Assembly: GCA_021234155.1 (NCBI GenBank)
Contig: JAJEKV010000047.1
Location: forward strand, 1,664,494 to 1,728,493
DNA length: 64,000 bases
Source: Isoetes taiwanensis
Taxonomy: Eukaryota > Streptophyta > Lycopodiopsida > Isoetales > Isoetaceae
Direction of reading: 5' to 3'
The position numbers and the translations under genes are program-made. Position 1 is the stretch's first letter. Each line of letters begins with the position of its first letter. Shown one piece after another: positions 1-64,000 of the stretch. Below the pieces are notes generated by a model. That model searched no databases. It was given only the letters and a program-made list of their open reading frames with translations, and had not been told where the DNA came from.

Positions 1-455
1 TGAACTGCACGACGATATGGCGGGGTCGATACGACCTCTGAGCCCGAACCCTGCGTGCTATAACAATGGCGGACCTCTGAATGTGCATAACATCTGTGAA
101 TAAGTTAGCTGCCTGTTCTGCATCCATGGCAGAATTTGCCTCTGGCACACCCACAATGCGCAAATTCAAGCTTCTATCCACTGCTGTCTGAGCGAATTCT
201 GCTGTCTGCATGCTCCCATGATCCTTATCTGGCATGCCACTATGATCCTGAGCTTGTGTGCCACCTTGATCTTTATCTGTCATCTCCACATCGGTATCCC
301 TATGAGCCTCTGTTTGAACCCTGTCAGCAGTGCATGCGTTCTCGAGGGTCTGGGTTTCAGCATCAGCATAGAATTTTGGGCAAGAGGAGGGAGATGATTG
401 CGGAGTACCTGCTTCCAAGATGGCGGAGTAAAGAAATTCAGTATCTGGAACAAAA
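1..455 (-). CDS. L1-type LINE ORF1 fragment (RRM-like domain), runs off the window
   Basis: On the minus strand an open frame without stops runs from about 455 to the window edge. It begins with an acidic, Gln/Asp-rich segment (ETQTLENA, EMTDKDQGG) and then reads SLNLRIVGVPEANS, followed about 40 residues later by RPRHIVVQF. That pairing (LRI.GVPE ... RPR.I.V.F) is the signature of the L1 ORF1p RNA-binding (Transposase_22-like RRM) domain, which coats LINE RNA. The start is not visible because the frame closes at a TAA near 455, and the C-terminal half lies outside the window. Its ORF1 type differs from the zinc-knuckle ORF1 of the LINE at 6-17 kb, so it belongs to another LINE lineage, possibly the one at 21 kb and 41 kb. 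I assigned it by motif reading only. Confidence 0.6.
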
Positions 456-1130
456 GCTTACCTTCGAAGGAAATCGTCGGGCTTGTAAAAGATGCGTTCT
501 GCAAGGTGTCCAGAAGAAGATACTGGTCTGATGAGGACAAGAGCGGAAGGATCCGTGCTTGAAGTGAGGCGTGCTGATGTATGAGAACAAACTCTGGAAG
601 CGGGAAATGTTCACGCCATATGACATGGAGAAGCTCCACACTGGTGAAGTTACGGCGGCGTTGACTATGCTTCGCCATAAGATGTGAAGAAAGCAGGGAT
701 TTAATAGAAGAAAAGGCAAGGACGTTGTTCACAGGTTTGGAAGGAGAAATCAACAGCGCAAATAGGCTTGAATAGGTAAATTAACCGATCTGTGTAGTAA
801 AATGAAAAATCTATCTGCAAGGGGTCTAAACAAAGAAAAGAAGAGGATGCTTCGTACTATACTGCCAATGGGCCAGGGATGACGCTTCAGCGAACTGGGA
901 GCATGATCCTGGATAAATCAAGGCCAATTCCAAAGAGATAGAAGAGACTTACAGTGCCCCTAGGGTGGATTCCAGGATGGGCAAAGGCAACGGACTGCTT
1001 ATGGAGCCAATACTGAATTTCTGCCAAACCCTTGATGCCCCTGTTAAACCCTCGTCTGCATCTGTACAACTAAAAGCTCCTGCCAGGCCGTTATCGCCAC
1101 GAAAGCTTCTCCTGTTGCTGAATCTATAAT

Positions 1131-1158
1131 AGAGTAGAATAGAATAGAATAGAATAGA
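1131..1158. repeat. (TAGAA)n microsatellite
   Basis: About five tandem TAGAA units with a slightly degenerate left edge. The same pentanucleotide forms the 3' tail of the two LINE copies at 21206 and 40551, but here the neighbouring sequence does not resemble their 3' UTR. It may be an orphan LINE tail or an independent microsatellite. Confidence 0.6.
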
Positions 1159-2780
1159 GAGGTTTTTATCATGAGACAAGTAATTTAATTATGTCTCAAT
1201 CTACGCCAAGGTAGCCATCAATATTGATATGATGACATGATAAATTCATTGCATGATAAAGTATATACAATACACTATTCTAAATAACTAGTTTAGTATA
1301 TACTATATATTAGACCTTTTTCTACAAGAATTAATATTTTAGGTGTGCACGTTTTTTGTAACGCTATGAACTTAAATGGATGTTAGATATGCATAATAAA
1401 GATATCAATAAAATGTCTCTGGTCGATGTAATAAAGGCTACCCACTATATTGTGATGTATATTAATTATTCCAACCACTAAAGTTGTAGGATTTTATAAA
1501 TAAACCCAAAGTGATTAGCGATATAATGATGGTCGTATATGAACTAACCCTATACTGAAAAATTCTTCCATTAGGTTCTATAATAGAGGAAGAGAAAAAG
1601 GCCAATCAAGAAGACAATGTTTTAAATAATCTAGACAATATATGGTAGGTACAACATTTTCCAAATCATACACCACGGCCCATCAAGGATGGGCCAACCT
1701 ACACAAACACAAGACTGACCCAAATATCTAGCATGCTACAATATAGAAGTTGGGTCTCGATTTTTGTCCATGGTGCATTCTCGCGATGACACGTGGCGAC
1801 GCCAATACCGCGGAATAGAATTCGGGTCCCATGATTCCGCTTTACCAGCTCTTCCGGTTTTCCTTTAGTTTTTTTTTTAGGGTTTTGACCGGCTTGTTTT
1901 AGGGTGCAAATTTCTTCAATCAAGAATAGAGCTAGCAGGTGCCAGATCTTCGCTTCTTCGCTTCACGCTTTCGGATCTATTTTGCTTGAAATCTTATAGT
2001 ATTTTGCAAATCTTGTTATACAGTATAGCAAATTTTGTACTTGCATACCCCACAAATGAGGAACTTTACGTACGGTGTAGATTAAGGAATAAGGGGTGAA
2101 TATGCCTATCCAACAAACTCTCACGCCCTACGCCACCCCCGTGGTGAATATGCACCCAAACCAAAGGGGGTTTAAGGGCGATTTTAATTGAGGCTTTCAT
2201 CACCTGTAGCTTTTGAATTTCATCACAATAAAACAAATAGAACATAAATAAAAGTTACCATAAAGATAGAGCAGATTGATCCCATTATTCTGAAAGTCAT
2301 AAAGTTTGCAACACCTATACACAAACATTTTTCAACTGAATTTAACAAAGACCTTTGGCCTCCATGGATTCTTGTGGTGAGAAACCAAAGTGGAAACTTT
2401 TCTCGCTTGTTAGCACAAGGATCTAGAAGCCTTGGAATTTGCTTAATAACTGCCTCAAAATCTAAAAATGCATGGTAATTTTTTGCAAGCTTCATTCGGA
2501 ATGAGCCATAAAACAATATCCAATAGCGTAATCCTGTATTAATCAACTAGTAGGATGTGAAAGCCTATCAAACCCGGTCGAAAAATTGCTGTTTTAGCAT
2601 AGATAACTTAACCAAACATATCCATATCATACACTATCAAAAAGTCTCGGAGAGAGCTTTCCAACGCAATAAAAATCATCTCAAACAGAGCTCTGGATCA
2701 AAAGTTATGATAAGAAATGTGTTGCCGGCGGGGAAACTGCACTACATGCACCCTTCAAGCCCTTCATGTGCCCATTATGC

Positions 2781-2894
2781 ACCACACACACAAAAAGAGG
2801 GCTTTTGTTGTGAGCCATTGGTTGTTGACCATTATACACCACACGCACAAAAAAAGGGCTTTTGTTGTGAGCCATTGGTTGTTGACCATTGGAA
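2781..2894. repeat. 57-bp direct tandem duplication
   Basis: Two adjacent near-identical 57-bp units beginning ACCACACxCAC and containing GGGCTTTTGTTGTGAGCC. The differences are a few A-run indels and one G/A change. The translated frame repeats too (FCCEPLVVDH twice), but there is no sign that it is a gene. Confidence 0.75.
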
Positions 2895-3984
2895 AAAAAA
2901 GGCTAAAATCAATGGCTCAGAAATGGTGCACTCTAGATGTACGCATTAGTACGTCCATTTGAATACATCACGAAATCATAGGAAAACCTTAGTGAAAAGC
3001 GTACAAAAACACAAAGAAAACCCCATGTTATTATGCTACATATTGTGCTTTGCTTCATGCTTCCGGATCTATTTGCGCACAGGATCTGTCCATGCTTCAT
3101 GCTTCCGGATTTGTTCTTTGTAGGTCTGTTCTTCGCAGATCCGTGGTACAAGATCATAATCTTTAACCAAAAACCCAAGAGATAGGATCTGTCGCAGGCT
3201 GCTAGGGCCGGAAAATTGGATGCTTTGAAAATATATTGTCGAAACCATCCGCTCGCGGAATCGTGGATCTGCCTTTGAAGGAGATAACTTCACATAAAAA
3301 TTCATACAGAAAACTTCGAAAAGTCCAAAAATCTATAGCCATACTATGAACAGAATAGCTTCAAATTGTTAGCCGTCGAAATATTTGCAGCTTATTTGTT
3401 ATCCACAATTTGCATATTCGTTCTTTGCAGTGTGAAAGTGTGTGCGGTGCAAAAAAAAGGGATTCATAGCTTGATCTCGTAGAGCAGACCCGCACAAAAA
3501 AATCGATCCCCAACTTCTATATTGTAGGGAAACTGTAGTTCATCTGCCATTCTAGCACACGGGAGACCCGATCCTGGTTACCGCGGGCGCCGGGGCCCCT
3601 CCCTATGTGCCGAAATGCCATCCCAACTGCAGTTCCCCTATACATTAATACCAATCTATTAAACATCAAATTGTTGGAGATGCCATGTTGGTTCTCAATG
3701 CATATATATAAGGTTGGCTTTCAATGCATGCACATGCATATGCAAATTCATTGTATATATATTGATAGTATTTGTTGCTTATGTAATTATATCTATTGTG
3801 TGTCTTTTTCTCTCTTCTTGCATATTGTTTTCTAGATTTCAACACCAATTCTAACAACTGTACCAAGACTAGCACACATCACACAAGCACATACAACTCA
3901 ATACTTCACTTGAAACAAACATCGATCCCAACATAGACAACAACACACAGAGATCTTTGGGATACGCCTATTTAACAATCGTAC

Positions 3985-4170
3985 CAAGACTAGCTAATAG
4001 CCTCGTTGTGAAAGTGACTATGCATTGTAAAGTTGGTGGGGGGAGGACCCACTTCAGCCATGTACAGTGGTGGGGGCAGGACCCATCTGGGTGTGTTGTA
4101 AATTGTCCCATAAGCTCCGGCTTCCCGTGGACGTTAAAATCCATTATTATTATTATTATTATTATTACTT
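3985..4170 (+). mobile_element. SINE-like element with (ATT)n tail
   Basis: A short repeat whose core (GGTGGGGGCAGGACCCATCT, then GGGTGTGTTGTAAA) and 3' end (GGACGTTAAAATCC) recur at 60178-60285 in reverse orientation; the 3' end alone recurs at about 20620. Here the 3' end runs into about nine ATT units (4142-4168). A fixed 3' end followed by different simple repeats in each copy (ATT here, TTC at 60.2 kb, TTCC at 20.6 kb) is typical of SINE retroposition. The 5' boundary is estimated and I could not settle on A and B boxes. A reverse-strand match to the head (GTTGTGAAAGTGA) also occurs near 5446. Confidence 0.55.
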
Positions 4171-6385
4171 AACGCCATCAAAGACATTGTTAGGAAAGAC
4201 ATGATGAAATGCTAGTCCGATCCAACTAAGCCGACCATCAACATCTCAACCCAAAGCTACAACAATTGTTCAACCATCGCAATTGAAATGCACACAAAAT
4301 AAAGAAGCCAACTAAACCATTCCAAATCCAAACTACCATATGGCTCCTAAAGTAAGGCCATCAATTAGGAAACATGGATCCTTCTCTATTATTGCTAACA
4401 GAACAAATGCTCGAGTGTTGAAGCTATAACAAAATCAACCTAATACTAATGTCTTGGCAACTACCTTTACATAACAAGCATATAACATTCATAAGTGCAC
4501 CAATGCCCTAGCTTTTGGATCCTTAGCCATTAAAATGGTAGGTGTCACAAATGTACCAGAAGACATACAGAATAAGAGCAAATGTCAAATCACCAACTAG
4601 TATACGCCCAATGCATTCTAAACAACAATCAGAAACAACTAGATACCAGCTCAAGAATATTTCACCAACCTCATATGAGAGAGGTTATGATACTTCAAAA
4701 CATGATCAAGACCCACACTCCATTTGTGCAAATGAACGTATAGCAAAACTATATATCCAACTGCAAACATCCACTTAGCCCAATAACTCCAACCACCATA
4801 AGCAAACAACATAAAAGACCCCTACATTCAATGCAATTGCATTATTTATATCAAACGAGTCACAAAAGGACACTAGATATTTATCTTCCATTCAAGACAC
4901 ACATTTCTAATCTACTAATAAATGCCACTCACCCTATAACCCTTGTACATTTCATCGTAATATTTCCAAATGGAATAGATGAATGGAACTTCAAAACACT
5001 TCAGAGGGACGTAACGACTTTTCAGTTCTTACACTACTCTTCATATATTATCAACTGTTTCATTAGAGAATGGCGACAAGATCCAGATAATGATGGAGGT
5101 CGTTAGAAAGAGAATGGCACATGATTGCAATTCTCACTAACTTGAGATCTATAGGAAAATGTGCCTTGGGCCACTTTTGGGAGGAGACTAAGATGCGATT
5201 CATTGTCTCTCTCAGGCAAGAAGGCGGTAACTCATTTTCATCTGTGACGACAGCAAAAGTAGACAAGGACAAGTTCCATTGAATTATGGACTAGTAATTT
5301 GGTTCTAAAGTCGTCTCTGGACAAACATCACTAGTTGATGAAACTCATGAGGTAGGCTTGTATACATTAGTAGGGAGGGGACATGGCTAAGTCATTATAT
5401 ATAATTTACCCAACCTTAGGTAAGGAACCATTTCCATGTGGTTTCACTTTCACAACAAGGCATTGAATCGACGGCCTTGGGTATCGAAGAGCGTCTGACC
5501 ATTAAAAAAATTGCGTCTCTAAAATTTCACCCTGTGCAAGTTTGAAAGTTCAAATGCATATACAAGCATTACGAAATTTTATTGTAGTAATTGTTTATGG
5601 GAGGTGGTGGTTTTGGTAAAAAAATAACTAGCAAAAAGGCACGCCAGGGGCTATGACCAAGGAAATTTATCTTGCGTTTTCTTTCCTGCTTCTATGCTTG
5701 ATGGATGGCAGAAGAATAATTGGATCTTCATGTTTATTAGTACTTGGAAAATGTTTTTTTTTTTTTTTAAATCCTCTATTAGTTGTCCACTCAACAATAT
5801 AGCTTTAATCCACACCAAAAGATATTGACTAGGTCTTGGCTACAAAAATGCTTTCCTTGTTTTCATATTTTAACAGAGGAAGTTGTTAAAAAATAATTTT
5901 CTTATTCTTATATCATTCCATAAGATTGTGGTAGCAAAATCACATTGCCCACAACTTCCAAAACATGCCCCAGGACATGATAGGACATGCCATCATCAAA
6001 GACTTTTTTGTCCACTATAAAAATCATATCGTCCACAAATTGCACGGATAGAGTAAAAATGTTGGCAAATTTGTGAGTGATAAAGTTAAACTAGGTAATT
6101 TAGACGTGCAAAAATGGATATAATCAATCTTAATTATGTTATTTAAGGAATCATTGGTTCCTCCAAGACAGACACAATAGATATTTTGCACATGTTTAAA
6201 TCATTATAATTTGTTGATGATTTTCCTACTATAAGTGAACCTATTAATCCTTATACTTCTCTGGATTTATCCAGAGAAAAGAGTTTTGGCATTTGTTAAG
6301 TCAATAAGTGCTTGGAACTTCCTTTACTACGTTGCAACTACAAGTTCATCAGTGTCTTGTATCCACATGCTATATACTGAATTTC
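4171..6385. other. No recognisable gene
   Basis: About 2.2 kb of AT-rich sequence with short unrelated frames. Around 5390-5500 the strand opposite carries a short match to the head of the SINE-like repeat. No other family or RNA gene was recognised. Confidence 0.5.
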
Positions 6386-6766
6386 TTTTTTTCTTTTTTT
6401 CTTTTTTTGAGTGAATGGGGTTTTTTTCATTAATTATAGAAAAAGGTACAACATAGTGAGTGAGCCTTTATAGATAGGCTACTCATGATAATACATGCAA
6501 ATGAACACAAATGAAATAGGTGCTGCTGTAAGCACATAGCAATGTTTTGTGTTAACAAAAATAGTAGTCAACTGTAGAAGAAGAAGAAGAAGAAGAAGAG
6601 ATTTTTACTGTAGAAGTAGCTGGGATATATGTTGTGCTGCAACTTTGTGTAAGCAGCATAAGTGAAGACACATATCAACTCAATTCCTGCACAAAAAATG
6701 TAGATGATAATGTGTTGTAGAAGTTATATGCAGATCTGTTTCAAGCCAGAAAGGGACAGATGCAAG

Positions 6767-7291
6767 TCACTGATTTGGAAGGGGGGGATAATTTGTGTGA
6801 AAGTGGTAGGAGTTAAGGAATTCATATTGAGCTCGGAAGTTTGGTTGAAGTATGAGAGTTCTGCCATTTCCCCAGTTTAGCTCAGTAATCAACCTGTCTG
6901 CATTGGTAGTGGACATCAAAATTATTAAAGTGCCATATGCATCTGCCAGTCCCCTATGATGGTAATAGCATTCCCTGTAATACTCAAACTGTTGATCTGT
7001 CATTCTTCTGCTGTTGCTTTCCATGAACCACCATATTTCATGCATTAGGTATGTGCTTCTGCAGAATTCCATGGCCCAATCTAATTCCTCGTCAGGGACA
7101 TCAATTATGTCTATATCCGTGATGCCCCTAACTGTGCCTGTCCACATGTCATATGTGTATTGTATATCATGTACCAGCCTCTGCCCTGGGAACAATCTGT
7201 ATTCTGCAAGCTCCACTGATGTGCCAAAGTCTCTGCTAAGGCTCCTCATGTAATCTATCAGAAGGACAGAGAGTGTCAGTAATTGAATCAT
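6767..7291 (-). CDS. Extra LINE ORF (ORF3) overlapping ORF2 end, unknown function
   Basis: A 174-codon frame beginning MIQLLTLSVLLIDYMRSLSR and ending at 6767. It overlaps the last 56 bases of ORF2 in another frame, a layout that fits termination-reinitiation or frameshifting. The protein is rich in aromatic and acidic residues (DIDIIDVPDEELDWAMEF, EYYRECYYHHRGLADAYGT) with a hydrophobic start. I recognise no domain; in particular there is no clear RNase H DEDD pattern. Plant L1 elements normally end with ORF2 or an RNase H at the ORF2 C-terminus, so a separate third ORF is unusual. It stays open for 525 bases in a window where most other frames are broken, which argues for coding, but a captured fragment is possible. 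Confidence 0.5.
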   Translation of the reverse strand: MIQLLTLSVLLIDYMRSLSRDFGTSVELAEYRLFPGQRLVHDIQYTYDMWTGTVRGITDIDIIDVPDEELDWAMEFCRSTYLMHEIWWFMESNSRRMTDQQFEYYRECYYHHRGLADAYGTLIILMSTTNADRLITELNWGNGRTLILQPNFRAQYEFLNSYHFHTNYPPLPNQ

Positions 7292-10200
7292 GACAATTTA
7301 ATTTAAACAGTCTATGAGCTCCAATGAATTGGCCTATATTTAGCCATTTAGTGTCCACATTTGCTTTGTGCAAGTGCATTTGACTTGTTGCAACCATCTC
7401 AATGTCATATATAACTTGAGATTTAATCCAGAATATAGATATTGGTTTCCCTCCATATTGACACCTGTTTCTATGCTTCCAAACATTCCATAAAGCAATG
7501 TAACATAAAGAATTCTTATAAGCATCACCATTCATCATGAATTCAAGCAAAGTAGCAGGACAATTTATATCAAAAGTATTTTCAAACCATGTCCAGAAAG
7601 TAGTGAGCTTTGCACAGCCAAATATATGCTCCATAGATTCAACATAGCTGCATCCAAGAGGGCAGTGAGGGTTCACTGGATTTGTTGCAAGATTGGAGTG
7701 CCTGGAGATAGTTTCCAAACATGACACACTCTTATTTGCAATTAGCCATATGAAATAAGAAATTTTGGGGGGTGAGTAGGAAAGCCAGATATTCTTGAAC
7801 AACCTAAATTCAGTGTCATCTGAAAGACCCCAATAAAGCTTAGCTTTGGATGGCACTTGAGGCTTATTTAAACAGTTATATACCTTGGACACATTATAGT
7901 TGGGCTTACCAGAGAGAGTCCATTGAGCAGTGATGGGATTGTGCAAGATATTAACATTGCTAATTCTTTGCATGATGAATCTGAACATAATTTTGTCAGA
8001 AGAACTGCCTCTGATCCGATTTTTCATATTGGTCCAGGAGATCCACCTCGTGTGATCCCAGAGATCTCCAAGGTTTATTATACCATGAGACATCCATTTT
8101 TTATAAAGCTTTGGGTGATTTATAGCCAAAGGAGTAATGTTGTCCCTAGAGAGGTTGGGATTCCAGAAAATACTTGTGTTGGAGTGGCTATTCTCACTAG
8201 CAGAAATATCAAAAGTTTTGTGGACCTTGTTCCAAGCCAAAATAAAACTTCTCATAAGAGGGGAAGTATTAGGGTAGGTTTCAAAGATGTGAAGGCTGGG
8301 AAGGTAGACTATGGCTGATGGAAGGATGCCCCTTGGGATGATCGCAAGATAGCCAATATTTGATGAAAACCATGGTCGGATTGTTATGATTGGACAGTGG
8401 ATTTCCAGATGTACTTCCCAGCTAAAAGCATAGCCCCGAAGGACCAAGTTTTTGCAGCCAAGGCCACCATGTTTCTTACTTACGGTGATACTATTCCAGT
8501 TAACCATGTGATGATTCTTCCAGATGAAATTTCTTACAATTCTCTCAATCTGTTGATAAATGCCTTTAGGAGCCAAGAGAGCTGAGGAATAATAGATGTG
8601 AGATGCAGCAATGACTGAATTAGCTATTATTGTTCTCCCTGCCAGGGAGAGACAATTTCCATAATTGCCTAACGTTTTCCTGATTCTTGCAACTATAGGA
8701 TTCCATAGCTCCTTTAGACTGGGGTTGAGTGACAGAGGCATACCTAGTAGGCTAGTTGTCTCAGTTGATCTCATGCATTTGATACCGAGAATGCTATCGT
8801 CCGTGTCACCACCAATAATAGTGCATTTATTTAGATTCAGTTGAATGCCAGAGGCAGCTCCAAAGATATGAATGATATGAAGGAACTTGGCAATGATGCT
8901 AGAATCATTCTTGAGAAAGCTGAAGGAGTCATCTGCATATTGCAGAATGGACAGATTGGTTGTATTGTCAGGAAGATCAAGTCCAACAATATTCCCAATA
9001 GATTGGTGATAAGTAATCACTCTAGTTAACATCTCTGCTACTGCCAGAAAGAGATAAGGTGCTAGGGGACATCCCTGTCTCACACCTCGAGCCAGAGGAA
9101 AGAAGTAACCAGGGAAACCATTGACAAGGACAGTTGATTGAGATCTAGAGTTTAAGCCCAAGATAAGCCTGATGATCTTTCCACTGAATCCAAGCTTTTG
9201 AAGAGAGAATTCTAGAAAGTTCCACCTAACAGTGTCAAATGCTTTTGAGAAGTCTAGCTTGAGCAGGATACAGTTCTGCTTTGTAAGATTATTCCAATGC
9301 ATTCCCTCCATGGCTGCAATGTAATTGTCCAGGATGAATCTGTTGGGGAGGAAGGCAGATTGATTCGAGCTGATGACCTCTTGGAGATGAGATTTAACCC
9401 TGTTAGCTAGGATTTTGGCACAGACCTTATAAGTGGAGTTTGTTAGAGAGATAGGCCTCCAGTCAGAAAAGGATTGTGGATTCTTAACCTTAGGAATTAG
9501 AGTAATAAGGCCAGTTGAGAGAGAAGGATGTAGGTGATTGGAGTTCCAGAAACCTTTGATCATGTGCACAAAGTCATCTTTAATGGTTTCCCAAAATGTA
9601 ATAAAAAATTCGGGGGGCAACCCATCAGGACCTGGACTTTTACCTTTAGCAAGACTCTTAAGAGTAGAAAAAATCTCTTCATCATTTGGAATGGCCTCCA
9701 TAGCAGGGGTCATGGCAATGTTACTGTAAAGACCATTAGTTTCAATCAAATCAGTGAAGGATTTAGCATCTGCAATTTGGACATGACTGTCACTGGGTTG
9801 AGAGAAAATACTAGCATAGCTTAAGCAGAAGAAATTGGAAATTTCTTTCTGATCAGTGATGGTGTTATCATTTCCATCCTTGACTGAGGTAAGTTGACTT
9901 TTCAAAAGTCTAGACTTAGCAACTCTATAAAAAAACCTTGAATTTCCATGATCCATATTGGATAGATACTTAAGTTTACATCTGATGGATGCTCCTTTTG
10001 CTTCCAGCTCTTCAATTGTTTTAAGGACCATTTCCAGATTTCCTTCTTGCCTGTGAAGCTCAATGTTGAAGGGGTCTTCTTGCAGCTTAATTCTGACCTC
10101 CTTCATTTCCTGAAGATAAGATTTTTTTTCTGCATGTTTTATCTCATGTAGATTCTTTGACCACTGTTTAATCCAGGCCTTGGAGTTTTTAATATTGGCA

Positions 10201-11054
10201 TAAAAGGTTCTCATGGAGTTTGTAGATCTGACTTTGGGGAGAGTGGCATAAAAGGCAATGAAATCTTGACAGAAGGTATCTGAATCAAGGAGGGAGCAAT
10301 TCAATTTGAAAGGAGTATTACCATGCCTCTTGATAGAAAGTGTGAGATTGATGGTAAAGAATTGAGGCTGGTGATCAGATAATAAAGTACACTCATCACT
10401 GTATACCAAGCAATTATTCCAGAGCTCATTCTGAATGTTATTAATGTAGAACCTGTCAAGTGAACAATAGACTCTGTTATTCCCTTCTTGCTTGTTAGAC
10501 CATGTGTAGGCTGAGGTGGAAGATGGGATATGCTGAAGAAAATGGTTGTCAAGCATTTGATCCCACTGTGATCTTTCAACAGAAGACATGTTGAGATTTT
10601 TACCAATTTTCAAGTCCCAGGTAGGCGTGTTATTGAAGTCCCCTGCCATAATCCAGGTGTCACAATCTTGAGAAGCAATGTAATTGTTGACAGTGAGCCA
10701 AGTGTTAGCTCTAGATCTAGAGTCAGTGGAGGCATAGACATTTATCACTCCAAATCTGGAATCATTGTGTTTAAAAATTACTGATTGCCAAGATCTACAA
10801 GGGCTATTGTAGACAGAGCTATGTGTAAGATGTCTCCAAATAATGCAGAGCCCTCCTGAGGTCCCAGTTGCTTCAATCCAGGTAGAGGATAAGCCAGGGC
10901 CAATCCAATCTGCTAGATTAGAGCACTCAAAGCTGGGGAGTCTGAGCTCCTGAAGGAGAATGATGTCAGCATCATAACTCCTAATTTGAGAGATGGCTCT
11001 TCTCCTCTTCAATGGGCCTTTTATGCCTCTTAGATTCCAACTGAGAATCTTCAT
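7236..11054 (-). CDS. LINE ORF2: AP endonuclease, reverse transcriptase, zinc-binding C-terminus
   Basis: 1272 codons, uninterrupted. The N-terminal APE-type endonuclease (about 1-235) starts MKILSWNLRGIKG and has catalytic-type motifs LLQELRL, MAGDFNNTP, CSLDRFYI and LLSDHQPQF; it nicks target DNA. A coiled linker (about 260-400) follows. The reverse transcriptase (about 470-760) has KSPGPDGLPPEFF, LIPKVKNPQSFSDWRPISL, LKLDFSKAFDTVRW, RGVRQGCPLAPYLF and the catalytic LQYADDSFSFL. Near 1090-1150 a zf-RVT-like segment reads WLIANKSVSCLE ... CPLGCSYVESMEHIFGC. This is the target-primed reverse transcription enzyme of an L1-type element. Length and domain order are normal for plants, and catalytic residues are present, so it may be functional. 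ORF1 ends 34 bases upstream. Confidence 0.93.
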   Translation of the reverse strand: MKILSWNLRGIKGPLKRRRAISQIRSYDADIILLQELRLPSFECSNLADWIGPGLSSTWIEATGTSGGLCIIWRHLTHSSVYNSPCRSWQSVIFKHNDSRFGVINVYASTDSRSRANTWLTVNNYIASQDCDTWIMAGDFNNTPTWDLKIGKNLNMSSVERSQWDQMLDNHFLQHIPSSTSAYTWSNKQEGNNRVYCSLDRFYINNIQNELWNNCLVYSDECTLLSDHQPQFFTINLTLSIKRHGNTPFKLNCSLLDSDTFCQDFIAFYATLPKVRSTNSMRTFYANIKNSKAWIKQWSKNLHEIKHAEKKSYLQEMKEVRIKLQEDPFNIELHRQEGNLEMVLKTIEELEAKGASIRCKLKYLSNMDHGNSRFFYRVAKSRLLKSQLTSVKDGNDNTITDQKEISNFFCLSYASIFSQPSDSHVQIADAKSFTDLIETNGLYSNIAMTPAMEAIPNDEEIFSTLKSLAKGKSPGPDGLPPEFFITFWETIKDDFVHMIKGFWNSNHLHPSLSTGLITLIPKVKNPQSFSDWRPISLTNSTYKVCAKILANRVKSHLQEVISSNQSAFLPNRFILDNYIAAMEGMHWNNLTKQNCILLKLDFSKAFDTVRWNFLEFSLQKLGFSGKIIRLILGLNSRSQSTVLVNGFPGYFFPLARGVRQGCPLAPYLFLAVAEMLTRVITYHQSIGNIVGLDLPDNTTNLSILQYADDSFSFLKNDSSIIAKFLHIIHIFGAASGIQLNLNKCTIIGGDTDDSILGIKCMRSTETTSLLGMPLSLNPSLKELWNPIVARIRKTLGNYGNCLSLAGRTIIANSVIAASHIYYSSALLAPKGIYQQIERIVRNFIWKNHHMVNWNSITVSKKHGGLGCKNLVLRGYAFSWEVHLEIHCPIITIRPWFSSNIGYLAIIPRGILPSAIVYLPSLHIFETYPNTSPLMRSFILAWNKVHKTFDISASENSHSNTSIFWNPNLSRDNITPLAINHPKLYKKWMSHGIINLGDLWDHTRWISWTNMKNRIRGSSSDKIMFRFIMQRISNVNILHNPITAQWTLSGKPNYNVSKVYNCLNKPQVPSKAKLYWGLSDDTEFRLFKNIWLSYSPPKISYFIWLIANKSVSCLETISRHSNLATNPVNPHCPLGCSYVESMEHIFGCAKLTTFWTWFENTFDINCPATLLEFMMNGDAYKNSLCYIALWNVWKHRNRCQYGGKPISIFWIKSQVIYDIEMVATSQMHLHKANVDTKWLNIGQFIGAHRLFKLNCHDSITDTLCPSDRLHEEP

Positions 11055-11088
11055 GGTATTAAATTAGGAGAGGCAACCTTGGGGGGAG

Positions 11089-12396
11089 TCAATGAAGTCT
11101 AGTAGCTCTTTTGGATTTAAGCCGAGTGTTAGCTGCAGGGGTGTTATGGAGCTGATCAAGAATATGTTTACCTTTTTTCTTTTTGATAGTTTTTGTAATA
11201 GAGTGATCAGCAAAAGCCTTACCTTGTTGAGCAGTGAGGTAAACATCATTATCCCAGAGGCCCTCAGAGTTTGAAAAGTGATATGCAGGGGCATTTTCTT
11301 TATCAAGGTCTAAATCTTCAGAATTATTATCCTCAGACAAATTATCTAGGTGAGAGCATTGCCAGAATTTGGAATTGCAACACTCATATTGTGTAGGCTC
11401 TTTTGTAGAATTGTCAATGGAATTAGGCACAATACTAGCTCTATTAGTATCAGTGTCCAGCAAATTAACTTCAACATTTGAAATGGAAAGATCTTGCATG
11501 GGAGTAATTTGTTGAAGGTGTGGTGAATCTGCAAATGCCTTTTGAGTAGACTCTGCTTGTTTCTCCTTGTCATGCTGAGAATGAACTTCTATTATGTCTC
11601 AGTGTGTTCTTGAGAGTCCGACACCACAAATTTTGTTCCCAAATATTTGATATGTCCTTAGCCTTTTCATATCTGTCATTCATCTCTACTAGCATATTTT
11701 CGGGGATTCTCGCACCTTGCCTGTCATCACCATGTCCCCGCCATTTCTGTCACTAACACTGCCTCTAGTTGTTGTAGGCTGGCGAGCTATCTCGGGGAAA
11801 TGGCTGGAGATTTAGAAAATTGGGAGGTTGAATGTGAGATGTCAATAGAGTCTACATGCGTAAGGGGGCTTCGTGCTCTATTCCAAATGAAGATATGGTG
11901 GTCCGGATGAGATGAGTGGATGATGTGATGTGGGGGTGTGATGGGGGTGGCAAGTTGAGATCATTGCATATAACATCTGCAACATTATCAGCATCATGGT
12001 CTTCTGATATATCTGCAAGTATGGCAATTTGCCTGAATATCCACAGTCTGTGGAGGGATTTGTGCACTTGTGCATCCATGTTGCATGTCTCTTTCAGTGT
12101 ACTCTTTACCTTTTTCATTAATTAATGAAACTCCATTCAAACCTTCTGTCTCAGTTATATTTTCCAATGTAGTTGAGGCTGAGAACATTTTGTTTCCAAT
12201 TTGAATATCTCGAGAAAATTTGCTTGATAAATTTTGATGACTTGTGTTGCTCTTGGAATCCTTCAGGATGTTTGATAAAGTCTTATGAAGATCAACTCTT
12301 GGAGGCAGAAGTGGAGCCTTGCCTTTGCCTTTTAGCATGTTTCTGTTATGCTCAATATTTGCTTTGCACCTTGACAGGATTCTTTTACTGTCTCAC
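11089..12396 (-). pseudogene. LINE ORF1, C-terminal part
   Basis: Minus-strand frames directly upstream of ORF2. The last one (11499-11089) ends with a basic patch (TIKKKKGKH, LKSKRATRLH) and is acidic before it (NLSEDNNSEDLDLDKENAP). A more upstream piece (12338-11994) reads MLKGKGKAPLLPPRV. The frames are not continuous; a break falls near 11500-11990. The 34-base gap to ORF2 and the basic C-terminus fit the RNA-binding ORF1 protein. The N-terminal part continues beyond the foreign segment at 14958. Confidence 0.55.
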
Positions 12397-14957
12397 TTGG
12401 GGCGTTTGACGTGCCACATGTCGGAGATATGATCGGCTTCTTCTCTTTTAATTACTGGTAGGAGTACCTGACGAAGCCATCACGTAGTTGTTGAAGGCAT
12501 ATCTCCTCGTCGCAGTGCCTTTCATAAGTGCATCTCCATCTAATACACGTGTCATAGCGTATCACCCTATATTACCACAAGGTGGAATTATGGTCGTCGA
12601 GATGTTGCCTTCTTAGTTGGCTCGTTGATGTCGGGTCGTTCCTCCTTCTATTGTTGAGGCCACTCGTGTCATAAGTTCGCTGGGTGTTGCCGCTGCCACA
12701 AGAGGTAGTGTTGCGCCCGACGACGATGTCCCAGTGCAAATACCGATGATTTTGACATGACCGGTGTTGTCTCTTGTTCGACATTGGGTGGCCGAGCGGT
12801 CTTCTACTGAGGGCACTTCCCGAAGTATTTGGAGTCGAAGGTTTGCTTGGGCTTTGGTCGTTTCTCCCTCGTACTTGCTCTTCCATTTGGATCTTGGGCT
12901 ATAGTTGTGCTTCCTTGCTTCCTCCTTTGGTAGTCGGGTGAAGGAGCTTCCTCGATCTAAGCGCTAAACCAGAAACATGACTCTAAACTCGTGTTTCTCC
13001 ACTATATATGTGAACGCCCGAGATATACAATAGACATATACGCATTTATATTGGGATTTTAATTCATCCACTTTTCCAAAATAACTACGAAGATCTACTT
13101 AAATGTTTATGCTCCTTTAGGGTTTCCCCTCCTATCGCGTTTGATTCTTCGGTTTTACTGCATCTTCTTCGTTCTGGTTGACTCAGAGATTCCTTGAGAT
13201 GTTGGTACTATTGTTGAGCTTCATGTCTGATCCGAGCTTGTCACCCCAAGTTGCGAAGAGTGTTCATTGATGTGATCCATTGAAAAAGATGCTCCTCCTT
13301 AATATGCATGTCCGTCGTAAGGAATGCGTTGACCGCTCAACGTCCCTACATGCGGTGTGTCGTTGCAAGATTGCCGATGTGCGGTGCCATTGATCGCTTG
13401 AGTAGGGTCACCTGGTTGTTGCAGTCGGGCATTCTTGAATGTCTTCGAAACTCTGAGATCGTGGTCGGTAGGCAGGCATTGTCGTACCTCCGCAGGTTGA
13501 ATTTCTGAGTGCGACTCCTGTTGCTTGGGCTTTGCTTCATTCCGAGGTGCCTCTCCTGTGCCTGAAAGTGTGGTCATCTCCATTGCCCCTACCATGGCTC
13601 CTTCTAGTCGCCTTTGCGTGATTTGTACCTGCTGGCTAGATCATCTCCTCCGTCACTTGGGTCCTATCCATTCGAGTCTCGCACTCCTTGGCTGACGTAG
13701 TAAAGTCGTCCTTCCTTTGGTTTCTAGGTGTTTCTGGGTCCGGAATTCTTGTTCGAGCAGAATATTCTCCTCCTTGATCTTGCCCCTAATGCTGATATAG
13801 GCCTTCAAGTCGGAGACGTTCCCTGATATGCGTCTCCTCCCCCTCATGGTCTCCTACTTTTTGGAACCGATGAAAGTTCTCCTGCTGGTGCAAGGGAGCT
13901 GAAAGCTCGTCCTGGTCAGCCCTAGGTGCTTTGTGGTTTCCTAGCTTGGTTGCTCCTTTTGTTGACGTTGCATGACATTCGCTTGAGCTGCCGGATTGCA
14001 AGGTCGCGGGTTGTCTTCCCTCGGTTTCTATACGCCTCCCGTGTCGCCATGACTTCTCTCTCGCCAAAGGAAGATTATGCCCTCTCGCCCTAGCTCGTGA
14101 TGCTAACGCCGCATCGATGTCTAACGCCTTCCCGCATCTATTTTTCTGCCTTGCGTTCTTCCATTTGAAACTCATGTCGCGCCGAAAGTTGGTGAAGGCG
14201 TCCGAGATCCTCTTTTCCGATGTGACCTCGCGGACGGTGGTGGTAGGGAGGTTGACATCTAGAAAATTCTTGATGCCGTTGGTTACCAAATATTCTTCCC
14301 ATTTGATGAAGATTGATGATAGGCGGTGGTGTCCTGTTCTATTCGCTTGTCGGTTGAGGTGTTTGTCGTTGTGCTTCCCTCTCTTGGGTCCGCCTTTTCG
14401 GTCTCCTCTCCTTATCCTCGCATCAGACATCGCCCCCGAGGACCTCGATGTCTTCAAGAAGTTGCGGCTCTAGCTCTTACGTGGCTCGCCTTGTACTTCA
14501 AAGCAACGCCAGATATTCTAGAGTCCGAGGGTCTACTTGAAGGGCTCTCCTACAACATTTTGGGCTCTATAAGCAAGCAAGATGGCTTGAGCAAAGATTA
14601 CCGAGACATATCTATAATCTCCAAGTCTATGGACATTAGGACGTGTGGTATGGCATGAAATGAGGGTTGTTTTGCAAAACCTCCATGATGTTTGAGGCAT
14701 ACTCTAAGGTCCTAGCAAAGTTAGTTTGGGGGAGTCCGATCTCTACACATGGAGTGACTTGGGCAGCTCTAGACTCTAGCTCCTTTCTAGGTATCCTGGC
14801 AATAGGGAGTGTCAATGTGGCGGCTATATAAGTCAAACTCTATTAGAAGGACACAGAATTAGGTCAAGGTTTATGCCTTTGGCATGAGCAGAGGTGATGT
14901 ACCAACAGTTGGACTTGGGTTGCTATGCTAAGGTCTAGATGACTATAACAAAGGGGT
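12397..14957 (-). mobile_element. 2.56-kb segment shared with the LARD internal region, inside LINE ORF1
   Basis: From TTTGACGTGCCACATGTC at the left to GACTATAACAAAGGGGTGTT at the right this segment matches 29515-32047 with many small indels and substitutions, same orientation. It has no LTRs here. In the LTR element the matching part starts just downstream of the leader and covers the beginning of the gag-like region. In the LINE it separates two halves of ORF1. The bases CTTG or CTTGGG flank both ends in both locations. Minus-strand frames include KWEEYLVTNGIKNFLDVN and DIDAALASRARARGHNLP, matching the other copy. It may be a retroelement fragment or a separate unit that inserted twice. 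Confidence 0.7.
14636..14836 (-). pseudogene. Conserved short ORF, putative gag start (copy 1)
   Basis: A 66-codon frame starting MTYIAATLTLPIARIPRKEL and ending NNPHFMPYHTS. The other copy at 31722-31922 has the same length with only about five substitutions and no indel, unlike most of the surrounding duplicated sequence. In the LTR element this ATG is the first good start after the leader. I do not recognise the domain, and the frame closes early in both copies. Confidence 0.35.
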
Positions 14958-16290
14958 GTTCTTGTACCATACCATCTGCTGGTCGATTTTCCTTGATGAA
15001 TATTCCTTTGTTTAGAACCTTGATCCCCATATGCTTGTCAGAAGATGAAGTTTTGAAGGATATATGAGAGTTATTGGAGAGATCATGGTTCTGTTGAGCC
15101 AAGTTCCTGGCTTCCCTGTGTTTTTGGATTCTTTTAGCACTGCCATTTACCTTGTTCCATTCTTTTTGAGAATGAAGGGCACTTTGACCCGGTCCGCAAT
15201 GCCTGTTGTTGTATGGTGGTTGTCTTGCTTGGATTGCTCAGAGATAGCAATTCCTTTTACCTGAATATCCTTGTGGTTTGTTTCCTTGTCAGGAAGGAAA
15301 CATTCACTGCCAATCTTATGTCTCGAGTTACAGCTCTGGCAATGGTTTGGTAGACCTACCCATCTAAGTTGTAAGATAGATGTTTTCCCAAAGAAATCCA
15401 AGTATGATATGGCAGTAGAGATGACTTTGGTAATGTCTAGTTGAATGAAACATTTAGGTGGTTTGAATGAGGAATATTCTGTGGTAAGGTAGGTGCCAAT
15501 GGAATTAAAAATGGTAGAGAAACAATCTTCATTCCAATAGATGGGACTTAACTCACTCATACTGACAGAAGCAATGTGATACTTTCTGAATTCATTTAGA
15601 GGTAAAGTGGCATTCCATTTTAAGAAGGATACTTGGAAAGTGTCACAGGTAGTGAGTCTTTAGAAAATAGTTTGAAGTCCTGGGGCAACCACATTCCACC
15701 ATGATGTATGGAAAGTTTAACCAGTAAATGGAGTTTATGACAATACCCTTATGTAGCCTCAAAAGATGGTCCCAAAGTTTTTCTATTTTCAACCCAACAG
15801 AATCCACTTTTACAACAACAGCAACCTTTGATAAAGATTAAATTTTGGATGCAACAGAGGGTGAGTTCAGGTGAATACCTCTGAATAGCTGAATGTTTGT
15901 AGGGGCTCTGGATTGCTGGTATTCGAATTCTGAGGCAAATTGTTCATCCGAGATGTATGGTTGGGCTGGTCGCGGAAATAAAGGAACTGGTACCCCATTG
16001 GCATCCAATCTTGGCAAAGTTTGGGACCCCCTTTGATCCAGAGAAAGAGTATCCCAGTTTGGAGCAAAATAGCTGAAATGATTCATGTCTTTTGATAGAG
16101 GTTCTTGGTTAGCAAAATCCCCGAATTTAATAATTTTTGAAGGATCAAGATGGAATGCACTTAACTGAGAGAGTAGAGCGTCCCTTTGAGCAGCAGGAAG
16201 GAGCATGAAATTGTGGAGGATCGAAAGAGAATTTGAATTTAGGGCTGACGGGCCACGTAAAAGTTTATTTTTTTGGGGGAAATTCGCCAT
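14958..16290 (-). pseudogene. LINE ORF1, N-terminal and zinc-knuckle part
   Basis: Two minus-strand pieces. 16290-15838 starts MANFPQKNKLLRGPSALNSN, a start resembling plant LINE/zinc-knuckle ORF1 proteins, and continues with FSYFAPNWDTLSLDQRG. 15560-15147 reads LSPIYWNEDCFSTIFNSIGT then LRWVGLPNHCQSCNSRHKIG with a CxxC...C knuckle-like cluster. This order (YW ... IG ... Cys cluster) resembles DUF4283 plus zinc-knuckle ORF1 proteins that bind element RNA. Stops and frame changes between 15560 and 15838 make it non-functional. The stretch ends at the 2.56-kb segment. Confidence 0.55.
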
Positions 16291-17060
16291 AAATGCAGAA
16301 CAAAAGGGAGAAGGCTGTCAGAGGCTAGAAAGGCAGAGAAATTGGAAATGAGATCCTGGGAGAAATCTATCTAGGAACTTAAAGGGAGAGAAATACCATA
16401 AAATTGCCAGAGGTAATCGAAAGCATAGATTGAATCATTCTGAGAAAATTTTAACCATAATTTTGTTCTCTGACCATCCACAATGTACCTGAAAAGTTGC
16501 AGTTGCTGTGATATTCTTTTTGCCTGTGAATTCTAACACCCAAGCTTCAATCATCTCAGCTTCAAATTCTTCTGAAGATGGTACAATTGAGTATTCCGGT
16601 TCGAACAGGGAATCTGGGAAGAATTGATTGAGAATAAGACTGTCCCAGAGCTCAGAGGATGATCCAGTTAAATAACCACAAGAAATTCTATGATCCTGCT
16701 TCAAACAGCGAAAAATTTGGTATCCATGCATGGAGAAAGCAATGAGGAAGTCGAATTTTGCTGAGCCTCTACAAGGCCAGCAATCTCAGAGAAGGAATTT
16801 CGGATCAGATCAGGCTTTGGGGGCCATAAATTCAAATTTTTGGCCAAGAAAGCATTTCGAACTGAAAAAAGTGGGAAAACGACAAAAATGTCAAGAAAAT
16901 AGGCGCATGATACATTCCTTGGCACCTCCCTGGCACCCCCCTCTGAAGAGCTTTCACGTTTTCTTCCTTGGGTCCAATTTTTTTTAGCTTGCTTGGGCTT
17001 TTATATTCATAGGTTTGTCGATTAACACTTCTCTGCTCATTATTACTAGCCATTGGAGTT
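16291..17060 (-). pseudogene. Upstream LINE ORF1/5' region, overlapping broken frames
   Basis: Three staggered minus-strand frames: MASNNEQRSVNRQTYEYKSP (from about 17053), SVRNAFLAKNLNLWPPKPD (16925-16701) and EAEMIEAWVLEFTGKKNITA (16731-16435). Together they look like one older reading frame broken by single-base shifts. The frames sit upstream of the MANFP start and could be the true ORF1 N-terminus or a 5' gene. I recognise no domain with confidence. Confidence 0.35.
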
Positions 17061-20000
17061 ACCAAGCATGAACCACTTCCCCAAAATGTACTTCTTAGAT
17101 AGCTTTTGTACTTTCTAGCAGATGCATGTGACTGTCACTGCTCCGTACCATCCAATCAAGCTGAACCTCCTTAGAGCAGATTTATAGCATGAAAATTAGT
17201 TCTGATAGAGAGGTGTAATCAATATTAGCTCTATTCATGAATCCTATAGCATACAATGTATCCAACATCCACCAATAGGGTGACGTAATCCCTTATGTAG
17301 ATGAGCATGCACTACAAAGAATGATGCCCTAATAATACCCTTTCTTTAAGTTGGCTATCAAACCTTTCATTTCCTATAATTTCCTTGAAGTTGTGGTGAC
17401 CAGGGGCTTCCATTACAAACTATAAAATAGATTTTGATCTCAAAAAGTAGCTTGTCCTTAAATACACTCTAATCTACTTGGAAATTTTGAGAAAATCCTA
17501 ATACTAACTAGTTTCGAAAGACAACTATTGATTTAATCAAGCAAAATCAAGCTGAGAACGATATTCAGTCTAATGTTCATCTAAGAAAGATCATCCATTG
17601 CAATAGGCCTATATCATTGCCTTTAAAGAGGATAGCAACAGATCCAAGACAAATTTCGTATACATTTTCTATGGAACAACTTGTAGATTGTAACCAAGAT
17701 CGAAGTAGTAATGGTCAAACTTCAATGCTACAAAACTAAACAGGATATTACTCATATTCTGTCACGGTACATAAGACCGTTATATTTGTTCCAGGTCTCT
17801 CTCTGCATATCAGATAAAAGCAACAATATTCAAGGATTGTAATGTTGAGCAAGCAATCGCAAAACCCCAAAGAACATAAAATTCATCCAAATGATTATAA
17901 CAATTTGTTTCCATAGAGAAGATGCAAGAAAGCTCCTCTTCGTTTATTTTAACTTTGGGAAGTTATTTTTAAATCCACAAAGGAATATCAAGGTTTCTCA
18001 TACCTTTTTCCTGTTGGACTTCAGATTTTCTTTACGAGTGGTGTTCGAAATGGATTGTTTTCATACTTTTTCATTGATATGATGGCAAGCAATACAATAG
18101 TAACTCTGTGTATGATTGCAAGAAACATGGTGATTATCACATTCTTCAATATTCCCACTTGATAGGCGCACCAATCCATTTGAGCTTTCCTTTGTAAGCC
18201 ATTTCTTGCTTCCCTTTATCATCGTGCGTAATAATCATCGGTGCGCCTTTATTAAATAGAGAACTAAACAGACACCTATGGGTGATGATTTGGCTGACGA
18301 ATTTTATCTGACAATTGTGCGTCAGATGAAACGTCAGTAAATCATCAGGTTGTCTGACGATATAGCGTCAGATTTTGCATCAATATATCGTCAGAGTTTG
18401 CGCCTTCCGAATCGTCAGAGAGTTCGTCAGCTTTGCATCAGCGAAATCGTCAGGTGTTTTGTCACTTCTTGCATCAGAAAAATCGTCAGGGTTTTTGTCA
18501 ACAATTGCGTCAGAAAAATCATCAGGGTTTTTTTCAACAATTTCATCACTTTCCGTCAAGAAAAGCGTCAGTTTTTGATGTGCTTTTCGTCACAAAAAAA
18601 CATCACAGTTTTCGTCATTAACATCGTCACTTGTTTAATAAATTGCTCATTTGATTTTTTTTTTTTTCTTGCTATTAAAACGGGTGTTGGAGACAATATT
18701 TCTTGAATAATATTCATGCCCATGAATTCTTAAGCCCCTTCATGAATGTATATTTGAATCTATATCTATTAAGACTCATTTGACGTCTTGATATGTTACG
18801 ATCTCATTTGTGGAACACCTTCCACTATCAGCATTAATTTTATAATGCTACATTCAGCCCTATAATCCGAGATATGATATCAACAAGTTTTATTAGCTAA
18901 AGCACCTTAGCGATCATCAAGCTATAATGTTAACAATGCCGCTATATTTTAAACATCATATTGAAACCATAATCATAATCAGAGTAACTGATAGAGCAAC
19001 TGCATTCCACACAATCTGCTATGGCCTTATAGTTCCAGGCTGACATGACAATCATTACTTTTAGCAAATATATAAGACATGGTCTTTTCCCAAGAAAATA
19101 CATATATTTGCCTACGTACATGCCAGAAAAACTTAACTACAGAATTGCTGCTTTAACCTTATAGTTCAAGGGTAAAATAGCAACCTAGCATACTGCCATT
19201 ATGTAAGGCACATATACTTAGCTTGGTCATTTAGATATTCAGCTTCACATGTAAACATGATGTAGGTATAACTTGCAAACCATAACCAGCTCTGTCATAA
19301 CCAGTAAATGCATTCTCACTAGCAGCACACTTAAAACAAGACACACAATTTATGAGCATCCGTATTGTGAAAATTTAATCTCTTAGAACTTTAAAGGATT
19401 GTTTCTTTAGAGATTCATATCACGATTGTCGCATTCTTTAACTTGAACTAGACAACAATACTTGAACTTGATAAAACTAATACATCAGAATCAACTCAGT
19501 CATAAAAGTAAATTGAGAATTACCTTTTCCCCCAAGTCAGACATCTTTGAGCCAACTTTGGTGATTCTTTTATGATTTTATGTCACCGAGATAACAGAAT
19601 TTGAAGAGTGACTGTCGAGAGCACCTTGCCTGATAGCTAGCTGAGGCACATAGTTCATCTACCTTCCTGCCTTGAGTACGGGTTCATCTTGAAAATCCAA
19701 GCTTTTTATCTGGCTGCAAAATGCGCATTCTAAAACATTTAAAGATCTTAATCAGAAGTCTTTCTTTCTAAAGTAAAAAGACTCTAACATATCCAATTTA
19801 TAGCATGAGTACCTGTTATAATTAGTGGTTGACCATGGCTTCTTAACAAATATCAAAAACTACTAGCACCTTCCTGAGTAAAGAGAATCCTAAACAAATA
19901 TATTATATTTATGTTGGCTCAACATCTAGCCTTTGTAAAAGTCACATCATTTGTCGCTGTAATTGCTAGAAGATAGAAGTTTCAGATTTATAGAGTTTTT

Positions 20001-20091
20001 GCTGCTATGCCCCCATCCTTAGATGAATACACTGGCAAAAGAAATCATATAAGAATTCATTTACTTATAATGATTTAACCAAATCTATGTG
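17061..20091. other. No recognisable gene apart from the CGTCAG repeat field
   Basis: About 3 kb of AT-rich sequence with short frames only. 18285-18640 is a motif-repeat region (separate entry). A few stretches near 19560-19720 could be degenerate exons of the kinase pseudogene to the right, for instance a minus-strand frame with LDFQDEPVLKAGR, but no splice structure was established. Confidence 0.45.
18285..18640. repeat. Degenerate CGTCAG/CATCAG motif array
   Basis: Roughly 25 occurrences of YRTCAG/CGTCAC or its complement CTGACG, spaced about 13-18 bases over 350 bp, with TTTTTG-type spacers. Both orientations occur at the left (GCTGACGAAT, GTCTGACGATAT), then mostly plus orientation. 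Such short-motif fields are typical of the subterminal transposase-binding regions of CACTA or other TIR elements. I could not find matching ends or a target duplication. Confidence 0.6.
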
Positions 20092-20599
20092 TCAGACCTG
20101 AAAAATTGCAGAATGCTCACAGAATCTGTAGGCAGAAGTTTTACACCATGCTTCTCGCCAGAGTGGTAACACATATCGCCACACCGCAATAAGGATCTCC
20201 TTGTTTGTCGCTATATATCTTTTCCAACCTTCAATGGTTGGCTGATCAAAAAAATGACAGCTTGGGTCCGATGAACCAAAGATCGATGTATTACTTGGCC
20301 GCTTCTTTGCACGAAGAGACATAATGAGACTAAGGCGATGGCCATGGCAATTAAAACTGCAAAGACCACACACCCTTTAGTCGCCACATGTGTTTTTGAC
20401 TTATGAGCTTGGGCCTTTGGAAACCCTTCCCCAGAGTCAAACACCAAGGCTGGTGCCAATGAGAATGTGCATGAAGCTAAATTATATTCTCCATTACGAG
20501 AACAAAAATCTACATTTCCTGTAGCCCTGCAACATACATAGACCATTAATTATATAAATTTCCCCTGCATGTGACCGCCCTCGCATCGGGTTTCATAGC

Positions 20600-20648
20600 A
20601 TCCTCTTTCCGCGGACGTTAAAATATACTTCTTTCCTTCCTTCCTTCC
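20600..20648 (+). mobile_element. 3' end of a SINE-like copy with (TTCC)n tail
   Basis: The sequence GCGGACGTTAAAAT followed by TTCC units matches the 3' ends of the SINE-like elements at 4.1 kb and 60.2 kb. Only the last few dozen bases are recognisable; the rest is diverged or truncated. Confidence 0.35.
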
Positions 20649-21205
20649 AAACGCATACTTGATCTTAATATGTCGTGATGGGGTTTCAAAAAATGGACCA
20701 ACGGCAATAGAAAGTCTTTATTTAAGGTCAAGACTTCCCGGGGATTTCCATCTTTGTCTGCCAACATATAACATGTTGTAGTTATAACAAATTGTAAATA
20801 GGCAATAACCAAATCAATATAGTAGCCATGGCATACCGTATAAAAAGGCTGCGCACATTTCTATTAGGAAGATAATCATATATCAAAGATCCGTCGGGCG
20901 ACGTTATCGTGACAACAACCAAGGAGACACAAGATGTCTGTGGGGCATCTGACAAAGCTGTTCGGCCTGTTTATTGTGAACATGCCATGCTGAGAAACTT
21001 TGAGGTAGCAAACTTGGAATTATGAATTTAAAGAACATATTAAAGAAACAGCTGGTGTAGAGTATAACGGAGTGCCTATAAAACCAATTAAATAACAACT
21101 CATTAACTCCTTCAATATTACACATTAGCCAAACCTAGTTGCAATGATAATGAAATAACCTGCCCAATGTATAGGCAAAGAAAATGTGTACTCAACATAC
21201 AACAA

Positions 21206-22400
21206 GAATAGAATAGAATAGTTTTTTAGCGCCCACGGAGACCCAATTGGCCTATGGGACCCAAACAAAGAGAGAGCAAAGAAGCGTATTATCGACAGGA
21301 TTAAAAAACCCCGCCAGAAGGGTTTTCGAGGAAAAACCTTAGCGCAATAAGCATGCCGGGCACATTTGCACAATTGCATAGGACAGTTCAATACCGGAGT
21401 CGTGGGACACAAACGAAATCCGGCATCCATAACCTCCTCGAGGTATGACCCCAACAATCCCAGCGATGTCAGTAGTCAATAATCGAGGCAACGGCCGGGC
21501 ACTAGTAATCGAACATATCGCCTTCGGATGTGGGCAAATGCCGGGCGATCTGGAGGGTATGACATTCATCCTCAATCGCTACCGGTTGCAACATCGCAAA
21601 GCCTTTGTTCTCGTGGTTCCCGCCCAGCAACGCTGTTTCAATGCGGAGGCTATGTGCACCCGTCGGCGAATGGAAGCTATAAGTCCGGCTTCTTCATGGG
21701 CGTTTGGGTGTACAAGGCATCGTGTGGGCCTCTTGTGAGCCTAGGATTGACTTGCTTATTGATAATGTGCCGCCTTAACATGCGTTAGAGCCTCTGCATC
21801 CCAGAGCTTGCGAAGGAAAGTAGCATCTAGGTACGCTTTTAAGTGCCTCGCGATCTTTCTTTGTCCCCGACTGACGACTGCTTGCCCTCGCACACACCCC
21901 AAATAAGTGAGAACCACTGAGCTTGCTTGTCTTTCCAGCAGGATTTTAGGCATTGGGGACCCATTGTCGTGGCCAAAGCAAGGTGGGGCAAGCGTGTATC
22001 AGCCATAGCGACCACCTTTTGGAAGTAAACGACATGGCGTTCCAATGCAGCCCGTGGAAGGGGTAGAAAGCATGTCTCCTGGAGTAGGATCTGGTATGGA
22101 ACTGTGGACTTCACCCTCAGGGCCCGTGCCAAGAAGGCCTTCTGCACCTGCTCGAGGTCATTCCAGGTGTTGAGGGATATCACCGGACCCCACACTTCTG
22201 CCCCATACAAAGGACCGGCTCAACCAAGGCCCGAAACAAATGTGACTGGTGGCCCCAGGCATACAACTCTGCTTTGTGGCTGTTGTTCTGCATGGCATAC
22301 AATGCTTTCCAACCCGTCGTGACCCGCAACCTGATAGCTGCATCCCAATGAGTGGTAGTTGAGAACTCAATCCCCAAGTACTTGTAGGTCGGAGCCACCT
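21206..22400 (-). mobile_element. 5'-truncated LINE (YGAEVWG lineage), copy 1
   Basis: Minus-strand 3' part of a non-LTR retrotransposon ending in a (GAATA)n tail (plus strand 21206-21221). Frames give the reverse-transcriptase C-terminus: YKYLGIEFSTTTHWDAAI (22398-22180), then MYGAEVWGPVISLNTWNDLE and VQKAFLARALRV (22210-21839). Copy 2 at 40551 matches in the 3' UTR (CCACGGAGAC, GGCCTATGGGACCCAA) and in the C-terminal frame. Similarity to copy 2 stops at about 22400, 35 bases inside the kinase intron. It is inactive, lacking the endonuclease and RT palm. Confidence 0.75.
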
Positions 22401-22701
22401 AAACACTTGCAAATATGAATCAAAGGATGGTTACCTGGATAAGGAATTCATGACAGGGCATGCTACTCCTTTTCTTAATTGCAACTATTGTTCCATCTTC
22501 AAGAAGACCTTTATATACCATGCCAAACTTTCCCTCACCAATTAGATTGCTTGTACTAAAACCCTTGGTTGCATGGTCTAACTCTTCAAAGGAGAAAAAT
22601 CTACCCCTTTGTACCTCTGGAATAATAGGCACACCTTGCTGAAGTTTTAACTCTACTTGATGTCCTCCCTCTTGAGACAACATCTCAAAGTAACCTGTCA
22701 A

Positions 22702-23608
22702 AGTAACCTGTCCTTACCTTGTTAATTGGAAAACATGTCAGCTTATGCCTTTCTTTTCAAAAATGACATGCATGATAGTACATACTTTGAGAGTGAGTGG
22801 ATTGTTCAACAGCAGAGCAACCTTTGACAGTGCTGCCATTAGCATGAACGCCCACACCAATGAAAAGAAAAAAGACATGAAAGAAATTATAGCTACGACT
22901 TTAAATGCTAACTGAAATGACTTCGTCTATAAGCACCAATCGTAGAACCGTTCGTCTATTCGTAAAACCTGTAATTCACACATACCAATCAGACTGCAAG
23001 GAAAGTGATTTCATTATCAAAACATCACTTTGTGGCACAATAAAAAACAAAATTGACAAGCATACCCCTCAACCACTACAAGACAGCATTGCTTATGGTA
23101 TAACCGCTAAATGAGGACTTTTAACGAAACTGATCCCCGACCTCACATAAAACCGTGCTATCATCGAAAAATAGCTCCTTAAACCCGGCCAAAAATCAAT
23201 TCAAACTGAACAAAGATAAAACAGTAAGTACAACAATGTCTTGAACATATAGATGTCCTGAACATTACAATTTGTAAAGCAAACTTGCAATTACAATTTG
23301 TCAAAACATTACAATTTGTGAACCAACCTTCCAAACATTACAATCTTTGTAGACCATAGCAAGTCTTGGAGTCAAGTACTTAGGAAATTTAAAGCGCTTA
23401 TATTTTAGCTAAAATTTTGTTATCCACGTGATTACCAAAATACCACACAAGTTGTGTTCAACATGTATATTGCTATTAATAGCAAAAGAGTCTAAAAATT
23501 TTGTTATCAGCCTTTCGATGCAATGTAAGTTCTCCAGTATACTCTCCAAGATATTCGTGTTTATTGACTGGGCTCTGCTTGCAATAACTGCACATTAAAA
23601 ACCAAAAA
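22702..23608. other. No recognisable gene
   Basis: About 900 bases, AT-rich. Next to the kinase exon a 13-base phrase (AGTAACCTGTC) is duplicated. Short phrases built on ACATTACAATTTGT recur three times between 23270 and 23345. No gene or RNA was recognised. Confidence 0.5.
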
Positions 23609-23830
23609 ACATTAGGGATTTTTTGAGATCATAAAAGGGCCTTCTAAGAACTGCTGACTAAGCTATATGAACTACCAATTAGAAAACAGAACTGGTAATC
23701 CAGTCAGCAAAACAGTTATGACTAACTCACTGGATCACATTTTCTAGCATAAGTGTTGATAGAAAAGTCCAAATGAGCTCTTGTTTGGTGCAATAGATAG
23801 ATCTCATTGAGATCTTTCCAACCTTGGGTG
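23609..23830 (+). repeat. Left arm of a long inverted repeat split by the LTR element
   Basis: This arm is the reverse complement of 35580-35808. Shared phrases include ATTAGGG at the outer end, AACTCACTGGATCACATTTT, GCAATAGATAGATCTC and AGATCTTTCCAA at the inner end. Similarity is high but imperfect. Removing the LTR element and one TTTTA copy brings the arms to within about 140 bases, so the host was probably a foldback or TIR element (MITE-like). Confidence 0.75.
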
Positions 23831-23846
23831 GTTTGCGTAGCTTTTA

Positions 23847-25414
23847 TGTGACGTCCCCTACTCATATACGGTGCACTCACCGTATACAAACAGGAGTTCA
23901 TCCCCCATACCAGCTCCATGCTAATATAGGGCCCTCCACGTATCACCGCAACCTTGAAGAGTTCCAAAGGGAAGAATGAAGGGGTCCTTTACCTGTCTCC
24001 CCTCGGCCTACCTAGTCTGCGGAAGCGTAAACATACATGTCAAGAGTACATACATCAACATCATATGACCATCACGGCGGATGGTCCTCCACATATCTGC
24101 ATAGACAAAGATCAGCACATCACATAGGGAATCCTACCCAAGGCTCAGACTCAAAGGGATGACTGACGGCTTGGGTCTCCAGAGTTCATTGCAGACAGAA
24201 TTCATGGCAATGGATTTGGCTGGCATAAGAACATGGCATAGGGCTGTCCACTCCATCCGCCCCTCCCCTTGCACTTTGCGAGTAGGCTGAAAAGTGTCGG
24301 GACTGGACCAGCTCACGGATGCATAGCCGGAAGGGCTATTCCCCGGGTCATCATCCCGGTTCGATGGGGCAGGTAGGGATCACTCCCTCCAGAGATCTAC
24401 ATGCTGACTCAAGGTGACTAGAGGGCCACTGCCCGTATTCGACTGAACCCACTGGAAAGTCATGAACACCACTTCACGGGTGTCGAGCCCATGCCTTACC
24501 CACACTCGGTAAGCCATTAGACCTAGTCACAATGATCCCGGTAGGCCTTACACACCGTAGGGGATCGCTCAAGAGTCAGAACACGAACCTCCTTCTCACC
24601 GCCCGCCCCCTTCACCCACAACCGTGTGTGGCTCTTGTACACAAAGTCGAATCTATGGTGTGCTAGAGAGGCTAATCTAGGAGCATCTACTACCAAGCTT
24701 GAAGTCTCTACCCCCTTCCCAATACAAGGAGTTCACAGGATACATCATCCATATACATCATGTAAGAACTAAAGAACATAGATCTAATCTATATCATAGA
24801 GTTAGGTTCTTTAGTTAGAGTCTCGGTATCTACTCATCTAGAGATCTAGATAGTTAAGCAAGGCGCATTTAATAGGCTAAACCTACTGATACAATGACCG
24901 GAAAACGGTTTAGACCATTTAAATCGACTACATACCCCGATCCATGAGTTGCTCCTCGACACGAGTTGACCACCCCCCATTGACCGCCGAATCAAGGGAA
25001 ACTAATGGTGCCATTCTCTCGACAGCAGTCCGGGAGGCGGTTTTTGACTCCTAGAGCAGCCAAAACAGGCTCTAAAACCCTAGGAACGAAAATGGGCAAG
25101 TTAGGGTTCTTCTACTTAAATAGGCAAGGGTTGGGGCTTAGGGTTTCCAATTATCCCTTTAGGCATGTGGGATAATTGGAAATGGGCCCACTTGCCTTTA
25201 ATGGCTAGGTGGCCAAATGTGCCTACATGGAAATGTGTGCACCTTAATAAATGTGCATGTGCACATTAATAAGAAGTGCACATACCTAGCAAGTTGCCCC
25301 TAGGGCTACTCACTGGCTACACGCCTACCGTCGGTTGGAGGGAGGCGGCGTGCTGACGAGACAAGATGCGGATACCCCCCTGACCGTGATCATCGTGTTT
25401 GGCCGAACGTCACA
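23847..25414 (-). repeat. 3' LTR of the LARD
   Basis: 1568 bp, ends TGTGACG/CGTCACA, matching the 5' LTR with scattered indels, many at CG-containing sites. The inner region contains the frames of an apparent palindromic phrase CATGTGCACATT. The copies differ enough to suggest an insertion that is not recent, or an error-prone assembly. Confidence 0.9.
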
Positions 25415-25427
25415 TTCTCCCCACCTT
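25415..25427 (-). other. Polypurine tract of the LARD
   Basis: On the minus strand AAGGTGGGGAGAA directly precedes the 3' LTR start TGTGACG. A second purine run (CCAAGGTGGGGGAGA) lies about 45 bases upstream, with a small hairpin GATGCTG/CAGCATC between them. Confidence 0.8.
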
Positions 25428-25495
25428 GAAATGATGCTGTCCGCAGCATCGTGGGTCTCCCCCACCTTGGAATCTTCCTAACCTGCAATCAACCT

Positions 25496-26038
25496 GATGC
25501 ATACGATATACTACTATTATACTTACACATTTATTAAGATTACCTTAAGGTAATATTTTTAAATTATTATTACGCCATTACATTATCAAATAACTTGTCA
25601 ATTCAGAACTTCTATTAAACAGGGGTACTTATTAGTCCTCGTTATTATAACATTTAGTTTATCACAATTTAACACTTTCATATACAATTATTATTTAAGG
25701 TACTCTTCATTCCTTGCAACACATTCCAACAAAATTTGTGTTGCAAGTCCTCGCACCTTAAAATCCTGCATTAATTTTACAATATCTATAATTACATACT
25801 TACTATCTTAATTATTAGAATTACTCTAAGGTAATGTTTAAGACATTACTGTACTATTTCATTACCCAATTAACTTATCACTTCATAACTTAATCTACGC
25901 AAGGTAATTATTAACCTTACTTAACACAACATTTAAGTTTATCAAAGTTTATCAATTTCATACAAAATTTACACTTCTAAGGTACTCTTCATCCCTTGCA
26001 ACACATTATGACTAAATTTGTGTTGCAAGTTTTCGTAG
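25496..26038 (-). repeat. 282-bp diverged tandem duplication with conserved hairpins
   Basis: Two adjacent AT-rich units repeat phrases such as CTTACACATTTATTAAGATTACC-like, TAAGGTAAT, and GGTACTCTTCATYCCTTGCA. Each ends with a 35-base hairpin, CTTGCAACACA ... TGTGTTGCAAG (25713-25747 and 25995-26029). The 11-bp stems are identical while the loops differ. It lies near the 3' end of the LARD transcript. Confidence 0.7.
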
Positions 26039-27140
26039 CTCGACCTCCTTGCCCTCCGGAGCGCTCTATTGGCCTGCAGGTCGACCTACGTTATTACTAT
26101 TTTAATTATTAATAAAATTTTGGTTATATGGTGACCACCCCACCTATCTACATGGATGCATGGCTAATCTCCCGGCCAGAGGGAAGAGGGTGAATCTTCC
26201 ATTATGGCCGTGGAGACAAATATATATGCCTATATGCCGCTCATGCCTACACCTCTAGTTGCCCAAATATGGAGGATATCCTTCCGTGGAAGGATAGCTT
26301 CCTCCTATCAAAGCATATATGGGGCTAAAGGTGCCTTTCCTATCAATGCATTCCTGAATGACCTCCTTTCTCTCGAGGTCGTCTACTTCCGTGGGACAGA
26401 AGTAGACTTTCTAATCTACCTTCCACTCGTCCAAGCGGAAACGCGGTCATGCCTACATTGACATTACACCACGCCCTAGAGATCACTGTAGTGGTCTCAT
26501 CATCGGTAACAACGCATGCAACCCCTACCTAGCATAGGTTGCATGCGTAGATTAATCTTAACTATACAAGCATTTAATCTACACACAAAACGACATGCCT
26601 GAGCCGATTTTTGCTGGCTCCTTTAATGCATGTGATTAACATAATTACCCTACGGTAATATTTATGAATTAACATTATCATAGTATCGGATACATTACTT
26701 CCGATAGTACAATTATATTTACTCTAAGCTTTGCAATATTTAACGACTTTTAGATCGCGATTATTTGAACAATAACCCTGATTTAGACCTATTGTTACAT
26801 AGACAAGGTTTTAATTATCATACACAAGAATTAGATGTGCTTATTCTCTTCCTTGGGTTCTGCATTACCCTTGGAAGTATATCCCTAAGATGCACTTAAG
26901 TATATTTGAATTCTATTTTCTATCTATATCTATAAGGACCCCAAGGTCATATGGCTATCCTTGGAAGGAATTGCATCCTTCTTGAAGGATTAATTAACAT
27001 GCTACCTCACATTATCGTTGTTATTTAACTTATTTCCGTATGATACATATACGCATGAATTCCATGCAATTATTAGGATCTATATTTAACTTATTTATAA
27101 GACACATTAAAGCTTATAATGCATGCGCATTTTACCTAGG
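26039..27140. other. LARD interior, no coding signal
   Basis: AT-rich sequence with repeated short phrases (CATGCGTAGATTAATC, GTAATATTTATGAATTA). No frame longer than about 85 codons and no motif recognised. It fits the long non-coding interior of a large retrotransposon derivative. Confidence 0.5.
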
Positions 27141-30100
27141 CTAGAATGCATCCACCCATTGAGCCGGGTCGAGTAATTTGGAGATGACTTGGTCGTTGCA
27201 TTGCTCCCATAGTTTTTGCTCCACTTCATTGGTGTAGATAGCTCTTTGCGTCGGGCCTCGCATGCGTTGAAGACCTCCCGAGCTATCTATCTATCTATCT
27301 TGGCGCTCTATTCGCCTCGCCATTGCCGAGTGAACTCTATTCTACGGTCAATCAATTCGATGCAAGTAATGCTTCAATCATAAGATTGAGCCCTCCCACT
27401 TTCTTCAAAAAAGAAAATGGTCCTCAAGCACCCCTTCAATGACGTTGTACACAACATCATATCTATTCTCTCCCCTTAAGAGGTTATATGCTTCTTACTT
27501 AGCACATTAATTTACTAGCCTTAGCTAACATATATAACCATCTAAGATGGATACACATATTATGTTATTATTTATTTCAATATAGCTATGGGTTACCTAC
27601 TTAGTTAGAACGATTCTAAACCACAAGGCTTTGTCATCATGACAATTCCTTTTGTCTCAAAAGACTATTTGATTACTATAATTCTTATTTTAGATGTACC
27701 TTACATGTATTATTCTTTTATATTCTAGAGATTCCCCCTTTCTTAGTTATTTAGCTCTTGGAATATTCCTACCAATCGAATTGATGTCATCGTAACAAGT
27801 TGGCCGGACTTGTTAGATTACTTCTTTTCTTTCGGTTGGATTATTCTTTGGAGGTACTAGATTTATACATGGTTAACAATTATCCTAGTAATGATTCCTT
27901 CTTAGCGAGGAGATCAATCTCACCAAGTGGTTTCAATACGTTGGATGTCTGTTAACAATCGTGTATAATTATAGTTACTCCTATGCATTTCCTTCCCAAT
28001 CCTTGACGCTTAGCTCAATATTGGGGCAATCCTTTTAGCCAGAATATCTGGAAATGCCTTCTAATCCCAATATGGATGTTACCGTCCATACATTAACCTA
28101 CTAGGCCCCATGGCCTTAGATCCTTGAGCTTGCTATAAGCTCATCCACTTTCGTTACCGCTTGAAGTAGCAAGGTAACGTTCTTCCGAAATCGCCGATAC
28201 TTGGTCTCCTTTGACGGTGGCTCCTCTTTGATGTAGAGGTTGACTTTGTTCGTTAGAAGCCTCGCATTGCTGGTGGCTTGATGGTGTAGTTGATCACTTG
28301 AAATCTTCCATGCCGCTTTTCAAAAGCCTGAAGGTGGCGTCCTTGAAAAAGATCTTTCATCTTGAACTCTTTATCTTGGCAGCTAAAGGACGACTCTGTA
28401 TCGATATTGTTTCTTCGACTCCATCGATGTCTCATACGTCGAGTCCTCTCGTTATTATCGTGTTGTCCAAGAGTGTTGAGGATGTTGATTGCTTCACGCC
28501 TGCAATTTGCATGACATCTCTTCCTTTGATCTGTTACGCTATGGATAGGAAGGAATAACAAGGGAACTATACATGCAAAGCATATAGCTTACATAATTAC
28601 AATTACTACTAGAGCTATTAGGTCTCCCTTGTGCCTCCCTTCAAGTTGCACACCTACTCCTTGGCAATGTCATCAGTGTTCCTCCCGGTGCAATGGTGTT
28701 GATGATCTATATCCTTCTATTTGTACGTCGGCCATACTCCGGGTAACTTGTTGATATGCTTGGGCCCTCCTCGATGTTTGTCGGCTATGGCACAACACGC
28801 TTTGCATCACATTCCAACTAAAGGTGTGCTTGTCGCTGATGCTTCGACATTTTGACCGCTTTCCCGATCCCGTTCTCGGGGTAATTGTTCCCCCTTCATG
28901 ATACTTGGAGCTATTTGAGGCGTCTCTTGAGGTCAGGCGCTGATTCCTTTGGCTATACTCCTCCGAGTTGTTCTCTTCTACGCTTTGTTCTTTGAATCGC
29001 CCATCCTTGGGTTCACCAAGTTGCATGCAAGTCCGTGTGCAAGTTATCGACTCGTCTCACCTAATTGCTTCTCCATCGAGCTTCCAATCTTCCTTGTTTG
29101 ATCCCCAATCACATGGCTTGATGTCACGTTGCTTGCATGCTATCAGTCTTCTTGTCTTGAGGTACCCTCCTGACTTTGATTGTGCTCGTCGGTTTTGATC
29201 CTCCCCGTTGCCTCTAGGAGCTCGTGGAAGAAGTCGGTTGCTAGCACTTCTCCGGCTTTCGCCTCTTGACCTTTGTCTCTCTATGCATGTCGGCCTCTCC
29301 GGCAAGTAAGGCTTCATGGCTCTTCTCCCGGCCGGCGATGTTGTCGGGATGATGGATCCTTATATCTCGCTGCAAGAGTTGACCCTTGAGTTGAAGAAGT
29401 ACCGCCTTAGATATGCTCTTGTCGTTGAATAGCCCGGCTATTATCTTGAACTCTCTTTTGCGAAGGTGCTTTAGTTGCTATCCTTGTCGTTAAGGTGTCA
29501 ATGCTTCTACCTTGGGCTTTGACGTGCCACATGTCCGGAGATATGATCGGCTTCTTCTCTTCTAATTCTTTGGTAGGAGTACCGCGAAGCCATCACCTAG
29601 TTGTTGAAGGCATATCTCCTCGTCAGCGGTGCCTTTTGTAAGTGCATCTCCATCTAATCCACGTGTCATAGCGCATTCCCTATATTACCACAAGGTGGAA
29701 TTATGGTCGCCGAGATGTTGTCTTCTTAGTTGGCTCGTTGATGTCGGGCTTCCTCCTTCTATTGTTGAGGCCACTCGTGTCATAAGTTCGTCAAGTGTTG
29801 CTGCTGCCACAAGATGTAGTGTTGCGTCCTGACGATGTCCTGGTGCAGCGCTGATGATCTTGACATGACCGGTGTTGTCTCTTATTCTGACATTGGGTGG
29901 ACGAGCAGTGTTCTATTTGAGGGCACTTCCCGAAGTGTTTGGAGTCGAAGGTTTGCTTGGCCTCCGGTCGTTTCTCCCTCGTACTTGCTCTTCCATTTTG
30001 ATTTTGGGCTATAGTTGTGCTTCTATGCTTCCTCTTTTGGTAGTCGAAGTGAAGGAGCTTCCTGATCTAAGCGCTAAATCCGTAAAACATGACTCTAAAC

Positions 30101-31922
30101 TCATGTTTCTCCACTGTATCTGTGAGCACCCGAGATATACAATAGACATATACGCATTTACATTGGGATTTTAATTCATCGACTTTTTCAAAACAACTAC
30201 GAAGATCTACTTAATTGTTTATACTCCTTTAGGGTTTCCCCTCCTCCTATCGCATTTGACCCTTTGGTTTTGCTGCATCTTCTTTGTTCTGGTTGACTCC
30301 AGGATTCCTTGAGATGCTGCTACCATTGTTGAGCTTCATGTCTGATCCGAGCTCGTCACGCCAGTTGCGAAGAGTGTTCGTCGATGTGATCCCTTGAGAA
30401 AGATGCTCCTCCTTAATGTGTATATTCGTCGTAAGGAATGCGGTGATCGCTCAACGTCCCTACATGCGGTGTGTCATTGCAAGGTTGCCGATGTGCGGTG
30501 CCTTTGATCGCTTAAGTAGGATCACCTGGCTGTTGCAGTTGGGCATTCTTGAATGTCTTCGAAGCTCTGAGATCGTGGTCGGTAGGCAGGCAATGTCATT
30601 CCTCCGCAGGTTGAATTTCTGAGTGCGACTCCTGTTGCTTAGGCTTTGCTTCATTCTGAGGTGCCTCTCCTGTGCCTAGAAGTGTGGTCATCTCCATTGC
30701 CCTTACCATGGCTCCTTCTGGTCGCCTTTGCGTGATTTGTATCTGCTGGCTAGGTCGTCTCCTCCGTCCTTTGGGTCCTATCCATTCGAGTCTCGCACTC
30801 CTTGGCTGACGTATTAAAGCCGATCTTCCTTTGGTTTCTAGGTGTTCCTGGGTCCGGAATTCTTGTTCGAGCGGAATATTCTCCTCCTTGATCTTGCCCT
30901 TAATGCTGATATAGGTCTTCAAGTTGGAGATGTTCCCTGATATGCGTCTCCTCCCCTCGTGGTCTCCTGCTGGTGCAAGGGAGCTAGAAGCTCATCTTGG
31001 TCAGCCTTAGGTGCTTTGTGGTTGCCTAGCTTGGTCGCTCCTTTTGTTGGCGTTGCCTGACATTCGCTTGAGCTGCTGGGCTGCAAGTCGAGGTGGTCTT
31101 CTCTCCGGTTCCTATATGCTCCTGTGTCGCCATGACTTCTCTCCTCGACGGAAGGTTATGCCCTCTGGCCCTAGCTCGTGATGCTAACGCGGCATCGATG
31201 TCTAACGTCTTCCTGCACCTATATTTTGCTGCCTTGCATTCCTCCATTTGAAACTCATGTGCGTTGAGTCGGTGAAGGCGTCGAGATCCTCTTTCTGATG
31301 TGACCTCGTGGACGTGGTAGCCGGGAGGTTGACATCTAGTTGACATCTAGAAAATTCTTGATGCCGTTGGTTACCAATTATTCTTCCCATTTGATGAAGA
31401 TTGATGATAGGCCGGTGGTGTCCTGTTCTACTCGTTTGTCGGTTGAGGTGTTTGTCGTTGTGCTTCCCTCTCTTGGGTCTGTCTTTTCGGTCTCCTCTCC
31501 TTATCTATCTGTACATCGGCTGGGACCTTGATGTCTTCAAGAAGTTGCGCCTCTAGCTCTTCTGTGGCTCTGGCCCCGTACTTCGAAAGCAACGCTCGTA
31601 TTTCCTAGAGTCTAAGGTCTACTTGAAGGGCTCTCCTACAACATTCTGGGCTCTATAAGCAAGCAAGGTGGCTCGAGCAGCATTACTGGAGACATATCTA
31701 TAATCTACAAGTCTATGGATATTAGGACGTGTGGTATGGCATGAAATGAGGGTTGTTTTGCAAGACCTCCATGATGTTTGAGGCATACCCTAAGGTCCTA
31801 ACAAAGTTGGTTTGGGGGAGTCCAATCTCTACACATGGAGCGGCTTGGGCAGTTCTAGACTCTAGCTCCTTTCTAGGTATCCTGGCAATAGGGAGTGTTA
31901 ATGTGGCGGCTATATAAGTCAA
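27141..31922 (-). pseudogene. Degraded gag-like region of the LARD
   Basis: Minus-strand frames, all broken. From the 5' side: MTYIAATLTLPIARIPRKEL (31922-31722), DIDAALASRARARGHNLP (near 31180), GKIKEENIPLEQEFRTQEHL (30922-30596), KMKDLFQGRHLQAFEKRHGR (near 28330) and, at the 3' side, TNEVEQKLWEQCNDQVISKL (near 27210). The last phrase resembles the start of plant gag/UBN-type proteins, but I cannot name a family. No zinc knuckle, DSG protease or YxDD was seen. The first 2.5 kb is duplicated in the LINE at 12.4-15 kb. Confidence 0.4.
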
Positions 31923-32047
31923 ACTCTATTAGAAGGACACAGAATTAGGTCAAGGTTTATGCCTTTGGCATGAGCAGAGGTGATGTACCGACAGTTGGAC
32001 TTGGGTTGCTATGCTGAGGTCTAGATGACTATAACAAAGGGGTGTTC
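29515..32047 (-). repeat. Copy 2 of the 2.5-kb segment shared with the LINE
   Basis: Matches 12397-14957 in the same orientation. Here the flanks read CTTGGGC on both sides (left 29511-29517, right 32048-32054), which looks like a 7-base direct duplication. That could mean the segment is itself an insertion into the LARD rather than native gag. Confidence 0.6.
31722..31922 (-). pseudogene. Conserved short ORF, putative gag start (copy 2)
   Basis: 66 codons, same length as the frame at 14636-14836, beginning MTYIAATLTLPIARIPRKEL. It is the first sizeable ATG frame downstream of the LARD leader. Function not recognised. Confidence 0.35.
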
Positions 32048-32322
32048 TTGGGCACTTCTATCTAGGAGTAAGGTATCAGCTTCGAGCCGAGAGCAATACT
32101 TGCGAGCTACTAATGGGGTATGCTTCTATCTACAAACAAACTACAGTTTGGAAAAACAATTCAAGGGTTTGGGCAATTTTGGTCAATTTGGGCTAGGGTT
32201 TGACATTTCTAGCCTAATTTGAGGTCATAAAAGGATTCTAGGCTATCTAATGGTCCTATTGCAACAATTTTCAGGCGATTTGGAGCTCTGTAGCTCAAGT
32301 TATGGAGGTTCAAAGTTTGGAG

Positions 32323-32389
32323 GTCTCACAGGTTGCGCCCTGCTCAAAAACTAAAGTTTAGTTCTTTGACCAGGCGCGAGCGGTGAGAC
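32323..32389 (-). repeat. Leader palindrome 1
   Basis: 67 bases, ends GTCTCAC and GTGAGAC, with GTTGCGCC pairing to GGCGCGAG-like sequence and a central AACTAAAGTTTAGTT. It can fold into a long stem on either strand. Confidence 0.75.
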
Positions 32390-32623
32390 ATTGGCTGTAA
32401 ATTGGGTTAAACGTGTCCAATTTGGGTGATCTAAGGGTCAAATCATGCTAGTCTCATCGAGTTAGGCAGAATGGACCCCTTACTTGGTCAATTTGGAGGT
32501 GTTTTGGTCTAGTTTGGACATGGTCTAGGTATGAAATGCTTGAACAAGGCTAGGTTACCTAAAAGATGCTATGCAGTAGGTTGAAGGTGACTTTGACAAG
32601 TCCTGGTGAAGAAATGGTAAGAG

Positions 32624-32690
32624 GTCTCACAGCTTGCGCCTCGCTTCAAAACTAACTTTTTGTTTTGCGACCAGGCGCGAGCTGTGAGAC
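32624..32690 (-). repeat. Leader palindrome 2
   Basis: 67 bases, GTCTCACAGCTTGCGCCT ... AGGCGCGAGCTGTGAGAC. About 18 bases at each end are complementary with two mismatches or G-U pairs. Confidence 0.78.
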
Positions 32691-32820
32691 ATCAGTCTCA
32701 TTTCGATCAAAGGTGTCTAATTTGGGTAAACTAATGGTGTAAGGGTGATGGGCTCATCAAATTAGGCAGAATCGACCCCTTATTGGGTCAATTTGGAGCT
32801 GTTTTGGTCAAGTTTATGAG

Positions 32821-32887
32821 GTCTCACGACTTTCGCCGCTTCAAAACTAACTTTTGTTTTGCGACTACTAGGCGCGAAATGTGAGAC
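32821..32887 (-). repeat. Leader palindrome 3 (diverged)
   Basis: 67 bases, GTCTCACGACTTTCGCC ... AGGCGCGAAATGTGAGAC. The outer 7-bp stem is kept while part of the inner stem has decayed. Confidence 0.65.
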
Positions 32888-33548
32888 ATCACACTTTTTG
32901 GTCTGAGAGTATCCTATTTTACTAAAATAAAAACTACTACTTGCTAACTCGTCCTAATTAAGCAAGATTTGACACATAAACTACTCAAAATTATCATGTA
33001 TTAACAAAATTATTGATTATTTACAACATATCTCTTTGGGGATCTCCCTTAATTAAACTAGCTAATTACATGCCTTCCCTCATGAGGGTTACTTTCCGCA
33101 TGAACAAAGGCAGTCGTTGAGTCTTCAAAATGTTGGACCAAACCGCTCTGCTTTGCTTCTTGAGCCTTGGCCTCCCGCTCTCGTTCTCGCCCTCTCCTCT
33201 TCTTGTTTCCTTGGCCTCCTTGGCCTCGGCCGCTTTCGCCTTGTCGAAAAGTCGAGCGGATGCATTTGCGTGCGCATCATGTCGACGGAGTCCCGTGTCT
33301 ATCGAGATCTTTGTCTCTATCTAGCTTAAGGGCCTTGGTTCTAAATCTAAGGCTTAGCCATTAATATTATCTAACATTATTAAAGCTTAAATCTAATTAA
33401 GAATTATAATTCAAACGCAAAAGCGATGCCCGCCCTCGTTGGTTGGCACGGGGTTTGGGGGTTCAACCCCGGGTGGGAGGGAGGTTCAATTCGCCATCAA
33501 GGAATCCTTTTAAGATGAGGTTCAAAGAGATTGAAAAACTAGACTAAT

Positions 33549-33648
33549 GTCTCACGGCTTGCGCCTCGTCGCAAAACTAAAGTTTAGTTATTGAACCAGG
33601 CGCGCAAAACTAAAGTTTAGTTATTGAACCAGGCGCGAGCTGTGAGAC
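33549..33648 (-). repeat. Leader palindrome 4 with internal 33-bp duplication
   Basis: 100 bases. Ends GTCTCACGGCTTGCGCCT and AGGCGCGAGCTGTGAGAC. The central and 3' part (AAAACTAAAGTTTAGTTATT, then GAACCAGGCGCG) is duplicated in tandem with a 33-base period. The core AACTAAA/TTTAGTT is perfectly complementary. Confidence 0.78.
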
Positions 33649-33888
33649 CACCTTACCTGGCTCATTCTTTTTAGTTTTATTAAGTTCCAATTCACCTAAC
33701 TGTGCTAATATTAAATTCCAATCCACTTGACTGTTACTAGCTTAGCATAAACTACAAAAATGAGAAAAAAATTTCCCACTTTTCGAGGTTCGAGGATCCT
33801 ATCAAGTTAGTACTATTGGGAGCATGGCCAGTGCTTTGCTCTTGGAGGGAGCATGGCCAGTGCTTTGCTCTTGGTCTCCAAGAACATT

Positions 33889-33900
33889 GCTCTGATACCA
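33889..33900 (-). other. Primer binding site of the LARD (tRNA-iMet)
   Basis: On the minus strand TGGTATCAGAGC, 12 bases complementary to the 3' end of plant initiator tRNA-Met, follows the 5' LTR end after a single G. The copia element at 58.6 kb uses the same 12-mer. Confidence 0.92.
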
Positions 33901-33901
33901 C

Positions 33902-35489
33902 TGTGACGTCCCCTACTCATATACGGTGCACTCACCGTATACAAACAGGAGTTCATCCCCCATACCAGCTCCATGCTAATATAGGGCCCTCCACGTATCA
34001 CCGCAACCTTGAAGAGTTCCAAAGTGGGAAGAATGAAGGGTCCTTTACCTGTCCCCTCGGGGCCTACCTAGTCTGGAAGCGTAAACATACATGTCGATGG
34101 TACATACATCAACATCATATGACCATCACGAAGGATGGTCCTCCACATATCTGCATAGACAAAGATCGGCACATCACATAGGGAATCCTACCCAAGGCTC
34201 GGACTCAAAGGGATGACCCGACGGCTTGGGTCTCCGGGCAGTTCATTGCGCATGCAATTCATGGCAATGGATTTGGCCGGCATAAGAACATGGCATAGGG
34301 CTGTCCACTCCATCCGCCCCTCCCTGCACACTTTGCAGAGTAGGCTGAAAAGTGTCGGGACCTGATCAGAGCCCGCACGGGATGCATAGCCGGAAAGGGC
34401 TATTCCCGGGTCATCATCCCAGTTCGATGGGGGCGGTAGGGATCACTCCCTCCGTGAGATCTACATGCCGACTCAAGGTGACTAGAGGGCCACCGCCCGT
34501 GATCGGACCGAACCCACTGGAAAGTCATGAACACCACTTCACGGGTGTCGAGCCCATGCCTTACCCACACTCGGTGGTAAGCCATTAGACCTAGTCACAA
34601 TGATCCCCTGGTAGGCCTTACACACCGGAGGGATCGCTCAAGAGTCGAACACGAACCTCCTTCTCGGCCCGCCCCCTTCACCCACAACCCGGGTGTGGCT
34701 CTTGTACACAGGCGAATCTATGGTGTGCTAGAGAGGCTAATCTAGGAGCATCTACTACCAAGCTTGAAGTCTCTACCCCCTTCCCAATACAAGGAGTTCA
34801 CAGGATACATCATCCATATACATCACGGAAGAACTAAAGAACATAGATCTAATCTATATCATAGAGTTAGGTTCTTTAGTTAGAGTCCAGTATCTACTCA
34901 TCTAGAGATCTAGATAGTCGCTAAAAGGCGATTTAATAGGCTAAACCCACTTGATACAATGACCGGAAAACGGTTTAGACCATTTAAATCGACTACATAC
35001 CCCGATCCATGAGTTGCTCCTCCTCGACACGAGTTCGACCATCCCACCTTGACCTGCCGAATCAAGGGAAACTAATGGTGCCATTCTCTCGCATTGAGTG
35101 CGGGAGGCGGTTTGACTCCTAGAGCAGCCAAAACAGAGCTCTAAAACCCTAGGAACGAAAATGGGCAAGTTAGGGTTCTTCTACTTAAATAGGCAAGGGT
35201 TGGGGCTTAGGGTTTCCAATTATCCCTTTAGGCATGTGGGATAATTGGAAATGGGCCCACTTGCCTTTAATGGCTAGGTGGCCAAATGTGCCTACATGGA
35301 AATGTGTGCACCTTAATAAATGTGCATGTGCACATTAATAAGAAGTGCACATACCTAGCAAGTTGCCCCCTAGGGCTACTCACCTGGCTACACGCCTACA
35401 CCACGGTTGGGTGGAGTGGCGGTACGCTGCGATGACGACAAGATACGATATCGATGCCCCGACCGGTATATCGTCTTTGGAACGTCACA
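33902..35489 (-). repeat. 5' LTR of the LARD
   Basis: 1588 bp, the same termini as the left LTR. It should carry the element's promoter; no TATA box was assigned. Confidence 0.9.
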
Positions 35490-35579
35490 TTTTAGCCCCG
35501 TAAGATAGTAAAAAATGGTAAAAACCACATTTTTTGAAGTTTTGACAATCATAAGTGGTTAAAATATGTGCAAAGCACC

Positions 35580-35808
35580 TCAGCTTGGAAAGATCTCAAC
35601 GAGATCTATCTATTGCACTAAACGAGAGCTCATTTGACCTTTTCTATCAATAGTTATGCTAGAAAATGTGATCCAGTGAGTTAGTTATAACAGTTTTGCT
35701 GACTGGACCCGTCAGGCTCTGATTTCTGATTGGTAGTTCATTTTATCTTCATTTGGCTTAGTTGGCATGTTTTGAAGGCCCTTTTTTAATCTCAAAGAAA
35801 CCCTAATG
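35580..35808 (-). repeat. Right arm of the long inverted repeat
   Basis: Reverse complement of 23609-23830, ending in CCCTAATG. Between this arm and the LARD lie about 90 bases (AGCCCCGTAAGATAG ... AAAATATGTGC), the likely spacer of the original palindromic element. Confidence 0.75.
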
Positions 35809-36556
35809 ATTACTAAAGCAAAATTTGGGTTTTACCTTAAAAAATGCTCCCCATCCAACAACATCAGATCTTCCCAAAAGAACCTGGAGACATAATGAAA
35901 GGTGCAATTACTGCATCTGAAACATGAGCATGGAATTTTACTGATAAAATAGAATAATAAGATTCTAAGACATCTCCCATGTGGCTTCCCCCATGGATCA
36001 CCATTCCTTTCCTACCATAGAGTTGTTATATGCATTTTTGCTTACAAAACAATACACAATATCTTTTGTTGCTGCTTCAAAAGCAACTTCATGTTATGGC
36101 ATTGATAGTCTTCACCTCGCTGGGGAGGACCCATCTGCATATGATTTATATATTTAGAGCATCACAGCTCAATTCGACAAGCTTATTGTGGTAGTACAGA
36201 TTCTATTGAAGGATCAGAATTGTATGTCAGCATTTGGCACGCATTTTTCTCTGTGAAATAATCAAACAACAGGTATTTCGTGATTCAATTTTGGACGTCT
36301 GATATGCGAGAGATAACCCAACATTGTGTTTTTGAAACTTTTGTGCCTGAATGTTGTGTTTTTGGTGACCCATAAAATGACCACCTTTACTTATGCCCTT
36401 CTTTACTTACATATTATGAGCAGCCGGTGGCGTTGAATGTTACAGGTTTTGAGATTTAGATTCAAGCAAAATGCTTTATTTTTGTTATTACAGAGCACAA
36501 GTGCAATGCATATGAAATCTAAAATTGTACAATGGCTAATTGAAATATGTGCACAA
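35809..36556. other. No recognisable gene
   Basis: About 750 bases of AT-rich sequence. A minus-strand Cys-rich frame (36606-36403) has no recognisable motif. It lies downstream of the dirigent gene and may hold its 3' flank. Confidence 0.45.
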
Positions 36557-36914
36557 ATGAGCATTGAAAATAAGATGCACTCATATTCTGGAAGCAGATA
36601 TTCCAAAATAAGCTTAAGGTATCTTATAGCACAAGATCTGAAGGGGACACAAACAGAAGGGATAATATACTACACAACGAAGAAGTAAATACTAGGCAGG
36701 ATATGCAAATCAGTAGAAGACAAAATGAGCATTGAAAGCAAAATCCACTCTTATTCTGGAAGAAGATATTCCAACATCAGGCTTCAATGTTTTACAAGGT
36801 ATGAGCTACTATATAGCACGAGATCTGAAGGGGACACAAAACAGAATGGATAATAATACTACACAAGGAATAAGTAAATAATAGATAGGATATACAAATC
36901 AGGAGAAGAAATGG
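36557..36914. repeat. 168-bp tandem duplication 3' of the dirigent gene
   Basis: Two units starting ATGAGCATTGAAA (36557 and 36725) share TATTCTGGAAG, GATATTCCAA, AGATCTGAAGGGGACACAAA and ACTACACAA. They differ by substitutions and a short insertion. The second unit runs to the stop codon of the dirigent frame. Confidence 0.7.
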
Positions 36915-37451
36915 GGAGGGGGATGGACAAGGGTAGCATTAACATAAGTGATGGAATCAGGGATGTGGACTTCAACATGGGTAAAATTCGCCCAACCTTT
37001 AACGCCACGAAAATCCCCTGTACCACCAACAATGGCAAGCCTCGGATCCATCAGCAATATCTCGACCATTGATGGAAAAGGTACCATTATACAGCTCTGT
37101 TTCGATAACTGCAGACATGACTTCCTGAGCATGAGGGTAATTCACATATGTAGTATCTGCATTGAGGACCATGATCTTAAGGCGGCCTACTTGCGTGGAA
37201 GTGTTGGACTGCTGTGCAGTTAGAAGAATATCGCCCACTGAGACCGTTCCCAGTTGGACTGTAGTCAGATCTCCGTTTTGGCCTGCTACAACACGAACTG
37301 TTTCATTTGGAGTAGTGAGCTTCGTGTGGATGTAGAACACCATGTTCGTTACCTTTGGCTTAGCCATGGCTATGGCTTGGCCATAGATCATTGCCCATAT
37401 CAGATTCAGAAGCAAAAACATCGCTCCTCTTGCCCATCCTCCGCCTTTCAT
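36899..37451 (-). pseudogene. Dirigent-like protein, one frameshift
   Basis: Starts MKGGGWARGAMFLLLNLIWA, a plausible signal peptide, then NMVFYIHTKLTTPNE, VQLGTVSVGDILL, VGRLKIMVLNAD and TELYNGTFSINGRDI. After a one-base-type shift near 37065 the other frame carries LAIVGGTGDFRGVKGWANFT and ends at 36899. These match the dirigent family: FYxH motif, G-xVxVxDxxLT-like region, LYNGS-xxxxGR and VVGGTGxFRxARGYA. Dirigent proteins guide stereoselective radical coupling of lignans and lignin in the apoplast. About 180 codons is the normal length. Apart from the shift the whole fold is present, so this is either a recent pseudogene or a base-calling error. It is the most gene-like host sequence of the window. 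Confidence 0.72.
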
Positions 37452-38663
37452 CTCTTGCTTGTTCTATCCCACTGTCCTCAGCTTCTATATTGCTTAATTT
37501 TGTGTTAGTTTGATGAGCATAAATATTGTTTGGTAGAAGTAGTGCTTTTTCTTTTTTTGTTGTCAGAGTTTCCTTTATGCCGGGTCCCTTGCATAATAAA
37601 TCGCTTACACGCCCCTCCATTCGATAAAATTTGGATAGTGGATCAATGGTTGAATGCTATTACCCATCAATGGAGGAAGAAACAGTCTCAACTAACCAAT
37701 GAATTGAATCTTCTCCAACCGGAGTGAAAAGGACATAGCTGACAATATCTTAAGTAAAAAAAAAAAAGAAAGCAATATATCTTACAGCCAAATATTCTTC
37801 CTATCACAACATATGATGCAGATACCTTTTTTTGTTTTGAGACGAATATTTTTTTGAACTATTTTTTCTGTCGTGAGAACGATTTTAGAGCCGACACGTG
37901 TGCATCGGATGAGGCTTAGGGTTTGTTTGAAGCCATTTGTTTGAGTAAAACTTAGGGTTTCGCCATAGTCATCGTTGTTGGTCCTTTCTACGCTTCTAGA
38001 GACAGCTGATGCTTATGTGTTTTGCTGCTTCTGCCCAGGCGATTCATCAAAAGATTTCTACTATTATATATTGGGGTTTCTTCTTATATCAGAGGCAAAG
38101 AATGGGCATTACCCTCTGCATCAAAGTATATCAGAGTTCTATCCTTCCTTAAGCAGATCTGGCGGCCGGATGGTGAGCGCCTATGGCAGAGTTATGGAAA
38201 GGTTTTTTTTTTTTCTTTTTTTTTATGAGTGGCAGAGATATGGCGCGAGCGGGCAAGCAAATTTGTGGCATTTTTTTCTATCCGGCTTTAACAGATGCAG
38301 CCTGACAGATGCGGCCACAAATCTTAAACCTGGCATTTCTATCTTTCAATCGATCAGCCCCTTTGCCTTCCATTATGATTTGGTGCATCAGCAAATCTTA
38401 TAGTGCATTTTTGGGTTCTGCACCTATCCTACTTATTTGCAGCAGGATGCAACAAAGATTCACCGAAAATATCAGCTTATGGTTTTCCAGTCTACGGAAT
38501 ACAGTAGACTGTCTCTGAATACAGTCCTTGGTGCAACTTATAGCAAGTAAGATTCTGATTTGTTAATAACAATCTTCCAAGAAACGTTCTGTCTTCGATA
38601 TTTTTTACAGTTATCCAGCCATTTTTACATCCTTTGCATGTGTTTCGAACTTCCCCTTTACAG
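37452..38663. other. No recognisable gene
   Basis: Upstream flank of the dirigent gene, then AT-rich sequence with long A and T runs near 37755 and 38205. A plus-strand frame at 37975-38403 (142 codons) has Phe runs encoded by T-runs and no motif. The dirigent promoter should lie in the first few hundred bases. Confidence 0.4.
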
Positions 38664-39777
38664 GAATTGCGACTTGAAGCAAGCTTCCTGGGACGGCGTG
38701 CACTTGCTGCAGAACATGTGGGTGATGTAGGTATGGGCATCTAAGCTTGGGTTTTCCTTTGTTTATTTCTGTTTTTTTTGTTTAGCTTGGGATTTGTTAT
38801 AGCTGATTCCATGCAATAATGTTGAAAATTGATCCCTGCTTATGGTTTATGATCTCCATTCTTGCTTACAGAAAGTGTAAGTTGCCTTCCATTCAATCCT
38901 GCAGTGTGGGTAGCGTGTTCATCTGATCCTAGTTTTGATATAAGTTCAATTAATTGGTGAAGATTCATTGGTTGTACTAAGCACCCATGCAATGTTTGAG
39001 CTTCATGCTTTCATCTGTCTAAGATACCCAACTAATAGGTGCATAAGTAAGTAATTACATTTTATAATTGAATTCATTTCAAGACCTATCTATTCTCCAA
39101 GGTTATTGAGGGTGAGCTACAACTAAGTCAGAGTTGTTCCCATTTAATAAAATATCATAAGCTTCTGATTAGTAAGCTCCAGAGGGAAATGTGTCTAAAA
39201 TCTCTAGACCATGATACAATCTATGGTATGCTAACAACCATAAGGTTACAGTGTACAACAGTTGAATTGTATTTTTCTTATACTTTTTAGAGCCGAAGCA
39301 AAGGCAAAACAGGAATTGTCAACAGAAGAAAATAGATCTGTTGAAAGTTTTTTTGAGATACGTCTTGCTACATTGAAGGTCTTCTGAAGGACCCAAGCCA
39401 AATCAAAGAAAGCTATAAGAAGCTGCACTTGGAAGTACCTAGGTAGTTTGAAAATGTCACTAAGACTCCCAGCCCCTGGATCTCAGAGTGATTGACATTC
39501 TGTTCTGGAGGACACTAACAATGGAGGACACTAACAAAAGTTTACGAAGCTACAAAACTAGCAAAATGTAAAGGAATATGCAAATCTATATCTTGGGCCA
39601 AATACTTTACGAAATGGCGTAGAAATGGGTGATGTTATTCTCCTATTTGATAGGCATAGCACCCCTGATGAGCCTGCCATTTGTCATCTTGCTATTGCCG
39701 ATGGTATAGTTGCCTTTGGTGTAGTGGAAGATAGTAAGATATGCCACATTTGTCAATCACGTGTGTTAAACCTTTGA
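38664..39777 (+). pseudogene. Exon-like pieces of an unidentified gene
   Basis: Three plus-strand pieces look like coding exons. 38664-38730 (CCTTTACAG| ... GATGTAG|GTATGG) reads ELRLEASFLGRRALAAEHVG. Around 39291-39348 (acceptor TTTTTAG) reads AEAKAKQELSTEENRSVE. 39575-39777 reads NVKEYANLYLGPNTLRNG, then GDVILLFDRHSTPDEPAICH and LAIADGIVAFGVVED, ending in TGA. The simplest splicing does not keep phase, so exons may be missing. I do not recognise the family. Confidence 0.3.
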
Positions 39778-40550
39778 AGGCAGAAAAATGTTCTTGGTTA
39801 TTGATTTTGCATTCATGTTTGCAGAATCAATGTTCTTGGCATCCAATGCATTTCATATTATGAAAAAAGTCTCCCAACTCATGATTGCTTACTTTAGAAG
39901 CACCCACAAACCTATGATTGAATTGAGTCGTATTCAACCATCGACATTAATACTAGACTCAACCTTCAAATATTTCAAGTTGATAGAAAATTCCCACCTG
40001 GATTCAAATATCTCCACTTGCTGACTCAAGAGCCTATGTTAATGTATGCATAAAAAGGCAAGAATGTATGTTAATGTATGCCTAGAAAGCATTGCAAGCA
40101 TCTATTTGGATGCATGCATGTGTTCTATTTGGATGCATATAGAATACATTTCTTTTTTCACTGGGTATCTTCAACAACTAATAGCTTTTGCACCGAGTAT
40201 CTTCAACAACTAATAGCTTTTGCTCTGAGTATCTTATATATAAGGTGGCCTTTGCACCAAGTTGGACAAAAGAAATGTTCGCGGCGGCCAAGGTCGCCGC
40301 AATATATTTCATGAACTATCCTACGAGTACAAATTGGATGTTCAGTTAACTTCTTGGGTGATGCATTGCATTGTCTGCTACTTTGTAGGATAGATAGATA
40401 GATACTTTGTAGGAAAATGACTTGAAATGGATGGATTTGTGTGCATATAACATATAAATAAATGTATTCTTTGAGTTGTGTATGAATAATTGAGCCACTA
40501 TTTAAAGATCAGTACTCATAAATGGATTAACACCATGGGTTTTTGGGTGA
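39778..40550. other. No gene; short repeats
   Basis: AT-rich sequence with a 32-base direct repeat at 40166 and 40198 (TATCTTCAACAACTAATAGC) and the GC-rich palindrome at 40272. A plus frame at 39788-40024 has no recognisable motif. Confidence 0.45.
40272..40310. repeat. GC-rich palindrome, copy A
   Basis: 39 bases: GAAATGTTCGCGGCGGCC then AAGG then TCGCCGCAATATATTTC, an imperfect hairpin in AT-rich surroundings. A closely related palindrome lies at 57431-57468. Confidence 0.6.
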
Positions 40551-43366
40551 GAATAGAATAGAATAGAATATGATTTTATCGTCCACGGAGACCAACTGGC
40601 CTATGGGACCCAAGTACAAAGAGAGAGCAGAGGGCGTATTACTACCAGATTAAAAACCCCACCAAGGGTTTTCTCGGAAAAACCTTAGTAGCAATAAGGA
40701 TCTTTGACATACTTTGCACGCGCTTATATACATAATCACAAGTGCAATTGAGGTTAATGTCTGACGGGGGGCATAACCGAGTCCCATGTGATCCATTACC
40801 TCCCCGTAGGTAATGATCCCAACAAGCCTACAGAGGCCGTGCTCGGTTAGCTCATGCAAGGCCCGATGGGGCACAACTAATCAACATACCGAGGCCCGAT
40901 ATGCTCATAGCGGACAGGGCACGAGGGCGTGACTTTCATCCTCAATGGCGCCTGACGGCAGATCGGCGGACTCTGCCCTCACGCGGCTCCAGAATCCATC
41001 TCCCCGTCTCAATGCGGAGGTGGTGTGCACCCAATGCGAATGGAAGCAATCACCTGCGCTTTTTTCATGGGTAGATGGGTGCGCAGGGTGTGGTGTGGGC
41101 CCCTCGTGAGCATGGGATTAACACGTTGTGGATAATTTGCCACCTTGACATGTGACAGGGCCTCTGCATCCCAAAGCTTGGCCATGAAGCAAGCATCCAA
41201 TCTTGCTTCAAGGCGGCCGCGTTCGCTTCGGTGTATGCACCGGTCCACATTTGTATGCCCGCACATTCCATAGCGAGAACCACTTGGGCTTGCTTGTCTT
41301 TCCAAAGAGGCTTTGAGTCGCCGGGCCCATCGCCACTTGCCAAAGCAAGGTTAGGCGGCCCGGGCTTCATCCATAGCCCCACCACCTTCGGGAAGTAAAT
41401 AATGTGACGTTCAGTAGCGGTAGCAGCCTAAATGGAAGGAAGCTTGTCTCTTGGAGCAAGATCCGATATGGGGCCGCGGATTTCACTCCCGGTGCCCGCC
41501 AAGAAAGCCTTCATACACTGCTCTAGATCGTTCCAAGTGGTGAGGGATATCACCGCCCCCAAACTTCTGCCCCATAGAGGAGGACCCCTTCAACCAAGGC
41601 CCCGAACAAGTGTGCCTGGTGACCCCATGCATACTGACTCTTCCTTATGATCGTTGTTTTGCATTGCATCTGGCTTTCCAGACTAGTAGGTGACCCGTAA
41701 CGATGGATGCATCCCAGGTGTGTGGTAGTAGAAAACTCAATGCCCAAATACTTATAAGATCGAGCCACCTCCACTACACCTTACGGTAAGTGAATGAGGG
41801 AAGACGTGGGTGCCGGGATGATGGGACCAGCAGAACCCTTGTCTTGGCCAAGTTAACTCTCATGTCGGTGAATTGGCGTAAAGTGTCCAAAGCATCCGTG
41901 TGGCGTTGCATGTCCTCCGGGTATATGCGGCGGTCAACATCATCGCGATATATATGAGTTGCCTGGATTATGTGGTGCATCAACGGCGCGCCTCCCCCGG
42001 TGCTCGCCTAGTCATTCTTCTAGCTGGTCAATGTATAAGCCAAGAGCATCGGGGATAGAGGGCATACCCCCGCGCACCCAATGCTACTAACAACGGGCTC
42101 CCGACGGTGTGAGACGGCCAGGAGCAAGCCTGCGTATAGTTGCGTATATAGCATTCGCGCAAGTCGACGGGGGTCCCTAGTTGCCTCTAATCTGTCCCAC
42201 AACTTATCCCGAACCACCGTGTCAAAAGCCTTTGCAAAATCCACAAAACAAAAAGCATGCATTCTCCTCAAGGCCGATTCCGGCTATCCTCTATGAGTGT
42301 TCGCAGAGTGAAGATATGGTCAATAGTAGAATGCCTGGAAGGTTTAAGCACACCAGCGTGCGTCTTGAAGCGCTTCTCCATCCTCTCCCCCAAAGTGTCA
42401 ATCGCCAAGAATCCCGAAGCAGCAACTTGGCAAAGACGCAATCCCGACCATAATGGTAATGATAGTTGGTCAATGTGGGGTCCCCCGCTTTGTATATGGG
42501 CACAACTCTCTCTTGTAGTCCGGTCTTGGGAAGCCTTCTTGCAATGCCTGTTGAAGAGTCTTTGTGAGAACCTAACCATTGGGGGCCGGCCCACTTGAGA
42601 AGCTACCGCACGCATACCATCAAATCTAGCGCCTTCCCGTTAGCGAAGCGTTGCTGAGGCCATTATGACATCCCCTTCAAGAATGACCGATTGCTAGGCT
42701 GTCTGAGGGTTGGTGCGGCTTCCCATTGGGTCATCATTTGGCCGCAAGTATCTCACCCATTGTTAAGGGTAATATTTCCCGTGGGTAATGCGAGGCTTAC
42801 TCAAGACCTTTCTCCGTAAGGCCCTAGGGTGGCGGTCTAGAAGACCAAACATCTCATTCCGGTGCTCACTTAAGGTACACTGCTTTCTTGGTCTTGAGGA
42901 AGGAGCGGTATTGACCGGACGGCTGCTTGAGGCGAATGGTGGGGTCCGGCAGACTTGGCGGAGCCATCGTTTTCAACTCAGACATTCGTCATCGAACCCG
43001 CTGATTACGGGGAAGGTGGTTGCAGCCCACGTGGACCGTCGAGCGGCGTCTCTCCCAAAGCATCCGCCCCTATCCTCGAAAGGAGCCGGTTTCACCGGGC
43101 CGCCTGTTGTTGAAGTTTGGGGAGTTGCGGCACTCCCGCAGACTCATGCTCAAGCATCCTCGCATAGACCGCCGCGATGATCATAGTCCAGACGCAACCG
43201 TGGTACATGCGGTGTTGGGGCAATGGGTGCTCGGTTGGCCTGCCAATCTATCTGCAAGAACAGGGGCTGATGGTCGGAGTCTACTTCCTCGTCCCGGCCA
43301 CCTGTCCCGACACTGAAGCGAGCTATTGTGGTTTGGAAACAAGCCAATTGACGAGGCTTTGATGTC
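40551..43366 (-). mobile_element. LINE (YGAEVWG lineage), copy 2, degenerate
   Basis: Minus-strand LINE with (GAATA)n tail (plus 40551-40570). Broken frames in order: end of an APE-type endonuclease (EEVDSDHQPLFLQIDW, near 43250), RT finger region (KRFKTHAGVLKPSRHSTIDH, IFTLRTLIE near 42300), RT palm (CFVDFAKAFDTVVRDKLWDR then GVCPLSPMLLAY, 42271-42020), the catalytic-type box as YRDDV (A changed to R, 41983-41774), YKYLGIEFSTTTH and LYGAEVWG (41774-41550). The endonuclease start is missing, so it is 5'-truncated near 43366. Stops, shifts and the altered catalytic box make it dead. The lineage differs from the L1 at 7-17 kb. Confidence 0.78.
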
Positions 43367-43492
43367 AAAAAATGCAAGATTAAGCCACAATGGAAAAGTC
43401 AGGAACTCCAACAATGTGGATTGACCAATAAAAAAAATGCAAGAATACCCACAAATGGAAAAGTCTAGAACTCGATCTAGGTAACTCGATTA
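43367..43492. repeat. 65-bp direct repeats flanking the CACTA insertion
   Basis: AAAAAATGCAAGA followed by CCACAAxTGGAAAAGTC occurs at 43367 and 43432. The phrase AACTCGATCTAGGTAAC of the second unit recurs just right of the CACTA (near 57023, again after AAAAAATGC). The transposon thus landed in a small tandem array. Confidence 0.65.
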
Positions 43493-43830
43493 CACTAGAA
43501 GAAAACCCCTATGCTTGTAACGCTTTTTGATACGCTTTTTTGAACTAAAAAAATAATATAATATAATTAAAAAATGGCGTTACAATATTGATTTGATACG
43601 CGTTACGAATGATAGGGTCAATTGAAACGCCGTATCAATTTGTAACGCATAACAAGTTTGAAACAGCGTAACGGTTTATAACGATAACACGCTTTGAAAC
43701 GCAGCGTTTCAACTAAAATAAAAAGCGAACGCTGCGTTTCAATATTGAAACGCATTTCAAAGAACAATATTAAATAAAAAAAAAAACCCTTGAAACGCAT
43801 TGCAAGTTCATGAACCGTTACAAAAAAAAA
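43493..43830. repeat. Left subterminal repeat region of the CACTA
   Basis: About ten copies of GAAACGC/GCGTTTC and several GTTAC/GTAAC motifs in both orientations, within AT-rich spacers. It mirrors the right end. Confidence 0.8.
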
Positions 43831-43930
43831 AAATTGGACGAACTTTTATTCATTTTTATTTTCAGATTCTCTAATATAATAACAAAATAAAGCATAACAA
43901 AAACAAAATTTTTTATTAATTCAACAGAAA

Positions 43931-45718
43931 TACAATATTGTTTCAGCAGGCATAGCTGCCTGCTGCACCACTACCATCATGCTCATCATCATAATTTTGA
44001 TGTGCATAAATATCATCTTGTTCAACATTATTAGGTAGATCTTCATTATCAGCTTGTACTTCCATATCATCCAGAAGAAGCAATTGCTCAATGGCCTACA
44101 CAAGAAAATGACATAAAATTAAATTATAAGTTCGTTACTAATTTCATAATCTAGAAAAATTTACCTTTCGATGTCGCTCCTCTACTGGCCAAATGCCATG
44201 CCTTGCTAGATGTTTTTGCATCTTACAGAAGTTGAGAGTACTACTAAGACGAGATTCCTCTTCCGACGGAGGTCGATCATACATTTCATACTATTAAATG
44301 AAAAAAAAAAAGTGTAAGTACATATGTAAATTAGTACAAGATAAAAAATTTGCTAACACGTACAAATCGAGTATGAAATGTAACTTTGCCTCCACTTCCC
44401 GCCGGATTGCCCGGAACTTCCCTTTGCCTATAAATAAAAGAATAAAAATCCAATAAATTTTAACTATAATATAGACTAAGCATAAATTTACATTAAAAAG
44501 AAAAACTCACGTTTGCGCATAACATTGTTGAGCATATTCTACTCTCTCACCCCGTTTCTTCCTTTGTCCCTCTCTCCAAAGGTGTTCCCATGCCTGACGA
44601 TTGTCCTCTAATTGTGGAGGACATGTCGTGATTTTATCCTTGGCGATATCATCAATCAATCTAAATTTAAAAACCCTGTAAAAGTAGTTTTAAATATAAT
44701 TAAAATATGTATTTAAACAAAGTTATAAATTTAACGCACCTAAAAGATCGTCCTATAATCCTCATGACTTCTCTTTTATTCCATCCTTTTCCGTGCCATT
44801 CCTCTAATCTCTCGAAGACCTATATCACACATGTGGAACTTTACGTTTAGCTTGTTAAAAATCATCATTAATAAAAAATTAAAACAACAATTACTTCTTG
44901 CATCAATATGCTCCCTACTCGATGTTTCATGTCCAAATGTGGGTTCTTCCAATATAATACTTCCCTTTGTCGCCCTACTTATATTTTTGAGAATTCCATT
45001 GCACCCGCACCATAAGAAGGACAACCTAAGGAAGTGACCGCCGGTGGAACTACTTTGCCCACGTGATCCCTCTTCAATGATGATGGTATCCCCAGCCGAA
45101 TATTTAAATCGGCCAATCCCGAAAGATAAGCGTACATTGGATGATTAAAAAATCAATAAATAATGTTAGCTTATGACATTACAAATTTTAAGATATGGAA
45201 ATAATGTCTACACTATCCAATATTTAATCTTAAATCCTAACTCGCATATCTTTAAATGCTACAAATTCAATTCCATAAATAACTAAAATGCAAAAATAAG
45301 TACTTACACATGGATACTCAATCGGTCCTTGCTCATCTGCAATTCTACTTCTCCTTCGTCCTGGTCCTCTTCCTTTTCTTGGACCAACTTCTGAGTCTTT
45401 TATATCAACAGATTGAGAATCTCTAAAGGGTGTATGTTCAGAAGTCCCAGCAAGTGGAGTGTTAGAAGGAGTGGGCAAGGAGGTTCTAGTGGCTACGGGA
45501 TGTGACTGTGTGGGAGTGGTAGTGGTAGAAAGAGGACCATAATGATTTATATACCACTGACGATACGTAGCATTCATCATATACGCCCTTCTAATAGTGG
45601 TATTAGGTTCTGCAACCATTACACCTGATGCTCGTAAATGCTCCTCCACTAATCCAGTAAACGTGCTTAAGATAACTTTAATAGCATAAGTGACAGGGTC
45701 CTCCAAGACATCGTCCAT
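43931..45718 (-). CDS. TnpA-type second CACTA protein, spliced
   Basis: Exon 1 (45718 to about 45310) starts MDDVLEDPVTYAIKVILSTF, has a Thr/Ser/Pro-rich middle and a basic patch (GPRKGRGPGRRRSR), ending at donor TGT|GTAAGT. Later minus-strand blocks: GDTIIIEEGSRGQSSSTGG (about 45120-44900), KDKITTCPPQLEDNRQAWEH and LWREGQRKKRGERVEYAQQ (about 44690-44520), VTFHTRFYEMYDRPPSEEE then FCKMQKHLARHGIWPVEERH (about 44430-44165), and an acidic tail (LLLLDDMEVQADNEDLPNN) ending near 43931. The W-xx-LW, Y-E-M and P-x-EE blocks in this order recall plant Ptta/En/Spm (Transposase_24-like) proteins, thought to bind subterminal repeats. Blocks are free of stops, so the gene may be intact; exon borders other than the first are estimated. 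Confidence 0.6.
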
Positions 45719-45861
45719 GTTATTTCCTATGAATGAAACACAATCAATAAGATAAACTTAGTAAAGAAGCTTTTGCCGAACATAATTAATATATATGAAC
45801 TCTAACTCAATTAAACTTAAGCTAAGAGAACCAAAATTTAAGCTTTTTAAGGCTCTATAAT

Positions 45862-46400
45862 ATGATAGAGAGAATTCGTGATAAGACGGCTAAGTTCTTC
45901 AACAATATCAACGGCAGGGATACTAACTGTAAGTCAAACAATTCGGCAGAGTGCAAAGGACCACATGGCGTGAAGAGCACATTCTGGAACTTCAGACAAC
46001 CTTGCAGGAACGTGATTCAGCACTTGAAGCAGCCAATAATCATACTGCTAATTCAGGAATAAAGCTAGACGAAGCAACAAGTTGTATTTCTGACCTGGAA
46101 GTTCAGCTAAGTACATCATTAAGCACAGCTGAACAAGCAGAAAATAAAGCAAAATCACTGAACAAGCCAGAGCTAAGATCACTGAACTTGAATCCCTGCT
46201 TGGAGCATCTAGTGCAGCAGCAGATGAAGCACGGAGTGAGGCAACTGCTTTAAAAGATAAGCTTGATATGGACAAGGCATCCGATTTGGATATGCAGCTA
46301 AGTTCATCGCTAAGTTCATCGTTTTCCAGAGCTGATGAAGCTAATAAAACTGTTGAAGACTTAAAAGCTTATATTACAATAAAGTCCTTGCTCCAGTAGC
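45862..46400 (+). pseudogene. Captured coiled-coil gene fragment
   Basis: Plus-strand heptad-rich frames: ELQTTLQERDSALEAANNHT, CISDLEVQLSTSLSTAEQAE (45951-46200), then in another frame GASSAAADEARSEATALKDK and LDMDKASDLDMQLSSSLSS (46190-46400). The break is near 46190. The orientation is opposite to the transposase genes and the style is that of plant coiled-coil (golgin or filament-like) proteins, so I read it as host sequence captured by the CACTA. The parent gene is not identified. Confidence 0.5.
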
Positions 46401-46426
46401 AAGGATGTCTATTCTATGAGCAATTA

Positions 46427-46693
46427 TTGCAGGGATCTGGTTTAAAAGGACTCTATGGTTTACACAAGCGCCTTAGAGCTGCATGCAAAGATAATAATCT
46501 TTTCTTTGGAAAGGAAAAGATTGATCACGAAGGGAAGGCAAGGAAAGTTAGCTTGGAAGAAATAGCCGGTCTCGAGAACAAGGTTTATAATCAGCAAGTT
46601 CCAAAAAGCATATTGATTTTCAAAGGGCAACTTATTGCAATAGTAGAAGGTAAAGGCTCCAAAATAAAAAGATGGGATAAAAGCAGAGAATAA
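46427..46693 (+). pseudogene. Captured exon-like fragment, unknown
   Basis: An 88-codon plus frame preceded by TTGCAG: GSGLKGLYGLHKRLRAACKD, then KVSLEEIAGLENKVYNQQVP and SILIFKGQLIAIVEGKGSK. It follows the coiled-coil fragment in the same orientation and may come from the same gene. Family not recognised. Confidence 0.35.
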
Positions 46694-46869
46694 AAAGCCT
46701 ATTTTATGAATTACGAGTTTCTTTTTCCCATTCCTAGCATGGAAGTTTATTTTCGAAGGCAGGAGCATCCAGTGCCTTGTGGGTACTCTTCCTCCTCGGC
46801 AAATTTCACGTACCTTACGAAAAAACAAAAGGATCCAACTAAAGAAAAAATCACCCATTTTGTTGAGAG

Positions 46870-47639
46870 AATCGCTCCATAATCCAAGCCATCAAACCCG
46901 GCTTTCTTCCGGCATGATTCAAAGTCTCAAAGAACAATGGAGTTGATCGGAGGCACAAAGCTTAGGATTTCCCACAACACTAAAATTGAAAGTAGTACTT
47001 GACCAGCTAGAAGGAAGACCTCGAGAAAGATCATTATAGGAATGATTGAAAACAAGGAAATATTGAAGATCAAACACCTGCCAAATTCAGTTTGGAACTT
47101 TGCCACTAAGCTGATTATCGAGAAAGATCGAGGAAGGCGAGATGTGCCATGTTTGCTAACGATGGAGGAATCGACGGACAATTGATTATGAGCAAAATCA
47201 AGATCAAGCATTCTGCATTGAGCTGACCAAGTTGCGGAGGAATAGAACCCCACAAAGAGTTGCTATTCAAATACAAACTTTTCGAGAGAAGAGCGGTTGC
47301 CAAGTTCGGGAGGGATACGACCGGAAAAACTATTTTGAGATGCGAGAAAACAAACCCAAGTTAACGAACACGGCCAATCCGAAAGGGAAGAATACCGAGA
47401 GCTTGTTATTGTAAACTTTGAGGGACTGCAAACTCGAAAGCATTGGCAATATCAGAAGTAATACTTCCATCAAACAAATTGTTATGAATCTCAAGAATAG
47501 TCATGTTGGGAAGCCCCCAAATGCCCTTTGGCAAAGAACCCGTGAAGTTGTTATCAGATATTCGAACCCTGATTCCTAGCATATGCAACAGTCTCCTCCC
47601 CTTTCTGATTGATGGCAAAATATTACCAGCATGCTCCAT
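46870..47639 (-). pseudogene. Captured LRR receptor-kinase fragment (CLAVATA/HAESA-like)
   Basis: Minus-strand pieces give leucine-rich repeats: DNNFTGSLPKGIWGLPNMTI, LEIHNNLFDGSI (47639-47406), SKSLYLNSNSLWGSIPPQLG (47303-47115) and at the end SYNDLSRGLPSS followed by VVGNPKLCAS in the next frame (near 46990). This is the C-terminal end of an LRR ectodomain where the ...F-GNPxLC motif precedes the membrane span. The wording resembles subfamily XI receptors for CLE/IDA peptides. Several frameshifts exist and no kinase part follows. Confidence 0.6.
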
Positions 47640-47747
47640 TAAGACTGTAATTTCAGAGTATCAAAGACAAAGTGACGCCACAAGAATTAATATTGAAGCT
47701 GCAATTCAGCTTTTGGCTTCCAATGGCCTTATAATATATCATGCCAG

Positions 47748-47865
47748 AGAGCCTATGCAAAACAGAGAGCCTATGCAAGAAACCAGAGAGCCTATGCAAG
47801 AAACCAGAGAGCCTATGCAAGAAACCAGAGAGCCTATGCAAACAGAGAGCCTATGCAAACAGAAA
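47748..47865. repeat. 21-bp minisatellite inside the CACTA
   Basis: Six to seven tandem copies of GAGCCTATGCAAGAAACCAGA, the outer units shortened by deletion. In the plus frame it encodes repeated REPMQET units within a 145-codon frame (47503-47940), and in the minus frame LHRLSGF units. Coding status is unknown. Confidence 0.8.
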
Positions 47866-47940
47866 CTTACAATTTATAAATCAGGAATTTATGGATCCAC
47901 AGTGATGGGCCTGATGAGCAATCGAGCAAATAAGGGCTGA

Positions 47941-48860
47941 TGTTCCTGCTTCACTATTCTTGCTCCACGGTTCTTCTACGAAATAGAAACATGACCTAAG
48001 TCTGCTGCATGCTGGTCGCTATGTTCGAATGTAAATGAACGATTTGATTTACCTCTTTGAAAAAATCGGTGCGGCGGCTTTGGGAGAAAAAAACGTCCTG
48101 CCTGGATCACAGCCTGCTTCAAACACCTGCAGCGTACATTGTCTTCCCGCCCATTTGCACGCAAGCAATGGGCGCCAAGATTCGATAGAGCAAGAAAAAA
48201 AATTGATTACGAATCAAGGAGTTCAATGGTCGATGCATTGGAGTATTGGAGTTCAATGGTCGATGGTCGATATAGTATTTGGGTGGTCATGCATGCAATG
48301 AATAACGGTTTCAACCGTTAAAAAATGTTTGGTTCTACAATGTATGGCCCTCCAATGTGGCGTAAATATCCATTTACCAAGATTTTTGTCCTCAATTCCG
48401 TATTTTTGGCTGGCTCTCTTATGTTATATTCTTTCTTTTTGGCCCAAGAGCATCCCGTGCGATTCATATTTATTTGGTGTTCAAAAGTGTGCCGCATGCA
48501 TTTATAGGTGTTCTTCCAACCATTTTTGTAGGCATACATACCATTAGGATTTTTTTATTATTATTATAAGTTTGTTCCTCGGGAGAGGATTTGTTTTCTA
48601 AAGAGAATTACATCTATGTTCTTGCAATTAGGGCTATTGAGCAAAAACCTTTAACAACTTCAAAAAACTACTGGTGAAATTTTTGTCTTTGTCTATAAAG
48701 TTTTACATCCACTATCATACAATTTTCGTATAATACAATTCATGCCTACACCTTTCACGCCACCGATACCACAACCACCCATGTTTAGGTGATTTCGGGG
48801 TATGGTATAACCATTAAAGTGACTTCATTAAAGTTACACAATGTTGAACATTAACGTTGT
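47941..48860. other. CACTA interior, no recognisable gene
   Basis: About 900 bases. Contains a short direct repeat (GGAGTTCAATGGTCGATG at about 48218 and 48246). Short frames on both strands (48318-48547) have no motif. Confidence 0.45.
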
Positions 48861-48871
48861 AACTCCATTAC

Positions 48872-51800
48872 ACCGTACAACTGTGCATGCCAGAGGGTTC
48901 CCTCGAGGGTTTGAAGAGAGACCTCAAGAGGGAGAACGAAAAAAAACCCTCCCCATGCACCCGGTTCCAAACTTGCTACATAACGATGGCTAGTAACAAA
49001 AGCCGGACATCGTACAACTGTGCATGCCAGAAGGCTCGAAATGACATTTTGATTGCACGATTGCATCCGAAAGGTCAGAGTTATCCCAGGACACTAGGCT
49101 AGGAGTGCATTGAGCGAAAGGTTGACTAGTTGCCTATAGCAATTTGAGTTTGGCTTTGTTGGTCATAATACCTAGTTCGTACAGTAAGTTGGATGCTTTG
49201 GACTTATGCGCAGAGTTAGAACCCCATTCCGAGCTCGATAGTTTGGCCGAACTGGAGGAACAAGTCATTTTTCCGCCGTGCCCCTATGTCGAGAAAGGGG
49301 AAATTTGGGGATTGGCACATCCGTGTAGTGGATGGCCAATTTTTTTTTCATAGTCATTTCTTGGGACATAAGCTACCATTTGAACGGTGGGATTAACAGA
49401 TAGAGCTGTTTTGATTCCACGATAATTAAACCCTATTAAATCTGTAGGTTTTAGTATTTGGCAGCCTTCTCCACCTCTGAAGTTGTTGAGAGCTTGCATG
49501 CAGGGTTTCCTCGAGGTTTTGAAGATAGACCTCAAGAGGGAGAACGAGAAAACCCTCCCCATGCACCGGTTTCAAACTTGCCACGCAATGGCTAATAACA
49601 AGTTGGACATCGTACGACTGTGCATGCCAGAAGGCTCGAAATGAGAGTTCGATTGCACGATTGCATCCGAAAGGCCAGAGTTATCCTAGGGCACATGGTT
49701 GCGAAGTAGACAATCGATCAAATATCCAGATCACCAAATACATACTATCTTTAGACTATAGCACTAGGCTAGTTGTGCATTGAGCGAAAGGTTGACTAGC
49801 TGCCTATAGCAATTTGAGTTTGGCTTTGTTGGTCATAATACCTGGTTCCTATAGTAAGTTGGATGCTTTGGACTTATGCGCAGAGTTAGAACCCCATTCC
49901 GAGCTCGATAGTTTGGCCGAACTGGAGGAACAAGTCATTTTTCTGCCGTGCCCCTATGTCGAGAAAGGGGAAATTTGGGGATTGGCACATCCATGTGGTG
50001 GATGGCCAATTTTTTTTTTCAGGGTCATTTCTTGGGACATAAGCTACCATTTGAACGGTGGGATTAACAGATGGAGTTGTTTTGATTCCCCGATAATTAA
50101 ACCCTATTAAATCTGTAGGGTTTAGGATTTGGCAGCCTTCCCTACCTCTGAAGTTGTTGAGAGCTTGCGTGCAGGGTTCCCTCGAAGGTTTGAAGAGAGA
50201 CCTCAAGAGGGAGAACGAAAAAACCCTCCCCATGCACCAGTTCCAAACTTGCCACGCAACGATGGCTAGTAACAAGCTGGACATCGTACGACTGTGCATG
50301 CCAGAAGGCTCGAAATGACATTTGGATTGCACGATTGCATCCGAAAGGTCAGAGTTATCCCAGGGCACATGGTTGCGAAGTAGACAATCGATCAAATACC
50401 CAGATTACCAAGTACATACTATCTTTAGACTATAGCACTAGGCTAGGTGTGCATTGAGCGAAAGGTTGACTAGCTGCCTATAGCAATTTGAGTTTGGCTT
50501 TGTTGGTCATAATACCTGGTTCCTATAGTAAGTTGGATGCTTTGGACTTATGCGCAGAGTTAGAACCCCATTCCGAGCTCGATAGTTTGGCGAACCGGAG
50601 GAACAAGTCATTTTTTCTAGTGCCCCTATGTCGAAGAAAGGGAATTTGGGGATTGGCACATCCATGTGGTGGATGGCCAATTTTTTTTTTTTCAGATCAT
50701 TTCTTGGGACATAAGCTACCATTTGAGCGGTGGGGATTAGCAGATGGAGTTGTTTTGATTCCCCGATAATTAAACCCTATTAAATCTATAGGGTTTAGGA
50801 TTTGCAGACCTTCCCCACCTCTCAAGTTGTTGAGAGCTTGCATGCGGGGTTCTCTCGGGTTTTGAAGATAGACCTCAAGAGGGAGAACGAAAAACCCTCC
50901 CCATGCACCGGGTTTCAAACTTGCCCGCAATGGCTCGTAAACAAAGCGTGACATCGACATCGATGCATTTGTGCATGCGAAAGGCTCGAAATGACAGTTC
51001 GATTGCACGATTGCATCCGAAAGGTCAGAGTTATCCCACGGCACATGGTTGCGAAGTAGACAATCGATCAAATACCCAGATTACCAAGTACATACTATCT
51101 TTACACTATAGCACTAGGCTAGTAGTGCATTGAGCGAAAGGTTGACTAGTTGCCTATAGCAATTTGAGTTTGGCTTTGTTGGTCATAATACCTGGTTCCT
51201 ACAGTAAGTTGGATGCTTTGGACTTATGCCCAGAGTTAGAACCCCATTCCGAGCTCGATAGTTTGGCCGAACTGGTGGAACAAGTCATTTTTCCGCCGTG
51301 CCCCTATGTCGAGAAAGGGGAATTTTGGGGATTGGCACATCCATGTGGTGGATGGCCAATTTTTTTTTTCAGGATCATTTCTTGGGACATAAGCTACCAT
51401 TTGAACGGTGGGATTAACAGATGGAGTTGTTTTGATTCCCCGATAATTAAACCCTATTAAATCTGTAGGGTTTAGGATTTGGCGACCTTCCCTACCTCAC
51501 GAAGTTGTTGAGAGCTTGCGTGCAGGGTTCCCTTGAGGGTTTGAAGAGAGACCTCAAGAGGGAGAACGAAAAAACCCTCCCCATGCACCAGTTCCAAACT
51601 TGCCACGCAACGATGGCTAGTAACAAGCTGGACATCGTACGACTGTGCATGCCAGAAGGCTCGAAATGACATTTGGATTGCACGATTGCATCCGAAAGGT
51701 CGAAGTTATCCTGGGGCACATGGTTTCCGGTAGACAATCGATCAAATACCCGTTACCAAGTACATACTATCTTTACACTATAGCACTAGGCTAGGAGTGC

Positions 51801-52597
51801 ATTGAGCGAAAGGTTGACTAGTTGCCTATAGCAATTTGAGTTTGGCTTTGTTGGTCATAATACCTGGTTCCTACAGTAAGTTGGATGCTTTGGATTTATG
51901 CCCAGAGTTAGAACCCATTCCGAGCTCGATAGTTTGGCGGCCTGGTGGAACAAGTCATTTTTCCGCCCGTGCCCCCTATGTCGAAAAAGGGAAATTTGGG
52001 GATTGGCACATCCATGTGGTGGATGGCCAATTTTTTCAGGATCATTTCTTGGGACATAAGCTACCATTTGAGCGGTGGGATTAACAGATGGAGTTGTTTT
52101 GATTCCCGATAATTAAACCCTATTAAATCTGTAGGGTTTAGGATTTGGCACCTTCCCTACCTCTGAAGTTGTTGAGAGCTTTGCGGGGTTCCCTCGAGGG
52201 TTTGAAGGGAGACCTCAAGAGGGAGAACGGAAAAACCCTCCCCATGCACCGGTTCCAAACTTGCCCACTTTATAGCGATGGCTAGTAACAAAATTTGGAC
52301 ATCGTCTCGACTGTGCATGCCAGAAGGCTCGAAATGACATTTGGATTGCACGATTGCATCCGAAAGGTCAGAGTTATCCCAGGGCACATGGTTGCGAAGT
52401 AGACAATCGATCAAATACCCAGATTACCAAGTACATACTATCTTTACACTATAGCACTAGGCTAGGAGTGCATTGAGCGAAAGGTTGACTAGTTGCCTAT
52501 AGCAATTTGAGTTTGGCTTTGTTGGTCATAATACCTGGTTACTACAGTAAGTTGGATGCTTTGGACTTATTCCCAGAGTTAGAACCCCATTCCGAGG
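48872..52597. repeat. ~672-bp tandem array, about 5.5 units, in the CACTA
   Basis: The phrase TGCATTGAGCGAAAGGTTGA starts at 49106, 49776, 50450, 51126, 51798 and 52469, giving periods of 670, 674, 676, 672 and 671 bp. Units are highly similar; differences are mostly one- to few-base indels. Each unit has a plus frame (MSLALLVIIPGSYSKLDALD, about 70-98 codons) and, in some copies, a minus frame up to 169 codons. The array breaks off at CATTCCGAG and within a few bases the transposase C-terminal region begins. The monomer is not recognised. Confidence 0.88.
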
Positions 52598-55205
52598 TAT
52601 AAGTTGTTCCCTTGTTGTATAGCCTACCGTCACACTCATCAGGTGCTAGAAGCTTCAATTCTTCTTTATCTCTTGAGTTCAGATAAGGACAAACTGCAAA
52701 TCTACAATCTTGAGCAATCCAACCCTCGGCCATGCTCCCTTCAGGTCTTGCTAATTGACGAACAAAATCTTTGAGCACCTTCATAAATCGTTCGAGGAAA
52801 AACATCCATCGATATGATACTGGACCAGCCCACTCGATATCATCGACAAGATGAACAATTAAATGCACTTGGATGTCAAAAAGCTAGTGGGAAATCGTTT
52901 TCAAATAAGCACAATACTTCAAATACTAATTCTCTCATTCCTGGTAGGTCATTGACGGTAATCTCCCTCAATGACAACCACCTACAACATGGTATAACAT
53001 CAACATAAGTGAATTATTAACCATGAGAAGGTACAAGTGCTATACCTGCATAGTTTGGCTAGCTTGAAGATGGGTTCACAAATGTTTGAAGGTAGAGTAC
53101 CTGGTAGAACAATTGGCAAGTACTCCTACATGCAAGAAAGAGTGAATTTAAAAACAAACATCAATGAGTATAATAAGTGTGCATAACTTACCTCTAGTAA
53201 CTTGTGAAAGTCATGTGACTTGAGTCCTTGGAGCTTACCATCCTTTGTGCAACATTTGCATGGAAGAGGAGTAACCAGGTTAGATGCGTAGTGATTTTAA
53301 CGAAGCACACACCTTTTGATAGTCACCCTTTAGAACTTATGGAGGTGGTTTGTTTGATCTCATCCAAGCACATTGTGCAGGCTTGACTTGAAGTTGGTCT
53401 GCCCTTGCTCCTTCAGTGTCTTTCTCTCCCGTAATGTGTTTCCATATTGATTCTGACACATTTTTTATTATGTGCATGGGATCTAATAGGCTCGTGAACT
53501 TTAATTCGGTCCAATATGGCAATTGATAAAATCTTGAAAGCCACTTCATACCATCGGGAGGATCCATCACAATATCATCAGGTCCTTCACATACCCCCTC
53601 ATTGAATGCATCAATTCATGCTTTCTCTTCAACATTATTCCACAACTTAAACCAATCTTTTGAGGTCATTGACTTTTGTGGCACGTTGCTTTCAACTCTT
53701 CTCGACCTCAATGGATGATGTTCTGGAAGAAATTTATCGTGACCCTCAAAAACCATCTTCCTCATTTCTTTGGAGTAACGAGCCGTAACCTTCTCACCAC
53801 AACGCACACAGGCACACTTGCCTTTTGTTTGGAGTCCTACACTGCAATGTAAGGTCTTAAAAATGTTGTATCCACAACCACGTCAAATTGTAAATGGCTA
53901 TTTAACCACGCACCTGTACATACGGTGAGGCCTGGGTAGTCATGCATTGTCCACATCAAAATACCCCTCAAAATGAAGTTTTGTCCCGTAAATTTTGTCC
54001 TAGAAGCATCAACCATTGGCACTCCATCCCATAGTTGTAGAAGCTCATCAACTAACGGAGAAAGGTACACATCAAAATTCGTTGGTTGGGAAGGCCCCAA
54101 TGTTAGTCGATTTCAAAAAGATATTAAATTTATATTAAAGCAAATACCTGGAATGATCATGACCAACATTATGTGGCTACGCTTTATGGATTCATCTGGC
54201 GGAATATTGTAATTTACAAGCATTCGCGGCCGGAGGTTGACCAAGAGGCTCGTTGTGAAAATGGATTGAAGCCATCTGTTACCAACCCCATACTGAATGT
54301 GCCTAGGTTCGAGTTGCAAAATCGCACCATGTCTCCTCTATAAATTTCCATGCCCTAGAATCTGCAGGATAACGCATAATCCCGTCCTTGCTACGATGGT
54401 GTGCATGCCATGTCATGAGAGCAGCCTTTTCTTTCATTCTAAACATGTGCTTCATCTTTGGAATGATAGGAAAGTAACGTAATACTTTAGCGGGGACTTT
54501 ATCACTCAAAATCCATCCTTATACCTTCTTGATCCACATATGGGGCAAATCGGGTATAGTCCTTATTATCTTTATAATATAAAATGCATTCATTAGGACA
54601 CACGTGAATGCTTTCATACTCAAAACCAAGTGCCTTGATTAGTTTGCGTGCATCTTGCCGACTTTTAGGCATGTTATTTCCTTCTGGCAATAATTTTCCT
54701 ATGAACCTGCATTCTATATATTAGTAGATAATACAAAACTATGAGAATGGACACAAAGGAAGAGAGATGTACTTGAGTATAGCGTCAATAGCTATATTGG
54801 ATATCTTGTACTTGAGCTTGAATCTTTGAGTATTGATAGATTGACCGACAACCGCGATATTGTACAACCTTCATATAATTTTGCTGAAGCCTCCTTCATG
54901 ATGTATTCATCAACATATTGTGTTGGATATTCTTGGTCATTATTGTCATTAGTTGCATTCTCATGATGCTCCATATGTGTGTGTGTGTTCACATCTTCCA
55001 TGAGTTGCTCAAAAGTTGCAAAATCTTCTATAAGGTTGCGTGCAGTCTCATCATATGCATTGTCAATAGTAGCTGGTTCATCTCTTGCATTCTCAATTAA
55101 TGGTGGATTAGGTCTTTGGCTTCGAATAATCACTGGATTTTCCTTTATGATCTTATCTTTCGATGCAAGTTGTTTTGCAGACATTCGATGCCCATCCTCT
55201 CTCTT
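52542..55205 (-). CDS. TNP2-type CACTA transposase, main exons
   Basis: Minus-strand blocks in order: acidic region and KLYEGCTISRLSVNLSILK (55184-54840), NIAIDAILKYIS (shifted frame), MPEGNNMPKSRQDARKLIKA (54690-54502), VPAKVLRYFPIIPKMKHMFR and KDGIMRYPADSRAWKFIEET (54509-54303), LVNYNIPPDESIKRSHIMLV (54319-54113), NFDVYLSPLVDELLQLWDGV (54100-53837), EGHDKFLPEHHPLRS (53807-53616), FYQLPYWTELKFTSLLDPMH and IIKNVSESIWK (53570-53337), and the DUF4218 block MHLIVHLVDDIEWAGPVSYR (52868-52542). This is the full TNP2 (Transposase_21) layout that cuts element ends. Frame changes between blocks may be introns or lesions. Some blocks lack conserved residues, for example Cys pairs after the CPN motif, so activity is doubtful. 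Confidence 0.85.
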
Positions 55206-55457
55206 AAAGTAATAAGATTGTTAGTACATAATACTAATATGAAACCCAAAGACCAATAAGTTTTTCAATTTATAGTGGATAATTAAGACGTTGCATAGCG
55301 ATATGAAAGCTAACATACATATCAAACATAATACACATTATTCTAAAACTCAAAGTATTAAAGATTTAAAAAGACATGACAAGATGTAAGACACCAAGTC
55401 CTTCATTACACTAAAGCTTTAGAATCAAGTTTAGTTCACAATTGATAACTTGGTTTT

Positions 55458-56042
55458 TCAATCACTAACAAATTGTGGAGGAACATCTGTTCGTATTGGA
55501 TAGTCTAGAATCAACTCTTCACCTTTGAAAAGACTTCTTATAGCCATCACCATGACAAAACTATGACATTTTCCTGCCATATAAGGTTCTTGGTCATTAT
55601 TTCTTTCTTCAAACACACAATTCACTAGAGTTTTATTCCCTCCGCAACTATTGATTAATCCTGCTATATTTCCATGTTCTTAAATTGGACCATTAATATA
55701 GGTCCTTAAATTGTCCTCTTGTACTCCACTCATCTCCATGGAAGCTGCATTGTTATTACATCCATACACCATCATACGGAATGAGTATTGTGTCAATTTC
55801 TCCCACTCAGCTGACTTGTAAATAGGACCTCCATATATCATCAGTGACACCTCTCCATTGTAAGGAACCTTTACATCATTTAGAACAAATAAGCCTCTAC
55901 CAGCACCTGAGATTGTAGAATCTTTAATCATATATCTATTACTCCAATAAGAGAATATTTGACTTGTAGACGACAATGGCTCTTCACATAATCCAAGGCG
56001 CCTTCGATTAGCTTGCTTTAGCATCTTAACATCTAAAGGCAT
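55458..56042 (-). pseudogene. SET-domain (histone methyltransferase-like) frame inside the CACTA
   Basis: A 194-codon minus frame (MPLDVKMLKQANRRRLGL... to TGA at 55458) with one in-frame TAA at 55680-55682. It has the SET-domain landmarks in order: MIKDSTISGAGRGLFVLNDV (about residues 38-57), YNGEVSLMIYGG, GNIAGLINSCGGNKTLVNC (about 125-143), VMVMAIRSLFKGEELILDYP. These correspond to the AGRGLF, GNxxxxxNHxxxxN and GEELxxDY motifs that bind S-adenosylmethionine and lysine. The usual NHSC is here NSCGG, so catalysis is uncertain. Upstream frames (DNVESRCRARMHTL, LACSQ) may extend the N-terminus with shifts. It lies between the first exon and main exons of the transposase, same strand. A captured host gene or a spliced accessory domain are both possible. 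Confidence 0.72.
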
Positions 56043-56317
56043 GGATAAATTAGGCCTGAGAACAAGCTAAAGACAATTCATACTTCCCCATCATAGAGGC
56101 ACACAATGTATGCATGCGAGCACGACATCTAGACTCGACATTGTCTTTGAGTCCACCTCATCATCTTCTTCAGAAATATTTATCGAAACACCTTTTGAAA
56201 AACTAATATGACATAATTGAGTTGCACTTGTGATGTGATGTTATATGTCAAACACCATTACATAGAACTTAAAGGGAATAAAAATATGAAAGCAAATAAA
56301 CTTAACCATATACTAAC

Positions 56318-56587
56318 CTGTCCAGAAGTGGAATGATAGGGCAGGTTATGCTGCTTGCAAAAACTCTCTGGAGCACACCAAGATGGACCAACTTTTTGTA
56401 GATGATCTGCTATAACCATTGGTATCCGTTCATGTCGACCGCAACAATCTCTACACCAACAAGGTGAGAATTGGCCCGCATAACTCTCCCTTGGAAGAAT
56501 TGGTTGTTCTATTCCTTGTTTACGTAGCTCACGAGCCCTTCTCTTCCTCGTAGAGGCAGATAACCCAGCCAGGGGATCGCTTTGCAT
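56318..56587 (-). CDS. First exon of the CACTA gene: zinc-finger-like transposase-associated domain
   Basis: Starts MQSDPLAGLSASTRKRRARE and contains FSPCWCRDCCGRHERIPMVI then ADHLQKVGPSWCAPESF. The CxCxxC ... HL ... G pattern resembles the N-terminal transposase-associated domain of TNP2 proteins. It ends at a donor (GGACAG|GTTAGT). The ATG lies about 100 bases inside the subterminal repeats, as expected for a transcript initiated in the element's right end. Whether it splices to the SET frame, to the TNP2 exons, or to either, cannot be decided from sequence. Confidence 0.55.
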
Positions 56588-56689
56588 GTTGGAGCTGATT
56601 CTAAGAAGAAAGAAATCGCGAATTCAACAGAGGAAGGCGGCGCTGATGCTGAGAAACAAAGAAATAGAATAATTCAAAAGTTTTTAGAA

Positions 56690-56993
56690 CGTTATCTTTT
56701 GTAACGTAAGGGTCAGTTGTAACGCATTTCAACATCTAGCTTGAAACGCGTTTCAAAGTTGTAACGCATTTAATTTGTAACGCGTTTCAGAGGAGTTGTA
56801 ACGCATTTCAAACTTCCACTTTGAAACGCGTTTAAGAGTTGAAACGATATTTGTTTGTAATGCATTTCAAACATATTTGTAACGTGTTAGAAATGGATTT
56901 TGTTCTTTGTTACGCGCTACAACTAACTTTGCGTTTCAAAGTTTTAAAGCGTTACTATTAGAGCGTATCAAACCCCCCTAAATTCTATTAGTG
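56690..56993. repeat. Right subterminal repeat region of the CACTA
   Basis: Dense copies of GTAACGCATTTCAA, TTGAAACGCGTTTCAA and GTAACGCGTTTCA in both orientations, ending CTATTAGTG. As the upstream side of the transposase gene it probably also holds the promoter. Confidence 0.8.
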
Positions 56994-56996
56994 TTA

Positions 56997-58129
56997 GTGA
57001 ATAGATCAAATGTAAAAAATGCGAACTCGATCTAGGTAACATGATGAGTAAATTGATCATTCCGAAAATATCCCCTGATCTTATGCAATTCTTGATCAAG
57101 TAGACTTTGAACATGCCCGTATATTATGTTAGATTATTGTGATTAAGATCCAATCTTAACCACTGAACAACTTCAACATTGAAATAGCATTTTTTCTTAC
57201 TTAATGAGGATTTATTTAAATGTTCACTTCTTTTTTATACAGTGAGGTAGCATTCTCTAACATGATACTCGCAATTGATCAAAATCTGACCCCATTTTGA
57301 GATACTCGAAATAACATTCGATTTTCTTTAATATGATGGCAAAGCATTATGGTTTGAGATCCGGCTGGAAATGGTTTTCACATTGGTGCCAAGTTGACAC
57401 AAATTCCCTGATAATAAACTTAGAAAAAGAGAAATATTCGCGGCGGTCTTGCCACCGCGATAAATTTCTTATATATATGATTACTCGAGGAAAAAAAATA
57501 ATTTTCAGGCCAAAAAAATATAAAAATAAATATTCCAGGCAAAAAAAAATCTAAAAAAAATTACATTTGGTACCTGGAAGTGTTTTCCCGCCAAACAAGT
57601 CTAGTGGCTACAAAACGTGCCCAATCCTGCCTCTACCACCGATCCTTTCTTTTCTGAACTTCTTTGCATTTTTTTGTTGTTTTGTCTTAATCCAAAGACA
57701 ACATCATCTCTGCAAGCTTAATTTTGTTGAAGTGGTGTACTTTCTTTGAAGGGATTGACGTTCCAATAATTCTTTACCTTGCTTGGTTTCATGTCGAATG
57801 CTTTAAAAGGAACGCATGTTTCTGTAACAAAATCATATCCATTTTCAATTGCTGGAAGATAATTTGAGATGCATCATACTACATCAACTTATTCTTCTAT
57901 GCCAGAGGTAGACACATCTAGGTAAATCTAACGAATTCATAAGATCCTTAAAAGAAAGGGTCTTGCATATGCCACTATGGAGAAAGCCAAAATATACATG
58001 GGTCAAGTGGTTTCCCCTTAAAAGAGGACGACAAATGATACAACATATCCCCACAAGGAGGCAGAGCTTGTTCAACCTGCAATGCATCTTTGGCATTTGA
58101 TGAACCTGTTCTGGCATGAGAGCTGGTAG
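56997..58129. other. No recognisable gene
   Basis: AT-rich sequence between the CACTA and the copia element with long A runs (57490-57560). It holds one GC-rich palindrome at 57431. A minus frame near 58117-57884 shows no motif. Confidence 0.5.
57431..57468. repeat. GC-rich palindrome, copy B
   Basis: 38 bases: GAAATATTCGCGGCGG, TCTTG loop, CCACCGCGATAAATTTC. Related to copy A at 40272 in both arms (GAAAT.TTCGCGGCGG ... CCGC.AT..ATTTC). Confidence 0.6.
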
Positions 58130-58596
58130 TGTTGGAATAAGTTAGATCATTGTGTAATATTGCTTCATACACTAACTCAATATTTTAATGGCATTGAGGA
58201 AATATTTCAATGGTTAAGTTATGAAGCAATATAAGCGACTCTAAATATTTCTACATTAGGGTCGGATGTGCTGGCCATTTATCCTAGAGCCAAGTCCCAT
58301 TTTGAATCTCGGTTATGGCTTAACCGCCGGATCCTGCCAGGTCGGTTGCATAACCGACGGACTCATGCATTATAAAGCTGTAGAACTGTGAGAATTGATT
58401 GAACGATCGATTCTGCAGTAGATAAACTAAGGAGAAGTTATTTCTAATGGTATCTGTATTTGATCGAAATGATATAATGGTTGTGTAATGTTTCATGTGT
58501 ATTGATCAACCATTGAAATTGTGGTAACTTCTAATGAAATAGAGATATCAATGTTATTTAGTTGATTATCAGAGTAAATTTCTATAAGATCTAACA
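58130..58596 (+). repeat. 5' LTR of the copia element
   Basis: 467 bp, TG...CA ends, nearly identical to the 3' LTR (475 bp) with a few small indels, suggesting a fairly young insertion. Confidence 0.92.
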
Positions 58597-58598
58597 AT

Positions 58599-58610
58599 TG
58601 GTATCAGAGC
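58599..58610 (+). other. Copia primer binding site (tRNA-iMet)
   Basis: TGGTATCAGAGC, two bases after the 5' LTR, complementary to initiator tRNA-Met. Confidence 0.92.
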
Positions 58611-58622
58611 AGGATATCTTAA

Positions 58623-59546
58623 ATGGCCAGTAGACTTGGAGCATCTCTTCTCAGTGCCATTGATGTGTTCAAAAGTGGTGCAGGATTCCAGGTATGGAAA
58701 CAAAAGGTTCAAGAAGTTCTAGAGATTGAAGGATTGTGGGATTTAGTTACAGGAGAAGAACAACCTGTAACTTAAGAATTCAGCCCAATTAAAGGGAAGA
58801 CATATGCAGATGCAACTAGTGGAGGTAGTTCAACTGGAGAAGCAGTTGGTAGAGGAGCTTCTAGTATCTCTGAAAGAACTAGCAGCTCAAGTATGGAAGC
58901 ATCTACAAAATCACGCTTGTTGGAGGCAAGAAGTGTGATAAGCAGCAAGGTGAGTTCGAGCATTCTGCTACAGTTAAGGGGAAAGACTCCAAAACAGATG
59001 TGGGAGTTTATGTTGGCAAATTATGAGAAGAAAACCTCTTCTCAACTAGATGTACTGGAAAAGGAGCTTAGGAGGCTCAAATATAATGAAAATGATGACC
59101 TTGTGGAATTCTTTCAGAGATTTGACAATCTCATAGCAGATTTGGATGTTGCAAGAGCTCCAATCACAAATGAATATCAGGTATTATCACGAGCATTTTC
59201 TAATTTTGACCATTTGTCTACACTTGTGAGAAATGTAGCTAAGGACAAGAGGCAAGCAGAGACTATGGTAAGAACTGAGCTTGAACAAAAAGGAGTGATT
59301 GAAGATGATGAGCACACTGAACTTTTGTATGCAGGAGGGCGAGGAGACAAAGGTAAGGTTGGACCTTGCTATTTGTGCAATCAATATGGTCATATAAAAG
59401 TAAATTGTCCTAAAAGAACCAAAGAAAATAGATGTTATAACTGTGAAGGTTTTGGGCATATTGCTATCAATTGCTCCTCTCCTAAGGATCAGGGGAAAAG
59501 TAAAGGCAGGGATACTGGTTCAGCCAAGGGAAAAGGCTATATATAA
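58623..59546 (+). pseudogene. Copia gag, one nonsense codon
   Basis: Frame from ATG at 58623 (MASRLGASLLSAIDVFKSGA). A TAA at 58773-58775 (codon 51) interrupts it, then the same frame continues to 59546. The middle carries the UBN2-type capsid region (TPKQMWEFMLANYEKKT, LDVLEKELRRLKYNENDDL). Two CCHC zinc knuckles follow: CYLCNQYGHIKVNC and CYNCEGFGHIAINC. Two knuckles are somewhat unusual for copia gag, which usually has one. The pol frame is entered by a shift near 59537. Confidence 0.85.
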
Positions 59547-60180
59547 TACAAGAGGAGGCAGCTATAGGGGCAGAGGAACTTACAAAAATAAAGGGAAAGC
59601 CACTGTTGTCAATGTAGCAAGAGAAACTGAAGAAGAACTAGAAGAGGAGGTGGACGAAAATGCTGAGGTAAAAGTCTGTCAAGCTTTTTCAGTTTCAGAA
59701 AAACAAACTAAAGATGATGATGGTTTATTTATCATAGATAGTGGAGCTGAAAGAAGCGTAATAAAGTCTACTTCTAGACTTAAGGAGAAAACTAGGAGGA
59801 ACTCTAGTTTTGTTCAAATGGGTGATGGGAAGCTAGAAAAGGTTGAAGAAGCTGGATTTCTGGAATTATATGATTTGGAAGGAAATCGAGTTATGCTTGA
59901 CAATGTCTTATGTGTTCCAAATATTGTCAAGAATCTTATTTCTGTGACTCAGCTAGTAGACCTTGGATATGAAGTCCATTTTGATAAACTCAATTGTAGT
60001 ATTTTGATGAATAATGAAATAAAGTTCTTGGGTAAACGTGTTGGCAAACTTTTTGGATTCCATAATGACATTTCTGGAGTAGTAAATGCAGTGACAGTAC
60101 CAAATGTTAAAATGTGGCATGAAAGGCTTGGGCATACTTATGCAAACAATATTAACTATATGATCAAGAAGAAGAAGAAG
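59540..60180 (+). pseudogene. Copia protease and pre-integrase region
   Basis: Plus frame with aspartic-protease motif GLFIIDSGAERSVI, then FVQMGDGKLEKVEEAG and VPNIVKNLISVTQLVD, leading to the integrase zinc-binding start MWHERLGHTYANNINYM. The frame is cut at 60168-60192 by the SINE-like insertion and its AAG-repeat tail. Confidence 0.85.
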
Positions 60181-60285
60181 AAGAGATTTTAACGTCACGC
60201 CACAAGGCAGCATCCTATCGGACATGTGACACTTTACAACACACCCAGATGGGTCCTGCCCCCACCACTTTTTGCTGAAGTGGGC
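60168..60285 (-). mobile_element. SINE-like insertion in the copia integrase
   Basis: An (AAG)n run followed by ATTTTAACGTCACG and AACACACCCAGATGGGTCCT, the reverse complement of the element at 3985-4170. It separates the HHCC half-motif (LGH side) from the CNGC side of the integrase zinc finger. Confidence 0.65.
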
Positions 60286-61130
60286 TTAATTATTGGAGTA
60301 GAAACAAATGATGATCATTTTAAGTGTAATGGCTGCTTATTAGGAAAGCATAGCAGACTGCCTTTTCCAAAACATGCAAAAAGAGCAAAAGCAATTTTGG
60401 GAATTGTACATAGTGGTCTATGTGTTCCACTAAATGTGAGAAGTATTCATGGGAAAAGGTATTTTATAACCTTTATAGATGATTACACGAGGAAGACAAA
60501 AGTATACACACTAAGATCTAAAGATCAAGCCTTTGAAGCATTCAAACTCTTCCAAGCTGAGTAGAGAGACAAACAGGTAAAAAGATCAAGTGTTTAAGAA
60601 CTGACAGGGGTGATGAGTTTGTTTCTTGCAGATTCAACAGATATTGTTTACACAATGGAATAAGAAGACAACTTACTTGTTCACATACCCCTCAGCAAAA
60701 TGGAGTTGCTGAAAGGAAGAATCGATCCATCTTAAATGCAGTGAGAGCCATCGAGAAGTCTCAATGGAGAATTACCTGATCATTTGTGGTATGGTACTTA
60801 TCCCTCATTTGAATCATTCAGAGTTTATGGATGTGCTGGATATGCTCATGTGCTAGAAGAAACCAAAAGAAAACTAGATGGCAGAGCATGCTTGGACTAT
60901 TTAGTTGGTTAATTATGATGAGCAAGCAAAGGGGTATTTGTTATATGAACCCATTAAAAGGAAACTAATTCTAAGCAGGGATGTAACCTTTGATGAGGGG
61001 ACACTTTATAGAAATAGAAAGGAAGCTTTAGAGAAAGTAATTATCAAATCAAATCATAGTGATGATGAAAAGAAATTGTCTGGTTTGAATTATGACAAAT
61101 TCCGATGAAGAAGAAGATTATGTACAACCA
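60286..61130 (+). pseudogene. Copia integrase, broken
   Basis: HFKCNGCLLGKHSRLPF completes the zinc finger. The first catalytic motif reads HSGLCVPL where copia elements have HSDxxGP, so the catalytic Asp is replaced by Gly. Then FITFIDDYTRKTKVYTL. A stop at 60562 follows; in other frames TDRGDEF (second Asp) and TPQQNGVAERKN (Glu) are readable around 60605-60720. Further down, NYDEQAKGYLLYEP belongs to the integrase C-terminal part (60905-61108). Confidence 0.8.
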
Positions 61131-61357
61131 AGAGAAAAATCGAGGAGCATGTGGAAGGTACAGATTTTGATAATAAATCGATAGCCATGAAGAAGTTATA
61201 GAACATGAGAACAGACCCGGAAGAGGGAAGAGGAAGGCTGATCTAAACATTGAAACCCATTCCTTCAATTATTTGGAAGAGGAGAAGAGGGAAAAGCAAA
61301 AAGACTCTTGTAAATGAAATTGAATTAGATAATACATGGCAATACTAGAAACCTAAT

Positions 61358-62700
61358 GTGCCCGCTAACTATGAGGAAGCAATAAATGCAATAGACTCAA
61401 AAGAATGGCAGAAAGCCATGAAAGAAGAGATGAATGCCTTTGAAAGAACCTGCACTTATGAAATAGTTAAGAAACCTCAAGGCAAGAACATTGTAGAAAA
61501 TAAGTGGATTTATAAACTCAAGTCCTTCTTCAGATGGCAAAGGGCAAAAGTATAAAGCCCTTCTGGTATTTTTGGGCTTTTCACAAAAGAAAGGGGTGGA
61601 TTATGATGAGACATTCTCACCAATAGTCAAGTTATCCAGTATACGTATGCTACTTGCCTTTGCTAATGCTAGAAATCTGGAAATACATCATATGGATGTA
61701 AGTACTGGCTTTTTAAATGCCAAACTAGATGAAGAAATCTTCATGAAACCACCAAAAGGGTTTGAAGCAGGGAATGACATGGTATGGAAACTTTTAGAAT
61801 AGCCATAGTCGGTCATATCCCACCGCTTGCTTTGCCACTCCCCCCAAACTGGCGGCATTGCAACTCTCAAGCAAGTAGAAGTACCTCCGCCCACCGGGCA
61901 ACCCCACTATACATATACAACACTTCTTTGTCCCCAAACCACCAAAAAGGGTTTTAAGCAGGGAATGACATAGTATGGAAACTAAATAGAGGCGTGTATG
62001 GCTTGAAACAAGCCCCTAAATCGAAAACTATATCTGCATGGATGAATATCTTAGAGAGAAGGACTTCTCAAAGTTACAGACTGATGGAAATATTTATGTT
62101 TTAAGACAAGGAGATGAATTTTTGTATTATTGCATTGTATGTAGATGGCTGCATTATGATTGCTAATACTATGACTTGCTTAAATAAATGCAAAACAAAA
62201 TCTTAAAGACAATTTAAAATGACAAATTTAGGAGAACTCCAAAAATTCTTAGGAATTGAAGTGCACATAGATCGAGCTAATATAAAGTTCATATCTTACT
62301 TGTGACTTCAAATATACAAGGCATGTTGAAAAGGTTTGCATGGAATCTTGCAAATCGATGGATACCCATTAGTTCCCGGACATAAGATTTCAGGAGGATA
62401 TGTGCCCTAAAACAATAAAAGAATCGAGGATATGGAAGGCACCCTTACAAAGAGTTGATTGGATGTTTTCTCTATATATCTAAGCACAAGGCTCTTTCAT
62501 TGCATTTTTGTAGGCACATCCCCAGATATTCAAACAATCCGAGAGAAAATGCATTGGATGGCAGCAAAAAGAGTGCTAAGGTTCCTTAAAGGAACTCAAG
62601 AACAAGGTATTTGTTACTCTAATGATAACATGACACTCATAGGATATTGTGATCTGTTGGGCATCGATTTAGGCTTTTAGAAAATCAACTTCTGGATTTT
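61358..62700 (+). pseudogene. Copia reverse transcriptase, broken
   Basis: EAINAIDSKEWQKAMKEEMN and NIVENKWIYKLK (61358-61555), KGVDYDETFSPIVKLSSIRM and HHMDVSTGFLNAKLDEEIFM (61572-61802). A 191-bp disruption follows (separate entry). Downstream a degenerate YxDD region (VDGCIMIAN-like, near 62140) and KRVLRFLKGTQEQGICY (62459-62680) are visible in changing frames. Confidence 0.82.
61746..61983 (+). repeat. 47-bp direct duplication enclosing 143 bp of foreign filler
   Basis: AAACCACCAAAAGGGTTTGA ... ATGGTATGGAAACT at 61746-61792 is repeated at 61936-61983 with four small changes. Between them (61793-61935) lies GC-richer sequence (CCACTCCCCCCAAACTGGCG, CGCCCACCGGGCAACCCC) unrelated to RT. 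Confidence 0.75.
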
Positions 62701-62759
62701 TTCTCTTGCTTGGTGGAGGGTCAGTTGCATAAAAATCCAAGAAGCAATCAAGTATTGCC

Positions 62760-63101
62760 ATGTCTACAGCTGAGGCAGAATATGCTGCCACTACTCTTGC
62801 AGCCAAAGAGATTATATGGGCCAGAAGGATATTAAATGAGCTTGGAATTATGCAAAATGATCCAACTATATTACTGTGTGACAGTCAAAGCTGTATAGCT
62901 ATTACTAGAAATCCAGTTCTTCATCAAAGAACTAAACACATTGAACTCAACATGCACTTTATAAGAGAAATGGTGGCTCAAAAGAATATTGTAGTTGAAT
63001 ATGTAAGCACACAAGAACAGGCAGCTGACATTTTTACTAAGGCATTGACACAAGTCAAGTTCAATAAATTTAAACAAGTACTTGGTGTTACAGTTCAGTA
63101 G
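62760..63101 (+). pseudogene. Copia RNase H
   Basis: MSTAEAEYAATTLAAKEIIW, LLCDSQSCIAITRNPVLHQR, TKHIELNMHFIREMV and ADIFTKALTQ: the complete, in-frame C-terminal RNase H of copia polyproteins with its D-E-D residues. It ends at a TAG before the PPT. The domain is intact but has lost its upstream frame. Confidence 0.88.
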
Positions 63102-63463
63102 GAGATATTGAGATACTGGCTTATAGAAATGCCGAACAAGCAATAAACAACCATTTCTGGCTTCGGTAATACTAGCAAAAGGTTCTCAATCTATCGATTG
63201 CATTGTACGCATATTTGTTAAGGAAGGTTGTTTATCATCAAAAACAAACTCAAAAAAAGTTTTTATTTTACATGCATATGAAATAGAGAACATAAGCGAT
63301 GAATATAACCAAGAGGGAATACATATCGAAAAACAAAGGTTCGTGAGTCGTTGACACGTAAGAAAAACTCATTTAGAGGAGGAGATCAAATTACCAATAC
63401 ACATGAGTATAGATGTGTATTTAAGTTGATTGAATTATATCGGACTTATTTGACCTCGGTGTA
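63102..63463. other. Copia 3' untranslated region
   Basis: About 360 bases from the RNase H stop to the PPT. No ORF or motif noted. Confidence 0.6.
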
Positions 63464-63476
63464 GATCAGAGGGGAA
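63464..63476 (+). other. Polypurine tract of the copia element
   Basis: AGATCAGAGGGGAA immediately before the 3' LTR start TGTTGG. Confidence 0.85.
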
Positions 63477-63951
63477 TGTTGGAATAAGTCGGATCATTGT
63501 GTAATATTGCTTCATACACTAACTCAATATTTTAATGGTATTGAAAAATATTTCAATGGTTAAGTTATGAAGCAATATAAGGGACTCTAAATATTTCTAC
63601 ATTAGGGTCATGTGATGGCCATTTATCCCGGAGCCAAGTCCCATTTTGAATCTCTGTTATGGCTTAACCGCAAAGTCGGGATCCTCGCTAGGTCGGTTGC
63701 ATAGCCCGGCGGACTCATGCATTATAAAGTCACCAGAAAAGCGTGAGAATTGATTGAACGATCGATCCTGCAGTAGATAAACTAAGAAGAAGTTATTTCT
63801 AATGGTATATGTATTTGATTGAAATGATATAATGGTTATGTAATGTTTCATGTGTATTGACCAACCATTGAAATCGTGGTAACTTCTAATGAAATAGAGA
63901 TATCAATGTTATTTAGTTGATTATCAGAGTAAATTGCTATAAGATCTAACA
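63477..63951 (+). repeat. 3' LTR of the copia element
   Basis: 475 bp, begins TGTTGGAATAAGTCGG and ends GATCTAACA, followed by the GGTAG target duplication. Confidence 0.92.
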
Positions 63952-64000
63952 GGTAGTTCACATTGGCCGTGGAGGTTTTGCTGTGTAATATATACATAAG

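Follow-up and report, generated by a model that had tools for sequence, protein, structure and literature searches.

DNA transposons carrying a SET gene have been described in the oomycete Phytophthora, among HarbingerS and MuDR elements (Kojima and Jurka, 2014, cited in PMC12730594), and fungal EnSpm elements, along with other transposons, carry a TET/JBP dioxygenase which the author of that account thinks serves escape from silencing (PMC12730594). As far as the Phytophthora elements are described there, the element reported here, a CACTA transposon of the quillwort Isoetes taiwanensis, resembles them in being a DNA transposon with a SET histone-methyltransferase gene beside the transposase, but they belong to other superfamilies and to an oomycete host, whereas ours combines a TNP2 (Transposase_21) transposase with CACTA ends in vascular plants. 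With the fungal elements, to the extent that the same text presents them, it shares the presence of a chromatin- or DNA-modifying enzyme in some members of EnSpm/CACTA, although their enzyme is a methylcytosine oxygenase rather than a SET protein and their hosts are fungi rather than plants. A literature search on SET in transposons, with subscription papers and Repbase reports largely outside its range, returned no CACTA element with a SET domain, which leaves such an absence unproven. With the elements described below, the DNA transposons that carry SET, so far Harbinger and MuDR elements of oomycetes, would come to include CACTA elements of a lycophyte and ferns, and transposon-borne chromatin-modifying enzymes may represent a direct counter-strategy to epigenetic silencing.

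The maize En/Spm element produces tnpA and tnpD from one transcript by alternative splicing. It has CACTA ends, a TNP2-like transposase and subterminal repeats, as does the Isoetes element, for which two-product splicing is deduced from intron phases only; it differs in lacking SET, its second product being the DNA-binding TNPA. SETMAR, a primate host fusion gene derived from a mariner insertion, likewise has SET and transposase sequences at a single locus, but it is a host fusion, whereas in the present case SET is the element's own gene, and a simple SET-transposase fusion is excluded because the SET exon ends in a stop codon.

The window, that is, the whole stretch of 64,000 nucleotides analysed (positions 1,664,494 to 1,728,493 of contig JAJEKV010000047.1, assembly GCA_021234155.1), contains one such element (Table 1). 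Its terminal repeats start at 43493 on the plus strand and at 56993 on the minus strand; compared over 60 bases, the two ends agree only in the first few bases and at scattered positions, and 17 of the 19 matches to the subterminal motif in the window lie near them. The TNP2 exons, encoded on the same strand as SET, match Transposase_21 (E=5.4e-15 and 3.3e-8) and DUF4218 (E=7.1e-21). Terminal repeats, a 3-bp target site duplication (TSD), TNP2 and subterminal repeats identify the element as CACTA/EnSpm, and no Harbinger transposase family occurs among the Pfam matches of the scanned frames of the window and of its relative L001 (see below), whose transposon matches were to Transposase_21, DUF4218 and DUF4216. 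On the minus strand, the Cys-rich exon is followed by the SET exon and then by the TNP2 exons, an arrangement that upholds the initial annotation, made from the letters of the window, of a SET-like frame inside a CACTA transposon between a zinc-finger-like first exon and TNP2 exons of the same strand. The first exons of the window element and L001 share a CWCR-x-C-x-G motif, and their local alignment scores 52, against no more than 46 in 500 shuffles.

Table 1. Parts of the CACTA element in the window (positions are those of the window).
Feature	Position	Strand	Remarks
CACTA element, 13,501 bp	43493..56993	minus	CACTA and TTA at both ends, subterminal motif; 5' end at 56993
TSD TTA, 3' side of element	43490..43492		
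TSD TTA, 5' side of element	56994..56996		
5' end with subterminal repeats	56693..56993	minus	first 35 bases the same in other subfamily-A copies
Cys-rich (zinc-finger-like) first exon	56318..56587	minus	phase 0 end, GT donor (by eye)
SET exon remnant	55458..56227	minus	start approximate, by homology; continuous frame 55461-56042; TAA at 55680-55682
TNP2 exons, degenerate	52545..55220	minus	Transposase_21, DUF4218; interrupted repeatedly by stops and frameshifts
3' end with subterminal repeats	43493..43900	minus	last 408 bp of the element; 40 matches in the host genome

The 194-codon minus-strand frame at 55458-56042, broken by a single TAA, contains SISGAGRGLF, GNIAGLINS and GEELILDY in this order, as initially described. 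When the stop is replaced by X or Q, SET is the sole Pfam family reported for it (E=0.0013, 19.6 bits; second reading E=0.00071, 20.4 bits), at scores beneath the curated cut-off of 22.4 bits for this family (PF00856), which is exceeded by the related protein P0001 (24.3 bits) and by L001 (27.0 bits). Of the two halves of the frame, which the initial annotation proposed to check against SET, the part after the stop matched this family (E=0.026), and for the part before it Pfam returned no match. A protein search with the 194-aa frame as sole query gave 24 candidates, none at E<=0.01. A longer query, joining the first exon to the window frame, retrieved P0001 at E=3.2e-31 (45% identity over 160 aligned positions), and a profile of the window sequence and P0001 gathered 32 proteins at E<=0.1, P0001 counted in; 28 of these 33 sequences, the window included, match Pfam SET at E<=0.1. 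Given this match rate and the identity to P0001, the frame is more than a chance resemblance. A profile search of the PDB gave weak matches to MLL SET domains (best E=6.4e-4). Structure prediction from the single sequence was useless (pLDDT 31.2) and a model from the 33 sequences was of low confidence (pLDDT 42.6); Foldseek with the latter found 332 matches at E<=10 and 13 at E<=0.001, and the best 50 of the 332 are, to judge from their titles, entries with SET methyltransferases. NCBIfam has no family for the frame, Rfam gave nothing at gathering thresholds and scans of viral contigs revealed no relative.

Of the 44 columns conserved at 90% or more among relatives, the window copy retains 35. 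By eye, the homologous exon probably starts at about 56227, upstream of the continuous frame; there the window copy is disrupted in its reading frame and does not retain the acceptor present in relatives. What the frame represents is the decayed SET exon in one copy of a long-kept module, and this copy is no longer able to make a SET protein. In place of the capture of a chromatin modifier by the element, which had been suspected initially, stands a SET module that is old in the lineage and was not captured singly by the window element.

In the assembly from which the window derives (1,658,258,908 bases in 1110 contigs), the window SET has at least 152 matches, fragments counted (1106 candidates, 150 of them scored). 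We inspected 38 loci, namely the 30 best-scoring, which run from the window itself (L012) to L041, and eight distant ones picked by hand (L042-L049). A Cys-rich exon lies upstream of SET in 34 and TNP2 downstream in 28; both are present in 26 loci and at least one in 36, always on the SET strand and in no case on the opposite one. Neither part was found within 1.5 kb at L025 and L042. Fifteen control pieces, comprising 14 from the window outside the element and one from its neighbour, gave no match with the main query set, to which the control run was confined, whereas extra queries were also used on the 38 loci.

The 5' end of the element was identified in 20 of the 38 loci, 897-1242 bp upstream of SET, and falls into three end families, within each of which the 3-bp flanks all differ. 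Nine 3' ends could be paired with subfamily-A SET loci of known 5' end (12 such loci; the window, L014 and L034 are outside the pairing), and eight of the nine elements are bounded by identical 3-bp flanks (AGA, TCG, AGC, TTG, TTA, GCA, TAT and CAA), with no matching TSD at L038. These duplications imply that SET moves inside whole elements; the eight TSD-matched elements span 7.5 to 33 kb, later insertions perhaps counted in. For L029 and L027, a 3' end with matching TSD was not found in about 10 kb downstream. As a separate observation, three SET matches, all on the minus strand, lie about 8.2 kb apart at G000:C1032 (9697413, 9705658 and 9713863), possibly through tandem duplication of part of an element.

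Of the 39 core SET frames, taken from the 38 loci plus L001, 26 run without interruption for 150 aa or more, and dN/dS (omega) was computed from these 26, the window copy excluded, by Nei-Gojobori counts with Jukes-Cantor correction. Synonymous divergence is saturated in 125 of the 325 pairs. The median omega is 0.509 at dS <0.3 (45 pairs), 0.146 at dS of 0.3-1 (nine pairs) and 0.189 at finite dS >=1 (146 pairs); medians between subfamilies range from 0.087 to 0.322 where defined, five subfamily pairs being wholly saturated. Within subfamily A the value is 0.52, as expected for young, partly decaying copies. For TNP2, measured in nine loci with nine others skipped owing to stops or short matches, omega is similar or slightly lower (0.117 against 0.139 for SET between subfamilies B and C, and 0.062 against 0.109 within E). 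Between subfamilies, SET is under purifying selection near the level of the transposase. The initial annotation had asked whether the SET frame was common to other CACTA copies, uninterrupted and constrained; it recurs in many copies, is uninterrupted in the 26 frames just named and is constrained between subfamilies. The outcomes named there as refuting, absence of a SET match or a frame confined to one neutrally evolving copy, did not occur. Some copies are recent: L028, L029 and L041 differ from each other by a dS of about 0.01 or less, which points to recent spread.

A scan of genome contigs yielded one relative, L001 (CAKZGI010000455.1, 9,076 bp), which is filed in an uncultured Trichormus metagenome-assembled genome (MAG) but is plainly eukaryotic and has a TNP2 gene with an intron. 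Trichormus is a symbiont of Azolla, and for this reason we take L001 to be Azolla DNA. The CACTA ends of the contig lie at 68 and 8935; its other parts are a Cys-rich exon that resembles PF13963 under the cut-off (E=0.0072), an uninterrupted SET exon, and Transposase_21 (E=1.1e-62), DUF4218 and weak DUF4216 matches, ordered as in the window. Its flanking triplets, CTA and ATG, do not match. Of 163 codons compared between the window SET and L001, 73 differ at position 1, 51 at position 2 and 92 at position 3. In a second contig of the same bin, TNP2 follows the 3' part of SET, and the longest DNA match of this contig to L001 is 81% identical. From the standpoint of the bin, L001 and L009 are probably Azolla transposon contigs that contaminate a cyanobacterial (Trichormus) MAG. 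Another fern is represented by P0010, named in its source as the SET domain-containing Ceratopteris richardii KP509_03G089000.

We built a tree from 29 SET proteins, drawn from 15 of the 38 loci, from L001 and, for the remaining 13, from the 32 database proteins. In it, Ceratopteris and four database rows join L001 in one clade (100/99), and the Isoetes rows form two, the mutual order of which is without support; six database rows stand apart and two are unplaced. SET goes with this CACTA lineage in a lycophyte and in ferns, a distribution which both vertical descent and plant-to-plant transfer would fit. P0021-P0026 and P0028-P0032, mostly from JGI and ENA sources and including one cluster of 71 members, constitute a separate SET subgroup far from the fern and Isoetes rows.

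By eye, the first exon ends in phase 0 in L029, L045, L014 and L001, the SET exon of the same four can start in phase 0 and has a stop codon at its end, and the TNP2 exon starts in phase 0 in L029, L045 and L001; L027, L044 and L015 were also inspected, with readings that are not settled. Because all of these junctions are in phase 0, a single donor can serve the SET and TNP2 acceptors. Alternative splicing to a zinc-finger-SET or a zinc-finger-TNP2 product is accordingly the likely mode of use as judged from exon phases, in keeping with the early proposal that the SET frame might be used by splicing. A single pre-mRNA would have two alternative fates at this donor. If splicing leads into the SET exon with its terminal stop, the first exon would become part of a short zinc-finger-SET protein; if it skips SET and leads into the TNP2 exon, the transposase would result. 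Through the shared first exon, the SET protein might then be brought to the ends of its own element or to the transposase complex. There it might methylate a lysine, with a histone as the most likely substrate, and such methylation could protect the expression or mobility of the element from silencing by the host; these last three steps are the weaker part of the proposal. Taken as a whole, we consider it probable that this is a CACTA lineage with SET as a regular part, two splice products and a putative anti-silencing function. In L048 (G000:C1056:12395000-12398500), the first exon and SET occupy one open frame of 427 aa, so that there the intron could also be read through.

The motifs of the SET domain bear on what the protein might do. 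The GxG motif, the motif Asn and the last Tyr are all present in the window SET; the last Tyr is kept in 29 of the 29 relatives with a letter at that site and the Asn of the third motif in 31 of 32. By contrast with this retention, NHSC is absent, its His being replaced in all 32 relatives, by Ser in 30 and by Asn in two, and intact copies read INSCG, INSSRG or INSTRP at the site. The NSCGG of the window, initially read as a possible sign of lost or changed activity, is hence a trait of the family and no loss in the window copy, given that none of the 32 relatives has NHSC. Nonetheless, the replacement of this His throughout the family would also suit a functional element SET that has a non-histone target, for example TNP2, or is a binding-only fold, and that acts in transposition rather than in silencing. 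A resemblance to the PR domain (PRDM2_PR, matched by nine of the 33 family sequences, the window and the 32 proteins) points in the same direction, as does the first exon, which seems to serve the transposase as well; the PR domain is a SET variant, and PR-type SET domains likewise lack NHSC. Set against this are the conserved Tyr and Asn and the finding that the nearest solved relatives by profile are, weakly, histone methyltransferases, and we regard a non-histone or binding-only role as unlikely, though the strongest of the competing readings.

Less probable still in our view is that a functional SET restrains the element, placing repressive marks on the copies of that element and so holding their number to what the host tolerates. 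Selective retention would look identical under such self-restraint, which would, however, be harder for selection acting on the element to maintain. Our placing of an anti-silencing role above either self-restraint or a non-histone target is of low certainty. The many uninterrupted SET copies in one plant genome, the repeated layout and the transposase-like selection make it testable whether an element writes a histone mark of its own.

A fragment of a host SET gene caught once by the window CACTA and carried as a functionless passenger is very improbable. In favour of it, CACTA elements are known for acquiring fragments of genes, the window frame is interrupted by a stop and disrupted farther upstream, and the window element also holds an LRR-like piece, but such a passenger would not recur in many copies of several subfamilies and with the same layout in a fern contig, nor show purifying selection and mobility of whole elements. 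The genome-wide matches, between-subfamily selection and TSD-flanked whole elements rule out one-off capture. Least credible of all is a host SET gene family that merely neighbours CACTA elements, for which the SET at the end of the 831-aa open frame of L025, with CACTA parts not nearby, might speak, but which conflicts with the fixed order and strand of the parts, the position of the 5' end at 897-1242 bp from SET in 20 of the 38 loci, the TSDs outside the whole unit and the grouping of L025 in the tree among mostly element-borne SETs; for subfamily A, the TSDs enclosing SET rule it out.

L025 (1-2085, continued by L050 2082-2492, G000:C1042) is of interest in its own right. Its C-terminal SET is 65% identical to the window SET, and its N-terminal part has no Pfam or PDB match. 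Judged by its reading frame, it is possibly a domesticated fusion and represents a candidate case of a SET domain that passed from an element into another gene. We tentatively entertain, with rather less than even confidence, the fuller scenario of an early-vascular-plant CACTA lineage, now seen in quillwort and ferns, which would have long carried its own SET, spliced to the exon that starts the transposase, as a self-targeted anti-silencing writer, and would have passed it on to the L025 frame.

Several other features of the window deserve mention. Inside the CACTA element, a unit of about 671 bp is repeated in tandem at 48891-52623, in five to six copies that are mostly more than 90% alike, and the array extends into the terminal part of the last TNP2 frame; LRR-like coding pieces at 47118-47660 on the minus strand (best LRR_1 E=3.4e-4) are perhaps a captured gene fragment. 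Next to the 5' end of the element, direct repeats, each about 470 bp long and 92% alike, lie about 5.35 kb apart and delimit an LTR retrotransposon at 58125-63951 with copia-like frames inside (by eye). Elsewhere, a 1275-aa frame with endonuclease, reverse transcriptase and zf-RVT at 7236-11063 (minus) belongs to an intact-looking LINE, and a dirigent-like coding frame is located at 36999-37463 on the minus strand (Pfam E=1.3e-12).
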